NCBI RefSeq assembly: GCF_016650095.1
Contig: NZ_JAENWL010000002.1
Coordinates: forward strand, 1-49,155
Source of the DNA: Clostridium sp.
GTDB lineage: Bacteria; Bacillota; Clostridia; Clostridiales; Clostridiaceae
Reading direction: 5' to 3'
Length of the DNA: 49,155 nucleotides
Shown here: piece by piece, positions 1 to 49,155 of the stretch
Numbering within the stretch: the stretch's first letter is position 1
How the letters are laid out: the number at the start of each line of letters is the position of its first letter
The notes under the pieces: generated by a model
The model's database searches: none
What the model was told of the DNA's origin: nothing
The model's input: only the letters and a program-made list of their open reading frames with translations
Translations under genes and position numbers: made by a program

Positions 1-2
1 AA

Positions 3-863
3 CTAATCTTTTGTTAATATTACTATAGATACCACTATGACAATACTTCCAATTATAATCCTAGTTGATATTGGCTCTCCAAAAATAAGTATTCCTAGTA
101 TAAGCCCAACAATGGGCTCAAGAGTACTAAAAATTGTAGCCTTAGATGGCCCTACTATTCTAACCCCTTCTAAAAATGCCATTAAAGCCACAACTGTTGA
201 TATGAATGCCAATAATAAAATGGCCACAAGTGCATAAAAATGAATATGCATATTAAAATTGTTAGTAGTAATTGCAGCTATTAACATCACAACAGCAGAT
301 GCACATGAAATATAAAAAGTTAAAACATAACTGTTGATGACTTTAATCTCTTTGAGAGACGCACCTAGAACATATAATGAATATAGTACTGCTGCAGTAC
401 CTGCGAGCATTATTCCATTTAAATTAAAGCTAACACTTCCCATATCAATTAAAATATAAATCCCTACTAAAGACATAACTAAAGAAATAATTTTTCTAGC
501 ATACATTTTTTCTTTATAAAACACAAATGATAACAAAGTAACAATAGCAGGATGCATATATAAAATCATGCTAGACATACCAATACTTATATAATTGTAT
601 GAACTAAATACACATAAAGAAGTAAGTGTATATCCAAACATGCCTATTATTAATACTAAAACCAATTGCCTTCTAGTTAATTTAATTGATATACCTTTAG
701 TTTTGAGATAATAAAGAAGCATAATCGCTGCAAAAAAGAACCTAAGAAATAGGGTGGTATAGGTATTTGCGCCTCCTATATATGATAGTTTTGCTAGTAT
801 TGGCATAATACCAAAAGCAGTAGCAGATAAAATAATATATAAAATTCCTTTTGTTTTTTCCAT
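3..863 (-). CDS. EamA/DMT-family transporter (drug/metabolite exporter-like)
   Basis: An integral membrane protein of 286 residues, almost wholly hydrophobic, with about ten predicted helices arranged as two EamA repeats. Members of this family export or import small metabolites; the substrate here cannot be read from sequence. The second half contains the typical stretch 'GPSKATIFSTLEP' followed by 'FGEPIS', which is diagnostic of EamA proteins. The ORF track starts 11 codons too early. The ATG of MEKTKG is preceded by AAGGAGG at good spacing, while the upstream ATG has no such site and runs through the ribosome binding site. The stop codon is inside the window, so the gene is complete. It sits just downstream of a long palindrome with a mini-ORF, which may control it. 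Family call is firm; role is not. Confidence 0.9.
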   Translation of the reverse strand: MEKTKGILYIILSATAFGIMPILAKLSYIGGANTYTTLFLRFFFAAIMLLYYLKTKGISIKLTRRQLVLVLIIGMFGYTLTSLCVFSSYNYISIGMSSMILYMHPAIVTLLSFVFYKEKMYARKIISLVMSLVGIYILIDMGSVSFNLNGIMLAGTAAVLYSLYVLGASLKEIKVINSYVLTFYISCASAVVMLIAAITTNNFNMHIHFYALVAILLLAFISTVVALMAFLEGVRIVGPSKATIFSTLEPIVGLILGILIFGEPISTRIIIGSIVIVVSIVILTKD

Positions 864-884
864 AGTATAATCCTCCTTGTTATC

Positions 885-1043
885 AGGGACATTCAAGTAA
901 ATAACAAGTCAGATACTAGTTTATTTCGCGACATACGACCTCTGCAGAATCTGCTGATAGTATAACTATCAACAGAACCTGCCTCCTAGTCTTTCGCGAA
1001 ATATCCGTCGCATCTTTGACTTGTTATTTATTTTCATGCCCCT
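885..1043. repeat. Long imperfect palindrome (MITE-like or regulatory leader)
   Basis: The two halves of this roughly 159-bp stretch are imperfect reverse complements. Matching blocks are AGGGAC/AGGGGC at the ends, AAATAACAAGTC against GACTTGTTATTT, ATTTCGCGA against TCGCGAAAT, and CTGATAGT against ACTATCAACAG at the centre. RNA from either strand could fold into one long interrupted hairpin. No transposase or clear target-site duplication is visible. It may be a small non-autonomous repeat, or a structured leader of the EamA gene, whose ribosome binding site begins just beyond it. I found no second copy in the window. Confidence 0.75.
969..1037 (-). CDS. Candidate 22-residue basic mini-protein inside the palindrome
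   Basis: Reading the minus strand from the outer edge of the palindrome gives an ATG-started frame of 22 codons, beginning MKINNKSKMRRIF and ending RLGGRFC, closed by tandem stops TGA TAG. It is strongly basic. An AAGGGG lies directly before the ATG, too close for an ideal ribosome binding site. If translated, it would lie at the 5' end of the EamA transcript and could act as a leader peptide. It is too short for the ORF track, and coding is not proven. Confidence 0.3.
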   Translation of the reverse strand: MKINNKSKMRRIFRERLGGRFC

Positions 1044-1072
1044 TATATAAAACATCTGAAAATAATTATCAA
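1044..1072 (-). promoter_or_regulatory. Candidate sigma-A promoter for the palindrome/EamA transcript
   Basis: Minus strand TTGATA and TATATA hexamers are separated by 17 bases. A start about 7 bases downstream would begin the RNA at the edge of the palindrome, so the entire hairpin would be at the 5' end. The -10 match is only moderate. Confidence 0.4.
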
Positions 1073-1178
1073 TATAATAACTACTGAAATTGTACCACCT
1101 TTCTGGAAATATTACATCATTTTATATGAACTAGTAAATTATGGAGCTAATATTTAACTGTTAGCTCTATTATTAAAT

Positions 1179-1214
1179 AAGGCCCTACGATTGCATCCGC
1201 AACCGTAGGGCCTT
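1179..1214 (-). terminator. Terminator-like hairpin after the nitroreductase gene
   Basis: A 16-bp stem (AAGGCCCTACGATTGC against GCAACCGTAGGGCCTT, one mismatch) with a 4-base loop is by far the most GC-rich stem nearby. It lies 25 bases beyond the nitroreductase stop on the minus strand. The following minus-strand bases are TTATTTAATAATA, a weak U tract. A smaller hairpin with arms GAGCTAA and TTAGCTC lies just beyond it. Confidence 0.7.
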
Positions 1215-1238
1215 ACAAAAGAACTTTAAAAGCACATT

Positions 1239-1784
1239 TTACTTACCATTATAAGCATTATCCCAAGTGTTTAAAAACACAAAATCCTTTATATCTTTTT
1301 TATCGTTATGCTCCTTGCTTTCAGCAATTTCTCCAATAGGTGTCATGGCAACTACTTTGTAATTTTGTGGAATGGACAAGGTTTTTTTAATAATATCCTC
1401 GTCAATTGCAGCAATCCAACAAGTTCCATATCCCTCATTAGTAGCTGATAAAACAAAATGCTCCATAGCTATGGCACTATCCACTAAATAGAACTCTTTG
1501 TTTTCTACTTCCCCAGAAGCACCTGGGTCTGCTACTACAACTGCAGTCATTGGTGAATCAATTATTGACTGTGCTGCTGAATTATCCTTATTCATTATAG
1601 CTTTAGAAATTTGTTCTAGTTCCCTTTTTTCATCAACTAGAATAAATCTGTAAGAAGTATTATTTTTCCATGAAGGCGACATCATAGCCGCATTAATCAT
1701 TCGAGCTAATTTTTCTCTATCTATTGGGGTATTATTAAATTTTTTAATACTTTTTCTTGTTTGGACTACATCGTAAAATTCCAT
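1239..1784 (-). CDS. Nitroreductase-family FMN oxidoreductase
   Basis: A 181-residue protein of the nitroreductase fold. The N-terminus 'VVQTRKSIKKF' is the usual Arg-Ser FMN-phosphate region, followed by 'MINAAMMSPSWKNNTSYRF' for flavin binding, and 'GYGTCWIAAI' and 'TPIGEI' near the C-terminus. These are compact NAD(P)H-flavin reductases; the physiological substrate is unknown. The start is placed at MEFYDVV because GAAGGAG precedes that ATG at good spacing and lies inside the longer track version. It begins 54 bases after the MurJ-like gene in the same direction, with only a weak AT hairpin between, so it may be read through from the glycan locus. A strong hairpin follows it. Confidence 0.88.
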   Translation of the reverse strand: MEFYDVVQTRKSIKKFNNTPIDREKLARMINAAMMSPSWKNNTSYRFILVDEKRELEQISKAIMNKDNSAAQSIIDSPMTAVVVADPGASGEVENKEFYLVDSAIAMEHFVLSATNEGYGTCWIAAIDEDIIKKTLSIPQNYKVVAMTPIGEIAESKEHNDKKDIKDFVFLNTWDNAYNGK

Positions 1785-1837
1785 ATAATCACGCTCCTTC
1801 ATTTTTAGTATGCGTAATTATTTCTTAAATAATGTAC

Positions 1838-3391
1838 TTATCTTTTTATAATTTTCTTTTTAAATATATCCCACAAATACGTACATTCTTCAATTTTTAA
1901 AAGGTATGTTAGAGCGAAATATAATAGTATTCCTACAGTCGCACATAGAAGTAACATCATTAAGTTTACAATAAAAGTTGAAGCCATATTGATTATAAAT
2001 ATCTTTTTAATAAAGTACACTACAACTCCCATAATAATAGATGCTATAGAAATTTTTCCTACAGTTTTAAGAATAGATCTAAAATTGATTCCCTTAAATT
2101 TCTTATTCATCTGAATTAGCAACATTACGGTGATAATTACAGAGGAAATAGATGAGGATAGTGTTAGTCCAGGCACTGACATATACCTATATAAAACTGC
2201 ACTAAAAACAATGTTTGTTATTACTCCCACCACGCTATAAACCATTGGTGTTTTGGTGTCCTTTGCAGAGTAAAATGCTCTATTTAATATGTCTCGAACC
2301 CCATAAGCTATCATAGTTGGTGAATAGAATATTAATGCTGTAGAAACTAAGTTAACATCACTTACTGTAAATTTACCTCTTAAAAATAATACACTAATTA
2401 TTGGTTTTCTTAATATAACAATTGCAAGTGCTGCTGGTATCATAACTAAATTTATTATATTAATTGATTTAACGAATGATTTCTTATACTCAGCATGATT
2501 ATTTTGAACTATTAAGGTAGACAGTATTGGATATACTATCATAGAAACTGCTACCGCAAAAACTTCGTATGTAAGCAGTGTTACTTTATTTGCAGCTTCA
2601 AGAATTGAAGCTGCTCCTTCATATAAGCCCATTGCAAAGGATCTATTTATAAATAAATTAAATTGCATGGTTGCTGTGCTTATTATTATGGGAATCATTA
2701 ATAAAAACATCTTCTGGAGGTCCTTATTCTTAAGGTTCACTTCTAATTTATACCTGTATCCTAGCTTTTTAAACTTTGGAACATTAATTATGAATTGCAC
2801 AAAAAAAGCTAGTACCGTTGTAATTGCAAAGCCTGTAAGACCAAATTTATCAACAAATAAGCTTAAATAAATTATATATATTAAGCTTGCAGATGCTGCC
2901 ATAGCAGCCGGAATAGAGAATTCTTTGTGAGCTTGAAGTGTTCCTGCCACAATACCTTGAAGAGTTAAAAATAACACTGATAAGAACATTATCCTAAGTA
3001 TTTTCACGGTTTGGGCAAATATAATCGGGTCCTTAGATAAATCGTTTGCAAAAAAATACACTATATAATAGGAACATAATATACCAATCCCAGTGATAAT
3101 TACGGTTAATATCATGGAAACATTAGTCACGTTATTTACAAAACTATTTCGCTCATCTAATTCTTTTGTCTCAATATATTCCGTTAGAATGGGTATTATA
3201 GTAGTACTGAGTCCATATCCTAAACTAGTAAATAGAAATACTACACCAAAACACCATACATATATATCTGTTGAATAAGATGTTCCGAATTTAGCAAACA
3301 TTAAGCTATCGCGTACAATAGCTAGCATCTTTCCAATTATTACAAATAAAATTACAATCATTGAACTTTTTAAAACTTTGTTATCTCTCAT
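1838..3391 (-). CDS. MurJ/MviN-family lipid-linked glycan flippase (copy 1)
   Basis: A 517-residue polytopic membrane protein with about 14 helices. The N-terminal region 'IGKMLAIVRDSLMFAKFG' is the MurJ/MviN signature, where the Arg-Asp/Glu pair lies in helix 1, and 'ILNRAFYSAKDTKTP' matches the conserved second-lobe segment. MurJ proteins flip undecaprenyl-linked lipid II. Because this copy sits at the end of a glycan locus and a second copy occurs at 13.8 kb, it more likely serves a lipid-linked polysaccharide repeat than peptidoglycan (inference). The start is the ATG of MRDNK, six bases after GGAG; the earlier ATG of the track overlaps that ribosome binding site. It follows a glycosyltransferase gene closely. 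Confidence 0.88.
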   Translation of the reverse strand: MRDNKVLKSSMIVILFVIIGKMLAIVRDSLMFAKFGTSYSTDIYVWCFGVVFLFTSLGYGLSTTIIPILTEYIETKELDERNSFVNNVTNVSMILTVIITGIGILCSYYIVYFFANDLSKDPIIFAQTVKILRIMFLSVLFLTLQGIVAGTLQAHKEFSIPAAMAASASLIYIIYLSLFVDKFGLTGFAITTVLAFFVQFIINVPKFKKLGYRYKLEVNLKNKDLQKMFLLMIPIIISTATMQFNLFINRSFAMGLYEGAASILEAANKVTLLTYEVFAVAVSMIVYPILSTLIVQNNHAEYKKSFVKSINIINLVMIPAALAIVILRKPIISVLFLRGKFTVSDVNLVSTALIFYSPTMIAYGVRDILNRAFYSAKDTKTPMVYSVVGVITNIVFSAVLYRYMSVPGLTLSSSISSVIITVMLLIQMNKKFKGINFRSILKTVGKISIASIIMGVVVYFIKKIFIINMASTFIVNLMMLLLCATVGILLYFALTYLLKIEECTYLWDIFKKKIIKR

Positions 3392-3423
3392 GGTACACTC
3401 CATTTTTTATAAATTTTAATAAT

Positions 3424-4527
3424 CTATTTATTAATTTTTAATATGCTTTTATAAATTTCATAATAATTATCCCGAAAATTTTCTATAGTAAAATTATTTA
3501 CAATAATCTTATATAAATTTTCACCTTTTACATTTAAATTACTCTTATCTAAATAAGCCTCTTTCATAGCTTTGTAAATATCTTCATTATTTTGGCTTTT
3601 TATTTTATAACCGCTATTTTCATCCAATATACACTCTAAGTCGCCTACCACAGTATAAATTAACGATTTCTTTACAATTCCTGATTCTAAAACTGTGAGT
3701 GGTGGTGCTCCTCCCTCACTTAAAGAAGCCAAAACACTAACATTAGAAGCGTTTATATAGTCTATTGGATTAGTTACATTACCGGCCATAGTAATATTAT
3801 TCTCAAGTTTTAATTTTACTATTAACGCCTCTAGTTCTGGCCGTAGCTCTCCATCACCAACTAAAAGCAATTTCACATCTTGAAACTCAAAAGTTAACTT
3901 TCTAAAGGCAAGTATAACTTCTTTATGATTTTTTATAGGATGAAATCTTGCAACCATAGCAAATACAAAATCCTGTTCTTTTATTCCAAAATTATTTCTT
4001 ATTTCTTCTGCTGATGTTATAATATTATTTTTTTTAATATCTATACCATTATTTACAACTGATTTGGTTCCTTGAATTTTTTTTTCTTCTAATAGACACT
4101 TCAGGTTATTTGATACGCAAATATAATTATTAAAGCTCTTTAGACCCTTGATACTCAGAGGAGTAAAAATAAAATATTTTAATTTATTATTTAAAAAATC
4201 ATATCTAAAATCACTGTGAACTACTGCTACTGAAGGCACCGTTAATTTACTTTTTAAAATCAAATGCATGAGGAAGGGTTTTGCTCCATGGAAATTTACT
4301 ATACTTATTGAGTTGTTATTTATAAATTCCAGAAGCTCAATGCTATTAAGCTTCTTTGTAAAAAGTTTATAGCTAACATCCATAGTTTTAGCTTTTGAGT
4401 AAAGTGGGCCTTCACCCAAACAACCAATTACATTTTCAAAATTTTTATTGTCTTTGTTACATATGTTTAATACGTGGTTTCCACCACCACCATTATCATT
4501 GCCAGATATTATATGCAAAACTTTAAT
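3424..4527 (-). CDS. GT4-family glycosyltransferase, apparent AUU start
   Basis: A GT-B fold retaining glycosyltransferase of about 367 residues. The N-terminus KVLHIISGNDNGGGG is the acceptor-side glycine-rich loop. The middle 'FAMVARFHPIKNHKEVI' begins the Rossmann nucleotide-sugar domain, and 'SLSEGGAPPLTVLESG' is the conserved E-x7-E type motif of GT4. The donor and acceptor are unknown. No ATG, GTG or good TTG serves this frame. AAGGAGGGG stands eight bases (from AGGAGG) before an ATT codon that lines up with the usual family start MKVLHI. The track's TTG lies upstream and would translate the Shine-Dalgarno itself as Lys-Glu-Gly. It lies between the TagA-like gene and MurJ-like copy 1. 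Confidence 0.85.
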   Translation of the reverse strand: MKVLHIISGNDNGGGGNHVLNICNKDNKNFENVIGCLGEGPLYSKAKTMDVSYKLFTKKLNSIELLEFINNNSISIVNFHGAKPFLMHLILKSKLTVPSVAVVHSDFRYDFLNNKLKYFIFTPLSIKGLKSFNNYICVSNNLKCLLEEKKIQGTKSVVNNGIDIKKNNIITSAEEIRNNFGIKEQDFVFAMVARFHPIKNHKEVILAFRKLTFEFQDVKLLLVGDGELRPELEALIVKLKLENNITMAGNVTNPIDYINASNVSVLASLSEGGAPPLTVLESGIVKKSLIYTVVGDLECILDENSGYKIKSQNNEDIYKAMKEAYLDKSNLNVKGENLYKIIVNNFTIENFRDNYYEIYKSILKINK

Positions 4528-4583
4528 GTGGATCCCCTCCTTGTGCTTCCCTGTTGTAAATAACAACAGATTTATTTTAACAA

Positions 4584-5303
4584 TTATTTACGTTTATACT
4601 TTTCCTTAATAACCATTAAAATAAATTCAGGTATAGATGATAATCTTTTAAGTCTAAAAGGTTCTTTTGCAACTCTATATAACCATTCTAGTCCCAATTT
4701 TATCATCCACTTAGGTGCACGTTTAAGATTCCCAGCTATGATATCAAAACTTCCTCCAACTCCCATAAATATACTGCAAGGAAGTCTGTCCATGTATTTT
4801 GCTATAAACATTTCTTGCCTTGGACATCCCATTGCAACAAATAAAACACTTGGGCTAACTTTTTCTATTTCCTTTAATATTTCTTCACAATTATCCATTT
4901 CGAAATATCCATCATGACTCCCTAAAATATTTAATTTTCGATATTTAGTTCGTAAATTAATATTGCACATATCCACTGTTTCCTTTGTAGATCCTAACAA
5001 ATATATTCCTTTGTTTTCTTTTTCACATTTTTTCACAATACTGTCCATAAGCTCTACTCCAGCAATTTTTTCTTTAACCGGCCTACCTACAATTTTAGCA
5101 CATATTACCGTACTAATTCCATCCGGAATAATTATAGCATTTTTACTAGTTATACTATCCAATAATACATTGTTTTGTAATCCAGTGAGAAGTACTTCTG
5201 GATTTCCGGAAACAATATGTACTTTTTTAAAATTGTTTATACTTCTAAGCAATTCTTCCATATTATCATTAAAAATTTCATATTGCAAAATTCTTGTTGT
5301 CAT
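4584..5303 (-). CDS. WecG/TagA/CpsF-family (GT26) glycosyltransferase, likely ManNAc transferase
   Basis: A 239-residue enzyme of GT26, which adds N-acetylmannosamine or its uronate to a lipid-linked first sugar on the inner membrane face. 'IIPDGISTV' carries the conserved catalytic-type Asp, 'VAMGCPRQEMFI' is the family signature, and 'GVGGSFDIIAGNLKRAPKWM' followed by 'GLEWLYRVAKEPFRLKR' completes the C-terminal membrane-docking region. Length is typical for TagA. A UDP-GlcNAc 2-epimerase gene about 3 kb upstream could supply UDP-ManNAc, and the phosphoglycosyl transferase gene directly upstream could supply the acceptor. GGAGGGG precedes the ATG at good spacing. Exact donor is inferred. 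Confidence 0.9.
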   Translation of the reverse strand: MTTRILQYEIFNDNMEELLRSINNFKKVHIVSGNPEVLLTGLQNNVLLDSITSKNAIIIPDGISTVICAKIVGRPVKEKIAGVELMDSIVKKCEKENKGIYLLGSTKETVDMCNINLRTKYRKLNILGSHDGYFEMDNCEEILKEIEKVSPSVLFVAMGCPRQEMFIAKYMDRLPCSIFMGVGGSFDIIAGNLKRAPKWMIKLGLEWLYRVAKEPFRLKRLSSIPEFILMVIKEKYKRK

Positions 5304-5377
5304 AAAACCCCTCCAATAATTTGCATTTTATAGATACCTATATTCACTTTAATGAATTAAGTCCCTAAAGTGACTTA

Positions 5378-6031
5378 TTAATAAGCTCCTTCTTTTTTAA
5401 ATACAGATATTACTGTTAAGAAGAGTATTTTTATGTCTAAAAGGACTGAAAAGTCCACAATGTATTTCAGATCATAAGAAACCGTTTTTCCTAGTTCAAT
5501 TTCTCCTCTTCCACTAATCTGTGCAAGTCCAGTGATTCCTGGCAAAACTAGAAGTCTTTGCTTATAACTTTCTGGATAATACTGTACTACCTCTGGTATT
5601 TCAGGCCTAGGACCTACAAGGCTCATTTGTCCAAACAGAACATTAAAAAGTTGAGGAATTTCATCTAAGCTGCTGCTCCTTAAAAAGTTACCCACCTTAG
5701 TTACTCTGCTGTCTGACTTACTTTGAAATACGAAATTCTCTAAATCATTCGGGTCTATATTAAGTTCTCTTTTACTTTCAGCTTGAACTATCATAGTTCT
5801 AAATTTATATATTGTAAAATTTTCTCCATTTTTACCAACTCTTATTTGTTTAAAAAGAGCAGGTCCTTTTGAGTCTAACTTTATTGCAAATATCAATATT
5901 AGATATAATGGACTTAAAATTATTATACCTATGAAAGACAGAACTATATCCATAAGCCGCTTTATAACAAAACTAATTTTTTTATTTTTTATACATTTAT
6001 TTACATCTATTTGAATAATATTTTTTTGCAT
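5378..6031 (-). CDS. Minimal (PglC-like) undecaprenyl-phosphate phosphoglycosyl transferase
   Basis: A 217-residue monotopic sugar transferase (PF02397), which starts glycan synthesis by moving a sugar-1-phosphate onto undecaprenyl phosphate. One hydrophobic segment ('IVLSFIGIIILSPLYLILI') with the helix-breaking Ser-Pro is followed by 'KGPALFKQIRVGKNG' and 'YKFRTM'. 'RSSSLDEIPQLFNVL' contains the catalytic Asp-Glu pair, and 'MSLVGPRPE' and 'LPGITGLAQISGRGE' complete the family set. It lacks the extra N-terminal helices and CoA-binding-like domain of WbaP/WcaJ, so it is the short type. Donor could be UDP-GlcNAc, or a 6-deoxy sugar made via the membrane dehydratase at 31 kb; sequence does not settle this. 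AGGAG precedes the ATG. Confidence 0.92.
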   Translation of the reverse strand: MQKNIIQIDVNKCIKNKKISFVIKRLMDIVLSFIGIIILSPLYLILIFAIKLDSKGPALFKQIRVGKNGENFTIYKFRTMIVQAESKRELNIDPNDLENFVFQSKSDSRVTKVGNFLRSSSLDEIPQLFNVLFGQMSLVGPRPEIPEVVQYYPESYKQRLLVLPGITGLAQISGRGEIELGKTVSYDLKYIVDFSVLLDIKILFLTVISVFKKEGAY

Positions 6032-6048
6032 ATTTACTCCTACCTTTT

Positions 6049-6082
6049 ACCTTAATAAAATATAATACTATTTGATTAAGGT
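6049..6082. repeat. Short hairpin between the Wzy-like and phosphoglycosyl transferase genes
   Basis: Arms ACCTTAAT and ATTAAGGT (8 bp, perfect) surround an 18-base AT loop in the 57-base gap. It has no U tract and is probably too weak to terminate. It may be an mRNA processing or stability element. Confidence 0.35.
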
Positions 6083-6088
6083 TATTAA

Positions 6089-7342
6089 TTAAATAGTTTG
6101 ATTATCTTTAATGTTTAATAAAGCCTCTACTGTAGCTAACAAAAACCAAAAATAAGTTGTTGCTTTAGGAACAAAAAATAAGTTATCCGATATATTCATA
6201 AATAGAAAAGCAATCATACTCGCCATTACACCCATATAAAATGGTTTATGAAACTTATCTATAGTGGTACTATACAATCTCTTAATTCTAAGTAGCGCAA
6301 TAGTTATTATTCCTAAAAATGAAACTATTCCTATTATTCCTAATTCACTTTGCACTTTTAAATATGAATTATGGGCTGGATAATCTTGATACTCAAAATA
6401 TTTTAATTCCTTATACTTACTTACATATTCATTATATCTAGTAGCGTAATTTCCATTACCAACACCTAGAATAGGATGTTCCTTTATCATCATAATAGCC
6501 GTTTTCCATAGTTTAAGCCGTGATTCATTTTGCAAAGCATTAGGAATATCTTTTGCTCTATCTAAGACTGAAGGTATAAACATTAATACAGTGCCAGTTA
6601 AACCAAAAGGTATTATTAATTTCCAGCTGTACACAACGCATAAAATAATAGCACCAAGAGCAAACCCTAATTGTGCATTTCTAGAATAAGTCATAAATAG
6701 ATTTACAATTAATAATATTGAAATAATTGTATATATGGCCCTATATTTTAATCTTTTTTCATAAATAGATAACATTATGACTGGAAAAATAATCAAGATA
6801 AGGTAGGCTGCATAGGCATTAGGATTATACATCGTAGCAGCAATTTTAATTACCGTATATCCTGATGAATATGCCACAATAAATTTTTCATCAAGGCCCC
6901 ATATTGTAAAATGTTGTATGATTCCGAAAATGCTTAAAAGTAAAGAAGTAAAAATGTAACATTTAAGTAATGTTGTTATAGCTTCTTTAGTATTAAATTC
7001 ATATTTAATTATAAAATATATAAATAAATATGTTAAATATCTAAGGCTTTCTGTTAAAGCCAATGACTTATCTGTTGCATACACCGTTGATACAAGCATT
7101 ATCCCAAATAGAATTGCCATTAAAATACTCAATTTATTTGTAAAAAAGTCAATAATTCCACTGATAAAACGCTTTCTTATATCCCTGCGAAGAACTATAC
7201 CAAAAATATACGAAATTATTAATATTCCTAACATAATATCTGTAATAGGTAAATCTTTATACTTAGTTCCTTCTTGAATTAGTGGCATTATTACTATATA
7301 TATGCACATAAAATAAAGTAGGAGTCCACCTTTATCCTTCAC
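6089..7342 (-). CDS. O-antigen ligase/Wzy-like polymerase (copy 1)
   Basis: A 417-residue polytopic membrane protein of the PF04932 O-antigen ligase/polymerase family, with about 11 helices. 'YSRNAQLGFALGAI' and, after a large extracytoplasmic loop, 'PILGVGNGNYATRY' and 'DYPAHNSYLKVQSELG' match the conserved His-Asn-loop region of Wzy/WaaL proteins. In a Gram-positive it would join lipid-linked repeats into polymer, or transfer polymer to an acceptor, outside the membrane. The start is set at a GTG three codons into the track version, because GAGAGG stands eight bases before it. A second related gene lies at 10.9 kb. Confidence 0.85.
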   Translation of the reverse strand: MKDKGGLLLYFMCIYIVIMPLIQEGTKYKDLPITDIMLGILIISYIFGIVLRRDIRKRFISGIIDFFTNKLSILMAILFGIMLVSTVYATDKSLALTESLRYLTYLFIYFIIKYEFNTKEAITTLLKCYIFTSLLLSIFGIIQHFTIWGLDEKFIVAYSSGYTVIKIAATMYNPNAYAAYLILIIFPVIMLSIYEKRLKYRAIYTIISILLIVNLFMTYSRNAQLGFALGAIILCVVYSWKLIIPFGLTGTVLMFIPSVLDRAKDIPNALQNESRLKLWKTAIMMIKEHPILGVGNGNYATRYNEYVSKYKELKYFEYQDYPAHNSYLKVQSELGIIGIVSFLGIITIALLRIKRLYSTTIDKFHKPFYMGVMASMIAFLFMNISDNLFFVPKATTYFWFLLATVEALLNIKDNQTI

Positions 7343-7382
7343 TCTTATCACCTCTCTTATACATACTAGGATATTAATGCTT

Positions 7383-8603
7383 TTATTGTAATTCCATTAA
7401 TATTTTCTCAAGTTTCCTTGTAATAGTATCTCTATTATAATTTTCTTTAACATATCGTCTTCCATTTTCACCTAGTTTTCCTCTAAGTTCTTTATCATTA
7501 TATAGTTTAATTACCGCTTCTGCAATATCTTCTGAATTTTCAGGTTCTACCACTATCCCTGCCTGTGCATTGTTAATTAATCTTTCCGCCTCACCCTTTA
7601 CTGCCATGATAATAGGAACTTCAGAACATAGTGTCTCAAACATTTTAGAAGGTAAAGCGCCCTCAAATAGCTGTAATTTTCTGAGTGGTATAATAGCAGC
7701 ATCCATAGATGCAACTATTTTAGGCATATTAACCTTAGGTTGCAATGGCACAAAAGTTACATTTGTTAATTTTTTTTCTTTCACCATATTTATAAGATCT
7801 TGCTTTTCTGGTCCATCACCTACAAATACAAATTGAATATCTTTTATATCTTTTACAATATCTGCAGCATTAATTATAACTTTCAAGCCTTGAGCAATTC
7901 CATGTATACCTGCGTAGCATAATGAAAATTTATCTTCTATTCCTATTTCCCGTCTAAAGTCTTCATCTCGCTTTTCTTTTTTGAATAGTTCTGTATTTAC
8001 ACCATTAGTTATTAGATGCACCTTATTTTTGTCAAAACCCCTACCAACAATATCATCGAGAATTCCTTGAGTTTGACATGTAACTGCTGAAGCTTTCCTA
8101 TAGCAGAACTCTTCAAGCCATACAGACAATTTTATAAATAATTTATTATTTAACACTCCTAGCTTCACAGCCGATTCAGGCCATAAATCTGATATATTGA
8201 AAATAAATTTAGCTTTCTTAAGTTTAGATAATATATACCCTGACCATCCTAAAAATAGCGGAGGTGATTCTGTAATAATAAAATCTTGCCGTTCTATATA
8301 TTTATACCCTTGAAACACTGATGAAAAAGTAAAGGATAAATAATTTCTTAATCGTTTAGTAAAACTTTTAGATTTTGTAGCATAAATGCTGGTTCTTACT
8401 ATTTTTATTCCTTCAATTTCTTCAAGAAATACCTTTTTACCTTTGTACCCATCAAATATTTCACCTTTTGGATAATTTGGTAATGCCGTTAATATAGTAA
8501 CTTCATGGCCCAATTGTTTTAACCCTTTAGCAAACTCAAATATTCTATTTTGGGGAGCACCCACCTCAGGTGGACAATATTGAGTTAAAAATAAAATTCT
8601 CAT
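7383..8603 (-). CDS. GT4-family glycosyltransferase (WbuB-like)
   Basis: A 406-residue GT4 enzyme. The opening 'MRILFLTQYCPPEVGAPQNR' is typical of the WbuB-like subgroup, whose characterised members add a deoxy amino sugar such as L-FucNAc or other HexNAc during O-antigen assembly. 'CYAGIHGIAQGL' starts the donor domain, and 'FEGALPSKMFETLCSEVPII' carries the conserved Lys and Glu region. The gene lies 15 bases after wecB and is preceded by GGAGAGGTG, so it is translated as part of the same unit. The donor sugar cannot be assigned from sequence. The family call is secure. Confidence 0.9.
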   Translation of the reverse strand: MRILFLTQYCPPEVGAPQNRIFEFAKGLKQLGHEVTILTALPNYPKGEIFDGYKGKKVFLEEIEGIKIVRTSIYATKSKSFTKRLRNYLSFTFSSVFQGYKYIERQDFIITESPPLFLGWSGYILSKLKKAKFIFNISDLWPESAVKLGVLNNKLFIKLSVWLEEFCYRKASAVTCQTQGILDDIVGRGFDKNKVHLITNGVNTELFKKEKRDEDFRREIGIEDKFSLCYAGIHGIAQGLKVIINAADIVKDIKDIQFVFVGDGPEKQDLINMVKEKKLTNVTFVPLQPKVNMPKIVASMDAAIIPLRKLQLFEGALPSKMFETLCSEVPIIMAVKGEAERLINNAQAGIVVEPENSEDIAEAVIKLYNDKELRGKLGENGRRYVKENYNRDTITRKLEKILMELQ

Positions 8604-8618
8604 GTTTTCACCTCTCCA

Positions 8619-9671
8619 CTACTTGTTTATAATATCTAGTATTTTCTCTGCTGCATGACCATCACCGAAGATATTTTCTTGATCTTTTTCAGGCTTGAAA
8701 CTAACTATACCATTTAATATTTTTTTCTTATCAGTTCCTACAACTATGTTCCAACCATTTTCCACTGTTTCTACCCATTCAGTCTCATCTCTCATTGTTA
8801 CACAAGGCTTCTTCATAAAGAATGCTTCTTTTTGAACTCCACCACTATCAGTTAATATCTTTTTACAATGCAGTTCAAGACTAATCATATCCAAATATCC
8901 AACTGGTTCAATTATTTTTATGTGATTTTTAAATTTAAATTTATAATCATCCATATACTTTTTTGTTCTAGGATGCAATGGTAATACTATTTTTTCTCCA
9001 CTTTCGTTCAAAGCATCAATGATGTTTTTCAGCCTATTAATATCATTAGTATTTTCTGCTCTATGTATTGTTGTTAATATGAATTCTTCATGATTCAAAT
9101 TTAGGTGATCCATAATAGTAGATTTTTCTTTAGATACCTTAGAAAAGTTAATTGTAGCATCATACATTACATCACCTACATTGTACACTCCATTAGTTAA
9201 TCCTTCATTTTTTAAATTTGCAACTGCCGATGGTGTTGGTACAAATAAATATTTTGATAGGTGGTCTGTTAGTATTCTATTCTGTTCCTCAGGCATATTC
9301 ATATTAAAGCTTCTAAGTCCAGCCTCAACATGAGCTACAGGAATCAATAATTTGCTTGCACATAAAGCTCCTGCCAATGTTGAATTTGTATCTCCATAAA
9401 CTAAAACCATATCTGGCTTTTCTTTTAAATAAATCTCTTCTAACTCTATAAGCATAGCACCAGTTTGTTTTCCATGCCCACCTGAACCTACCCCCAAATT
9501 ATATTTAGGTTTTGGAATTTTAAGCTCTTCGAAAAACACTCTCGACATATTTTCATCGTAATGTTGACCAGTATGAACTAAAATTTCTTCATGCTGCTGT
9601 CTTATAATATTTGACACTGCCGCAGCTTTTATAAATTGCGGTCTTGCTCCAATAACGGTTAATAGTTTCAT
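8619..9671 (-). CDS. wecB: Non-hydrolysing UDP-GlcNAc 2-epimerase
   Basis: A 350-residue cytoplasmic enzyme that interconverts UDP-GlcNAc and UDP-ManNAc. Visible family motifs are 'GARPQFIKAAAVS' at the N-terminus, 'VHTGQHYD', 'VYGDTNSTLAG', 'HVEAGLRS' and 'MPEEQNR' (acidic active-site residues), and 'DSGGVQKEAF' for diphosphate binding. It is the non-hydrolysing type, in contrast with LegG at 24.5 kb. It probably feeds the TagA-like transferase with UDP-ManNAc. It could equally act on the uronic-acid branch, as WbpI does in Pseudomonas (inference). GAGGAG precedes the ATG. Confidence 0.93.
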   Translation of the reverse strand: MKLLTVIGARPQFIKAAAVSNIIRQQHEEILVHTGQHYDENMSRVFFEELKIPKPKYNLGVGSGGHGKQTGAMLIELEEIYLKEKPDMVLVYGDTNSTLAGALCASKLLIPVAHVEAGLRSFNMNMPEEQNRILTDHLSKYLFVPTPSAVANLKNEGLTNGVYNVGDVMYDATINFSKVSKEKSTIMDHLNLNHEEFILTTIHRAENTNDINRLKNIIDALNESGEKIVLPLHPRTKKYMDDYKFKFKNHIKIIEPVGYLDMISLELHCKKILTDSGGVQKEAFFMKKPCVTMRDETEWVETVENGWNIVVGTDKKKILNGIVSFKPEKDQENIFGDGHAAEKILDIINK

Positions 9672-9721
9672 AAAATCCGCTCCTCACTTATTTACAATTA
9701 ATGTTATTAACATATAAAAAG

Positions 9722-10870
9722 TTAATTTTTGATTTTTAAGTTTGCTCCAATAACCGCTGTGTACACTTCCATGAGCTTTTTGGAAACATACTCAGGTGAA
9801 AATTTTTGTTTTATATCTGCAGATATCTCCCGCCTATCAAATTCAATGCTGTTTTTGTACATATACTTCATCACACTTACTAGTGCCTCAAGATCATCAA
9901 CTGGGATCATACGTCCATTCTTTTCATTAACAAATACCTCTGGGCCACCACACTTAGTAGCTATGACGGGAACCCCTGATGCTAATGCTTCAATATAAGC
10001 CACACCAAAGGTTTCAGCACGTGAAGCTAAGACAAAACAATCGCTACTCTTTAGTTTCTCTTTTATAACTGTCCTCGCACAAACCCCCATAAGCACAATT
10101 CTGCCCTCTAAGTGGTACTTCTTTATAATACTTTCCATTTTAGACCTTTCAACACCTTCTCCAAATATGGTCAATGTAACATCTGGAAAATCACAAAAAG
10201 CTATAGAAAATGCTTCAATAGTCAAATCCATCCTTTTCCCATAAACTAAATTTCCTATTGATACAAAGTTAAATGTTTTTCTTTTCCCTGCTGTTGTATA
10301 CGTAAATAAGTCTGTATCAACAATATTAGGAACATAAAGCGCTTTTATATTAAATTTTTCCTTTATGACATTTACTAATGTTGGACTTACTCCAATGACA
10401 ACATCTGCCTGTACATATAATGATTTTGCAATGTTAAATAGTGGTTTCTCTATTACAGGCTTCATTATAAGCGATGAGTGTTCAGTTATAACAAGAGGTA
10501 CATTAATTTGTTGCTTCAGTGTCAAAGCTACATAACCTATATCAGTGAAATGTGCATGTAACATATCTGGTTTTCCCAATTCTTTTAATATAAGTTTATA
10601 CAGAATGCTCAGACTTATACTAGTCACTTTGTGCAAAATTGCTTCCGGTAGTCTACCACCTGGAATGTTTATTACATAAACATTAACGCCATCTACTTCA
10701 TGCCGCTGCACACCCCATTTACGCCACCGTCTTATGGACCTAACATCAACTGCAGCAAAAACCACTTTGCAACCTGCTTTAGCTAGAGCTTTAGCCTGGT
10801 CAAATTCAAATATACCGTTCATCTTATATTTATTTGTCGGATATCCACGTGATATGATCATGACATACAT
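9722..10870 (-). CDS. GT4-family glycosyltransferase
   Basis: A 382-residue retaining glycosyltransferase. 'SRGYPTNKYKMNGIFEFDQAKAL' opens the acceptor domain, 'HAHFTDIGYVAL' and 'ITEHSS' are in mid-domain, 'FVSIGNLVYGKRMDL' opens the donor domain, and 'SRAETFGVAYIEALASGVPVI' is a complete GT4 E-x7-E motif. That stretch is closest in style to TuaC/EpsD-like enzymes. Substrates are not predictable. GAGAGGAG stands nine bases before the ATG. A 71-base gap separates it from the upstream Wzy-like gene. Confidence 0.9.
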   Translation of the reverse strand: MYVMIISRGYPTNKYKMNGIFEFDQAKALAKAGCKVVFAAVDVRSIRRWRKWGVQRHEVDGVNVYVINIPGGRLPEAILHKVTSISLSILYKLILKELGKPDMLHAHFTDIGYVALTLKQQINVPLVITEHSSLIMKPVIEKPLFNIAKSLYVQADVVIGVSPTLVNVIKEKFNIKALYVPNIVDTDLFTYTTAGKRKTFNFVSIGNLVYGKRMDLTIEAFSIAFCDFPDVTLTIFGEGVERSKMESIIKKYHLEGRIVLMGVCARTVIKEKLKSSDCFVLASRAETFGVAYIEALASGVPVIATKCGGPEVFVNEKNGRMIPVDDLEALVSVMKYMYKNSIEFDRREISADIKQKFSPEYVSKKLMEVYTAVIGANLKIKN

Positions 10871-10941
10871 TAAATTATGCTCCTCTCATATTGGATCTAT
10901 GTCAATAGTATAGACAAAAATCCACTATCCCATCTTATTTT

Positions 10942-12384
10942 TTATATATCATCCACATTAATTTTCTCAATTAAAGAACCTTCTTTATTTTTAAGTTCTA
11001 CAATTGTAAATATCAGCCATATAATTAATGTTCCTGTAATTACACCTTTATGATCAAATTCAATTCCTGTTAGCACAGAATAAATCATATATATTATAAT
11101 TGATGTAAAAACGCCTCTATTTTCATCGTAATTTTGAAAAATAACCTTTATTCTATTTATAATTATAATAAAGAATAAAATAGAACATACAAATCCAAAC
11201 TCTACCGCAATTTGAAGCCACAAATTATGTGCGTTTTCCATAGCATAATTTGCAATAGGTGCCTTTATTCTAAACGATTGTGGAAAGGTTAAGTATGCAT
11301 CCATAGCAAATTTTTTATATAAGTCAGCGAAAGTTGCACCGCCTGCACCAAATGGATATTTAATTACGATTTTGATACTTGCAACAATTGCTTGTAATCT
11401 TGCCATCATTGACTCATTTTTGAAAAAAGCAGCATTTATTTCACCTCTATGTAGTATAAATACAACGAGCCACCTTGATGAAAGTAAAAAAGCTATTCCT
11501 AAGAAATATACAATTTTCTTATATTTTTGACTTATTAACATAATAAAAGTCACTATAAGAAATGAAATCCACGCGCCTCTACTAAATGTAATAGTTAATG
11601 ACACCATATATATAAGTAAAGAACCATATACAAATGTTTTCTCTTTTTTATTAAGTTTTCTATATAAAATTAATTCTAAAACTAATGGTACAACCAGAAG
11701 TAATATGCCTGCAAATATATTTACATTATGATATCCAAAAGTTATAAGATTTCTATGAATCCTAATTTCTCCTAATGACAAATGGTTCATAAATACTTGT
11801 GTAAATCCATAAAAGCATGTTAAATCTAAACTTAATATCAGTGCATAGTAAATGTTTTTTATATCAACATTTTTAAAATTAACTAAAGTGGTTAACATAA
11901 ACATAACAGGAACTAAAACAGATATAAATGTGCTGCTTAAGCTTGTCATTATATGCTCTGAGAATATATTGCTATTAATTGCTAATAAAACAAAAATCAG
12001 AATCATAATTAAAAATTTGCTACTAAGTGATTCTTTATTATACAATTTTTCTTTAACAAATTTACCGATTTTCTTTATATTTAATATAAACATTATAGTA
12101 ATGTAAATACTTTCGTAGGATACTTTTATAAATAATATATCGAAATAAACAATCTTTCTAGCCGTAACAAATATTGGCAAACACAGAATAAATAAAAATA
12201 TAGATTTTTTCATATCATAAAATGCACAATATAATGCAAGCAATAGCATTACAGTCGCAATTGACGCCATTCCAGAATCTTTTATACCAATTTTTTTTAC
12301 TAAAAACATAAAAACAACTATAGCTACTATAATCATGCTACATAAAAGTATATAATTTTTCTTTAAATTTTCTTTAATATTCAT
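10942..12384 (-). CDS. O-antigen ligase/Wzy-like polymerase (copy 2)
   Basis: A 480-residue polytopic membrane protein with about 12 helices and PF04932 features: 'FGYHNVNIFAGILLLV', 'TFSRGAWISFLIV', then a long outer loop containing 'YPFGAGGATFADLYKKF' and 'MENAHNLWLQIAVEFG'. The Arg in 'SRG' and the 'AHN' motif correspond to the functional residues of Wzy/WaaL proteins. It shares family but little obvious sequence with copy 1. It lies directly downstream of the solute-binding-like gene and MurJ-like copy 2, suggesting a second flippase-polymerase pair. AAGGAG precedes the ATG. Confidence 0.85.
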   Translation of the reverse strand: MNIKENLKKNYILLCSMIIVAIVVFMFLVKKIGIKDSGMASIATVMLLLALYCAFYDMKKSIFLFILCLPIFVTARKIVYFDILFIKVSYESIYITIMFILNIKKIGKFVKEKLYNKESLSSKFLIMILIFVLLAINSNIFSEHIMTSLSSTFISVLVPVMFMLTTLVNFKNVDIKNIYYALILSLDLTCFYGFTQVFMNHLSLGEIRIHRNLITFGYHNVNIFAGILLLVVPLVLELILYRKLNKKEKTFVYGSLLIYMVSLTITFSRGAWISFLIVTFIMLISQKYKKIVYFLGIAFLLSSRWLVVFILHRGEINAAFFKNESMMARLQAIVASIKIVIKYPFGAGGATFADLYKKFAMDAYLTFPQSFRIKAPIANYAMENAHNLWLQIAVEFGFVCSILFFIIIINRIKVIFQNYDENRGVFTSIIIYMIYSVLTGIEFDHKGVITGTLIIWLIFTIVELKNKEGSLIEKINVDDI

Positions 12385-12419
12385 AATTTCTCCTTACGTC
12401 TTAAACTTCTTAAACACAA

Positions 12420-13763
12420 TTATTTTTCCATAAATTTACTAACATCTAAAGAATAATTATCTACCATAGTTTTGGTATACCCTTCAAAATTCTTGTTGAG
12501 TTTCTTTATAACATCTTCTACCTTTTGCTGCCCACTAATAGCATCGTAGAATAATTGTTTTGTAACTCCTTGATCGTAATTTATGGAAATACTAGCATCA
12601 AATAGCTCGTTTTTAAAATTAGCCTTATTGTTATATTCTTTATATATATCATTTTTTTGAATAGCGTTTTCCATGAAAATTGGAAGTGCTTTATTAGAAG
12701 CTAATAATTGGTTATTTATTTCTTTATCTAAAAATAAATCAAAAACTTTTTTGATAGCTTCTTTGTTCTTATCTGCATTGTCTACATTTTTATTTACTAC
12801 AAGAGCAGTAGAATTCTCTGTAAAATAATAATTTTGTGAATCTTTTATATCTATCTTCGGTAGTTCAGATATACCAATAGAAAAATTAAGAGGCATAATA
12901 TTATCAAAATAGTTCTTGTCTTCAAAAGTACTGATGATCATAGCTGTCTTTTGCGCCGCAAAATCTCTTCTTAAGTCTAATCTGTTATTATTCATAAAAT
13001 CTTTATCTATTAAACCTAATGAATACATCTTACTATAAATGTTTAAAATATCCTTTGAATAGTCAAAATTATACTTTCCATTTTTATAATCCCAAAAAGT
13101 TGTATAAATACTTCCTTTATTTACACTCATTTCACCAATAGAAGTTTTGAGTTCTCCATAAGTACAAGCAGGAAATTCAAAAGGTATAACATTTGGATAA
13201 GCTTTTTTGATTTTTATTGCATAATCTAAAACTTCATCAAATGTTTTAGGTTGTGATTCTGGATCTATTCCCGCCCCTTTTAACATTTCTTTGTTCCATA
13301 CAAACTTAACATTATTACCTAATATTTTTACCCCCATTGGTTTTTTCTCATAATATAACAAATTTTCTTTACCAATTTTATCGATATCTAATCCGAACTG
13401 TTCCATATCCATTAAGCTCTCATATCTATATAATTCATAATATCCATATTGAAAAATATCGGGTTTATCCGTTGAAGCTAAAGCAGTTCTTAATAAATTA
13501 AAGTAGTCATCATTTTCCATTCTAAAAGCTATATAGATATTATCTTTATTTTCTTCATTATATCTTTCTATCTGATTTATTCTAGCCTCTGCCTCAGGCG
13601 AGTTTTTTAACCAAACACTTACTACATATTTACCTTTAGTTAAATCATTTTCATCCATTATTTTAGCTTCTTGTACTAATTTAAATCTATATGCATATGA
13701 CATTGCTACAAAAACTATCACAAGTAGTATATAGACTTTATACTTTAAAGGAAATTTCTTCAA
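12420..13763 (-). CDS. Membrane-anchored extracellular solute-binding-like protein
   Basis: A protein of about 447 residues with one N-terminal hydrophobic segment ('VYILLVIVFVAMSYAYRF') and no lipobox Cys, so it is probably tethered by an uncleaved helix. The rest resembles family-1 sugar-binding proteins: 'VVSVWLKNSPEAEARINQIERYN' at the start, 'PDIFQYGYYELYRY', 'WNKEMLKGAGIDPESQPKT' and 'TENSTALVVNKNV'. No ABC permease or ATPase gene is near. A role in binding the exported glycan or a sugar outside the cell is a guess. The track's ATG abuts AAAGAGG with no spacing, so the TTG three codons later, at nine bases, is preferred. Confidence 0.78.
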   Translation of the reverse strand: MKKFPLKYKVYILLVIVFVAMSYAYRFKLVQEAKIMDENDLTKGKYVVSVWLKNSPEAEARINQIERYNEENKDNIYIAFRMENDDYFNLLRTALASTDKPDIFQYGYYELYRYESLMDMEQFGLDIDKIGKENLLYYEKKPMGVKILGNNVKFVWNKEMLKGAGIDPESQPKTFDEVLDYAIKIKKAYPNVIPFEFPACTYGELKTSIGEMSVNKGSIYTTFWDYKNGKYNFDYSKDILNIYSKMYSLGLIDKDFMNNNRLDLRRDFAAQKTAMIISTFEDKNYFDNIMPLNFSIGISELPKIDIKDSQNYYFTENSTALVVNKNVDNADKNKEAIKKVFDLFLDKEINNQLLASNKALPIFMENAIQKNDIYKEYNNKANFKNELFDASISINYDQGVTKQLFYDAISGQQKVEDVIKKLNKNFEGYTKTMVDNYSLDVSKFMEK

Positions 13764-13821
13764 AAATATCATCCTCTTTCTTATTTTAAATCATCACTTA
13801 CAGTGATGCACTATTTACGTA

Positions 13822-15360
13822 TTATCTTTTTTTTAGTGCTTTAAAAGATAATATAAACTCCAACTCCTTAACCTTCAAAATTGCGAGGGAAAGTGTATAG
13901 CATATAGCCCCTATTACAGTGACTATAAGTATTTTTGCTGCTAATAAAACAGTACTGTCTCTAGGAATAATTATATTTACACCTTTGTTCGATATTGTTA
14001 CTACTATCATCATAAAAATGCCCGCAATTAGCGATTTAATAAATACCGTTTCAATTTTTCTAAATTTAATATTTTTCAACTTAAATTTAAGTTCTACAGC
14101 CATAATTATTGCCATAATAGTTACCGAAATTGTACTTGCAAGCGCCAAACCAACAACTCCATATTTAGGTGCTAATAATACTATTAATATAATATTTAAA
14201 ATTATTAAAACGAATCCATTAATCATTGGAGTTACAGTATTTCTTGTAGAATAAAATACTTTACTTAAAATATCGATTAATGAATATCCCAAACCTGAAA
14301 AGGCTAAATATTTCAAACATAATGCTGTACTTACGGTTGCAGCGGTATCAAACTTTCCATGCCCCAGTGTTAATTTTACTATTGGTGTACTTAATGCTGC
14401 GAGTCCGAATACAAGGGGCACGGCAATAAGAATTACTACATTTACAGATTTGATAAATAAATTTTTAAAACCCTCGTGGTCATTTTGTGCAAATCTCTCC
14501 GTAAGCATAGGATAAAATACTGTTGTTATCGATACAATAAAAACTTGACTTATTAAGGTACTTAGCTTGCTTGCGTAATCTACAACAGATATACTACCGG
14601 CCCCCAGTCTTGATGCATAATCACTAGCCACTATTACATTTATTTGATTTACTGCGGTGCTTATCAAAGTAGGTATTGCAAGCTTAAGCATTCCCCTTAC
14701 ATTTTCATCTTTTAAATTAATATACATTTTATATTTATAGTTTGGCATAAATGGTCTCTGTATCATCATTTGTGCAACAGAGCTTATAAGAAACGCAATT
14801 ACTGCTGCAATAATACCATACTTGTAGAACACTAAAATCCCCACAATAACCACAATACTTGAAACTATTCCAGTAAGTGCAGGTTGAAGAAATATACCAT
14901 AGGATTGTAAATATCCTGTATATAACCCACTTAACGCAAGGAAAATAATAGATGGCATAGCTATTTTGGTCATAAACACAGTTTTAGCTATTGCCTCACT
15001 ATTAAATCCACTAGCCATTGTTTGTGTTAGTTCTGTTGAGAAAACTATTCCCAGTAAAGTCAAAATAAAACATAATACAAAAAGAATATTCAAGATATTA
15101 TTAAAGAATTCATTAGCTTCCTTAATATCATCCTTTACTTTTGAAAAAGCGGGTATAAAACTGGTGGTAAGGGCTGCACCTACACATCCATAAAATATAT
15201 AGGGTATACGTGTTGCTGTTTTAAATATATCAGATTCTATACTTGCTCCAAACTGAGCTGCAATTATAAACTCTCTAACAGTACCTATCAATTTGCTCAG
15301 AATAAGGATCATAGCAATCATGGCACTATATTTAGCTACATTTTTTATCTTAGTACTCAT
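13822..15360 (-). CDS. MurJ/MviN-family lipid-linked glycan flippase (copy 2)
   Basis: A 512-residue polytopic membrane protein with about 14 helices. 'LSKLIGTVREFIIAAQFG' is the MurJ helix-1 signature, and 'VAQMMIQRPFM' and 'LSKVFYSTRNTVTP' are further family blocks. It is clearly homologous to copy 1 at 1.8 kb but not a recent duplicate. Its ATG follows the stop of the deacetylase-like gene with no gap, so translation is coupled. GAGG lies eight bases before the ATG. It probably flips a lipid-linked repeat for the polymerase-like protein encoded two genes downstream. Confidence 0.9.
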   Translation of the reverse strand: MSTKIKNVAKYSAMIAMILILSKLIGTVREFIIAAQFGASIESDIFKTATRIPYIFYGCVGAALTTSFIPAFSKVKDDIKEANEFFNNILNILFVLCFILTLLGIVFSTELTQTMASGFNSEAIAKTVFMTKIAMPSIIFLALSGLYTGYLQSYGIFLQPALTGIVSSIVVIVGILVFYKYGIIAAVIAFLISSVAQMMIQRPFMPNYKYKMYINLKDENVRGMLKLAIPTLISTAVNQINVIVASDYASRLGAGSISVVDYASKLSTLISQVFIVSITTVFYPMLTERFAQNDHEGFKNLFIKSVNVVILIAVPLVFGLAALSTPIVKLTLGHGKFDTAATVSTALCLKYLAFSGLGYSLIDILSKVFYSTRNTVTPMINGFVLIILNIILIVLLAPKYGVVGLALASTISVTIMAIIMAVELKFKLKNIKFRKIETVFIKSLIAGIFMMIVVTISNKGVNIIIPRDSTVLLAAKILIVTVIGAICYTLSLAILKVKELEFILSFKALKKR

Positions 15361-16755
15361 TTAATTTACCTCACTATCAGCTCTCAAAATCTGAAAGAAC
15401 TGCTCCAATTGTTCCTTTTGTTTTTCATATCTAGCAGTTAAATCTTTAGCTAGCACAAATCTTCCACCTTTTTCATTTACATAATCTAGTATTTTCTCAT
15501 ACATTACTTTATATTCATTATCATAAATTACTCTTTGATGCCATAATACAGACGAAGTTCCTCCATAAAGTATTACCTCATCTATAATTTTCTTAATGCT
15601 ATACCATTTATCCTCAAAGGTAATTTGTCTTTCCATAATTATACCATCCATTATCACTAGCGGAACCTCAAAAATTGGTATTATTGCATCACTATCTATA
15701 TTATAGGGTATAAATGCTTGTGTGGTACTCGCTCTAAATCCATTTATATCTGAGTATCCTAAAGTAGAGTCACACTGTATACCTGAGTTATTTAACACTT
15801 CCCAGGTAACCGGAACATTAAATCTAAGCCAATGATTTTTGCCACTTATTATTTTAGTATTAGTAAAATTTTCTATAAATACAATTTCATCCTTAATCTT
15901 TTTCTCGTCATTATATGAAAAAAAGTTAACATGTAACCCTATATCAAAGTGAGGGTCATTTATAAGCAATCCTATCTCTTTTTTTATACTGCTCAATTCA
16001 TACCTTTTACCTAGTCTATGCTTCATTCCTACAATAAAATAAAACTCTGATTTTGCATTTTTTTGTTTTTCAATTTTTATATAGTTTTTTATTTGCAAAT
16101 GTCTATTATACAATATGTCAAATATTAGTGTTTTAGCGTTTTTAATGAAGGGAGCTTTTCTTAATAACATTTGTTTGCAATTATGTAATAGTACATATCT
16201 GTTTTTACTGTTAATATTGTCCACGTCATGATTTAGGAATATTTCAAATTGTCTTTTCTTTAACCTCAAATCCTCATTGAAATACTTGATAGCTTCATAT
16301 AGTATATGTGAATTAACATCAAAAAAAGGTATATCTATCTTTTCTACTCTATTACTATACTTACCAATAAATCTTTCCATTGAATCTTTTTTAGGTATTT
16401 CATACTCTTCTTTGCAAGATAATAAATAAAATGATAACATTATTATATCAAAGGTAAATGTAACGTTGCCATCATTTATATAAAAGGGCATTTCTATATT
16501 GTCTTTAAAAGACATGAATGTTTTACTCATGTATTTATAGAAAAATATTTTTTTTTCATCGGAACAAATTCTCTCATAAGGTATATATATATTTCCTGAT
16601 TGTTTAGGTTTAATTCCATAATATATATTCACACTATTGTCTAATGACTTAAATGAAACTTTTATCTCTTCATCATAATCTTTTGTAATATAATATATTG
16701 TATATAAAATTTTACGACTATCTTTATTTTCTTTATCTATTATAAAATTTATCAT
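15361..16755 (-). CDS. Polysaccharide-deacetylase-like protein with extended N-terminal domain
   Basis: A 464-residue protein. The N-terminal 170 residues have no motif I recognise beyond resemblance to the domain often fused to such proteins (DUF7033 type). The C-terminal part resembles a NodB-like barrel: 'FLNHDVDNINS' for the paired Asp residues, 'DIGLHVNFFSYND', 'NHWLRFNVPVTWEVL', 'GYSDINGFRAS' and 'SSVLWHQR'. No signal peptide or membrane segment is seen, so it is probably cytoplasmic and may act on sugar precursors or lipid-linked intermediates. The metal-binding set is not a textbook CE4 triad, so catalysis is uncertain. AAAGGTG precedes the ATG. Confidence 0.78.
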   Translation of the reverse strand: MINFIIDKENKDSRKILYTIYYITKDYDEEIKVSFKSLDNSVNIYYGIKPKQSGNIYIPYERICSDEKKIFFYKYMSKTFMSFKDNIEMPFYINDGNVTFTFDIIMLSFYLLSCKEEYEIPKKDSMERFIGKYSNRVEKIDIPFFDVNSHILYEAIKYFNEDLRLKKRQFEIFLNHDVDNINSKNRYVLLHNCKQMLLRKAPFIKNAKTLIFDILYNRHLQIKNYIKIEKQKNAKSEFYFIVGMKHRLGKRYELSSIKKEIGLLINDPHFDIGLHVNFFSYNDEKKIKDEIVFIENFTNTKIISGKNHWLRFNVPVTWEVLNNSGIQCDSTLGYSDINGFRASTTQAFIPYNIDSDAIIPIFEVPLVIMDGIIMERQITFEDKWYSIKKIIDEVILYGGTSSVLWHQRVIYDNEYKVMYEKILDYVNEKGGRFVLAKDLTARYEKQKEQLEQFFQILRADSEVN

Positions 16756-16758
16756 ACT

Positions 16759-17757
16759 TTACACCTTTAGAACTTTTCTTATAATATTTTTATTTTTCCG
16801 GAGTAATTTATAAGTTACGGCAAATATAAAACTACTTTTGTTCACATTATGTATTATCTTTTGGTAACCACCAAATTTTCTAAAATATTTTTCTATGTTT
16901 TTTATACTAGAACCCTCAAAATCAAATCCTTTTGAAACTTGCGCAGCAAACTTAATGCTTTCCCATAATAATAGGGTTTGCACACCACTTTTTCTATATA
17001 TAGGGTCACTTCCCCCAATAAGATAATAAGCACATTTTGAGTCATACACTATATAATTAGCTGCTAAAATATTATTATTATCATCTATTCCGAAAAGTAT
17101 CTTCCTGCAGTTTTTTGCTTTCAACTTCTCATCCATATTCCTTAAAAATTCGAAAGAGTATGGCATCTCCATACCTTGCCTTTTAAAGGTTTTTTTATTT
17201 ATCTCATAAAATTGCTCTATGCTTAGGTCTGATACTACTTTTATATTGTTTTTCACTGCTTTATTTATTGAATATTTCACATCATATTGGAAATTCGAAT
17301 ATATTTTATCTAAATCTTGTAAATCTTCAATTACATATGTATAACTAATAGCTGTGCTATATCCTTCCCAAATAAAAGGTAAAAAGTTTGTAAAATTGTA
17401 ACTAAAGTTATAATCAAACAGCCTACAGTGCTGTAGTTTTTCAATAAGTGATACTATTATTGATGTTTCTTTTGATAGCACCGTTGAATACTTAGCTTTA
17501 CTAGAGGATTTAGGTAATAAAATACCTAATTGTGGGGTTAATTTAGGATTTCTATATAACTCACCACGTGTATATGGTAAAGCAATACCGCCAATAAATT
17601 GATTGTTTTCTTCAACAACTAAAATCTTAAACTGAACACAAACAGCTTTTAACCATTGTATTTTACTAAATAAAGTTCCTTGAGGAGACTCATCCACAAA
17701 GTTATCCCATTTATAAAATTCTTCTTCATTGATATATCTGACACTAAAATTAGCCAT
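16759..17757 (-). CDS. FemAB-like GNAT acyltransferase (PF13480 type)
   Basis: A 332-residue cytoplasmic protein of the GNAT/FemAB-like fold found in many exopolysaccharide loci. 'ESPQGTLFSKIQWLKA' at the start is the usual opening, 'DVKYSINKAVKNNIKV' is the basic mid-domain helix, and 'GGSDPIYRKSGVQTLLLWESIKFA' followed by 'FDFEGSSIKNIEKYFRKFGG' is the conserved acyl-CoA or aminoacyl-donor region. It could add an acyl or aminoacyl group to a sugar; the donor is unknown. It ends three bases before the deacetylase-like gene. The start is the ATG of MANFSV, eight bases after GGAG; the track's GTG lies inside the ribosome-binding region. Confidence 0.82.
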   Translation of the reverse strand: MANFSVRYINEEEFYKWDNFVDESPQGTLFSKIQWLKAVCVQFKILVVEENNQFIGGIALPYTRGELYRNPKLTPQLGILLPKSSSKAKYSTVLSKETSIIVSLIEKLQHCRLFDYNFSYNFTNFLPFIWEGYSTAISYTYVIEDLQDLDKIYSNFQYDVKYSINKAVKNNIKVVSDLSIEQFYEINKKTFKRQGMEMPYSFEFLRNMDEKLKAKNCRKILFGIDDNNNILAANYIVYDSKCAYYLIGGSDPIYRKSGVQTLLLWESIKFAAQVSKGFDFEGSSIKNIEKYFRKFGGYQKIIHNVNKSSFIFAVTYKLLRKNKNIIRKVLKV

Positions 17758-17825
17758 TTTATTCACTCCATGTATTATTTTCCATACGGAAATTTAGAAA
17801 TAGTAACTCCAAAACAATACTTCAA

Positions 17826-18950
17826 TTATTTTTTCTTATTATTATCTTGGAGAATGTCTTTATATAAGTTAATTAAATTTATTTTTTCAGTTTCCCAAGA
17901 AAACGTAGTTTCAACTATCTTTCTATTATTTAATCCCATCTGCTTTGTATTCTCAATATTTTTTACTAAATCTTTCACTTTTTCTGCAATTTCTTCAGGT
18001 TTCTTAGGGTTTACAAATATAGCACTTTTCGCAAATACAACCATCCAATAGGGGAAATCAGACATCAAAATTGGAATTCCACATGCCATATATTCAAATG
18101 CTTTTACTGGTGAACTTTTTATATGATTAAGAGTTGGATAGAGTGTACAAAGTCCTAAATCCACACTTTTCATGTATGAATAAACTTCATTTACTGGCTT
18201 AAAACCTAGATATTTTGTATATCTCCATCCTTCTAGTCTCTCACATTCACTTTTATATTCAGGATCATCCCACTTACCTAAAATCAATAATTCTACTTCC
18301 CCATTTAAATAATTAACTGCTTGTATCAATTCCCTTATACCTCTTATTTCAGTAAGTCCTCCTGCATAAAGCATAGTAAATTTTTCGCGTTCTACTGCTA
18401 ACTGCTTGCTTTCATCTATTATAGCCATAGACGGTAAATTCCTTAATAACATAGTTCTTTTATTCATATTAAATTTCTCAACTATATCCATAGTAACGGT
18501 TACCACACCATCAAAATATCTACAAATCCATTTTTCAAAAGCATTAAATAATTTAGATACTATCCTTCTAAAAAAAAGGTTGCCAAGCCAATCTTTATTC
18601 AAAATTTGTGCTGGTACATCCTCATGTACATCATATATTACTTTTTTTCCTAATAATTTTAATCTAAGTCCTAAAAAAAGTATTTCTGGATCATGAAAAT
18701 GATATACCTCAGCGTTTACTTCTTTTGCTTTTTTAAACGCAATTCTATTTTTAAATACAAATCTATATAAACGACCACATTTCTCTGGAAGTGGAATAAT
18801 ATGAACGCCATCTATATCTTCTTCCTTGCCATGAGTGGCTATTAAATATACATCATATCCTTCTGTTGCAAGTGTTTTACATTCTTTGTGAAAAATTCTA
18901 ACATCAGCTGATGAATGAACTGTAGTAATATGACATACTTTTATAGCCAT
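17826..18950 (-). CDS. GT4-family glycosyltransferase
   Basis: A 374-residue glycosyltransferase. 'HITTVHSSADVRIFHKEC' is the start typical of a GT4 subgroup seen in capsule and EPS loci, 'YHFHDPEILFLGL' and 'YDVHEDVP' mark the acceptor domain, and 'TMLYAGGLTEIRGI' opens the donor domain. 'SSPVKAFEYMACGIPILMSDFP' is the E-x7-E region. The start is the ATG of MAIKVCHIT, eight bases after GGAGG; the track start is within that signal. It follows the candidate nonulosonate transferase by 35 bases, and together they may extend the same repeat. Confidence 0.9.
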   Translation of the reverse strand: MAIKVCHITTVHSSADVRIFHKECKTLATEGYDVYLIATHGKEEDIDGVHIIPLPEKCGRLYRFVFKNRIAFKKAKEVNAEVYHFHDPEILFLGLRLKLLGKKVIYDVHEDVPAQILNKDWLGNLFFRRIVSKLFNAFEKWICRYFDGVVTVTMDIVEKFNMNKRTMLLRNLPSMAIIDESKQLAVEREKFTMLYAGGLTEIRGIRELIQAVNYLNGEVELLILGKWDDPEYKSECERLEGWRYTKYLGFKPVNEVYSYMKSVDLGLCTLYPTLNHIKSSPVKAFEYMACGIPILMSDFPYWMVVFAKSAIFVNPKKPEEIAEKVKDLVKNIENTKQMGLNNRKIVETTFSWETEKINLINLYKDILQDNNKKK

Positions 18951-18985
18951 ACTTAAATCCTCCATAATCCTTTAATAAAACCCTA

Positions 18986-20428
18986 CTATTTACTCAAAAA
19001 TAATTTATTAGCATCTTTAATACTCCTAATTAATTTACTTTTAATCATTTCATAGCTATCTATATTAAAGTAATCTTTTCTAAATTTTTCAAATAATATT
19101 TTAGTTTGATTATCATTTATAACATTTATTAATTCTTCAGCGGAATTTACAAAACATACACGATATTCTTTTAACTCTTCTACGTTTGTCCATCCTGAAA
19201 ACTTCACCACAAATGTTGGAATATTACATACCATAGCTTCATAATGACAAGTTGAAAAACAGGACAAATGTACTTTACTTTTTCTCAAACAAGTATAAAT
19301 AGTTCCCGTTGTCTCAAAACTCACTCTAGAATTTGCTATAATATCTTTATATAATTCCTTATATTCCATAATCTCATTTGGATGTAACTTTATTAAAATT
19401 CTAGTATTATAATCCAATTCTAATAATTCTTTTATAAAATAACACCACTGCTTAGAATATACAGCACCTTGAGTCGTAATTAAAAAATCAAATTTCACTT
19501 CTTCTTTACTGGCGATATTTTCCATAAGTTGTTCATATAGATACGGATACCCATATTCAACAATATTTAATTTGATTTTAGGATTTATTTTTATAATAAC
19601 ATCCTTAAAGTGAGCTCCAAAAACACAAAAATAATCTGGTATGGGATCTCTGTCTCTAATTTTATCATTTAAAACATATCCGTAGTGCTTATCGCTTATT
19701 AATCCATGCTGAAATTCAACTACCTTTATATTTAGTATCTTTGCAGCATATATAAAAATAATATGACTAGGACTATAAAAACACTGCATATATAGTACCT
19801 TAGGTTTTACTTTTTTTAATATATTTAGTGCGTATTTATATCCTTTTAGTAGCACTGATGTATTTTCCAATACTATGTGTGTAATAGGTATATCAATCTT
19901 GTATTTTTCTAAAATATAAGATTGAACTTGATCGAATGTGTCTTGTATATGTTTTACTTCACTTTTGTTAATGAAAAGATAATAAAACCTACGATATAGT
20001 AAATTTAATAACGAAAGATTTGATAAGTTATAACTATTCTTAGTATATCTATTAGTCCTGTATCCCTCGCCACTTAGCGTCTCTAGAATACCATAGGACA
20101 AAGAATCATATTTCCCAATATAATCAAATATGTGATCAAACCCGTTGTCCCTTCTAGATGCCGTATCTGATAAACACAAAATGTCTAATTGCTTATATTT
20201 GTTTCCTTTAATATTAATACTTTTTATATATTTTAAAGCTGTAAAATATCTTTTTAGTTTTGATATTACATTTGTCTCGTTACAATTTGGATCTTTTAGT
20301 CTTAATATATCTATAGTTTCAAATATTTTTCTCCTAGATACCCACCAAATATAAAATCCTCTAATCTCTATATCAAACAACTTAAATCGTTCTTCAATAT
20401 CTTTCATAATATCAGTTGTTTGTATCAT
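18986..20428 (-). CDS. GT-B-type glycosyltransferase with HP and Ser/Thr motifs (candidate nonulosonate transferase)
   Basis: A 480-residue soluble protein with no signal peptide. I do not recognise an exact family. 'VLYMQCFYSPSHIIFIYAAK', then 'VEFQHGLISDKHYGY', recalls GT-B capsule enzymes (KpsC/KpsS and CDP-glycerol transferase styles). 'ILIKLHPNE' is an HP motif and 'LSCFSTCHYEAM' a Ser/Thr motif, the order seen in bacterial sialyl- and Kdo-transferases, where they bind the CMP part of the donor. It is the first gene after the legionaminate set, so transfer of a CMP-activated nonulosonate is plausible but unproven. AAGGAG precedes the ATG. Confidence 0.65.
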   Translation of the reverse strand: MIQTTDIMKDIEERFKLFDIEIRGFYIWWVSRRKIFETIDILRLKDPNCNETNVISKLKRYFTALKYIKSINIKGNKYKQLDILCLSDTASRRDNGFDHIFDYIGKYDSLSYGILETLSGEGYRTNRYTKNSYNLSNLSLLNLLYRRFYYLFINKSEVKHIQDTFDQVQSYILEKYKIDIPITHIVLENTSVLLKGYKYALNILKKVKPKVLYMQCFYSPSHIIFIYAAKILNIKVVEFQHGLISDKHYGYVLNDKIRDRDPIPDYFCVFGAHFKDVIIKINPKIKLNIVEYGYPYLYEQLMENIASKEEVKFDFLITTQGAVYSKQWCYFIKELLELDYNTRILIKLHPNEIMEYKELYKDIIANSRVSFETTGTIYTCLRKSKVHLSCFSTCHYEAMVCNIPTFVVKFSGWTNVEELKEYRVCFVNSAEELINVINDNQTKILFEKFRKDYFNIDSYEMIKSKLIRSIKDANKLFLSK

Positions 20429-20530
20429 TTTTTTACTCCTTCGTCAAAATTTCACTTCCTTTATTGTCATATAGCAACTCCTATTTTACAACACATAGTT
20501 AACGTATGCAACTTAAATTTTCCTGTTGAT

Positions 20531-21640
20531 TTATCTCTTAATTTGATTTTCTATAATTACTTTACAGACCTTTTTAATATCTTCTAATTGCAAGCCAACA
20601 GAGCTTGGTAAGTTAATACCTTTTTCATATAATTCCTTTGTAATACTTAAGTCACCATGTCTGTATTCTTTATATGGAGGCATATCATGTATAGGCATAA
20701 AGAAAGTTCTTGCTTCTATTTTTTCTTCATTTAATTTTTGTATAAGAGCATCACGAGTTATGCCATACTCTTCTTCAACTAAAATTGAGTAAAGCCAAAA
20801 ACAATTTTCTACATTCTGTTTTTCTACAGGTAATGTAATTCCTTTAACCTTGCCTAACAATTCATTATAATAAATTGCATTCTCTCTTTTAATCTTTAAA
20901 TAGTCTCCAATATTTTCAAGTTGAGCTACTCCAAAAGCAGCAAGAAGATTTGGCATTCTGAAATTATATCCTACCTCTGGATGGTAGAAAGCTTTATTTT
21001 CAGTAACTACTTTTGCTTGAGTAGATAAGAATTTTGCCCTGGTACCAAACTCTAGATTGTTAGTTACAAGCATTCCACCTGCTCCAGTAGTTATAATTTT
21101 ATTTCCATTAAAGCTAAAACAACCAATATGCCCTATAGTGCCAACCATGTTGCCTTTGTAAATTGATCCTAGTGCTTCGGTTGCATCTTCTATAACATAT
21201 AAATTATGTTTTTGAGCTATTTCCATTACCCTATCCATATCCGCAGGATGACCATAAATATGTACTGGCATTATTGCCTTTGTTTTAGGTGTTATTAATT
21301 CTTCTATCTTTTCTGCATCCATAACAAATGTATCTCTACATACATCTACAAATATAGGGGTTGCACCTACGTATTTTAAAGTGTTTATTGGTGATATAAA
21401 TGTTAAAGATGGAACTATAACTTCATCATCTTTCCCTATTCCTAATGTCAATAACGCTAACTGAAGAGCTGCCGTACCATTATTTGTAACTACTGCACTT
21501 TTACTACCTACATATTCACTAAATCTTTCTTCAAATAAATTAACATAACTTCCTACTGAAGATACCCAATTAGTATCTATGCAGTCTTTAACATATTTCA
21601 ATTCATTACCTCTTATTTCTGGTATACATAATGGTATCAT
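20531..21640 (-). CDS. legC: LegC-like PLP aminotransferase (DegT/DnrJ/EryC1 family)
   Basis: A 369-residue PLP enzyme that would aminate C4 of the 4-keto-6-deoxy-HexNAc nucleotide sugar made by LegB. 'NWVSSVGSYVNLFEERF' is the LegC-type N-terminus, 'TNNGTAALQLAL' and 'IEDATEALGS' bind PLP, and 'FSFNGNKIITTGAGGM' holds the Schiff-base Lys. The sequence looks like the NeuNAc/legionaminate aminotransferases rather than PglE or WbpE, but this distinction needs a phylogeny. It is the only PLP sugar aminotransferase in the window. AGGAGG lies eight bases before the ATG. It follows legB by 39 bases. Confidence 0.88.
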   Translation of the reverse strand: MIPLCIPEIRGNELKYVKDCIDTNWVSSVGSYVNLFEERFSEYVGSKSAVVTNNGTAALQLALLTLGIGKDDEVIVPSLTFISPINTLKYVGATPIFVDVCRDTFVMDAEKIEELITPKTKAIMPVHIYGHPADMDRVMEIAQKHNLYVIEDATEALGSIYKGNMVGTIGHIGCFSFNGNKIITTGAGGMLVTNNLEFGTRAKFLSTQAKVVTENKAFYHPEVGYNFRMPNLLAAFGVAQLENIGDYLKIKRENAIYYNELLGKVKGITLPVEKQNVENCFWLYSILVEEEYGITRDALIQKLNEEKIEARTFFMPIHDMPPYKEYRHGDLSITKELYEKGINLPSSVGLQLEDIKKVCKVIIENQIKR

Positions 21641-21679
21641 AATATAAACCTCCTGCTTTTATTAAACATTATTCGTTTT

Positions 21680-22672
21680 TTAAACGTTATATATGTCTGT
21701 TTTAAAATATTGCATATTATTTTTTATCCACTCAACTGTTGCGCAAAGACCACTATCTATAGTGTAATTTGGCTTCCAACCTGTTAATTCTTTTATTTTG
21801 GTATTATCAGCCCATAATCTGTTAACTTCACTGTTTTCCGGTCTTATTCGCTCATCATCGCAAAGAATCTTTACATCCTTATCTATTATGTTTACTATTT
21901 TTTTAACTGTGTCCCCTATTGTTATCTCATAGTTTGAACCGGCATTTATAACTTCACCAATAGTTCTCTCACTTTCTGCTACCTTTATAAATGCTTCGGC
22001 AGTATCTTTAACAAAATTAAAGTCTCTAGTTGGAGTTAAACTTCCAAGCTTGATTTCTGTTTTTCCTGCGAGTATCTGTGATATTATTGTTGGAATTACA
22101 GCTCTTGCTGATTGTCTTGGTCCATATGTATTAAATGGTCTTATAGTAGCTATAGGCATATTAAAACTTTTATAGTAACTTTCTGCCATCTTGTCTGCTC
22201 CTATTTTTGATGCTGAATATGGCGATTGACCCTGCATTGGATGTTTTTCATCAATTGGTACATAAAGTGCTGTGCCATAAGTTTCAGACGTTGAGGTATG
22301 CACAATTTTTTCAACCCCATATTCTCTACATGCTTCTAAAACATTAGTAGTACCTTCTATATTTGTTCTTACATATGCCATAGGTGATAAATAAGAATAC
22401 GGAATTGCAATAAGTGCCGCTAGATGAAATACTACTTCTTGCCCCTTTAGAATTCTTTTCATCCCATCATACTCTCTTATGTCCCCAGTAACAACTTTAA
22501 TGCTTTCGCGAGTTTTCTTATCGAATGTATCAATCCATCCCCAATTATTAAAAGAATTATATTGAGCGAGGGCTGTAACATCTGCACCAAGTTCCACTAA
22601 TCTTTCCGTTAAATGACTTCCTATAAATCCTTCTGCCCCTGTAATTAAAACTTTTTTGCCTTGCCAATTCAT
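21680..22672 (-). CDS. legB: LegB-like NAD-dependent nucleotide-sugar 4,6-dehydratase
   Basis: A 330-residue extended short-chain dehydrogenase/reductase. 'VLITGAEGFIGSHL' binds NAD, 'STSETYGTALYVPIDE' carries the Thr/Glu active-site region, 'SPYSASKIGADK' holds the catalytic Tyr and Lys, and 'RPFNTYGPRQSARAVIPT' binds the nucleotide. In Campylobacter the GDP-GlcNAc form of this enzyme starts legionaminate synthesis. The ORF track start is 23 codons early and creates a false overlap with ptmE; the ATG of MNWQGKK has GGGAG eight bases before it, leaving a 16-base gap. Confidence 0.9.
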   Translation of the reverse strand: MNWQGKKVLITGAEGFIGSHLTERLVELGADVTALAQYNSFNNWGWIDTFDKKTRESIKVVTGDIREYDGMKRILKGQEVVFHLAALIAIPYSYLSPMAYVRTNIEGTTNVLEACREYGVEKIVHTSTSETYGTALYVPIDEKHPMQGQSPYSASKIGADKMAESYYKSFNMPIATIRPFNTYGPRQSARAVIPTIISQILAGKTEIKLGSLTPTRDFNFVKDTAEAFIKVAESERTIGEVINAGSNYEITIGDTVKKIVNIIDKDVKILCDDERIRPENSEVNRLWADNTKIKELTGWKPNYTIDSGLCATVEWIKNNMQYFKTDIYNV

Positions 22673-22688
22673 TGCATCTACTCCCTTT

Positions 22689-23744
22689 TTATACTTTAAA
22701 AAACTTGTGAATATCCCTGTTGGCCTTTGTATAATCTTCAATTTGTCCTATATCCTTCCAATATTCTGTTATCTCATATATACCAGGTTTATCTTCATTA
22801 TTAATTACATCTTCTATTAAATCAGTCATATTATAAACTTCGCCTTGCTGTATATATTTTATAACTTCAGGATTAAGAGCATATACTCCGCCATTTATAT
22901 GAAATTTATATGTAGGCTTTTCTTCTAAAGACTCTATAATCATATTATCAGTAACTAATACACCATAAGGAACATTAATTTCATAATTTCTAACGCCAAC
23001 AGTTACATTAAACTTATTTTCAATGTGATGATTTAAAAATTTATCAAAATCAATTCCAGTTAGTATATCTCCATTTATAACAATAAAAGGTTGATTTAAT
23101 TTTTCGTTTGCTAAGGCTATTGAGCCTGCTGTACCCAGTCTTTTAGTTTCCTTAATGTATTCTATATTTACGCCGAATTCTATTCCAGTTTTAAAATATT
23201 CCTCTATTATTTCTCCTTTATAATTAAGAGAAATAATAAAGTTTCTAAAACCATATTCTTTAAATTGTTCAATTATAAGCTCCAATATAGGTTTATCCCC
23301 AATTGTTAGCATAGGTTTAGGTACTGTTTCGGTTAAGGGCCTTAATCTAGTTCCCAGTCCACCCGCTAAAATAAAGATAATGTTATCCTTTTTATCATAA
23401 GAAATTATATCATCTAGAAAATATAAATCTATAAGTTTTTTATTTTTATCAATAACAGGTACTTGTCTTATCTTATTGCTTAGCATATACTCTTTCGCTT
23501 TCTTTTTACTATACTCTTCTGTAACAAATTTAAATCTTTTAAAGTATGTGCTCTCAATACCATCATATATACTTAGCCCTTTAAGAATAGCCCGTCTAAT
23601 ATCACCATCAGTAATAGTTCCCACGAGTTCATTGTTTTCATTTACAACTAGTGCTCCTCCGGTTAAATTTTTATTTATAACCACCATTGCTTCTTTTATT
23701 GTAGAATTTTCTCCTATACAATAATTATCAATTGGAAATTTCAT
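22689..23744 (-). CDS. ptmE: PtmE-like CBS-domain sugar-1-phosphate nucleotidyltransferase
   Basis: A 351-residue fusion. Residues about 1-115 form two CBS repeats ('VGTITDGDIRRAIL' and 'RQVPVIDKNKKLIDLYFL'), which in other proteins bind adenosyl ligands. Residues about 120-351 form a nucleotidyltransferase with 'LAGGLGTRLRPLTETVPKPML' style activation loop and 'INGDILTGIDF'. The Campylobacter homologue PtmE makes GDP-glucosamine for legionaminic acid; here the base is inferred. CBS regulation would let energy state gate nonulosonate synthesis. It starts four bases after legH; GAAGGTG precedes the ATG. Confidence 0.87.
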   Translation of the reverse strand: MKFPIDNYCIGENSTIKEAMVVINKNLTGGALVVNENNELVGTITDGDIRRAILKGLSIYDGIESTYFKRFKFVTEEYSKKKAKEYMLSNKIRQVPVIDKNKKLIDLYFLDDIISYDKKDNIIFILAGGLGTRLRPLTETVPKPMLTIGDKPILELIIEQFKEYGFRNFIISLNYKGEIIEEYFKTGIEFGVNIEYIKETKRLGTAGSIALANEKLNQPFIVINGDILTGIDFDKFLNHHIENKFNVTVGVRNYEINVPYGVLVTDNMIIESLEEKPTYKFHINGGVYALNPEVIKYIQQGEVYNMTDLIEDVINNEDKPGIYEITEYWKDIGQIEDYTKANRDIHKFFKV

Positions 23745-23748
23745 AATG

Positions 23749-24396
23749 TCACCTTCGCTTTATAATTTTTGATGGAATTCCTACAGCAACTACATTATCT
23801 ACTATATTTTCAATAACCACAGCTCCAGCCCCTATAATTACGTTATTGCCTATGTGTACTGATTGAATTATAGAGCTTCCCATACCTACATGGGTATCAT
23901 GGCCTACAATCACCCCTCCAGCTATACAAGCCTTAGGTGATATATGGGTATTCCTTTGCACTTTGCAATCATGCTCGATTACAGCACCAGTGTTTACTAT
24001 ACAATTTTCACCTATGAGCGCTCCAGGATTAATTATTGCTCCCTGCATTACACAAGTCCCTTCTGCAATAAAGGCATAAGGCGAAACCATAGCATTCTTA
24101 TGAATAAGAACTGGTGAATTAAAGCCTATAGTCTTTAATTTATTATATAGCTTATCACGAGCCAAAATATTTTGGAGTGCCCCAACACATACAAAGGCGT
24201 TCTTTACTCCTGTGTTATATAATTCTTTTAAAATACTATCATCACCTATAATAGGAATATCTAATACAAACTCTTTTTCACTAGGGTCATAACTTTTATC
24301 TGTTATACCCACAATCTCATATTTAGAATTACTTTTTATTATATCTATAATAACCTTGCAATGACCACCCGCACCTACAAGAACAATTTTTTCCAT
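23749..24396 (-). CDS. legH: LegH/NeuD/PglD-family sugar O/N-acyltransferase
   Basis: A 215-residue two-part protein. 'LVGAGGHCKVIIDII' is the N-terminal nucleotide-sugar-binding Rossmann-like domain of the PglD/NeuD family, and the rest is a left-handed beta-helix of hexapeptide repeats ending 'IGAGAVVIENIVDNVVAVGIPSKIIKRR'. Family members acetylate the 4-amino group of a UDP/GDP-4-amino sugar. 'NTGAVIEHDCKVQ' carries the catalytic His-type position. Its place inside the Leg run fits LegH, giving the diacetamido-trideoxy sugar used by LegG. NeuD-type O-acetylation of the finished nonulosonate is an alternative. GGGGTGAG precedes the ATG. Confidence 0.85.
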   Translation of the reverse strand: MEKIVLVGAGGHCKVIIDIIKSNSKYEIVGITDKSYDPSEKEFVLDIPIIGDDSILKELYNTGVKNAFVCVGALQNILARDKLYNKLKTIGFNSPVLIHKNAMVSPYAFIAEGTCVMQGAIINPGALIGENCIVNTGAVIEHDCKVQRNTHISPKACIAGGVIVGHDTHVGMGSSIIQSVHIGNNVIIGAGAVVIENIVDNVVAVGIPSKIIKRR

Positions 24397-24451
24397 AATC
24401 TCACCCCAACTTTAAATTTTCAGCTCTCAATTCTCAAATTTAAACTATTAA

Positions 24452-25600
24452 CTAGTAAGTTATTTTCTTTTGTATAAGTTCCCTATCTATCAATACATTG
24501 CTTAAAATTTCCGCTATTTTCCCACTGGCATTGCCATCCCCATAAGGATTTGTGCAGTTTTCTAATTGTTTTTTAAAACTCTCGTCATCTATTGCCTTAT
24601 TAATACCGATCTTTACAGCTTCTTTTCCATAAGGCACATCAATTATATTACATGCTCTTAGTCTTCCTTCTTGCCTTGATCCTATGTTTACTACAGGTAG
24701 TTTAAAGCTAGGTGCTTCAATTATACCTGAGGATGAATTTCCTATCATTACCGCGGCTATTTCTAAAAAGCTTAGGTACTCTACTTGACTTAAATTTTTA
24801 AATACCTTTAAGAATGGGTATTTAGCTCTATATTCTTCAATAATCCTTATAATTTCACGTCCCCCATTATCACTGTTAGGATATGAAACTATAGTTTGAT
24901 ACCCAAGTTCTACAACCGCATCTAGTGTTTCTCTTATTTGCCATCCCACCATATCACGCTCTGTAGTTACTGGATGCTGAGTTAGTAGAAATATCTTATC
25001 ATCTTTTAAATTGAATCTTTTGAGCATTTCAATTCTTGTTAAATAGTTTGTTCTCTTAATGTAATCAAGACCTGGTGCTCCTACTACAAAAATATTTTCT
25101 CCCTTCTCACCTAATTTAATAATTCTTTTCATACTATCCTCATTGGCTGGAAAATGAATATGAGAAAGCTTAGTTATAGCGTGTCTTACAGATTCATCTA
25201 CTGTTCCAGTTACTTCCCCTCCATGAATATGAGCTACAGGAATATTCATGTGAATAGCTGCGGTTGCTGCCGCTAGCATTTCTCCTCTATCTCCTAATAT
25301 TAACAAAATATCTGGCTTAATTCGATCAAAACACTGGGCCATGCTTATAATTGAAAGTCCTATAGATTTAGCCATAGCAGTCCCTGTATCAGAAGCTAAT
25401 ATAGTTTCAAACTTATCTGCTATATCAAATCCATCTCTTTCTATTTCATTTATAGTCATTCCATATTCAGGACATAAATGCATTCCACAGACAATAAGTT
25501 TAAGATCCAATGATTCATGTTTTTCAATTTCTTTAAGAACATGATAAAATATGCCATAATCCGCTCTTGTACCTGTTATTACTGCTATTTTTCTTTTCAT
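24452..25600 (-). CDS. legG: LegG/NeuC-like hydrolysing nucleotide-sugar 2-epimerase
   Basis: A 382-residue enzyme of the hydrolysing 2-epimerase group, which releases the free 2-epimerised hexose for condensation with phosphoenolpyruvate. 'AVITGTRADYGIFYHVL' is the NeuC-type start, different from the 'GARPQFIK' of WecB. 'ILGDRGEMLAAATAA', 'HIHGGEVTGTVDESVRHAITKL' and 'NSSSGIIEAPSF' are the remaining blocks. The track start is 12 codons early; AGGAGG directly serves the ATG of MKRKIAV. The 90-base gap to legI holds two short palindromes. Leg versus NeuAc specificity rests on the presence of legB and legC. Confidence 0.9.
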   Translation of the reverse strand: MKRKIAVITGTRADYGIFYHVLKEIEKHESLDLKLIVCGMHLCPEYGMTINEIERDGFDIADKFETILASDTGTAMAKSIGLSIISMAQCFDRIKPDILLILGDRGEMLAAATAAIHMNIPVAHIHGGEVTGTVDESVRHAITKLSHIHFPANEDSMKRIIKLGEKGENIFVVGAPGLDYIKRTNYLTRIEMLKRFNLKDDKIFLLTQHPVTTERDMVGWQIRETLDAVVELGYQTIVSYPNSDNGGREIIRIIEEYRAKYPFLKVFKNLSQVEYLSFLEIAAVMIGNSSSGIIEAPSFKLPVVNIGSRQEGRLRACNIIDVPYGKEAVKIGINKAIDDESFKKQLENCTNPYGDGNASGKIAEILSNVLIDRELIQKKITY

Positions 25601-25671
25601 ATTTATCCTCCTACTAGCGCTCCTCGGGAATAGCAATTAACAATTGTTATTTTCCTATTCTATTTAAACGT

Positions 25672-25691
25672 AAAATGATTTAAATCATTTT
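25672..25691. repeat. Perfect 20-bp AT palindrome at the end of legI
   Basis: AAAATGATTT is followed directly by AAATCATTTT, a perfect palindrome that touches the legI stop codon. Reading the minus strand it ends in TTTT. It may slow or partly stop transcription between legI and legG, or may be chance in AT-rich DNA. Confidence 0.4.
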
Positions 25692-26734
25692 TATTCCAGC
25701 ATATTTAAGGCTATTTGCTCATCCATCTTTATATCTCTGTTAGTTTTTTTACCAATAACATCCATATAATATTTGGGTAAAAGCCCGTTTCCTGGTCTTT
25801 TGTAATCCAAGTCCATTAAGTTTATACTCTCCCCTGCTTTTATATATCTAGCAGCTACTATACTTTTTCTTGCTGCCTTCATAGTATCTATTTCACTAGC
25901 ATCATACCTCTTGATTCCAGTTCCAAGTGCCATTTCTACATTTCTAATTGCTACAACCATCTCTTTTAATTCTAGAGGACAGAGAGATGCTTTATGATCC
26001 GGGCCTTCCATATTTTTATCGATAGTAAAATGCTTTTCAATTATATTTCCTCCCATAGCCACTGCAGCTATGGGTATAGTTATCCCCTCAGTGTGATCAG
26101 AATATCCGGACACAGTTTTAAAAGCATTTTTTATAGTATTCATGGCATTTAAATTAACGCTATGTAATTTAGCTGGATAATTCGAAGTACAGTGAAGCAC
26201 CGCTACTTTTTTATTTCCTAAAGCATAAATTGCATTGATTCCTTCTTCAATTTCTGCAAGTGTCGCCATACCAGAAGATAAAATTATAGGTTTGTTAAAT
26301 AATGCTATATGTTCTAAAAAGGGAATGTTAGTTAAATCTCCTGAACTTATTTTAAAAGCCTCTATGCCTATAGATGATAAAAAATTAGCACTTTCAAAAT
26401 CAAAAGGGGTAGATAAAAACATAATTCCCATATGTCTACAATATTCTTGTATTTCTATGAAGTCTCCCTGTGATAGTTCTAGTTTCTTTAACATATTAAA
26501 CTGAGAGGAAGTATGGCCTATGTTATCCTTTTGATAATCAGCCATTTCTGCATATCCAGTAACTAATTTTTCAGTAATAAATGTTTGAAATTTTATGGCA
26601 TCAACTCCAGCAAATACAGCATTTTCAACTAGCTTTTTCGCTATGTTTATGTCTCCATTATGGTTAACTCCAGCCTCGGCTATAATAAAGGTAGGATTTC
26701 CAACACCTATAACTTTATTCCCTATCTTAAACAT
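25691..26734 (-). CDS. legI: LegI/NeuB-family nonulosonate (legionaminic-type) synthase
   Basis: A 347-residue enzyme that condenses a free 2-acetamido (or diacetamido) mannose-type sugar with phosphoenolpyruvate. 'IIAEAGVNHNGDINIAKKLV' is the NeuB opening, 'DAIKFQTF', 'STPFDFESANFL', 'KISSGDLTNIPFL' and 'GYSDHTEGI' complete the TIM barrel, and residues about 285-347 form an antifreeze-like SAF domain that caps the active site. NeuB, LegI and PseI cannot be separated with certainty by eye, but the LegB/LegC/LegG context favours legionaminate. The first 8 bases overlap the end of legF, indicating translational coupling. AAAGGAG precedes the ATG. Confidence 0.92.
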   Translation of the reverse strand: MFKIGNKVIGVGNPTFIIAEAGVNHNGDINIAKKLVENAVFAGVDAIKFQTFITEKLVTGYAEMADYQKDNIGHTSSQFNMLKKLELSQGDFIEIQEYCRHMGIMFLSTPFDFESANFLSSIGIEAFKISSGDLTNIPFLEHIALFNKPIILSSGMATLAEIEEGINAIYALGNKKVAVLHCTSNYPAKLHSVNLNAMNTIKNAFKTVSGYSDHTEGITIPIAAVAMGGNIIEKHFTIDKNMEGPDHKASLCPLELKEMVVAIRNVEMALGTGIKRYDASEIDTMKAARKSIVAARYIKAGESINLMDLDYKRPGNGLLPKYYMDVIGKKTNRDIKMDEQIALNMLE

Positions 26735-27431
26735 GCTTACTCTCCTTTATTATCAGTTCTACAAGTCTTGCATCGAGCATTGTATCAATGTCTATTGAGC
26801 TTTCCTTGTCCATTACATAAGGAATTGTATTTTCATCAACAAACTTTTTTTTCTGTACTATCATGTCACTTGAATTAATATATAACGCACCATTAAATAT
26901 GTAAAAAGCAGGTAAGTCTTGGCGCCGAAGATTTGTGCCCTCAAAGCTTATGACTTCCTTTAACTTTTCGTTTTCTATACTCCTCATAAGTACAGGATTT
27001 TCATCAACTTCGCATACACTTACTAAGGAAGATTTATTTGATTCAATAAGTTTTTCTATTGCTTTATCAAGATGTTCAACTGTTCTTAATGGAGAGGTTG
27101 GCTGTAATAATATTACATAGTCAAAACTTATATTCTTATTTTTATAAAAATCAATTGTATGCATCACAACATCTATAGATTTCACATTATCTTTTGATAA
27201 TTCTGCTGGTCTTAAAAAAGGAACCTTAGCACCACTCTGCTGTGCTATAACCTTTATGATATCACTATCCGTTGATACCATTATTTCATCTATATATTTT
27301 GATTTTTTTGCCGCTTCTATTGTATACGCTATAAGTGGTTTACCACATATAGGCATGATATTCTTATTCGGTATCCCCTTTGAACCACCTCTTGCTGGAA
27401 TAATAGCAAGAAACTTTTTATTTTTAAACAT
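26727..27431 (-). CDS. legF: LegF/NeuA-family CMP-nonulosonate cytidylyltransferase
   Basis: A 234-residue enzyme that activates the nonulosonate with CTP. 'AIIPARGGSKGIPNKNI' is the CTP-binding loop, 'PLIAYTIEAAKKS', 'VSTDSDIIKVIAQQSGA' and 'LLQPTSPLRT' are classic CMP-sugar synthetase motifs, and 'DIDTMLDARLVE' near the C-terminus carries metal-binding Asp residues. It is the first gene of the Leg run and has its own likely promoter. AAAGGGG precedes the ATG. The enzyme product, CMP-legionaminate or similar, would be the donor for a transferase downstream. Confidence 0.92.
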   Translation of the reverse strand: MFKNKKFLAIIPARGGSKGIPNKNIMPICGKPLIAYTIEAAKKSKYIDEIMVSTDSDIIKVIAQQSGAKVPFLRPAELSKDNVKSIDVVMHTIDFYKNKNISFDYVILLQPTSPLRTVEHLDKAIEKLIESNKSSLVSVCEVDENPVLMRSIENEKLKEVISFEGTNLRRQDLPAFYIFNGALYINSSDMIVQKKKFVDENTIPYVMDKESSIDIDTMLDARLVELIIKESKHV

Positions 27432-27478
27432 AATTATCCCCTTTTAAGTATGATTTTTTTTTCGTATTATTTAAGTTT

Positions 27479-27506
27479 ATTATAATTACATCCTTCATTT
27501 CGTAAA
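27479..27506 (-). promoter_or_regulatory. Likely sigma-A promoter of the legionaminate operon
   Basis: Minus strand TTTACG, a 16-base spacer, then a perfect TATAAT, about 45 bases before the legF ATG. The -35 box overlaps the base of the adjacent hairpin, so the two signals may interact. Confidence 0.6.
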
Positions 27507-27561
27507 AACAATAAAAACTATGTCCAGGTTGGTCAACTTAGGCATAGTTTTTATTGTTTTA
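27506..27561. terminator. Strong symmetrical hairpin between the acetyltransferase and legF genes
   Basis: Arms AAAACAATAAAAACTATG and CATAGTTTTTATTGTTTT form a perfect 18-bp stem around a 20-base loop that itself holds GTTG/CAAC. On either strand the 3' arm is T-rich, so it could terminate both ways. It most likely ends transcription from the acetyltransferase gene and separates the uronate-branch genes from the Leg genes. Confidence 0.6.
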
Positions 27562-27627
27562 CTTTCAGTTATTGTCATACCAGCTATAAGTCTATACCTC
27601 TATGAGAATTCTCAATATATATTCTTT

Positions 27628-28368
27628 TTATTGATTTTTAAGCAATTGATCCTCTGGTACATCTCTCATGACTTTAGCTGGATTACCAACTACAATTTTA
27701 CCTATTTCAACATTTTTTGTAACTACGCTACCTGCTGCTACAAAACCATCTTCATGTATAGTAATACCTGGCAGAATAACAGCTCCTGCTCCAATTCTTC
27801 CACCTTTTTTTATAGTTACACCTTTAAATTTACCAAACCTCTCTTTAGAGCGGGCTGCATAATTATCATTTGAGGTTGTAACACAAGGCGCAATAAATAC
27901 ATAATCCTCAACTTCTGAGTAAGCTGTTAAATACACATTAGTTTGTATTTTACAATTAGAACCAACCTTGCAGAAATTTTCAATAGTTGTTCCACGACCA
28001 ATAATTGTTTTTGAGCCTACGGTTACATTTTCCCTTATTACAGCAGTATCAGCTATAAGTGTTTTTTCTCCAATTGTGCATCCACAATAAATAATCACGC
28101 CTGCTCCGATAAGACAACCTTCACTTATTTGAGCAGGAAGCAATTCTTCTTCGCTTTTGAATATACTATTTACGGATCTCATAGGCATCTTACCTATTAC
28201 AGTATTATCATCTATTCGAACATCGCTTGCTATAACAGTTCCCGTATGTATAACTACATTACTACCTAAAACACAATTATCACCTATTATTACTTCATCC
28301 TCTATAACCACAAAATGTCCCATTGATACATTCTTACCCAATTTACTTTTTTCCGAAACATACTTCAT
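27628..28368 (-). CDS. Hexapeptide-repeat (LbH) acetyltransferase, WbpD-like role possible
   Basis: A 246-residue left-handed beta-helix protein made almost wholly of hexapeptide repeats ('IGDNCVLGSNVVIHTG', 'IGAGVIIYCGCTIGEKT', 'IGAGAVILPGITIHEDGF'). The loop 'APCVTTSNDNYAARSKERFGKFKG' is characteristic of nucleotide-sugar N-acetyltransferases found next to Gfo/Idh/MocA dehydrogenases; the Asn-Asp-Asn region is near the catalytic site. It is longer than WbpD, with extra N-terminal turns. In context it may acetylate a 3-amino uronate. AAAGGGG precedes the ATG, and the gene starts 34 bases after the dehydrogenase gene. Confidence 0.83.
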   Translation of the reverse strand: MKYVSEKSKLGKNVSMGHFVVIEDEVIIGDNCVLGSNVVIHTGTVIASDVRIDDNTVIGKMPMRSVNSIFKSEEELLPAQISEGCLIGAGVIIYCGCTIGEKTLIADTAVIRENVTVGSKTIIGRGTTIENFCKVGSNCKIQTNVYLTAYSEVEDYVFIAPCVTTSNDNYAARSKERFGKFKGVTIKKGGRIGAGAVILPGITIHEDGFVAAGSVVTKNVEIGKIVVGNPAKVMRDVPEDQLLKNQ

Positions 28369-28402
28369 GAAAACAACCCCTTTTCATATAATAATTCTAA
28401 AA

Positions 28403-29491
28403 TTATTTTTTCATTTCGAGTGTTGAAAAATCACCCATTGGGAATTTAACTGGAAGCCCTGTAAGTCTTGATTTATAAGCTGCAAGTATAATAGACATCC
28501 CTTTTTTACCTTCTTCTCCATTTATGAGCGGTTGCCTATTCGTATTTATAGCATCTACCATGTCTTTATATAATGGTGTATGTCCGAATCCATATACTGA
28601 ATCTGGATCTCCCTTTTTTTCTTTTAATATCTCTTCCTCAGTATCCACATTATCTGCGAATCTCCAAGTTTCTATGGAATTAACTGCAAGACCTCCTATA
28701 GAAACAGTCCCTGTTTCACCAAATATGCTTAATGTTTCTTCTAAGTTCTTAGGATATACACAAGCAGAACCTTCAACTATGCCTATAGCTCCATTTTTAA
28801 ATCTTATAATAATTGCTCCAAAATCCTCTGCTTCTATATCTCGAAGGAAAGTACCACACTGAGCATAAACAGTATCTATTTCTCCACCAAGCATCCATTG
28901 TAATAAATCAATATTGTGAATACATTGATTCATTAAAGTTCCACCATCTAATTTCCATGTTCCTCTCCAAGGTGCCTGGGTGTAGTATCCCATATTTCTA
29001 TTCCAAAGGATTCTTGCTGTACCACTAACTAATTTTCCAAACCTATTTGCATCAACTGCAGTTCGCAATTTTTGTATTGGTTCATTAAATCTGTTTTGAT
29101 GACTAACACAAAGCTTTACATTATTTTTCCTTGCACATTCAATCATTCTATCTGCATCACGTGTAGACAAAGCCATTGGTTTTTCAACAAGTACATGTTT
29201 TCCACTATTCATGCAATATATAGCTATTTCTGGATGATATCCACTTTCAGTAGATATAGTAACCATATCAATATCAGCGTTTTCAATCATTTCCTTATAA
29301 TCTGTATATACTTTTACATCTAAATTTTCGCCTATTGCTTTTATGTACTCATCTCTTTTAGCTATAGCATTAGCTTCTACCACATCACAAACCGCAGAAA
29401 GCTGGATTTCCATTTTATTTTGAGTTATAGCCTCTACATGTTTGTAAGATATTCTTCCGCATCCTATTATTGCAACATTTAGTTTTTTCAT
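28403..29491 (-). CDS. Gfo/Idh/MocA-family sugar dehydrogenase (WbpB/WlbA-like role possible)
   Basis: A 362-residue NAD(P)-dependent dehydrogenase. 'NVAIIGCGRISYKHVEAI' is the Rossmann start, 'GKHVLVEKPMALS' holds the conserved Glu-Lys-Pro motif, and 'DGGTLMNQCIHNIDLLQWMLG' contains the catalytic His region. WbpB/WlbA-type members oxidise C3 of UDP-GlcNAcA. The position between a UDP-HexNAc 6-dehydrogenase and an acetyltransferase fits such a role, but a 3-aminotransferase is not adjacent. AAGGAGG precedes the ATG. An inverted repeat lies just upstream. Confidence 0.85.
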   Translation of the reverse strand: MKKLNVAIIGCGRISYKHVEAITQNKMEIQLSAVCDVVEANAIAKRDEYIKAIGENLDVKVYTDYKEMIENADIDMVTISTESGYHPEIAIYCMNSGKHVLVEKPMALSTRDADRMIECARKNNVKLCVSHQNRFNEPIQKLRTAVDANRFGKLVSGTARILWNRNMGYYTQAPWRGTWKLDGGTLMNQCIHNIDLLQWMLGGEIDTVYAQCGTFLRDIEAEDFGAIIIRFKNGAIGIVEGSACVYPKNLEETLSIFGETGTVSIGGLAVNSIETWRFADNVDTEEEILKEKKGDPDSVYGFGHTPLYKDMVDAINTNRQPLINGEEGKKGMSIILAAYKSRLTGLPVKFPMGDFSTLEMKK

Positions 29492-29520
29492 TTAAATTCC
29501 TCCTTGTAATATCTCCTAAA

Positions 29521-29571
29521 ATTTTGGAATGCAACATTATAAAATAATTTACAATGTTTGCATGCCAAAAT
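29521..29571. repeat. Imperfect inverted repeat upstream of the Gfo/Idh/MocA gene
   Basis: ATTTTGGAATGCAACATT pairs with AATGTTTGCATGCCAAAAT across a 14-base AT loop, with one mismatch and one bulge. On the minus strand the stem is followed by TTTTAGGAG, close to the ribosome binding site. It may be an attenuator, an mRNA processing site or an operator in the 104-base gap. Confidence 0.55.
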
Positions 29572-29595
29572 GTTCTGTTCCTGCATCACTATTTC

Positions 29596-30912
29596 TTAAA
29601 GTTTGTTTATTTTTTCTCTATTATTTACAACATGCTTTGTAGCATTTCTTGTGTCATATAATAAACTAGCTTCTTCTACAATTCTTTCATAGTCATAATC
29701 AGTATGATCTGTTGTTATTATTACTATATCTGCATTCTCTATTTCACTTTCCCAGTTTACAGATATGTATTCTTTTCCCTTGTGGATAAATTTCGGTATA
29801 AATGGGTCATTCATAATTATGTCAGCACCATTTTTTTCTAATTGATCTATAACCTTTAGTGTTGGTGATTCTCTCATATCATCTATATCTTTTTTATAAG
29901 CCGCACCCATAAGAAGAACTTTTGCTCCGTTTAGTGCCTTTTTCTGACCATTTAAAAGCTTCATAACATTTTCAAGCACAAATTCAGGCATATAATCGTT
30001 AATTATACCTGAAGCTTCTATTAATTTTGTATGATAATCATACTCTTTTGCTTTCCACTCTAGATAAAATGGATCAAGTGGTATACAATGTCCTCCAAGC
30101 CCTGGTCCTGGATAGAATGGCATAAATCCATAAGGTTTAGTTTTAGCTGCATCAATAACTTCCCAAATATCTATATTCATCCTTTTACATAAAATAGCCA
30201 TTTCATTAGCTAGTGCAATATTTACATTTCTAAAAGTATTTTCAAGAATTTTTTCCATTTCAGCTACTGCCGGAGAAGATACTTCCATTATATCTCCCTC
30301 AAGCACACTTCTATAGAGCATACCCGCTACTTCTGTGCAGTCTTTAGTGCATCCACCAACTACTTTGGGAGTATTTTTTGTGTTAAATTGCTTATTGCCT
30401 GGATCAATTCTCTCTGGAGAAAACGCTAAGAAAAAGTCTACTCCACATTTTAAACCTGATTCCTCAAGTATTGGTTTTAGTACTTCTTCAGTTGTTCCAG
30501 GGTATGTCGTGCTTTCGAGTACTACGAGCATTCCCCTATGTAAATACTTTGCTACACTTCTAGTTGAATCAACTACATATGATAAATCGGGTTGCTTGTA
30601 TAAATCTAGTGGTGTAGGTACAGCAATACACACTGTATCAACATCCTTAACAAAGCTAAAATCCGTAGTTGCTTTAAGTTTTCCCTCTCTTACTAAGCTT
30701 TTTAAATCTGAATCTACAATATCACCAATATAATTACGTCCTTCATTCACCATTTTAACTTTCTGATCTTGAACATCAAAACCTATTACTTCATATCCTA
30801 CTTTAGCCTTCTCTACAGCTAATGGTAATCCTACATAACCCAAGCCTACTACACCAAGTTTAGCTGTTTTATTTTTTAATTTTAATAATAACTCGTCTTT
30901 TAATTGAAACAT
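29596..30912 (-). CDS. UDP-N-acetylhexosamine 6-dehydrogenase (WbpA/WecC family)
   Basis: A 438-residue NAD-dependent UDP-sugar 6-dehydrogenase. 'LGVVGLGYVGLPLAVEKAKVG' binds NAD, 'AVPTPLDLYKQPDLSYV' and 'LESTTYPGTTEEVL' are N-domain motifs, 'ENTFRNVNIALANEMA' includes the active-site Lys/Asn region equivalents, and 'GPGLGGHCIPLDPFYL' holds the catalytic Cys. The fit is to WbpA-type (UDP-GlcNAc) enzymes rather than UDP-glucose dehydrogenases. Product would be UDP-GlcNAcA, feeding the next two genes. AGGAGG precedes the ATG. A candidate promoter lies in the 133-base gap upstream. Confidence 0.9.
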   Translation of the reverse strand: MFQLKDELLLKLKNKTAKLGVVGLGYVGLPLAVEKAKVGYEVIGFDVQDQKVKMVNEGRNYIGDIVDSDLKSLVREGKLKATTDFSFVKDVDTVCIAVPTPLDLYKQPDLSYVVDSTRSVAKYLHRGMLVVLESTTYPGTTEEVLKPILEESGLKCGVDFFLAFSPERIDPGNKQFNTKNTPKVVGGCTKDCTEVAGMLYRSVLEGDIMEVSSPAVAEMEKILENTFRNVNIALANEMAILCKRMNIDIWEVIDAAKTKPYGFMPFYPGPGLGGHCIPLDPFYLEWKAKEYDYHTKLIEASGIINDYMPEFVLENVMKLLNGQKKALNGAKVLLMGAAYKKDIDDMRESPTLKVIDQLEKNGADIIMNDPFIPKFIHKGKEYISVNWESEIENADIVIITTDHTDYDYERIVEEASLLYDTRNATKHVVNNREKINKL

Positions 30913-30998
30913 TTTGTTACCTCCTATAACCTTAAAGGTCTAATTTAATACGTTAATTTATATTATTTTGCAATGTAGGAAAAAAAATCATTAAAAAT

Positions 30999-31026
30999 AT
31001 TTTACATCAAGTCCAATTAACTACAA
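30999..31026 (-). promoter_or_regulatory. Candidate sigma-A promoter before the UDP-HexNAc dehydrogenase gene
   Basis: Minus strand TTGTAG, 16 bases, TAAAAT, about 85 bases before the ATG and just after the stop of the membrane dehydratase gene. The boxes are fair rather than perfect. Confidence 0.4.
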
Positions 31027-31045
31027 TCGCAAAGTGTTAACTATC

Positions 31046-32887
31046 TTATTCTCTCTTTCTTATATAAGTAGGAACTTTTTCTTCCATTAAAGTAAGTATT
31101 GCTTCTTTATCTCTACTCACTACGTTCCTAAACTCTTTAATAGATTCCTCAATAAAATCTATATCATTCCCCATTGGCTTTTCAACAAAAATTTTATTGT
31201 GAGAAGTTGACGTTAAGGCAATCTCATCCATTAGAAGTTCTTCATAAAGTTTTTCTCCTGGTCTGAGCCCTGTAAATTCAATTTTTATGTCTACATCTGG
31301 TTCAAGGCCCGAAAGAGTTATTAAGTCTATGGCCAAGTCGAATATTTTTACTGGTTTGCCCATATCTAAAACAAATATTTCCCCACCTTTTGCCATACCT
31401 CCAGCTTGAATAACCAATTGCGCGGCTTCCGGTATTGTCATGAAAAATCTATTTATATCGGGGTGCATAACTGTTACCGGTCCTCCATGGGCTATCTGTT
31501 TTTTAAATAATGGTATTACTGAACCATTACTTCCTAGAACATTACCAAATCTCACAGCCACATACTGAGTGTCACTGATTGTATCAAAAGCCTGAATTAT
31601 AAGTTCACAAAATCTCTTTGTAGCACCCATTATGTTTGTAGGATTTACTGCTTTATCTGTACTGATTTGAACAAATCTTTTAACGCCAGCTTCATGACTA
31701 CATTTTACCACATTATAAGTTCCTAATACATTATTTTTAATGGCCTCAGCTGGATTATTTTCCATAAGTGGCACATGTTTATGAGCTGCTGCATGAAATA
31801 TTACGTCTGGTTTATTAGTTTTAAAAATTTCTTTTAATCTATCGAAATCTCTGACAGATGCGATAATAAACTCTTTATTTAACTCCGGAAATTCATAATT
31901 AAGCTCCATTTGTAAGTCATAGGCGTTATTTTCGTAAATGTCTACGACTATTAGTTTTTTAGGGTGAAATTTTGCAATTTGCCTGCATAGTTCAGACCCT
32001 ATAGAACCGCCACCACCTGTAACTAATATTGTTTTTTCTTTAATATATTTATCAATCTCTTCATTGCACAATTTAATTGGCTCTCTTCCTAAAAGATCCT
32101 CAATATTTACATCACGAAGCTCACTAATGTTTACTTTTTCGTCTACAATTTCATAAATACCTGGGATTGTTTTCAACTTACATTTAGTCTGTTTACAAAT
32201 ATTTAGTATTTCTGTTTTAGTTTTAAAATCTGCAGAAGGCATGGTTATAATTATTTCCTCAACAGAATTTTCCTCACAAATTGAAATTATCTTATCCCTA
32301 CCACCTAATACTCTAATATCATTGATTATTTTGCCCTTTTTAGATTCATCATCATCAATTAAGCCTACAATATAGTAGTTCAGTTCACTATGCTTTTTAA
32401 TTTCCTTTACTAAAAGTGCACCTGCATCACCAGCACCCACAATAAGAATGTTTAAATTTTTGTCACAATGCTTTTTTTCACCCTTATTTTGCTCAGTTAT
32501 TCTATATATGATTCTAATTCCGCCTAAGGTAATTACACATAGAATCCAAAATATAATATGAACAGTAAACGGGAATCTATAATAATCACTTTTAAATAAA
32601 ATATAACTAACCAAATAGCTATAAATTACAAATGCTATATTTGAGAATGATATGGAATACACTATAGAAAATAATTCTTCTATGGAAGCATATTTCCACA
32701 TATTTCGATATAATTTAAAAATTTTATTAAAACCTATTATTAAAATTATCACTGGAATAATTGAAAGTTTAAAAAATTGTATGTCTTTACTCGGGATATT
32801 AAAATCAAATCTTAATAATAAAGCAATATATAATGATGCCAAAATACAAACAATATCAACCACAAAGACTCTTTTATCAGTTTTCAT
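31046..32887 (-). CDS. Membrane-bound nucleotide-sugar 4,6-dehydratase (CapD/PglF/WbpM family)
   Basis: A 613-residue protein. Four N-terminal helices are followed by a CoA-binding-like Rossmann domain ('ILIVGAGDAGALLVKEI', about residue 150) and a dehydratase domain ('VTGGGGSIGSELCRQI', about residue 290). 'STDKAVNPTNIMGATKR' shows Met where classical SDRs have Tyr, as in PglF/WbpM-type UDP-GlcNAc 4,6-dehydratases. It would make a 4-keto-6-deoxy-HexNAc for QuiNAc, FucNAc or bacillosamine-type sugars; no dedicated partner reductase is in the window. The start is the ATG of MKTDKR, after GAGGAAG. It is the first gene of the main glycan run. Confidence 0.92.
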   Translation of the reverse strand: MKTDKRVFVVDIVCILASLYIALLLRFDFNIPSKDIQFFKLSIIPVIILIIGFNKIFKLYRNMWKYASIEELFSIVYSISFSNIAFVIYSYLVSYILFKSDYYRFPFTVHIIFWILCVITLGGIRIIYRITEQNKGEKKHCDKNLNILIVGAGDAGALLVKEIKKHSELNYYIVGLIDDDESKKGKIINDIRVLGGRDKIISICEENSVEEIIITMPSADFKTKTEILNICKQTKCKLKTIPGIYEIVDEKVNISELRDVNIEDLLGREPIKLCNEEIDKYIKEKTILVTGGGGSIGSELCRQIAKFHPKKLIVVDIYENNAYDLQMELNYEFPELNKEFIIASVRDFDRLKEIFKTNKPDVIFHAAAHKHVPLMENNPAEAIKNNVLGTYNVVKCSHEAGVKRFVQISTDKAVNPTNIMGATKRFCELIIQAFDTISDTQYVAVRFGNVLGSNGSVIPLFKKQIAHGGPVTVMHPDINRFFMTIPEAAQLVIQAGGMAKGGEIFVLDMGKPVKIFDLAIDLITLSGLEPDVDIKIEFTGLRPGEKLYEELLMDEIALTSTSHNKIFVEKPMGNDIDFIEESIKEFRNVVSRDKEAILTLMEEKVPTYIRKRE

Positions 32888-32938
32888 CAAGTTCACTTCC
32901 TCTATCTAATATTAAATCCTTTGCAACTCTCCTTAATC

Positions 32939-32966
32939 ATTTTACATCATTTCTAAAATTATTCAA
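32939..32966 (-). promoter_or_regulatory. Candidate promoter of the main glycan locus
   Basis: Minus strand TTGAAT, 16 bases, TAAAAT in the 247-base gap between the galU terminator and the membrane dehydratase gene. The leader would be about 45 bases. A second AT-rich TATAAT with a poorer -35 lies further upstream near 33.0 kb. The rest of the gap shows no gene. Confidence 0.5.
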
Positions 32967-33096
32967 CATATTTACATATAACGCTATATATCAGCATATA
33001 TTATTATATCCTAAATCAATCTCTTTGCATAATTTAAAGGAGTTTATTAACTGTTTATTTATAATTCCTTATGAATTCAATAGCATAGTCCTTAGA

Positions 33097-33128
33097 CAAA
33101 AAAAAGAAGCCAGTTAATTAGCTTCTTT
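33097..33128 (-). terminator. Rho-independent terminator of galU
   Basis: AAAGAAGC, a 10-base loop and GCTTCTTT, followed on the minus strand by continuous T residues. It stands just after the galU stop. It separates the precursor genes from the glycan locus. Confidence 0.88.
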
Positions 33129-33134
33129 GACTTA

Positions 33135-34052
33135 TTATCTATTTTCATTTTTCTTATTGCATTCCTTATAAATTTCTTTAAACATATCATTGTTCTTAAT
33201 AGTTAAAAGGTATTCCATAAAAGTTTTTTTAAGATCATCTCTTTTAAGCGCATATTCCACAGTTGCTTCTAAGAATCCTTCTTTATCACCTACATCATAT
33301 CTTCTACCTTGAAAATTATAAGCGTACATATCTTCTTCTGATATTAAAGTTCTTAATGCATCCGTAAGTTGTATTTCTCCGCCCTTACCGGGCTTTGTAT
33401 TTTCTAAAATATCAAATATTCTAGGTGTTATTATATATCTTCCAAGTATTGCTATGTTTGAGGGTGCTTCGTCTGCGTTAGGCTTTTCGATAAGATCTTT
33501 AACTTTATAAACTCTATCTTCTATTGATGTTCCATTTACTATACCATACTTGTAAACTTCACTTAATGGTACATCTTGAACTCCCAAAATTGAAGTTTTA
33601 TATTGTGAATGGCAATCTATAAGTTGTTTTAGGCAAGGAACCTCACTATCTACCACGTCATCCCCGAGCATTACAGCAAAAGGTTCATTACCAACAAAAG
33701 TTTTTGCACAGCTTATGGCATGACCTAAACCTTTAGGTTCTTTCTGACGTATGTAATAAATGTTGGCCATATTTGATATATCCCTAACCATTTTTAAAAC
33801 ATCATCCTTACCATTTTGTTCTAATTGAAGTTCAAGTTCAATGGACTTATCAAAATGGTCTTCAATTGCTCTTTTATTTCTTCCTGTTATAATTAATATT
33901 TCCTCAATTCCAGAAGCAACCGCTTCCTCTATAATGTACTGTATTGTTGGTTTATCAACAATTGGCAACATCTCTTTAGGTTGTGCCTTTGTGGCTGGTA
34001 AAAATCTTGTGCCAAGTCCTGCTGCTGGTATTATAGCTTTTTTTACTCTCAT
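33135..34052 (-). CDS. galU: UTP-glucose-1-phosphate uridylyltransferase
   Basis: A 305-residue enzyme that makes UDP-glucose. 'AIIPAAGLGTRFLPATKAQPKEM' is the nucleotide-binding loop, 'ITGRNKRAIEDHFD' and 'MLGDDVV' are GalU-specific, 'IVNGTSIED' is the glucose-phosphate region and 'IEKPNADEAPSN' carries the active-site Lys. The track adds 27 residues before the true start; GAGGAG precedes the ATG of MRVKKAI. It is followed by a clear terminator, so it is the last gene of its own unit, probably with the TPR gene. Confidence 0.95.
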   Translation of the reverse strand: MRVKKAIIPAAGLGTRFLPATKAQPKEMLPIVDKPTIQYIIEEAVASGIEEILIITGRNKRAIEDHFDKSIELELQLEQNGKDDVLKMVRDISNMANIYYIRQKEPKGLGHAISCAKTFVGNEPFAVMLGDDVVDSEVPCLKQLIDCHSQYKTSILGVQDVPLSEVYKYGIVNGTSIEDRVYKVKDLIEKPNADEAPSNIAILGRYIITPRIFDILENTKPGKGGEIQLTDALRTLISEEDMYAYNFQGRRYDVGDKEGFLEATVEYALKRDDLKKTFMEYLLTIKNNDMFKEIYKECNKKNENR

Positions 34053-34170
34053 AGTTATTCTCTCCTCAAATAATATACTCAAATATCGTAATCTTATTTT
34101 AGCATAGCTTTCTACTTGTAATATTATGTCCATTAATACCCAAAATATGTATCATTTTTCTTTATACAGA

Positions 34171-35241
34171 TTATTTATGATCCGCGAGTAACTTTTCTAA
34201 GTCAATTACAATATTATCATGAGGATCTATTTTTTTAGCAATTTCTAAATGAATTTTTGCTCCATCATAGTTTTTAACATTCAGATAACACATAACAAGA
34301 TTTGTGCATATTTCTATAGATTTTGTAACTTCAAATGCCTTCCTAAAGTATTGTATAGCCACCTCGTAATTTTCAAGACAAGCATAGTTTATACCAAACT
34401 CATTTATTACTTCTATCAAATTATTATCAATTGCTTGTGCTTCATTTAAATAGTATATAGCCTTCTCATAATTTTGTAGAATTCTATAAGCCACTGCACT
34501 ATGGTAATATATGTCCGGTTTATCTCCTAATTGCTCCATTAATGGTATTAGAATCTGGAGTGCAGCTTTAGGATCATCAGTTACTAGTTTTTTTGCTTTT
34601 TCAAAACTTGTTGTGATTTTTAGAGTATCTTTAAGCTCAATAACCTCTGCTGTTTGCTCTCCATCATTTGTAATATAATTGTTTATTGCAGCATATGCTA
34701 ATTCATGTCTACTTTCACTATTAAGAACTATTGCTTCATATAGAAATGGTTTACTGTAATGTGCTATTTTTTTAGCATTTTCTATAAGTTTTAATTCTTC
34801 ATCCTTAAACATAATATTAGTAAATCTTAATTTATCTACTATCAGAAAAATCTTATCGTAATTTTCAATATTTTCTTCTATAATCAATAACCCTTTTAAG
34901 ATAATATATGCTTCTTCATAATTTTCATTTTGGATTTCTTTAAAGACCACACCTTTAATAAATCCTATTGAATTTGGAATACTATTTATAATTTTTTTAT
35001 ACTCCTGAGAATATTTGAAGTGTTCATCTGCTCCCAAAACATAGAACATGCCTTCTATAAATAGATTAACTGGTATATTATCAAAATCTTCTTTTTCCTT
35101 TACCTTTTGGATTATCTCATTAGTTCTCACTGGGAAGTATATGTCATTTACAATGACATAATCATTAATTTTGCTATTCTTTTTTATTTCTAAAAAAAGA
35201 AGGGCAGATAATTTTTCAGAAAAATATGCTTTTATATCCAT
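34171..35241 (-). CDS. TPR-repeat protein of unknown function
   Basis: A 356-residue soluble protein. I do not recognise the first 220 residues, which are mixed helical and acidic. The C-terminal third has at least three tetratricopeptide repeats ('YYHSAVAYRILQNYEKAIYYLNEA', 'EFGINYACLENYEVAIQYFRKA', 'NLVMCYLNVKNYDGAKIHLEIA'). TPR domains bind partner proteins. There is no signal peptide or membrane segment. Lying upstream of galU with its own promoter, it might scaffold or regulate glycan assembly, but this is only neighbourhood evidence. AGGAAGGTG precedes the ATG. Confidence 0.8.
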   Translation of the reverse strand: MDIKAYFSEKLSALLFLEIKKNSKINDYVIVNDIYFPVRTNEIIQKVKEKEDFDNIPVNLFIEGMFYVLGADEHFKYSQEYKKIINSIPNSIGFIKGVVFKEIQNENYEEAYIILKGLLIIEENIENYDKIFLIVDKLRFTNIMFKDEELKLIENAKKIAHYSKPFLYEAIVLNSESRHELAYAAINNYITNDGEQTAEVIELKDTLKITTSFEKAKKLVTDDPKAALQILIPLMEQLGDKPDIYYHSAVAYRILQNYEKAIYYLNEAQAIDNNLIEVINEFGINYACLENYEVAIQYFRKAFEVTKSIEICTNLVMCYLNVKNYDGAKIHLEIAKKIDPHDNIVIDLEKLLADHK

Positions 35242-35291
35242 GCTTTCACCTTCCTACTAATCTTAAATATTTATATCAAATATCACTATTA

Positions 35292-35320
35292 ATAATAGTA
35301 TACTGACGATAATTTGTAAA
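35292..35320 (-). promoter_or_regulatory. Likely sigma-A promoter of the TPR-galU unit
   Basis: Minus strand TTTACA, 17 bases, TATTAT, each one base from consensus, about 50 bases before the TPR gene start. A weak hairpin with CCATAA/TTATGG arms just upstream may end the phosphoglucomutase transcript. Confidence 0.55.
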
Positions 35321-35371
35321 CCATAAGCAACCAAAGTATTGAACATTATGGATCCCTATGAGTTGTTTTAT

Positions 35372-37102
35372 TTAATTTTTGCATGCTTCATTAACTATTG
35401 ACATAACATTTTCTTTTAGATCAATTATTTTTTTAGATGTATTTTCTAAAGAATTTCCTTTAACCGATAAGTAAATCTTCATCTTCGGCTCAGTGCCAGA
35501 AGGCCTAACTACAAACCAAGAACCATCCTCCAATACAAACTTTAGTACATTTGATTTAGGTAATTTAATTATTTTCTCGCGAGTGTTAATTAAATCTACT
35601 TCTAAACTAGACCTATAGTCCATTTTTTTTATAATTTTGTTATTATCTATTGAATCCTTCATTGAAACCCTTAAATATTCTAATACATTGCTTATTTTTA
35701 CCGCACCATCTTTTCCTTTCATTTCTATTGAAACTAGACCCTCCTCGTAGTAGCCATGTTCTTTATAAATATCCATAAGTGCATCATATAGACTTATTCC
35801 TTTATTTTTATAGTAAAGTGTCATTTCACAGATTAACATTGCCGCTATAACTGCATCTTTATCACGAACAAAATTTCCTGCTAAATAACCAAAACTTTCT
35901 TCGAACCCAAATATAAATTCTTTTTCTCCATCTCGCTCAAACTCTTTAATTTTTTCTCCAATATATTTAAACCCTGTGAGCACATCTATTACTTCAATAC
36001 TATATTTTTTAGAAATAGACTCTACCATGTCTGTTGTAACAATAGTTTTTATTATCACACCATTTTTAGGCAATTGATTAATTTCACTTAATGAATTTAG
36101 CATATAATTACTTAATAACACACCCGTCTGATTTCCAGTAAGAACCCTGTATTTCCCTTCTTTATCTTTAACTAATACTCCAATTCGGTCACAGTCAGGG
36201 TCCGTACCAAAAATAATGTCTGGGTTAATATCTTTGGCCATATCAAGTGCCAATTCAAATACCTTTGGATCTTCTGGATTAGGGTATGGAGCTGTTGGAA
36301 AATCACCATTTGGCATTTCCTGCTGTGCTACGACGGAAACATTATCATAACCCAGTTCTTTTAAAACTCTTCTCACGGGTATGTTACCTGAGCCATGAAT
36401 AGGTGTATAAATTATTTTTAAATCTTTTGCACGTTCCTTAACTAGGTCTTGTCTAATAGTTAAATTTTTAATCCTTTCAATATATGATAAATAGAGGTTT
36501 TCCCCAATGATTTTTAGCATTCCATTTGTTTTTGCTTTATTAGCCTCCATAGTTTTAACTTTAGAAAAATCTTTTATAATGGCTGCACATGCTATAATTT
36601 CACTTGCAACCTCATCAGTTACTTGACCACCATCATCTCCATAAACTTTATATCCATTATACTCTTTAGGATTATGTGATGCAGTAATAACAATCCCCGC
36701 TTTACTTTGTAATTCACGAACTGCATAAGATAAAATTGGTGTTGGTGTTAATTCTTCAAATAAATTCACAAAAATGCCATTACCGCAAAGAGTTTCTGCT
36801 GCAGCCTTCGCAAATTCCTTTGACATATTTCTTGAATCATAAGCTATACTAACTGATATATCCTCTTTATATTTCGAGTTTAAATAATCAGCGAGTCCCT
36901 GAGTAGCTTTACCTATGGTATGTATATTCATCCTGTTGGTTCCTGCTCCAATTACACCTCTTAGTCCCCCAGTTCCAAACTCTAAATCTTTGTAAAATCT
37001 ATCTTCAATTTCTTTTTCATCTATTAACTCATCAAGCTCTTTCTTCAATTCCAAATTTATAAGTTCAGAATTAATCCAACTTTTATACTTTTCTTTGTAC
37101 AT
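35372..37102 (-). CDS. Phosphoglucomutase/phosphomannomutase (PgcA-type)
   Basis: A 576-residue alpha-D-phosphohexomutase converting glucose-6-phosphate (or mannose-/glucosamine-phosphates) to the 1-phosphate. 'ITASHNPKEYNGYKVYGDDG' holds the phospho-Ser, 'GTDPDCDRIGV' binds the metal, 'GFEESFGYLAG' recognises the sugar and 'RPSGTEPKMKIYLSV' the phosphate. Length and 'FGTGGLRGVIGAGTNRMN' fit the PgcA/YbbT-like long subgroup. The track start adds 13 codons; AAGGAGGG serves the ATG of MYKEKY. It supplies glucose-1-phosphate to GalU two genes downstream. Confidence 0.93.
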   Translation of the reverse strand: MYKEKYKSWINSELINLELKKELDELIDEKEIEDRFYKDLEFGTGGLRGVIGAGTNRMNIHTIGKATQGLADYLNSKYKEDISVSIAYDSRNMSKEFAKAAAETLCGNGIFVNLFEELTPTPILSYAVRELQSKAGIVITASHNPKEYNGYKVYGDDGGQVTDEVASEIIACAAIIKDFSKVKTMEANKAKTNGMLKIIGENLYLSYIERIKNLTIRQDLVKERAKDLKIIYTPIHGSGNIPVRRVLKELGYDNVSVVAQQEMPNGDFPTAPYPNPEDPKVFELALDMAKDINPDIIFGTDPDCDRIGVLVKDKEGKYRVLTGNQTGVLLSNYMLNSLSEINQLPKNGVIIKTIVTTDMVESISKKYSIEVIDVLTGFKYIGEKIKEFERDGEKEFIFGFEESFGYLAGNFVRDKDAVIAAMLICEMTLYYKNKGISLYDALMDIYKEHGYYEEGLVSIEMKGKDGAVKISNVLEYLRVSMKDSIDNNKIIKKMDYRSSLEVDLINTREKIIKLPKSNVLKFVLEDGSWFVVRPSGTEPKMKIYLSVKGNSLENTSKKIIDLKENVMSIVNEACKN

Positions 37103-37434
37103 TATATAATACCCTCCTTGTATTCCTCTAGAACATAACAATTGTTATCCTCAAGCTATTTTTTTTATGTTAACCCAATATATCTTTAGTCACTCATATT
37201 ATACTATCAACCAATTGCAAATAAAAGACATTTTCAGTGTCTTTATTATGAATTATTATTGCATTTACATTTCTAATCCTTTATAATTATAAATTGCTGA
37301 ATGAATATATTATAAACAACTATTTTAAAGATTAGGCATTCAAAAATAATTAAACTAGATAGAATCTACTAGCATACTTACCTTATTTATTTGAGTGTGT
37401 CTTAATATAAATTCTTTTGAAAGGGGTGTATAAA
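37103..37434. other. Divergent intergenic region between the hexomutase and decarboxylase genes
   Basis: No gene is seen in these 332 bases. On the minus side, a TATAAT (as ATTATA) near 37.2 kb may serve the hexomutase; its -35 is poor. The 14-bp palindrome ATAACAATTGTTAT lies in that leader, and a small hairpin AAAGACA/TGTCTTT sits near 37224-37244. On the plus side, TTTACA and TATAAA with an 18-base spacer near 37264-37293 may serve the decarboxylase, leaving a leader of about 135 bases. I recognise no known riboswitch in it. Confidence 0.4.
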
Positions 37435-38925
37435 TTGTATAGATTAAATCAAAATGAAACTCCATTATTTGATGCTCTAATGGAATATGTAGACAGAGAA
37501 ACTTTACCTTTCCATGTACCTGGGCATAAAAAAGGTCTAGGCGCTGATGAACAATTTAGAAGTTTTATGGGGGATAACCCTTTTAAAATTGACGTTACAG
37601 TGTTCAAACTTGTTGATAGTTTTCACCACCCAACTGGGCCTATTAAAAAGGCGCAAGAGTTAGCAGCCGATGCTTATGGTGCTGATGCATCATTTTTCTC
37701 AGTTCATGGAACTTCTGGTGCTATTCAAGCAATGATTATGTCTGTAGTTGGATCTGGCGATAAAATAGTTGTGCCTAGAAATGTTCATAAATCTATAACC
37801 GGTGGCATAATACTTGCCGGTGCTGTCCCAGTTTATATGCAACCTGAACTTGATAGAAAAATAGGCGTTGCACATGGAGTTTCCCCAGAAACTGTGGAAG
37901 AGACATTAAAGGATAATCCAGATGCAAAAGCTGTGCTTATAATTAACCCAACATACTATGGAGTTTCCACTGATATTAAAAGAATTGCTGATTTGGTTCA
38001 TGAATACAACATTCCTCTTATAGTTGATGAAGCTCATGGCCCTCATCTTAAATTTAATAGCAGATTACCAATGTCAGCAATGGAAGCAGGTGCAGATATC
38101 TGTGCTCAAAGCACTCATAAAATTATAGGCTCATTAACTCAAAGCTCAATGCTACACGTTAGCTCAAGGCTTGTTAACCCTGCTAGAGTTAAACAATTAA
38201 TAAACTTACTGCACACAACGTCGCCTTCATATATACTAATGGCATCCCTGGATTGTGCAAGACGACAAATTGCATTGGATGGTAATGAACTTTTAGAAAA
38301 AACTATTGATTTATGCAATTATGTAAGAAGTGAAGTAAATAAAATTCCAGGACTATATTGTTTTGGTGAAGAAGTTTTAGATGGCTTTGGAGCTTTCGGT
38401 ATTGATCCTACTAAAATTACGATTACCTGTAGAGATTTAGGTATAACAGGTTATGACCTAGATATGATACTTTCTAACAAGTATCATATACAAATGGAAT
38501 TATCCGATCTTTATAACATATTGGCAGTTGGTTCTTTTGGTGATACGGAAGAAGGAATGGAAAAATTACTAGAAGCTTTAAGAGAAGTAAGCGATGAATA
38601 CTATGGCAAAGGCATAAAAAAATCTGATTTCATTGATATTCCTAGTATTCCTGAGCAAGTTCAAATTCCTCGTGAGGCTTTCAACAGTGTAAATACTGCT
38701 GTAGAAATTAAAAAGAGTGCCGGTATGATAAGTGGTGAATTCCTAATGGCCTATCCACCTGGCATTCCAATACTTTGCCCCGGAGAGAGAATAACGCAAG
38801 AAATTATAGATTATGTTGAAAAATTAAAAAACACAGGATTATATGTTCAAGGAACCGAAGACCCAGAAGTTGAATATATAAAAGTTGTTCGCGAAGAAGA
38901 TGCTGTGTATATAACTGTAGAATAA
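37435..38925 (+). CDS. Orn/Lys/Arg decarboxylase, Bacillus SpeA-type
   Basis: A 496-residue PLP decarboxylase of fold type I. 'LPFHVPGHKKG' is the hallmark N-terminus, 'FFSVHGTSGAIQAM' and 'VDEAHGPHLKF' bind PLP, and 'QSTHKIIGSLTQSSMLH' contains the Schiff-base Lys. The C-terminal 'LMAYPPGIPILCPGE' is also conserved. It lacks the N-terminal wing domain of the large enterobacterial enzymes. Arginine, lysine and ornithine specificities cannot be told apart by eye. The track begins at a TTG inside the ribosome binding site; a second TTG six codons later is served by AAAGGGGTG and is preferred. It is monocistronic and ends in a strong bidirectional terminator. Confidence 0.9.
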   Translation: MYRLNQNETPLFDALMEYVDRETLPFHVPGHKKGLGADEQFRSFMGDNPFKIDVTVFKLVDSFHHPTGPIKKAQELAADAYGADASFFSVHGTSGAIQAMIMSVVGSGDKIVVPRNVHKSITGGIILAGAVPVYMQPELDRKIGVAHGVSPETVEETLKDNPDAKAVLIINPTYYGVSTDIKRIADLVHEYNIPLIVDEAHGPHLKFNSRLPMSAMEAGADICAQSTHKIIGSLTQSSMLHVSSRLVNPARVKQLINLLHTTSPSYILMASLDCARRQIALDGNELLEKTIDLCNYVRSEVNKIPGLYCFGEEVLDGFGAFGIDPTKITITCRDLGITGYDLDMILSNKYHIQMELSDLYNILAVGSFGDTEEGMEKLLEALREVSDEYYGKGIKKSDFIDIPSIPEQVQIPREAFNSVNTAVEIKKSAGMISGEFLMAYPPGIPILCPGERITQEIIDYVEKLKNTGLYVQGTEDPEVEYIKVVREEDAVYITVE

Positions 38926-38965
38926 AAGTAAAAAGAACTCCAAATTAGGAGTTCTTTTTACTTTT
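38924..38965. terminator. Bidirectional terminator between the decarboxylase and glnA
   Basis: A perfect 18-bp stem (AAAAGTAAAAAGAACTCC with its complement) and a 6-base loop overlap the decarboxylase stop. A-rich and T-rich flanks make it work on either strand, so it should serve the convergent glnA gene as well. Confidence 0.9.
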
Positions 38966-39020
38966 ATTCAAATGTCATTAACTCATCACCTGCAGTATTT
39001 CAATATTAAAGATTTAAAAA

Positions 39021-40451
39021 TTATAAGTCATAATATAATTGAAATTCTATTGGTGATGGAACAGGCATTATTTTTTGAATTTCTTTTTCAGTTTTTAGTT
39101 TAATCCAGGTATTAATAAAGTGTTCATCAAATACGTTGCCCTTTAATAAAAATCCACAATCTTTTTTGAGTTCGTCAAGTGCTTCATCTAAAGATCTCGG
39201 TAATGTTTCAATTTTATTTCTTTCTTCCTCTGGCAAATCAAAAACGTTTACATCGTATGGTCCAAAACCTTCTTTAGTAGGACTGATTTTATTTTCTATA
39301 CCATCAAGACCAGCCATTAAAAGTGCTGAATATGCTAAGTATGGGTTTGCAGTAGCATCTGATGGTCTAAATTCGAATCTTCTAGTTTCTGGATCTCTAA
39401 TATACCCTGGAATTCTTATTACTGCAGATCTATTTCCTGTAGCAAAACAAATTGATACAGGTGCTTCAAACCCAGGTACTAATCTCTTATAAGAATTAGT
39501 TGACGGGTTAGTAAATGCAAGTAATGCTTTAGAATGCTTTAATACTCCCCCAATAAAATATAGCGCAGTTTCACTCATTTGAGAATATCCATTTTTATCA
39601 TAGAAAAGGTTTTTCCCATCTTTTCTTAAAAGCATATGAACATGCATACCACTTCCGGCTTCTCCAAATAATGGTTTAGGCATAAAAGTAGCTGTTTTTC
39701 CGTGAGCTATCGCTTCATTTTTAATTAAGTATTTTGCCATCATTGTAGCATCAGCCATTTTAGTCATTTTTCCGAGTTCAACTTCTATTTCAAGTTGCCC
39801 GGCCGCTCCCACTTCATGATGATGATATTTCACAGGCATTCCCATTTCTTCTAATTTTAAACACATTTCGCTTCTTAGGTCATTATTAAGATCGTAAGGT
39901 AAGCCTAAATGGTAACTTTTTTGGAAAGGTGCTTTATATCCAAAATTCTGTTCTTTATTATTCGTATTCCATGGTGCTTGGTTAGAATCTATAAAAACCT
40001 CTTGATGGTGATTAGTAACTTCATAATTTATATGATCAAATATATAAAATTCAAATTCTGGTCCTATTACATATTCATCAGCAATTCCGAGTTCTGTCAT
40101 GTATCTTTCTGCTTTTTCAGCTATAAATCTTGGATCTCCAGAAAATCGTCCTTCATTTTTGCCAAGAGTGTACATATTTGCAATCATACTTATAGTTGGT
40201 ATCTTACAATATGGATCAACAAAAGCTGTAGTCATATCAGGGATAAATCTCATATCTGAATCCTCTATAGTTGAGTATCCATAGCTTGATCCGTCAAATC
40301 CTATTCCATCAGAAAATGTCTTTTCTGATAATCTTTCAATAGGTATAGTTAAATGGTTCCATCGACCTTGTAACGTTACTACTTTAAAATCGACAAATTT
40401 AATATTATTTTGTTTTATAAAGTCTTGTACTTCATTAATATTATTAAACAT
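39021..40451 (-). CDS. glnA: Glutamine synthetase type I
   Basis: A 476-residue ammonia-assimilating enzyme that makes glutamine from glutamate, ammonia and ATP. 'DGIGFDGSSYGYSTIEDSDM' holds the Asp latch region, 'GPEFEFYIFD' and 'HHHEVGAAGQLEIEV' the metal-binding residues, 'GSGMHVHMLL' the conserved His, and 'NPSTNSYKRLVPGFEAP' the glutamate flap. 'FEFRPSDATANPYLA' completes the set. At the position equivalent to the adenylylated Tyr the sequence reads NVFDLPEEE, with Phe, so adenylylation control is not expected. A consensus promoter with a perfect palindrome at the start site lies upstream. AGGGGGG precedes the ATG. Confidence 0.95.
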   Translation of the reverse strand: MFNNINEVQDFIKQNNIKFVDFKVVTLQGRWNHLTIPIERLSEKTFSDGIGFDGSSYGYSTIEDSDMRFIPDMTTAFVDPYCKIPTISMIANMYTLGKNEGRFSGDPRFIAEKAERYMTELGIADEYVIGPEFEFYIFDHINYEVTNHHQEVFIDSNQAPWNTNNKEQNFGYKAPFQKSYHLGLPYDLNNDLRSEMCLKLEEMGMPVKYHHHEVGAAGQLEIEVELGKMTKMADATMMAKYLIKNEAIAHGKTATFMPKPLFGEAGSGMHVHMLLRKDGKNLFYDKNGYSQMSETALYFIGGVLKHSKALLAFTNPSTNSYKRLVPGFEAPVSICFATGNRSAVIRIPGYIRDPETRRFEFRPSDATANPYLAYSALLMAGLDGIENKISPTKEGFGPYDVNVFDLPEEERNKIETLPRSLDEALDELKKDCGFLLKGNVFDEHFINTWIKLKTEKEIQKIMPVPSPIEFQLYYDL

Positions 40452-40474
40452 ATGTAAAATCCCCCCTTAATTTG

Positions 40475-40497
40475 TACGAATATTTAAAATATTCGTA
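40475..40497. promoter_or_regulatory. Perfect palindrome at the glnA transcription start (operator candidate)
   Basis: TACGAATATTT and AAATATTCGTA are exact complements around a single A, 23 bp in all. It lies about six bases beyond the -10 box, exactly where transcription should begin, so a bound repressor would block initiation. It does not match the GlnR/TnrA pattern TGTNAN7TNACA. Confidence 0.6.
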
Positions 40498-40502
40498 TTT
40501 TT

Positions 40503-40530
40503 AGTATAATACATGATTTTTATTTGTCAA
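40503..40530 (-). promoter_or_regulatory. Strong sigma-A promoter of glnA
   Basis: Minus strand TTGACA (perfect), a 16-base spacer and TATACT (one base off). It leaves a leader of about 45 bases containing the palindrome and the ribosome binding site. Confidence 0.82.
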
Positions 40531-40560
40531 CCCTATCAGTTAAAGAAATAAATAAATCAA

Positions 40561-40592
40561 AAAAAAGCCACAATGTTTTGTGACTTTTTTCA
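40561..40592 (-). terminator. Terminator of the rlhA-like/mutS2/DUF523/FMN operon
   Basis: AAAAAAGCCACAA pairs with TTGTGACTTTTTT with one mismatch (G-T in RNA), ending in a run of T on the minus strand. It lies about 45 bases beyond the stop of the FMN dehydrogenase-like gene. Confidence 0.75.
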
Positions 40593-40603
40593 CATTATAA
40601 TAT

Positions 40604-40630
40604 AAATTATTTAAATTATTTAAATTATTT
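40604..40630. repeat. Three tandem copies of AAATTATTT
   Basis: A 9-base unit AAATTATTT is repeated exactly three times between the FMN gene stop and the terminator. Simple slippage in AT-rich DNA is the likely cause. Confidence 0.7.
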
Positions 40631-40634
40631 AAAT

Positions 40635-41648
40635 TTAAAATAAAATTCTATTGTCAATATTTTTTATAGTTTTACAACCCGTAAGCACCATAGCTGATTT
40701 CAATTCACTTTTCAAGAAATCAATGTAAGATTTAACACCCTCTGCCTTACCTCCAAATGATGCGGTTACAAATGGCCTACCAATAAGTACAGCATCTGCA
40801 CCTAGTGCTATCATTTTTAATATATCTGCCCCACTTCGAACTCCGCCATCAGCTAAAATAATAATTTCACCCTTAACTTCCTGCGCGATTTCATTGAGAA
40901 CATCAGCTACGCCTGGAGTTTGGTCTAATACTCTTCCTCCGTGATTTGACACCACAATTGCATCTACCCCTGCATCTACTGCAAGTCTTGCTTCATCTGC
41001 TGTCATTATTCCCTTAAGGATAAATGGAAGTTTCGTTGATTTAACAATTTCTTTAATTTCTTCTACAGTTTTAGGCATAACTGGTTTACCATAAAGTGCT
41101 AATGTAATAAGACCACAAGCATCTATGTCCATCCCTATAGCAAACGCCCCGGCTTTTTCTGCTAATTTAATTTTTTCTATAACCTTTTCATTTTCCCAAG
41201 GCTTTATTATTGCAATGCCTGCTCCACCTTGTTTTTCTAATTGATCAAGATTAGTTGTGTAAAATGAATCTACCGCTGTATCTCCTACCATTGGGAAAAT
41301 GCCTCCATCTAGGCACCCACTAATTACCCAAGAGATATATTCTTCTTCAGTAAATTTACCACCCATATTTAAGGTAGTACCTGATACAGGAGCTGCAAAT
41401 ACAGGAATATCCATTTTTCTCCCGAATAATTCTAGCGAAGTATCAGGATTTTTCGCATCATGTATAGTCCTCATATTAAGTTTATAAGCGTCTAATGCCT
41501 CTATGTTAATTTTAAAGGCATCCCCCGTTCCTTTTCCACCCATTCCGGGTACTTCACCAGCACAAGCTACCCCATTACATACGGGACAAACTCTGCAACT
41601 TTTATTTAAATTCTCTCTAGCTTCTTTTAAAACATCTTTATAATTCAT
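40635..41648 (-). CDS. FMN-dependent alpha-hydroxy-acid dehydrogenase-like protein with N-terminal Cys cluster
   Basis: A 337-residue TIM-barrel flavoprotein related to lactate/glycolate oxidases. 'FILKGIMTADEARLAVDAGVDAI' holds the Lys, 'VVSNHGGRVLDQTPGVADVL' the catalytic His and Arg, and 'ADGGVRSGADILKMIALGADAVLIGRPF' binds FMN phosphate. In an anaerobe it is unlikely to use oxygen. The N-terminus CRVCPVCNGVAC (Cys 18, 21, 24, 29) could bind a metal or Fe-S cluster. The substrate is not known. It starts 11 bases after the DUF523 gene, AGGGGG precedes its ATG, and a terminator follows, so it closes the operon. Confidence 0.87.
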   Translation of the reverse strand: MNYKDVLKEARENLNKSCRVCPVCNGVACAGEVPGMGGKGTGDAFKINIEALDAYKLNMRTIHDAKNPDTSLELFGRKMDIPVFAAPVSGTTLNMGGKFTEEEYISWVISGCLDGGIFPMVGDTAVDSFYTTNLDQLEKQGGAGIAIIKPWENEKVIEKIKLAEKAGAFAIGMDIDACGLITLALYGKPVMPKTVEEIKEIVKSTKLPFILKGIMTADEARLAVDAGVDAIVVSNHGGRVLDQTPGVADVLNEIAQEVKGEIIILADGGVRSGADILKMIALGADAVLIGRPFVTASFGGKAEGVKSYIDFLKSELKSAMVLTGCKTIKNIDNRILF

Positions 41649-41659
41649 TTTATTTCCCC

Positions 41660-42148
41660 CTAAGTTAAATCATCACCAGCGATGATGTCTTTAAAATTTA
41701 TTTCGTCTAAATTTTCTTCTGTATAAATTTTTATGTCCTTGGATAATAGTAACTGCGTCGTAACTCCATTACCGATTTTTTTAGTTCTACTAAAAGTCCC
41801 ATCGTAAATCTGCGAAACTCCACAAGAAGGACTTCGCGCTTTTAAAATAGCAACACTTGCTCCAACTGCTTCTGCAATTTTTAAAGTTTCATAAGCACCT
41901 TTTATAAACTTCGTGGTTGCATCTGCTTCATCTACTCCGAGAATTCTAGCTTTTCCTGCTAGAACGTCCATTCCGTTCCCGTTTACAATTTCCTTTGGAT
42001 CCCTAGGAGTTTCTAGTCCACCTAGTTGCTCTGGGCAAACAGGAATTGCTTTTCCTTCCATTAAGAGTTTAAATACCCTTTCATCTAAATTATTTCCACC
42101 ATCATATCTACAATTAATGCCACATAAACAAGCACTCACAATAATCAT
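41660..42148 (-). CDS. DUF523 family protein
   Basis: A 162-residue protein of the DUF523 family. The N-terminus 'SACLCGINCRYDGGNN', the central 'VCPEQLGGLETPRDP' and 'LKARSPSCGVSQIYDGTFS' are its conserved Cys-containing blocks. The spaced Cys residues suggest thiol chemistry or metal binding; no function is established to my knowledge. It is soluble and full length. GAGG lies 11 bases before the ATG, slightly far. It lies in the operon between mutS2 and the FMN gene. Confidence 0.87.
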   Translation of the reverse strand: MIIVSACLCGINCRYDGGNNLDERVFKLLMEGKAIPVCPEQLGGLETPRDPKEIVNGNGMDVLAGKARILGVDEADATTKFIKGAYETLKIAEAVGASVAILKARSPSCGVSQIYDGTFSRTKKIGNGVTTQLLLSKDIKIYTEENLDEINFKDIIAGDDLT

Positions 42149-42207
42149 AACATAACCGTCCTCTATTTATTTGAATTTCCCTTATTTATTTATTAATTAA
42201 ATTAGAG

Positions 42208-44574
42208 CTATTTAAGTTCTACTACAGTAACACCACTACCACCCTCACCATAATTTCCTAGTCTGTAAGTTCTAGCATGACTATGCCTTTTTAGCATATC
42301 TGTAATAGTCTTTCTTAAAACTCCTGTTCCCTTGCCATGGATAATAGTAATTTCTTTAAGCCCACCTAGAAAAGCTTCATCTAAGTATTTATCGACAGTA
42401 TACGTAGCCTCCGACCCATCCATACCTCTTAAATCTATAGATGAAGGTACACTTTTTAAAGTTAGCTTCATTTCTCTTCTAACTATCTTTGCCTTTTTCT
42501 TTTCTTCCTCAGTAACTTTGGACTTTCGTAGATCATCTAGTTTAACATATATCTTCATAATACCAGCTTGAACCTGTACTTCACCTTTATTATTAGGTTT
42601 AGAAATTATAATAACCTTTTGATTAAGCGATGGCAAATATACCTCGTCACCTTCTTTTACTATTTTTAACTTTTCTCCTAGTTCTTCATTGTTTTTTTGT
42701 ACATGCTTATCTAAGCTTTCTATTTTATTCTTAATTTTTAGCCTTTCCTCTTCAAGCATTTGCCTCGCTTCAGAAGGGTATCCTAACTTTTCTAGTTGTC
42801 TCATATTTTTAAGAATAACGTCTGATTCTTCTTTAGCACCTCTAATAAATTTTTTTGCTTCTCTCTGAGCTTCATACATTGCATTTTCTCTAATGTTTTC
42901 AAGCTTATATAATTTTTCCTGATATTTGTCTTTTAACTTACTAGCTTCTAGTTTCAAAGCCTCTGCCATCCTAGCATCTCTTTCTGCTTTTATGCTCTTT
43001 TCTTGCAAACTTTGAACTAATTCTTCAAACTCTAAGGTCTCTTTAGAAATATTTTCTCTAGCATTTTTAATAATATACTCTGGTAATCCTAATCTCTTAG
43101 AAATTTCAAAAGCATTAGATTTACCTGGCACTCCAATTATTAGCCTATAAGTAGGGCTTAGTGTGTCTACATTAAATTCTACGGAAGCGTTTTCGACCCC
43201 GGTAGTTTTTAAAGCATATCCTTTTAATTCACTATAATGTGTAGTTGCAACTACTTTTGTACCTCTTGCTCTTAAATTTTCTAGAATTGAAACTGCAAGA
43301 GCTGCCCCCTCTGTAGGATCTGTTCCAGCGCCTAATTCATCAAATAGAGCCAAGGTTTTTTTATCTGCTTTTTCAATGATATTTACAATATTGGTCATAT
43401 GAGAAGAAAAAGTTGATAAGCTTTGCTCTATGCTTTGCTCATCACCTATATCTGCGAAAATATCATTAAAAAAACTTACCATGGAGCCTTCTCTTGCTGG
43501 AATTAAAATTCCGCTCATAGCCATAAGTTGTATTAACCCTACAGTTTTTAACGTTACTGTTTTACCACCAGTATTGGGTCCTGTTATTACAAGCGACGTA
43601 AATCCTCTTCCTAAGTAAATATTACTAGGAACTACAAGTTTAGGATCTATCAAAGGGTGCCTCGCCTCAATTATATCTATTATTCCATCTTCATTAACAT
43701 TCGGAATAATTGCATTAATTTCTATTGCATACCTTGCCTTTGCAAAAATAAAATCTAATTCCCACACTATACTTGCATTATTTGAAACAATACTTATATT
43801 TTCGTATATTTTATAGGACAATTCAGCTAAAATTCTTTCAACCTCAGCTTTTTCCTTTAACATAATTTCTTTAATTTCATTGTTTAAGTGAACTAAACTC
43901 ATTGGCTCAATGAAAAGCGTAGCCCCAGAGGAACTCTGATCATGCACAATTCCAGGAACGCTACCTTTATGTTCTATTTTAACTGGAATTACATACCTAT
44001 CCCCTCTTATTGTATAAAGACTTTCTTGAAGATATTTCGCATTAGATCTAACTAGTGAATTTACCTTTTCTTTTACGGAAGAATTCTTCTCTTTTAGTGA
44101 TTTCCTTAAACTGAATAGTAAACTACTAGCCCTATCAGAAATTTCTTCATCACTTATTATAGCTACAAAAATTTCATCTTCTAGTTTCTTTATCGGAACA
44201 ATTCCAATACATATATCTTCTAAAACTCTTGAAGATTCCTCATCATCTTTGTTTCCCACGTATTTCTGAAATAATCTAGCACACCTAAGCATTTGAGCTA
44301 TTCTAAGGAGCCCAGTTGGCATAAGAGAGGCTGCTTTAGATGCCCTGCTTATGTCACCACGAACATCATATATTCCTTCAAAAGGTGCACTTCCCTTTTT
44401 TGATAAAAGAAGTAGTGCCTCATTAGTTTCCTGCAAATGTTCTTTTAGTTCATAAATGTTTGTGTAAGGTTCTAATTTTTCTATAATATCCTTGCCAGCT
44501 GTAGTATGTGTATATTCTTTAATTTTGTCTTTAATTTTATAATATTCTAAAACTCTTAATGATTTTGTATTCAC
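42208..44574 (-). CDS. mutS2: Endonuclease MutS2 (ribosome-collision rescue/recombination factor)
   Basis: A 788-residue ATPase of normal family length. 'GPNTGGKTVTLKT' is Walker A, 'FSSHMTNIV' the MutS signature, and 'LFDELGAGTDPTEGAALA' Walker B. A long charged coiled coil (about residues 510-640) leads to a KOW-like region and a C-terminal Smr nuclease domain with 'SIDLRGMDGSEA' and 'IIHGKGTGVLR'. It lacks the mismatch-binding domain of MutS1. In Bacillus it acts on collided ribosomes, and in others it suppresses recombination. It starts with GTG, 18 bases after the U32 gene, with a GGTG-type ribosome binding site. Confidence 0.95.
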   Translation of the reverse strand: MNTKSLRVLEYYKIKDKIKEYTHTTAGKDIIEKLEPYTNIYELKEHLQETNEALLLLSKKGSAPFEGIYDVRGDISRASKAASLMPTGLLRIAQMLRCARLFQKYVGNKDDEESSRVLEDICIGIVPIKKLEDEIFVAIISDEEISDRASSLLFSLRKSLKEKNSSVKEKVNSLVRSNAKYLQESLYTIRGDRYVIPVKIEHKGSVPGIVHDQSSSGATLFIEPMSLVHLNNEIKEIMLKEKAEVERILAELSYKIYENISIVSNNASIVWELDFIFAKARYAIEINAIIPNVNEDGIIDIIEARHPLIDPKLVVPSNIYLGRGFTSLVITGPNTGGKTVTLKTVGLIQLMAMSGILIPAREGSMVSFFNDIFADIGDEQSIEQSLSTFSSHMTNIVNIIEKADKKTLALFDELGAGTDPTEGAALAVSILENLRARGTKVVATTHYSELKGYALKTTGVENASVEFNVDTLSPTYRLIIGVPGKSNAFEISKRLGLPEYIIKNARENISKETLEFEELVQSLQEKSIKAERDARMAEALKLEASKLKDKYQEKLYKLENIRENAMYEAQREAKKFIRGAKEESDVILKNMRQLEKLGYPSEARQMLEEERLKIKNKIESLDKHVQKNNEELGEKLKIVKEGDEVYLPSLNQKVIIISKPNNKGEVQVQAGIMKIYVKLDDLRKSKVTEEEKKKAKIVRREMKLTLKSVPSSIDLRGMDGSEATYTVDKYLDEAFLGGLKEITIIHGKGTGVLRKTITDMLKRHSHARTYRLGNYGEGGSGVTVVELK

Positions 44575-44592
44575 GATTTCACCGTCTTTCCT

Positions 44593-46971
44593 TTATTCCA
44601 CGCCTCTTTTATAATGCCCTCTTGTATAGTTTTTAAATTCTGTGGTCCAAGTTCTTTTAATATAATTCTGAAGAACCTCAATAGTTTCGTCGAAATTCTC
44701 ATGGATAAAATCTAATCTAAAACATGAAATATTATTTTTTATAATTTCTGTCATATTAGAAATCAAATTCACTGGTACGTTATTATAAATATAGCTTCTA
44801 CAGTACTTATCAGTATTAATACCAAATTCTTCGCCTTTTCTATCTTTAAGTGTGTACGCGCCTTTAGTACATTTCTCGGTGCAGCTGCATTTATCACTCT
44901 TGTTACCAAAAACACTTCCTATAGCACAATATTCGCTGACCATAAGCTCATATTTCCCGTAAACCATAATTTGCAGTGGCAAAGAACTTTTAGATGCTAT
45001 TTCTTTAATTTCCTTTTGGTTTAGTTCCGCACTAATACAAGTCCCTGCAATGAAACTTTTGTAGAAATCTCCTGCATAGCTATTAAAAACATTTAATTTA
45101 TAATCTCCAATTATATTAGTTTTTTTATTAAATCTATTAATTATGCCTAAATTAGCAGTAATAATACCTTTTACATTGCATAAATTAGTTTCAATAAACT
45201 CACATACACTTTCAAATTCACCCTTAATAATACTCGGAATCTTCAAATAAATATTCACATCATAATCATTAAAGTTAATGTCACATGATCTCATAAAAGG
45301 ATTTACAGCAATATTATCAAAGCCCATTTCAATTACCGCTCTTAATTGCTCTCCACTCGTAACATATATAAGTGTTTCCGGTATAATGTTATCACTCGTT
45401 TCCACAGTTTCTACATAATTCTTTTCTCCCTGCATTTTAAGTCCTTTATTATAATTAATCTGTGTGTTATTTCTTTCTCTTTTATACTTTCCTATTATAT
45501 GATTTTTAACATCCTCTATTAATTCCCGCCTAACTGAATTTAATGAAGACATTGGCACAAAACCATCTCCAAAGCTTTCAAAGTTAACTTCATTTATTTT
45601 GAAAGGAGTATCTCCTGTTTTAGATAGATTTTGGATAATACGCTCTCTATCTATTGGTTTGTTTATTGATTTTTGAACCAGTTCTCCAATAGCATTAAAG
45701 CTCTTTCCCATATAACTCGTACTTATGGTTAGAGGCTTATTCACACAAAATTCAATTGAAAGATTTAGTTCTATTTTTCTCCTATATGCATCGCTATAGG
45801 TCTTTGAAAGCTCATTCATTAATTCATCATCAGAAATCTTATATAAAAAGTCAGAAGCTTTGAATTTAGTTGGTTTTAATAGCACCCTATCGCCGATTAC
45901 TGCCTTTTGAACTTCGTTGCCATCAACAATAATCTTTGATATAGCAAACCCATCATCGTTAAACATTACACCATCTTTTAGTGCTATATTTTCTAAAAGA
46001 ATCACCGACAAATCAGCAGCAACCTTTCCTATTGCAAGCCCCGAATTCTTAGGAACCTTATATGCCATCATATCTTTTCCTGTATTACCATATAGATACG
46101 CTTTTGAAAACCCTTCTCTATTAAATAATTGTGTTAAAACTTTAGTATCCTTATCTAACTTTTGTATTGTATTGTTATAAACATTGTCTATTGCCCGTCT
46201 ATATATTTCCACAACGCCTGATACATATTCTGGTTTTTTCATTCTTCCTTCAATCTTTAGTGATGATGTACCACTTTTAACTATATCTTTTAAGTTATCT
46301 ATTGTACAAATATCTTTAGGGCTTAACATGTATGCCTTATACTCTCTGTTAGTGTTTTTATCTATTAGTGTATAAGGTAATCTACATGGTTGGGCGCATC
46401 TACCTCTGTTTCCACTCCTACCACCAATAATACTACTCATAAGACACTGTCCTGAATAACATATGCATAGTGCTCCATGAATAAAAACTTCTGTTTCAAC
46501 TTTTAGTGTATTAGATATGTAATCAATTTCTTTTAAACTAAGCTCTCTTGATAGAACTATCCTACTAAATCCAAGCCCTTTTAAAAACATGGCACCTTCA
46601 CCATTGTGAATCGTCATTTGTGTAGATGCGTGAAGCTCAAAGCTCGGGAAATTATTTTTTATTAAGTATATTAATCCAGTATCTTGGACAATTAATGCAT
46701 CTACTCCTACTCTATATAAAAACCCTACATACTCCATAATTTCTTTTAATTCATTATATTTTACTAATGTATTTAAAGTAACGTATACTCTTACTCCATA
46801 AATATGGCAATAATCCACTGCAATGGCAAGTTTCTCATCATCAAAATTAAAAGCATATGCTCTTGCTGAAAATTTGCTTCCTCCTAAATAAACTGCATCT
46901 GCGCCCATTTGCACTGCTGCATATACGCTTTCCATACTTCCAGCAGGGGCTAGTAATTCAATCTTTTTCAT
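44593..46971 (-). CDS. U32-family protein with DUF3656 (RlhA-like 23S rRNA hydroxylase)
   Basis: A 792-residue member of peptidase family U32, now known in E. coli (RlhA, TrhP/TrhO relatives) to hydroxylate RNA rather than cut protein. 'ELLAPAGSMESVYAAVQMGADAVYLGG' is the barrel start, 'EVFIHGALCICYSGQC' and 'GRSGNRGRCAQPCRLPY' are the Cys clusters, and 'DRKGEEFGINTDKYC' with further Cys lies in the C-terminal half. A central DUF3656-like part fits the RlhA architecture. The start is the second ATG of the track, six bases after AGGAGAG. It is the first gene of the operon with mutS2. Confidence 0.85.
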   Translation of the reverse strand: MKKIELLAPAGSMESVYAAVQMGADAVYLGGSKFSARAYAFNFDDEKLAIAVDYCHIYGVRVYVTLNTLVKYNELKEIMEYVGFLYRVGVDALIVQDTGLIYLIKNNFPSFELHASTQMTIHNGEGAMFLKGLGFSRIVLSRELSLKEIDYISNTLKVETEVFIHGALCICYSGQCLMSSIIGGRSGNRGRCAQPCRLPYTLIDKNTNREYKAYMLSPKDICTIDNLKDIVKSGTSSLKIEGRMKKPEYVSGVVEIYRRAIDNVYNNTIQKLDKDTKVLTQLFNREGFSKAYLYGNTGKDMMAYKVPKNSGLAIGKVAADLSVILLENIALKDGVMFNDDGFAISKIIVDGNEVQKAVIGDRVLLKPTKFKASDFLYKISDDELMNELSKTYSDAYRRKIELNLSIEFCVNKPLTISTSYMGKSFNAIGELVQKSINKPIDRERIIQNLSKTGDTPFKINEVNFESFGDGFVPMSSLNSVRRELIEDVKNHIIGKYKRERNNTQINYNKGLKMQGEKNYVETVETSDNIIPETLIYVTSGEQLRAVIEMGFDNIAVNPFMRSCDINFNDYDVNIYLKIPSIIKGEFESVCEFIETNLCNVKGIITANLGIINRFNKKTNIIGDYKLNVFNSYAGDFYKSFIAGTCISAELNQKEIKEIASKSSLPLQIMVYGKYELMVSEYCAIGSVFGNKSDKCSCTEKCTKGAYTLKDRKGEEFGINTDKYCRSYIYNNVPVNLISNMTEIIKNNISCFRLDFIHENFDETIEVLQNYIKRTWTTEFKNYTRGHYKRGVE

Positions 46972-47004
46972 TTGCATCTCTCCTAAAAAAATCTTCTAAA
47001 TCTT

Positions 47005-47033
47005 ATTATACAGTAAATGTTGTCATAAATTAA
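47005..47033 (-). promoter_or_regulatory. Candidate promoter of the U32-mutS2 operon
   Basis: Minus strand perfect TATAAT with TTAATT 17 bases upstream. The -35 is weak. It lies about 35 bases before the U32 ATG. Confidence 0.5.
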
Positions 47034-47078
47034 GGGATTTTAATATTTCACATCAATAATTCTCATATATCATACGCA

Positions 47079-47108
47079 TTGCTTTCCGCAAGCTGTTTCC
47101 TATATAAT
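47079..47108 (+). promoter_or_regulatory. Candidate promoter of the TetM-family gene
   Basis: TTGCTT, 18 bases, then a perfect TATAAT, about 46 bases before the ATG. The leader is too short to hold the long attenuator known before tet(M). Confidence 0.5.
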
Positions 47109-47154
47109 AGAAATAGTAGAATATAATTAAAAATAGACTAATGGAGATATGAAT

Positions 47155-49149
47155 ATGACTATAAAAAATAGTATTAGGAATATAGGAATAGTTGCCCACG
47201 TTGATGCTGGAAAGACTACCTTAACAGAGCAACTACTTTATCAAAGTGGTTCTAGCAGAATTCTGGGTAGCGTAGATAAAGGTACAACCCATACAGACTC
47301 ACTAGATATGGAAAAGCAAAGAGGTATTTCAGTAAAAGCTGCTGAAATTGATCTTAATTACAAAGACACTAATATCCATGTTATAGATACCCCTGGGCAT
47401 ATTGATTTCAGCTCTGAAGTAGAAAGAAGCATAGGTGTTCTAGATGGATCAATAGTAGTATTATCCTCAGTTGAAGGAGTACAACCTCAAACTGAAATAT
47501 ATTTCAACGCTTTAAAGGAATTAAATACGCCTTCAATATTCTTTATAAATAAGCTTGATCGTATTGGGGCCTCCCCCCGTAAAACTATTATGGATATGAA
47601 AAAGCTTCTTACAAACAATCTTGTTCCCTTACAACTCGTCTATGAAAAAAATAATGAGTTTATTGTAAGCAACATATTTGAACAGGAGAATTATTCAAAA
47701 AATATTTTGGAACTAAAAGAGGATGTTTATAAGCAGCTGCTTGAAGATATAATAGATATGTTAGGTAATTATAATGAAGAAATTTTAAATCAATTCTTTG
47801 AAGGTAATTTAACCCTAGGAATGGTAAAAGCTGAGATAATCGTGCAAGCGAGTAAAGGCACAATTTACCCTGTGTTATATGGTACTGCACTAAAAGGTGA
47901 AGGAATTAAGGAGCTTCTTGATGGAATAATAGATTATCTTCCTGGCCCAGAGGATTTGGATAATTCTAACCTCTCCGCATTGGTCTATAAAATCTCTTAT
48001 AACAAAACCTTAGGTAAAATAGCCCATATAAAAATTTTTAGCGGATCAATATCCACGAGAGAAGATATTTTAAATGTTACTACAAACAAAAGTGAAAAAA
48101 TTACTATGATAAAAAAAATGATTAATCAAAAAATAGTTGATGTAGCGTCAGCAAGTAGTAGTGATTTAGTACTAGTGAGTGGTTTAAATTGTAGCACATA
48201 TGATGTCCTTGGTAGCAAAACTCATATTCCTAGAATACAAACAATTACAACGCCACTTCTTACTTTGAGAATTTATTCGAAAGTTCAAGAAGACTATATA
48301 GCTTTAGTTGAAGCTTTAACGATCTTGCAAGAGGAAGATCCACTTCTTAACATGCAATGGATAAAAGAAAAGAAAGAAATTCATATACGGATTATGGGCA
48401 AAATTCAAATTGAATATATCGAAGCTATTTTAATGGAAAGATTTGGCCTACAAGTATCTTTTGGTCCACCATCGGTTATCTATAAAGAAACACCTATATC
48501 AAGTGGATATGGTGAATCTCGTTATACTATGCCCAAACCATGCTGGGCTATAGTTGAATTTTTAATTGAGCCGCTACCGAAAGGGACTGGACTTATATAT
48601 GAATCTAAAGTAAGAACTGAAAAAGTTAAGATGAAGTATCAACGAGAGATAGAAGATAATTTAGATAGAATCTTAAGTCAAGGTATTTACGGCTGGCCAG
48701 TAACAGATTTAAAGATAACCTTTATAAGAGGAGAAGACCATGTTATGCATTCACGTTCAGGTGACTTTGCTGCATCTACTGCCATGGGCATCATGAGAGG
48801 GCTATATGAAACAGGCACTACACTACTTGAACCCATAATTAAGTATAGGATTACTGTACCTGAGAATGTAGGAGGAAGGGTTTTAAATGACATTATAAAA
48901 ATGCGTGGCAGTTTTGACTCACCACTTATTCACAACGGTACTTTTACAATAGAAGGAAAAATGCCTGTATCCACCTCTCTTGAATACCCAGGAGAACTGG
49001 GCAAAATTTCTTCTGGGAAAGGCATAATGACAACAGGATTTTCAGGTTATGAACCATGCCCCTTAGAACTCGGATCCACAAGGGAAAGAATAGGTGTTAA
49101 TCCAATAGACAGAGCTAAATTTATACTTTATGTACGGAATGCATTATAA
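47155..49149 (+). CDS. TetM-family ribosomal-protection-type GTPase (non-canonical domain IV tip)
   Basis: A 664-residue translational GTPase related to EF-G and Tet(M)/TetB(P). G1 is AHVDAGKTTL (residues 14-23), G2 region RGIS (56-59), G3 DTPGH (78-82) and G4 NKLD (132-135). Domains II to V follow, with 'EDPLLNMQW' and 'YKETP' as in tetracycline-protection proteins. Canonical Tet(M) has a domain IV loop with SPVST that reaches the drug site; here the place after 'YGWPVTDLKITF' reads RGEDHVMHSRSGDF instead. Tetracycline resistance should therefore not be assumed. The start is the second ATG, eight bases after GGAG. It is divergent from the U32 operon and complete. Confidence 0.85.
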   Translation: MTIKNSIRNIGIVAHVDAGKTTLTEQLLYQSGSSRILGSVDKGTTHTDSLDMEKQRGISVKAAEIDLNYKDTNIHVIDTPGHIDFSSEVERSIGVLDGSIVVLSSVEGVQPQTEIYFNALKELNTPSIFFINKLDRIGASPRKTIMDMKKLLTNNLVPLQLVYEKNNEFIVSNIFEQENYSKNILELKEDVYKQLLEDIIDMLGNYNEEILNQFFEGNLTLGMVKAEIIVQASKGTIYPVLYGTALKGEGIKELLDGIIDYLPGPEDLDNSNLSALVYKISYNKTLGKIAHIKIFSGSISTREDILNVTTNKSEKITMIKKMINQKIVDVASASSSDLVLVSGLNCSTYDVLGSKTHIPRIQTITTPLLTLRIYSKVQEDYIALVEALTILQEEDPLLNMQWIKEKKEIHIRIMGKIQIEYIEAILMERFGLQVSFGPPSVIYKETPISSGYGESRYTMPKPCWAIVEFLIEPLPKGTGLIYESKVRTEKVKMKYQREIEDNLDRILSQGIYGWPVTDLKITFIRGEDHVMHSRSGDFAASTAMGIMRGLYETGTTLLEPIIKYRITVPENVGGRVLNDIIKMRGSFDSPLIHNGTFTIEGKMPVSTSLEYPGELGKISSGKGIMTTGFSGYEPCPLELGSTRERIGVNPIDRAKFILYVRNAL

Positions 49150-49155
49150 AAAAAA

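Follow-up and report, generated by a model that had tools for sequence, protein, structure and literature searches.

A candidate GT-B CMP-legionaminate transferase encoded directly after a complete legionaminate gene set in Clostridium

Introduction

Two proteins of T. forsythia, GtfS and TFUB4_00887, are genetically shown transferases of pseudaminic acid (Pse) and legionaminic acid (Leg) (PMC6388019, PMC6120980), and both have been described as TagB-domain proteins (PMC7439481); strain 92A2 of this species is a Leg strain (PMC6120980). SpsB of B. subtilis is TagB-like as well, carries HP motifs and is encoded beside CMP-Leg genes, but its deletion does not abolish Leg transfer (PMC7439481). 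CMP-sialyl and CMP-Kdo transferases have in common a (K/R)xHP motif, in which the basic residue contacts the cytosine and the proline stacks (PMC12887879), and the histidine of the HP pair protonates the phosphate leaving group (PMC9587256). A further sialyltransferase motif, D/E-D/E-G, has also been defined (PMC2169525).

Here we analyse a stretch of 49,155 nucleotides from Clostridium sp. (contig NZ_JAENWL010000002.1; hereafter the window), in which a preliminary description had singled out an unassigned protein following the Leg genes as one that may represent a new type of nonulosonate transferase. Family tests and gene neighbourhoods support that suggestion, with the activity read from sequence and gene context, and we consider it quite likely that the protein is a GT-B CMP-legionaminate transferase that places Leg on the surface polysaccharide of the locus.

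Results

The candidate gene (18986..20428, minus strand) is a single intact ORF of 480 aa with an ATG start and an AAGGAG ribosome-binding site upstream, and the ORF, a structural model and the family together mark its product as a candidate CMP-legionaminate transferase of GT-B fold. It is the eighth gene of the same-strand run LegF-LegI-LegG-LegH-PtmE-LegB-LegC-candidate, and a complete CMP-legionaminate gene set thus lies directly upstream of it. This set, all on the minus strand, comprises the LegF CMP-legionaminate synthetase (26727..27431; PF02348 and TIGR03584), the LegI/NeuB synthase (25691..26734; TIGR03569 above cut-off), which is the sole true NeuB of the genome, the LegG/NeuC epimerase (24452..25636; TIGR03568 above cut-off), a LegH/NeuD-type acetyltransferase (23749..24396; TIGR03570 above cut-off), a PtmE-like protein with CBS and nucleotidyltransferase parts (22689..23744), the LegB 4,6-dehydratase (21680..22741; TIGR04180 above cut-off) and the LegC aminotransferase (20531..21640; TIGR04181 above cut-off). 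The next gene after the candidate, beginning 20 bp past it, encodes an ordinary GT4 glycosyltransferase (17826..18965, minus strand; PF00534 etc.). Flippases, polymerases, GT4 enzymes, TagA/WecG and a priming transferase are also encoded in the polysaccharide part of the window. The genome itself, which is 94% complete, yielded no match to PF01973 (Maf) and none to PF04464 (CDP-glycerol transferase).

Some other features of the window deserve mention in their own right. A VimE-like deacetylase (NF053580, E 1.5e-23) adjoins a FemAB/VimA-like transferase at 15361-17766, and the window further holds a UDP-GlcNAc 3-dehydrogenase-like gene (28403) and a WecC-type dehydrogenase (29596); together these resemble a portion of a Wbp/Vim-type route for aminoacylated uronic acid, here in an organism outside Bacteroidota. 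Inside the polysaccharide operon, 12420-13772 encodes an extracellular solute-binding protein (PF01547), at a position kept in two relatives.

All three motifs named in the preliminary description are present in the protein: EFQHG at residues 238-242 (19703..19717, minus strand), KLHP at residues 347-350 (19379..19390, minus strand) and CFST at residues 390-393, the last as the start of CFSTCHYEA (residues 390-398; 19235..19261, minus strand), which we read as a Ser/Thr phosphate-site motif followed by the GT-B glutamate. KLHP is the sole HP in the 480 residues, fits (K/R)xHP and is the expected CMP site, following the published meaning of this motif (PMC12887879). Five residues, E238, Q240, H241, G242 and S392, do not vary among 22 diverse homologues, of which 21 keep P350, 21 keep T393 and 12 keep H349, so that conservation of the three motifs exceeds chance. 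We take S392/T393 and E397 to correspond to the usual phosphate and ribose sites of GT-B enzymes. The D/E-D/E-G motif of GT38/GT52/GT80 sialyltransferases is absent from the query protein. The HP and Ser/Thr motifs had been read as a sign of a CMP-sugar transferase, and they are indeed there, but they are not specific to such enzymes: CDP-glycerol transferases carry both, and those of sister species show WHG / KLHP / YSS in the same layout as the query. The motifs alone therefore prove no CMP-nonulosonate transfer.

The reported absence of a GT4 signature was borne out, as a Pfam search of the query matched no family (best PF13439, E 0.18) and gave no Glycos_transf_1 match. The label "unassigned" thus holds with respect to Pfam, but not with respect to NCBIfam, where we find a remote tie to NF046086, the "BFO_1060 family glycosyltransferase". 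This profile matches the query with 41.8 bits (E 7.5e-11; curated cut-off 200 bits) and 15 of 22 family members; the 72% homologue (L011) gave no match to it. The tie is strong by profile-profile comparison: HHalign aligned the candidate family with BFO_1060-like proteins over 273 columns in both halves (score 181, probability 99.5) and scored 158 against a 570-586-aa transferase of sister species, compared with 62 for CDP-glycerol transferases, 62 for epimerases and 50 for GT4. The best reading of these sequence comparisons is that the candidate family is distantly related to BFO_1060.

Profile searches also agree with a place outside the established families, since PF04464 matches neither the query nor any of the 22 family members, and the GT52, GT80, GT38 and GT42 Pfam models match none of them at E up to 1. 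PF05159 (GT99/GT107) gave no match to the query and a match at E 0.059 to one member of the 22, and two members gave weak PF02350 matches. Against the PDB, a phmmer search with the single query sequence found nothing, and the best matches of the family profile were KpsC and WbbB, both CMP-Kdo transferases, at weak values (E 0.015-0.04) confined to the C-terminal half.

A genome scan with a 5-member alignment recovered 21 named loci ranging from Clostridium to Oceanobacillus, Aliivibrio, Kuenenia, Aquimarina and other Bacteroidota, and relatives were found in Bacillota, Bacteroidota, Vibrionaceae, Planctomycetota and others. The family is rare in the sampled surveys of class and phylum, with matches in 8 of 391 genomes (single sequence) and 29 of 399 (profile); one of the eight single-sequence matches (L019) proved false, its locus encoding GatB but no protein of the family. 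Among 198 Bacteroidia genomes none had an NF046086 member above cut-off, and most of the BFO_1060-like proteins examined in Bacteroidia sit near NeuB.

The AlphaFold2 model, built on the 22-sequence alignment, has a GT-B fold (pLDDT 88, pTM 0.87). In Foldseek the best 50 PDB matches are all GT-B, with TagF first and then UDP-GlcNAc 2-epimerases, at TM about 0.4-0.5. Because any GT-B protein resembles the others at TM about 0.5, this settles the fold class and not the choice of donor, and these nearest folds give no pointer to a CMP-nonulosonate donor. On the donor we regard the profile match to KpsC and WbbB as the more telling result. The leading place of TagF, together with an HG, HP and Ser/Thr layout that true PF04464 proteins share, could suggest a CDP-glycerol-type transferase, which would move a polyol phosphate and also release CMP. 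We judge this very improbable, given that PF04464 recognizes none of the 22 family members and nothing in the genome of the window, and that the HHalign score to true CDP-glycerol transferases is as low as that to epimerases. NeuC and WecB are among the Foldseek matches as well, and these, with the weak PF02350 matches, are what could be said for an epimerase-like or otherwise modifying Leg-pathway enzyme of GT-B fold. Such a role is hardly credible, as LegG and WecB are already encoded in the locus and homologues adjoin complete pathways that include NeuC.

The association with nonulosonate genes extends across the family. The order of Leg genes and transferase is conserved in Clostridium sp. 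CS001 (72%), C. tepidiprofundi (49%) and C. bovifaecis (47%), and NeuB and/or CMP-synthetase lies within about 10 kb of 29 of the 45 homologues with neighbourhoods examined. The preliminary description had raised the question whether homologues always co-occur with nonulosonate genes, and homologues that keep the HP motif are almost always found beside nonulosonate or CMP-sugar synthase genes: NeuB/CMP-synthetase is within about 10 kb for 22 of 26 members with (K/R)xHP vs 7 of 19 without it (p 0.0015, with related loci taken as independent in all neighbourhood counts). For at least three of the four exceptions with HP (L075, L096, L099) the contig is short or ends close by, and Leg-like genes are visible there. 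In the Bacillota sample, NeuB occurs within 12 kb of 11 of the 16 family matches placed by coordinate, compared with 1 of 150 priming transferases (PF02397), the latter being the 150 best-scoring matches rather than a random draw and standing for polysaccharide loci (Fisher p 1.1e-12; 6e-9 inside NeuB-positive genomes). True NeuB (E below 1e-50) is present in 122 of the 399 Bacillota genomes sampled and in 12 of the 12 with a family match at about 1e-11 or better.

Members lacking the HP histidine (L107-L112, L100-L101, L105-L106) form a branch with xPR or similar in its place, in which EFQHG and the Ser/Thr motif are retained. Part of this branch belongs to flavobacterial polysaccharide loci that are small and lack NeuB within 10 kb, and L107-L111 likewise have no NeuB within that distance; in C. 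zeae and C. folliculivorans, which are exceptions among the His-less members, NeuB is about 13 kb off. One HP member (L015:11075-13864) has a PseF-like cytidylyltransferase, an HMGL-like aldolase and KdsD as neighbours; this is a different ulosonate route, possibly with an unusual CMP-ulosonate pathway. In C. bovifaecis (L094) LegC and PtmE each read as two ORFs next to an intact transferase, reflecting either assembly frameshift errors or decaying genes.

Proximity could also mean no more than a shared polysaccharide, the candidate acting in this locus as a glycosyltransferase for a UDP- or GDP-sugar and Leg being moved by one of the GT4 enzymes or by a gene elsewhere. SpsB is a precedent for this (PMC7439481), and a canonical GT-B fold near UDP-binding enzymes in Foldseek and the occurrence of His-less members where no NeuB is close are in keeping with it. 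Nevertheless, the family's link to NeuB is much tighter than that of a general polysaccharide gene and goes with the presence of the HP histidine, and we regard this explanation as unlikely. We also know of no GT4 enzymes that use CMP-nonulosonates.

Sister species of the genus have Leg genes about 77-95% identical to those of the window. In these species LegC is followed by a flippase and a different transferase of 570-586 aa, which occupies the slot of the candidate, also matches NF046086 and scores above the PF04464 cut-off in three of the four tested; this last result could again be taken to favour a CDP-glycerol-type enzyme. Two members of a single supergroup thus occupy this position, as would be expected if the enzyme that uses CMP-Leg is exchanged in a serotype-like manner. 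The sister Clostridium genomes with Leg genes close to those of the window and a transferase slot taken by a flippase and a 572-586-aa enzyme are L035-L040, and in L037 the replacing transferase is in tandem duplicate, with another cytidylyltransferase and two Gfo/Idh genes between LegB and PtmE.

Discussion

The function that we propose would follow from the ORF, the GT-B model, the motifs, the position in the operon, the family-wide association with NeuB and the fact that no Maf or CDP-glycerol transferase was detected. The seven genes just upstream would make the donor, CMP-legionaminic acid, and the candidate would transfer the sugar from it, with release of CMP, to the repeat unit under assembly for the surface polysaccharide of the locus. 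If the solved CMP-ulosonate transferases are a guide, K347 would read the cytosine and P350 stack on it, H349 would protonate the CMP phosphate and S392/T393 would hold the phosphate. The invariant E238 and H241 may lie on the acceptor side; as they are placed like the HG histidine of CDP-glycerol transferases, they are candidates for acceptor activation.

We are further inclined, with somewhat less confidence, to see here a new family of CMP-nonulosonate transferases, defined by EFQHG, (K/R)xHP and ST..EA and spread over the groups named above, in which the His-less branch has moved to another donor. If true, many orphan Leg/Pse loci, Gram-positive ones included, would gain the transferase that they have been missing. 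With its clear motifs the compact family supplies candidates for testing by the dozen, and donor choice has a built-in test in the branch that has naturally lost the HP histidine.

Among known systems, the BFO_1060 family (NF046086) resembles the candidate in its GT-B fold, the strong profile-profile match and relatives near NeuB, and differs in that the candidate reaches 41.8 bits where the curated cut-off is 200. BFO gene numbers come from T. forsythia strain 92A2, and from the Leg genotype of this strain (PMC6120980) and the gene numbering, BFO_1060 is probably the Leg/Pse transferase of this species (GtfS / TFUB4_00887). With BFO_1049 as a neighbouring GT (PMC7468200), BFO_1060 falls near the place of gtfS. 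KpsC (GT107) and WbbB (GT99), retaining beta-Kdo transferases, use CMP-ulosonate donors, as proposed for the candidate, and are like it in (K/R)xHP and in a C-terminal half with Ser/Thr, but the similarity is weak and limited to that half, and the query has no PF05159 match. The pseudaminyltransferase KpsS1 (GT118), which we liken by its description, has a CMP-ulosonate donor like the one proposed here (PMC12887879). GT38, GT52, GT80 and GT42 sialyltransferases share the HP motif, and the first three also the GT-B fold, whereas the candidate has no Pfam match to them and no D/E-D/E-G. TagF/TagB (PF04464) provide the nearest solved fold, the HG/HP/Ser-Thr layout and a CMP leaving group, but differ in family, with none detected in the genome, and in neighbourhood. 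The circumstantial case for SpsB, again likened by description, was similar, and SpsB is not needed for Leg transfer (PMC7439481); what is added here beyond that case is a family-wide association, a genome in which neither Maf nor PF04464 was detected, and a supergroup link to BFO_1060.

Follow-up and report, generated by a model that had tools for sequence, protein, structure and literature searches.

The locus considered here raises the question of which nonulosonate a Clostridium makes from a compact seven-gene cassette, and whether this sugar ends up on a cell-surface polysaccharide or on the flagella. The window, which is the whole stretch of DNA analysed (49,155 nucleotides, contig NZ_JAENWL010000002.1 of assembly GCF_016650095.1), comes from a draft genome, 94% complete, of a cold-loving Clostridium related to C. 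psychrophilum. The reading that we favour from the genes and their context, with a probability of roughly 0.7, is that the cassette would make CMP-legionaminic acid (CMP-Leg), or an N-acyl variant of it, and that this sugar would be incorporated into a Wzy-type cell-surface polysaccharide via GT480, a protein encoded beside the cassette.

The cassette (20531-27431, minus strand) consists of seven contiguous genes, in the order LegF, LegI, LegG, LegH, PtmE-like, LegB and LegC (Table 1). An earlier note on this DNA had recognised these adjacent pathway genes, and all the open reading frames lie where it placed them, with two listed starts to be corrected: the probable start of LegG is the ATG at 25600 instead of the TTG at 25636 of the listed frame, and the TTG listed for LegB at 22741 is too early, because the family match starts just past the ATG at 22672. 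The reading frames of LegF and LegI share 8 bp (26727-26734), as had been noted, and the remaining gaps are mostly short, measuring 90, 55, 4, 16 and 39 bp in transcription order past LegI. LegB, LegC, LegG, LegI, LegH and LegF were assigned to families by comparing NCBIfam bit scores with the curated cut-offs, and the match of the seven genes to the pathway is confirmed to be far beyond chance. Two of the names need qualification. LegF is named by its position, because no legionaminate-specific CMP-synthetase model scored, and the PtmE label is proposed from the CBS plus NTP_transferase architecture and from synteny, the gene adjoining LegB in congeners as well. The nearest solved structures to LegG are 5xvs/5zlr, a NeuC-type diacetylbacillosamine 2-epimerase.

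Table 1. Features of the cassette and its surroundings (positions in the window; bit scores are followed by the curated cut-off where one applies)
Feature	Position	Strand	Evidence
LegF, CMP-nonulosonate synthetase	26727..27431	-	PF02348 101 bits; best NCBIfam match TIGR03584 (PseF) 187.8, below cut-off 205.7
LegI, nonulosonate synthase (PEP condensation)	25691..26734	-	TIGR03569 473.3 > 399.65
LegG, hydrolysing NDP-sugar 2-epimerase	24452..25600	-	TIGR03568 468.9 > 235.9
LegH, NeuD/PglD-type N-acyltransferase	23749..24396	-	TIGR03570 207.1 > 160.8; PglD_N + Hexapep
PtmE-like CBS + nucleotidyltransferase, proposed GTP:GlcN-1-P guanylyltransferase	22689..23744	-	PF00571 + PF00483
LegB, NDP-GlcNAc 4,6-dehydratase	21680..22672	-	TIGR04180 524.4 > 475
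LegC, PLP-dependent 4-aminotransferase	20531..21640	-	TIGR04181 432.1 > 420
GT480, GT-B protein (480 aa), predicted CMP-legionaminate transferase	18986..20428	-	Nonulosonate linkage; structure model
GT4 glycosyltransferase	17826..18965	-	78% identical homolog, same position in congener G002
FemAB/GNAT-like acyltransferase, candidate glycan modifier	16759..17766	-	PF13480 40 bits; synteny
DUF7033 protein, deacetylase-like by context	15361..16755	-	PF23019 49 bits
MurJ/MviN-type flippase	13822..15360	-	PF03023 267 bits
Extracellular solute-binding-like protein	12420..13772	-	PF01547 57 bits
Wzy_C O-antigen ligase/polymerase-like protein	10942..12384	-	PF04932 58 bits
Remaining polymer locus: GT4, WecB, GT4, Wzy, Bac_transf priming transferase, WecG, GT4, second MurJ-type flippase	1838..10870	-	
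Upstream sugar genes: hexapeptide acyltransferase, Gfo/Idh dehydrogenase, UDP-sugar 6-dehydrogenase, FlaA1/PglF-type dehydratase	27628..32896	-	Syntenic in congeners
FlaA1/PglF-type dehydratase (part of the upstream sugar genes)	31046-32896	-	
A+T-rich hairpin between HexP and LegF, U-rich 3' arm, terminator-like	27490..27575	-	Fold z-score -5.9

The neighbours are polymer-assembly genes, as had been claimed: the window holds two Wzy_C proteins, two MurJ-type flippases, Bac_transf, WecG, WecB and several GT4 enzymes, that is, the priming transferase, flippase, Wzy-like polymerase and glycosyltransferases by which a Wzx/Wzy-type locus is recognised. This arrangement is conserved. Some ten congeners carry the cassette in synteny at a single chromosomal polysaccharide locus, where it lies between GalU-UGD-Gfo-HexP and the polymer genes; the outer flanks, the polymer end among them, are conserved and the middle is variable. 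The position of the solute-binding-like protein is also kept (73% identity in G002, 55% in C. tepidiprofundi), and homologs of the FemAB/GNAT-like protein (39-40%) sit between HexP and LegF in 7 congeners.

The CMP-legionaminate pathway of Campylobacter jejuni, attributed to Schoenhofen (2009), reportedly comprises PtmE, LegB, LegC, LegH, LegG, LegI and LegF. The same set of enzyme families is present here, with the PtmE-like gene adjoining LegB, but in a Wzy-type polysaccharide locus instead of a flagellar glycosylation system. The claim that the full route named in Campylobacter is encoded holds from the PtmE step onward; homologs of PtmF, PtmA and PtmG/H were not seen beside the Clostridium cassette. 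Whereas the sequence itself shows gene identity, gene order, family placement, conservation of the locus and the linkage of GT480 relatives to nonulosonate genes, the individual reactions, GDP as the carrier, the transfer by GT480 and the export of the polymer are inferred, as follows. The PtmE-like enzyme would convert GlcN-1-P into GDP-GlcN(Ac), from which LegB and LegC would produce a 4-amino-4,6-dideoxy sugar that LegH would N-acylate. LegG would then epimerise C2 and remove the nucleotide, LegI would condense its product with PEP, and LegF would yield CMP-Leg. GT480 may move Leg from this donor onto a lipid-linked repeat unit, which Bac_transf would prime, the MurJ/Wzx-type flippase would flip and the Wzy-like enzyme would polymerise. 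It is the position of the PtmE-like gene next to LegB that suggests a GDP-linked route. We know of no PtmE/LegB pair in B. subtilis. Its sps legionaminate pathway, which serves the spore crust, uses UDP-linked precursors made via SpsM, a PglF-like dehydratase, not LegB (PMC7439481). In that Gram-positive bacterium, Leg is placed on a surface glycan instead of flagella, as is proposed for this Clostridium. The FlaA1/PglF-type dehydratase upstream of the cassette could supply a UDP route of the B. subtilis kind (PMC7439481), a point that counts against the proposal.

GT480 is encoded directly after LegC and was overlooked in the first reading. The searches returned no Pfam family, no NCBIfam family and no significant PDB sequence match for it; a match to the NCBIfam BFO_1060 family glycosyltransferase reached 41.8 bits over the C-terminal part only, below the cut-off of 200, and the literature search returned no paper using the name BFO_1060 for a known nonulosonate transferase. 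The predicted structure is a GT-B fold (pLDDT 82, pTM 0.84), and a fold search recovered GT-B proteins without resolving the donor, many of them NDP-sugar epimerases, together with NDP-sugar transferases and TagF. The protein carries QHG, LHP and ST..E motifs. In 391 and 399 genomes, searched blind, 19 further relatives came to light. Of these, 15 have a NeuB-family gene within 10 kb, some directly adjoining a NeuB or CMP-synthetase gene; of the other four, one lies beside a CMP-synthetase, two are on cut-off contigs and one is a weak match. By comparison, none of 74 Bac_transf control glycosyltransferases has a NeuB-family gene within 10 kb (Fisher p 3e-6 in the class set of 391 genomes, 69 of which carry a true NeuB-family gene, so that nonulosonate synthesis genes are common). 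GT480 is thus predicted to be a CMP-nonulosonate transferase. Two points weigh against this: it lacks the D/E-D/E-G motif of known bacterial sialyltransferases, and NDP-sugar epimerases and transferases are among the best matches to its structure, so that the donor is deduced from linkage.

To our knowledge, few enzymes that attach nonulosonates to polysaccharides are known beyond flagellar Maf proteins, sialyltransferases and the Tannerella enzymes. The pathway itself is of a known kind, and the useful lead is the GT480 family, which, if its linkage reflects function, offers a directly assayable transferase candidate. We regard it as an even bet that it forms an undescribed GT-B family lacking a Pfam model, which would move Leg/Pse-type nonulosonates from CMP donors onto surface polysaccharides in Bacillota and, judging by related loci, in Flavobacteria and Spirochaetes. 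The knockout-confirmed transferases GtfS and TFUB4_00887 of Tannerella forsythia (442-445 aa) act on a surface glycan and carry D/E-D/E-G and HP motifs (PMC6388019). GT480, compared with them by description only, is similar in size and also lies beside nonulosonate synthesis genes, but without the D/E-D/E-G motif. Bacterial sialyltransferases of families GT38/GT52/GT80 likewise combine the GT-B fold with both motifs (PMC2169525), and GT480 shares with them the fold and HP, although Pfam has no family for it and no PDB sequence matches it significantly.

Three other explanations have to be weighed against our reading, and the most substantial one concerns the donor. GT480 might be a repeat-unit glycosyltransferase with another donor, for instance CDP-glycerol or an NDP-sugar, whose link with nonulosonate genes reflects nothing more than joint inheritance. 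Its fold matches are indeed generic, TagF and 2-epimerases included, and QHG/HP/ST motifs occur throughout the GT-B superfamily that it matches. Most congeners carry, in place of GT480 after LegC, a different, related protein of 570-600 aa, a replacement consistent with another donor; its own fold search (model pLDDT 66) gave GT-B only, without assigning a donor. However, this protein in the same slot has EGDR and HP, and thus the EG part of D/E-D/E-G, at a spacing similar to that of the bacterial sialyltransferase motifs (PMC2169525), and the GT480-NeuB linkage recurs over many families and different nonulosonate types, so that we consider another donor rather unlikely. That the product is a different nonulosonate, such as NeuAc or 4-acyl NeuAc, Pse or an epimer like 8-epi-legionaminate, appears improbable. 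The LegG and LegI models are common to the NeuC and NeuB families, and family membership cannot reveal the stereochemistry of isomers; an 8-epimer may be the product. Nevertheless, LegB and LegC exceed their own cut-offs and fall below those of the pseudaminate models, LegB scoring 71.3 with PseB (far below 407.75) and LegC 269.7 with PseC (423.5), while LegI reaches 287.4 with PseI (340.25; all NCBIfam), and no pseudaminate pathway, taken as all three above cut-off, was found among the cassette enzymes. In the LegI K-I-x-S-(G/F) motif, Gly occupies the position where PseI has Phe. In the LegI phylogeny, the check that the earlier note had proposed, the protein falls in a clade of 20 sequences, every one from a LegB-containing locus, outside the PseI group and nmNeuB; the references were one NeuAc synthase and one solved PseI. 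Legionaminate-type synthesis is thus supported.

The third explanation is that the sugar goes mainly onto flagellin, as it does in C. botulinum, with the transferase encoded elsewhere and the adjacent polymer genes coincidental. Leg on flagellin is the known clostridial use (PMC11339370), and C. botulinum and C. butyricum have flagellar glycosylation islands combining Leg/Pse and Maf genes (PMC11339370, PMC13317340); this genome has flagellin genes, and the cassettes of more distant relatives share loci with flagellin and Maf-like genes. The related cassette of C. psychrophilum adjoins a Maf gene, because of which the polysaccharide rule is not genus-wide. The window shares clostridial nonulosonate genes with those islands, but no flagellin, Maf or other flagellar glycosylation gene lies within it, just as had been noted, and no flagellar glycosylation island was found there. 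This absence carries little weight by itself, because the flagellin genes of this draft lie on other, mostly short contigs. What argues against flagellin is the comparison of genomes. No match to Maf, the type of flagellin transferase searched for (as distinct from the FlmG type), was found in this 94%-complete genome, nor in the cassette-carrying G001, G006, G011 and G015, and the flagellin neighbourhoods of G001 and G006 contained no glycosyltransferase by the comparison used. G015 (2 contigs, 99% complete) retains the cassette and lacks a flagellin gene, and G002 has flagellin, Maf and PseI-type genes in one locus, an island of the Pse and Maf kind, and, separately, Leg, GT480 and Wzy in another. 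With the cassette also fixed in the polysaccharide locus of its congeners, decoration of flagellin seems a slim prospect, and the assignment to a surface polysaccharide, already preferred in the earlier note, is well supported. If it is true, clostridia would put legionaminate on surface polysaccharide, and at least one congener would reserve Pse for its flagella.

Some minor observations complete the picture. The LegI residue at the nmNeuB-184 position is Ser, as against the Tyr reported for Leg enzymes from few sequences (PMC7371886), and this was counted against the legionaminate proposal; as a pathway marker, the position gave no discrimination among the sequences compared. A second NeuB-family match in the genome (C431) is a DAHP synthase by sequence, so it does not represent a second pathway. 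The idea that LegC doubles as a missing WbpE-type aminotransferase was dropped because three further full-length DegT aminotransferases are encoded elsewhere in the genome. A promoter and terminator scan gave no excess over shuffled sequences. The strong hairpin preceding LegF was considered as a mobile-element scar and rejected: it occurs in a single copy in the genome, its second match being its own inverted arm.

The window corresponds to contig C203 of a draft genome of 3.53 Mb (448 contigs, 94% complete); among named relatives, Clostridium psychrophilum DSM 14207 has the most similar LegI (76%). Its seven adjacent ORFs, transcribed in the order LegF–LegI–LegG–LegH–PtmE–LegB–LegC, all matched the legionaminate (Leg) pathway set proposed in the earlier note, down to the exact 8-bp overlap of LegF and LegI, and the start codons of two of them were corrected. 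By gene content, order, family placement and locus conservation this is a Leg cassette, and its products would carry out every reaction of the pathway.

Coordinates of the features discussed (positions in the window unless a genome is named)
Feature	Position	Strand
Leg cassette	20531-27431	minus
LegB, corrected start	22672	
LegG, corrected start	25600	
GT480, 480-aa GT-B protein	18986-20428	minus
MurJ-type flippases	1838-3403, 13822-15360	
Wzy_C proteins	6089-7351, 10942-12384	
Solute-binding-like protein	12420-13772	
FemAB/GNAT-like acyltransferase	16759-17766	
A+T-rich hairpin	27490-27575	
UDP-sugar 6-dehydrogenase, Gfo/Idh, hexapeptide acyltransferase	27628-30912	
Flagellin, Maf and PseI-type NeuB genes (L160)	G002:C3:151500-171400	
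NeuB-like fragments	G012:C1 near 397223-398206; G016:C3:81413-81739	

The LegB and LegC pair clearly separates legionaminate from pseudaminate (Pse) at the level of sequence families, as both score above their curated cut-offs (TIGR04180, TIGR04181) and the PseB and PseC models fall below theirs. LegI passes the cut-off for NeuB/NnaB but not that for PseI, and in the K-I-x-S-(G/F) motif it carries Gly, versus Phe in the solved PseI, a residue proposed to tell Neu/Leg from Pse enzymes (PMC7371886). In a FastTree phylogeny of 109 sequences, whose references comprised one NeuAc synthase and one solved Pse enzyme and not C. jejuni LegI, it lies within a 20-member clade (support only 0.665; 1.0 for a nested clade of 16) whose members all come from LegB-bearing loci. 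Grouping with NeuB or PseI, which the earlier note had named as the outcome that would speak against its reading, was not found, LegI standing apart from the PseI group and, with a support of 0.908, from the NeuAc synthase nmNeuB. The assignment is to the Leg type as a whole, sequence revealing neither the N-acyl groups nor the C8 configuration. The neighboring PtmE-like gene suggests a GDP-linked pathway, in contrast to Bacillus subtilis, which uses UDP intermediates and a different dehydratase (PMC7439481).

In congeners the cassette keeps a constant position, preceded by GalU, UDP-sugar dehydrogenase, Gfo/Idh and hexapeptide acyltransferase genes and followed by variable polymer genes, and the far end (WecG/Bac_transf/nitroreductase) is kept wherever it was read. 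Conserved flanks around a changing middle are how a variable surface-polysaccharide locus is built. The flagellin glycosylation protein Maf is absent from the window genome and from four cassette-carrying congeners (G001, G006, G011, G015), and G015 (2 contigs, 99% complete) has the cassette and no flagellin. Congener G002 carries the same GT480-type cluster (L045, L157) and, at a separate locus, a NeuB gene of PseI type together with flagellin and Maf genes. The earlier proposal of a surface polysaccharide rather than flagella is thus well supported for the window locus, where Leg would be incorporated into a Wzy-made polymer. It does not extend to every Leg cassette of the genus, because the LegF–LegI–LegG–LegH–LegB–LegC set of C. 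psychrophilum adjoins a Maf gene without polymer genes (L044, L066), so that the destination of the sugar, flagella or polysaccharide, may differ between close relatives of the cassette. The pathway and its polysaccharide use are known in other bacteria; clostridial surface-polysaccharide use and an unclassified transferase family appear to be new in the literature searched.

That family is represented by GT480, the product of the gene after LegC, which falls in no Pfam family and matches NCBIfam only weakly and in part. When 391 genomes of the class, 69 of them with true NeuB genes, were searched blind with this single sequence, five other homologs emerged, four lying no more than 7 kb from a true NeuB-family gene and the fifth 23 kb away but adjoining a CMP-synthetase-like gene. 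In the 69 NeuB genomes, none of 74 members of the control family Bac_transf lay within 10 kb of NeuB (p = 3e-6, a value only indicative, since the control comprises the best-scoring part of its family, and priming transferases may lie farther from sugar genes than other transferases). A blind nine-member profile, which held members first found in nonulosonate loci and may favor clades so linked, added fourteen loci in 399 genomes of the phylum, 11 with NeuB within 10 kb; of the others, two lie on 7–10 kb contigs and one is a weak match. A single genus contributes three of these fourteen loci, and for the lowest-scoring matches (37–56 bits) orthology is doubtful. GT480 homologs are thus linked to nonulosonate genes. 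Several of these genes score lower with a profile rich in LegI and may be of PseI type, so if this is a real family, it is probably not Leg-specific.

The AlphaFold2 model of GT480 is a confident GT-B fold (pLDDT 82, pTM 0.84), with conserved QHG, LHP (only Pro invariant) and ST..E motifs. Its Foldseek matches mix general GT-B enzymes, including TagF, whose donor is a cytidine nucleotide, with NDP-sugar epimerases and transferases, and the donor cannot therefore be read from the fold; CMP-Leg would be the candidate. At the position after LegC, most other congeners encode a Wzx-type flippase and a 570–600 aa protein, the latter detected by the GT480 profile (E about 1e-18 to 1e-27) and bearing EG, QHG, HP and HST motifs. 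Of these, EG and HP form part of the functional motifs found in bacterial sialyltransferases (PMC2169525), and they stand about 133–135 residues apart in this protein, near the spacing of 125 in the meningococcal enzyme. The same two motifs occur in Tannerella GtfS and TFUB4_00887 (442–445 aa), nonulosonate transferases supported by knockouts (PMC6388019), which may be related to GT480.

Several further features deserve mention. A FemAB/GNAT-like acyltransferase, which could add an amino acid or acyl group to the sugar, accompanies the cassette in two positions, that of the window and, at L037–L043, between the hexapeptide acyltransferase gene and LegF. The latter interval holds in the window a strong A+T-rich hairpin (z -5.9), unique in the genome, at the site of the FemAB-like gene in seven congeners. 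The dehydrogenase, Gfo/Idh and hexapeptide acyltransferase resemble WbpA/WbpB/WbpD; their stretch contains no WbpE-like aminotransferase, which lies between PglF and the dehydrogenase in C. ganghwense and C. tepidiprofundi (L068, L069). In two congeners, fragments resembling NeuB and interrupted by in-frame stops suggest that further nonulosonate genes have decayed. In the polymer cluster, a membrane-anchored solute-binding-like protein without ABC partner has a counterpart at the corresponding place in G002 (73%) and in C. tepidiprofundi (55%). The cluster also contains two each of MurJ-type flippases and Wzy_C proteins, which gives the impression of a pair of polymer systems side by side.
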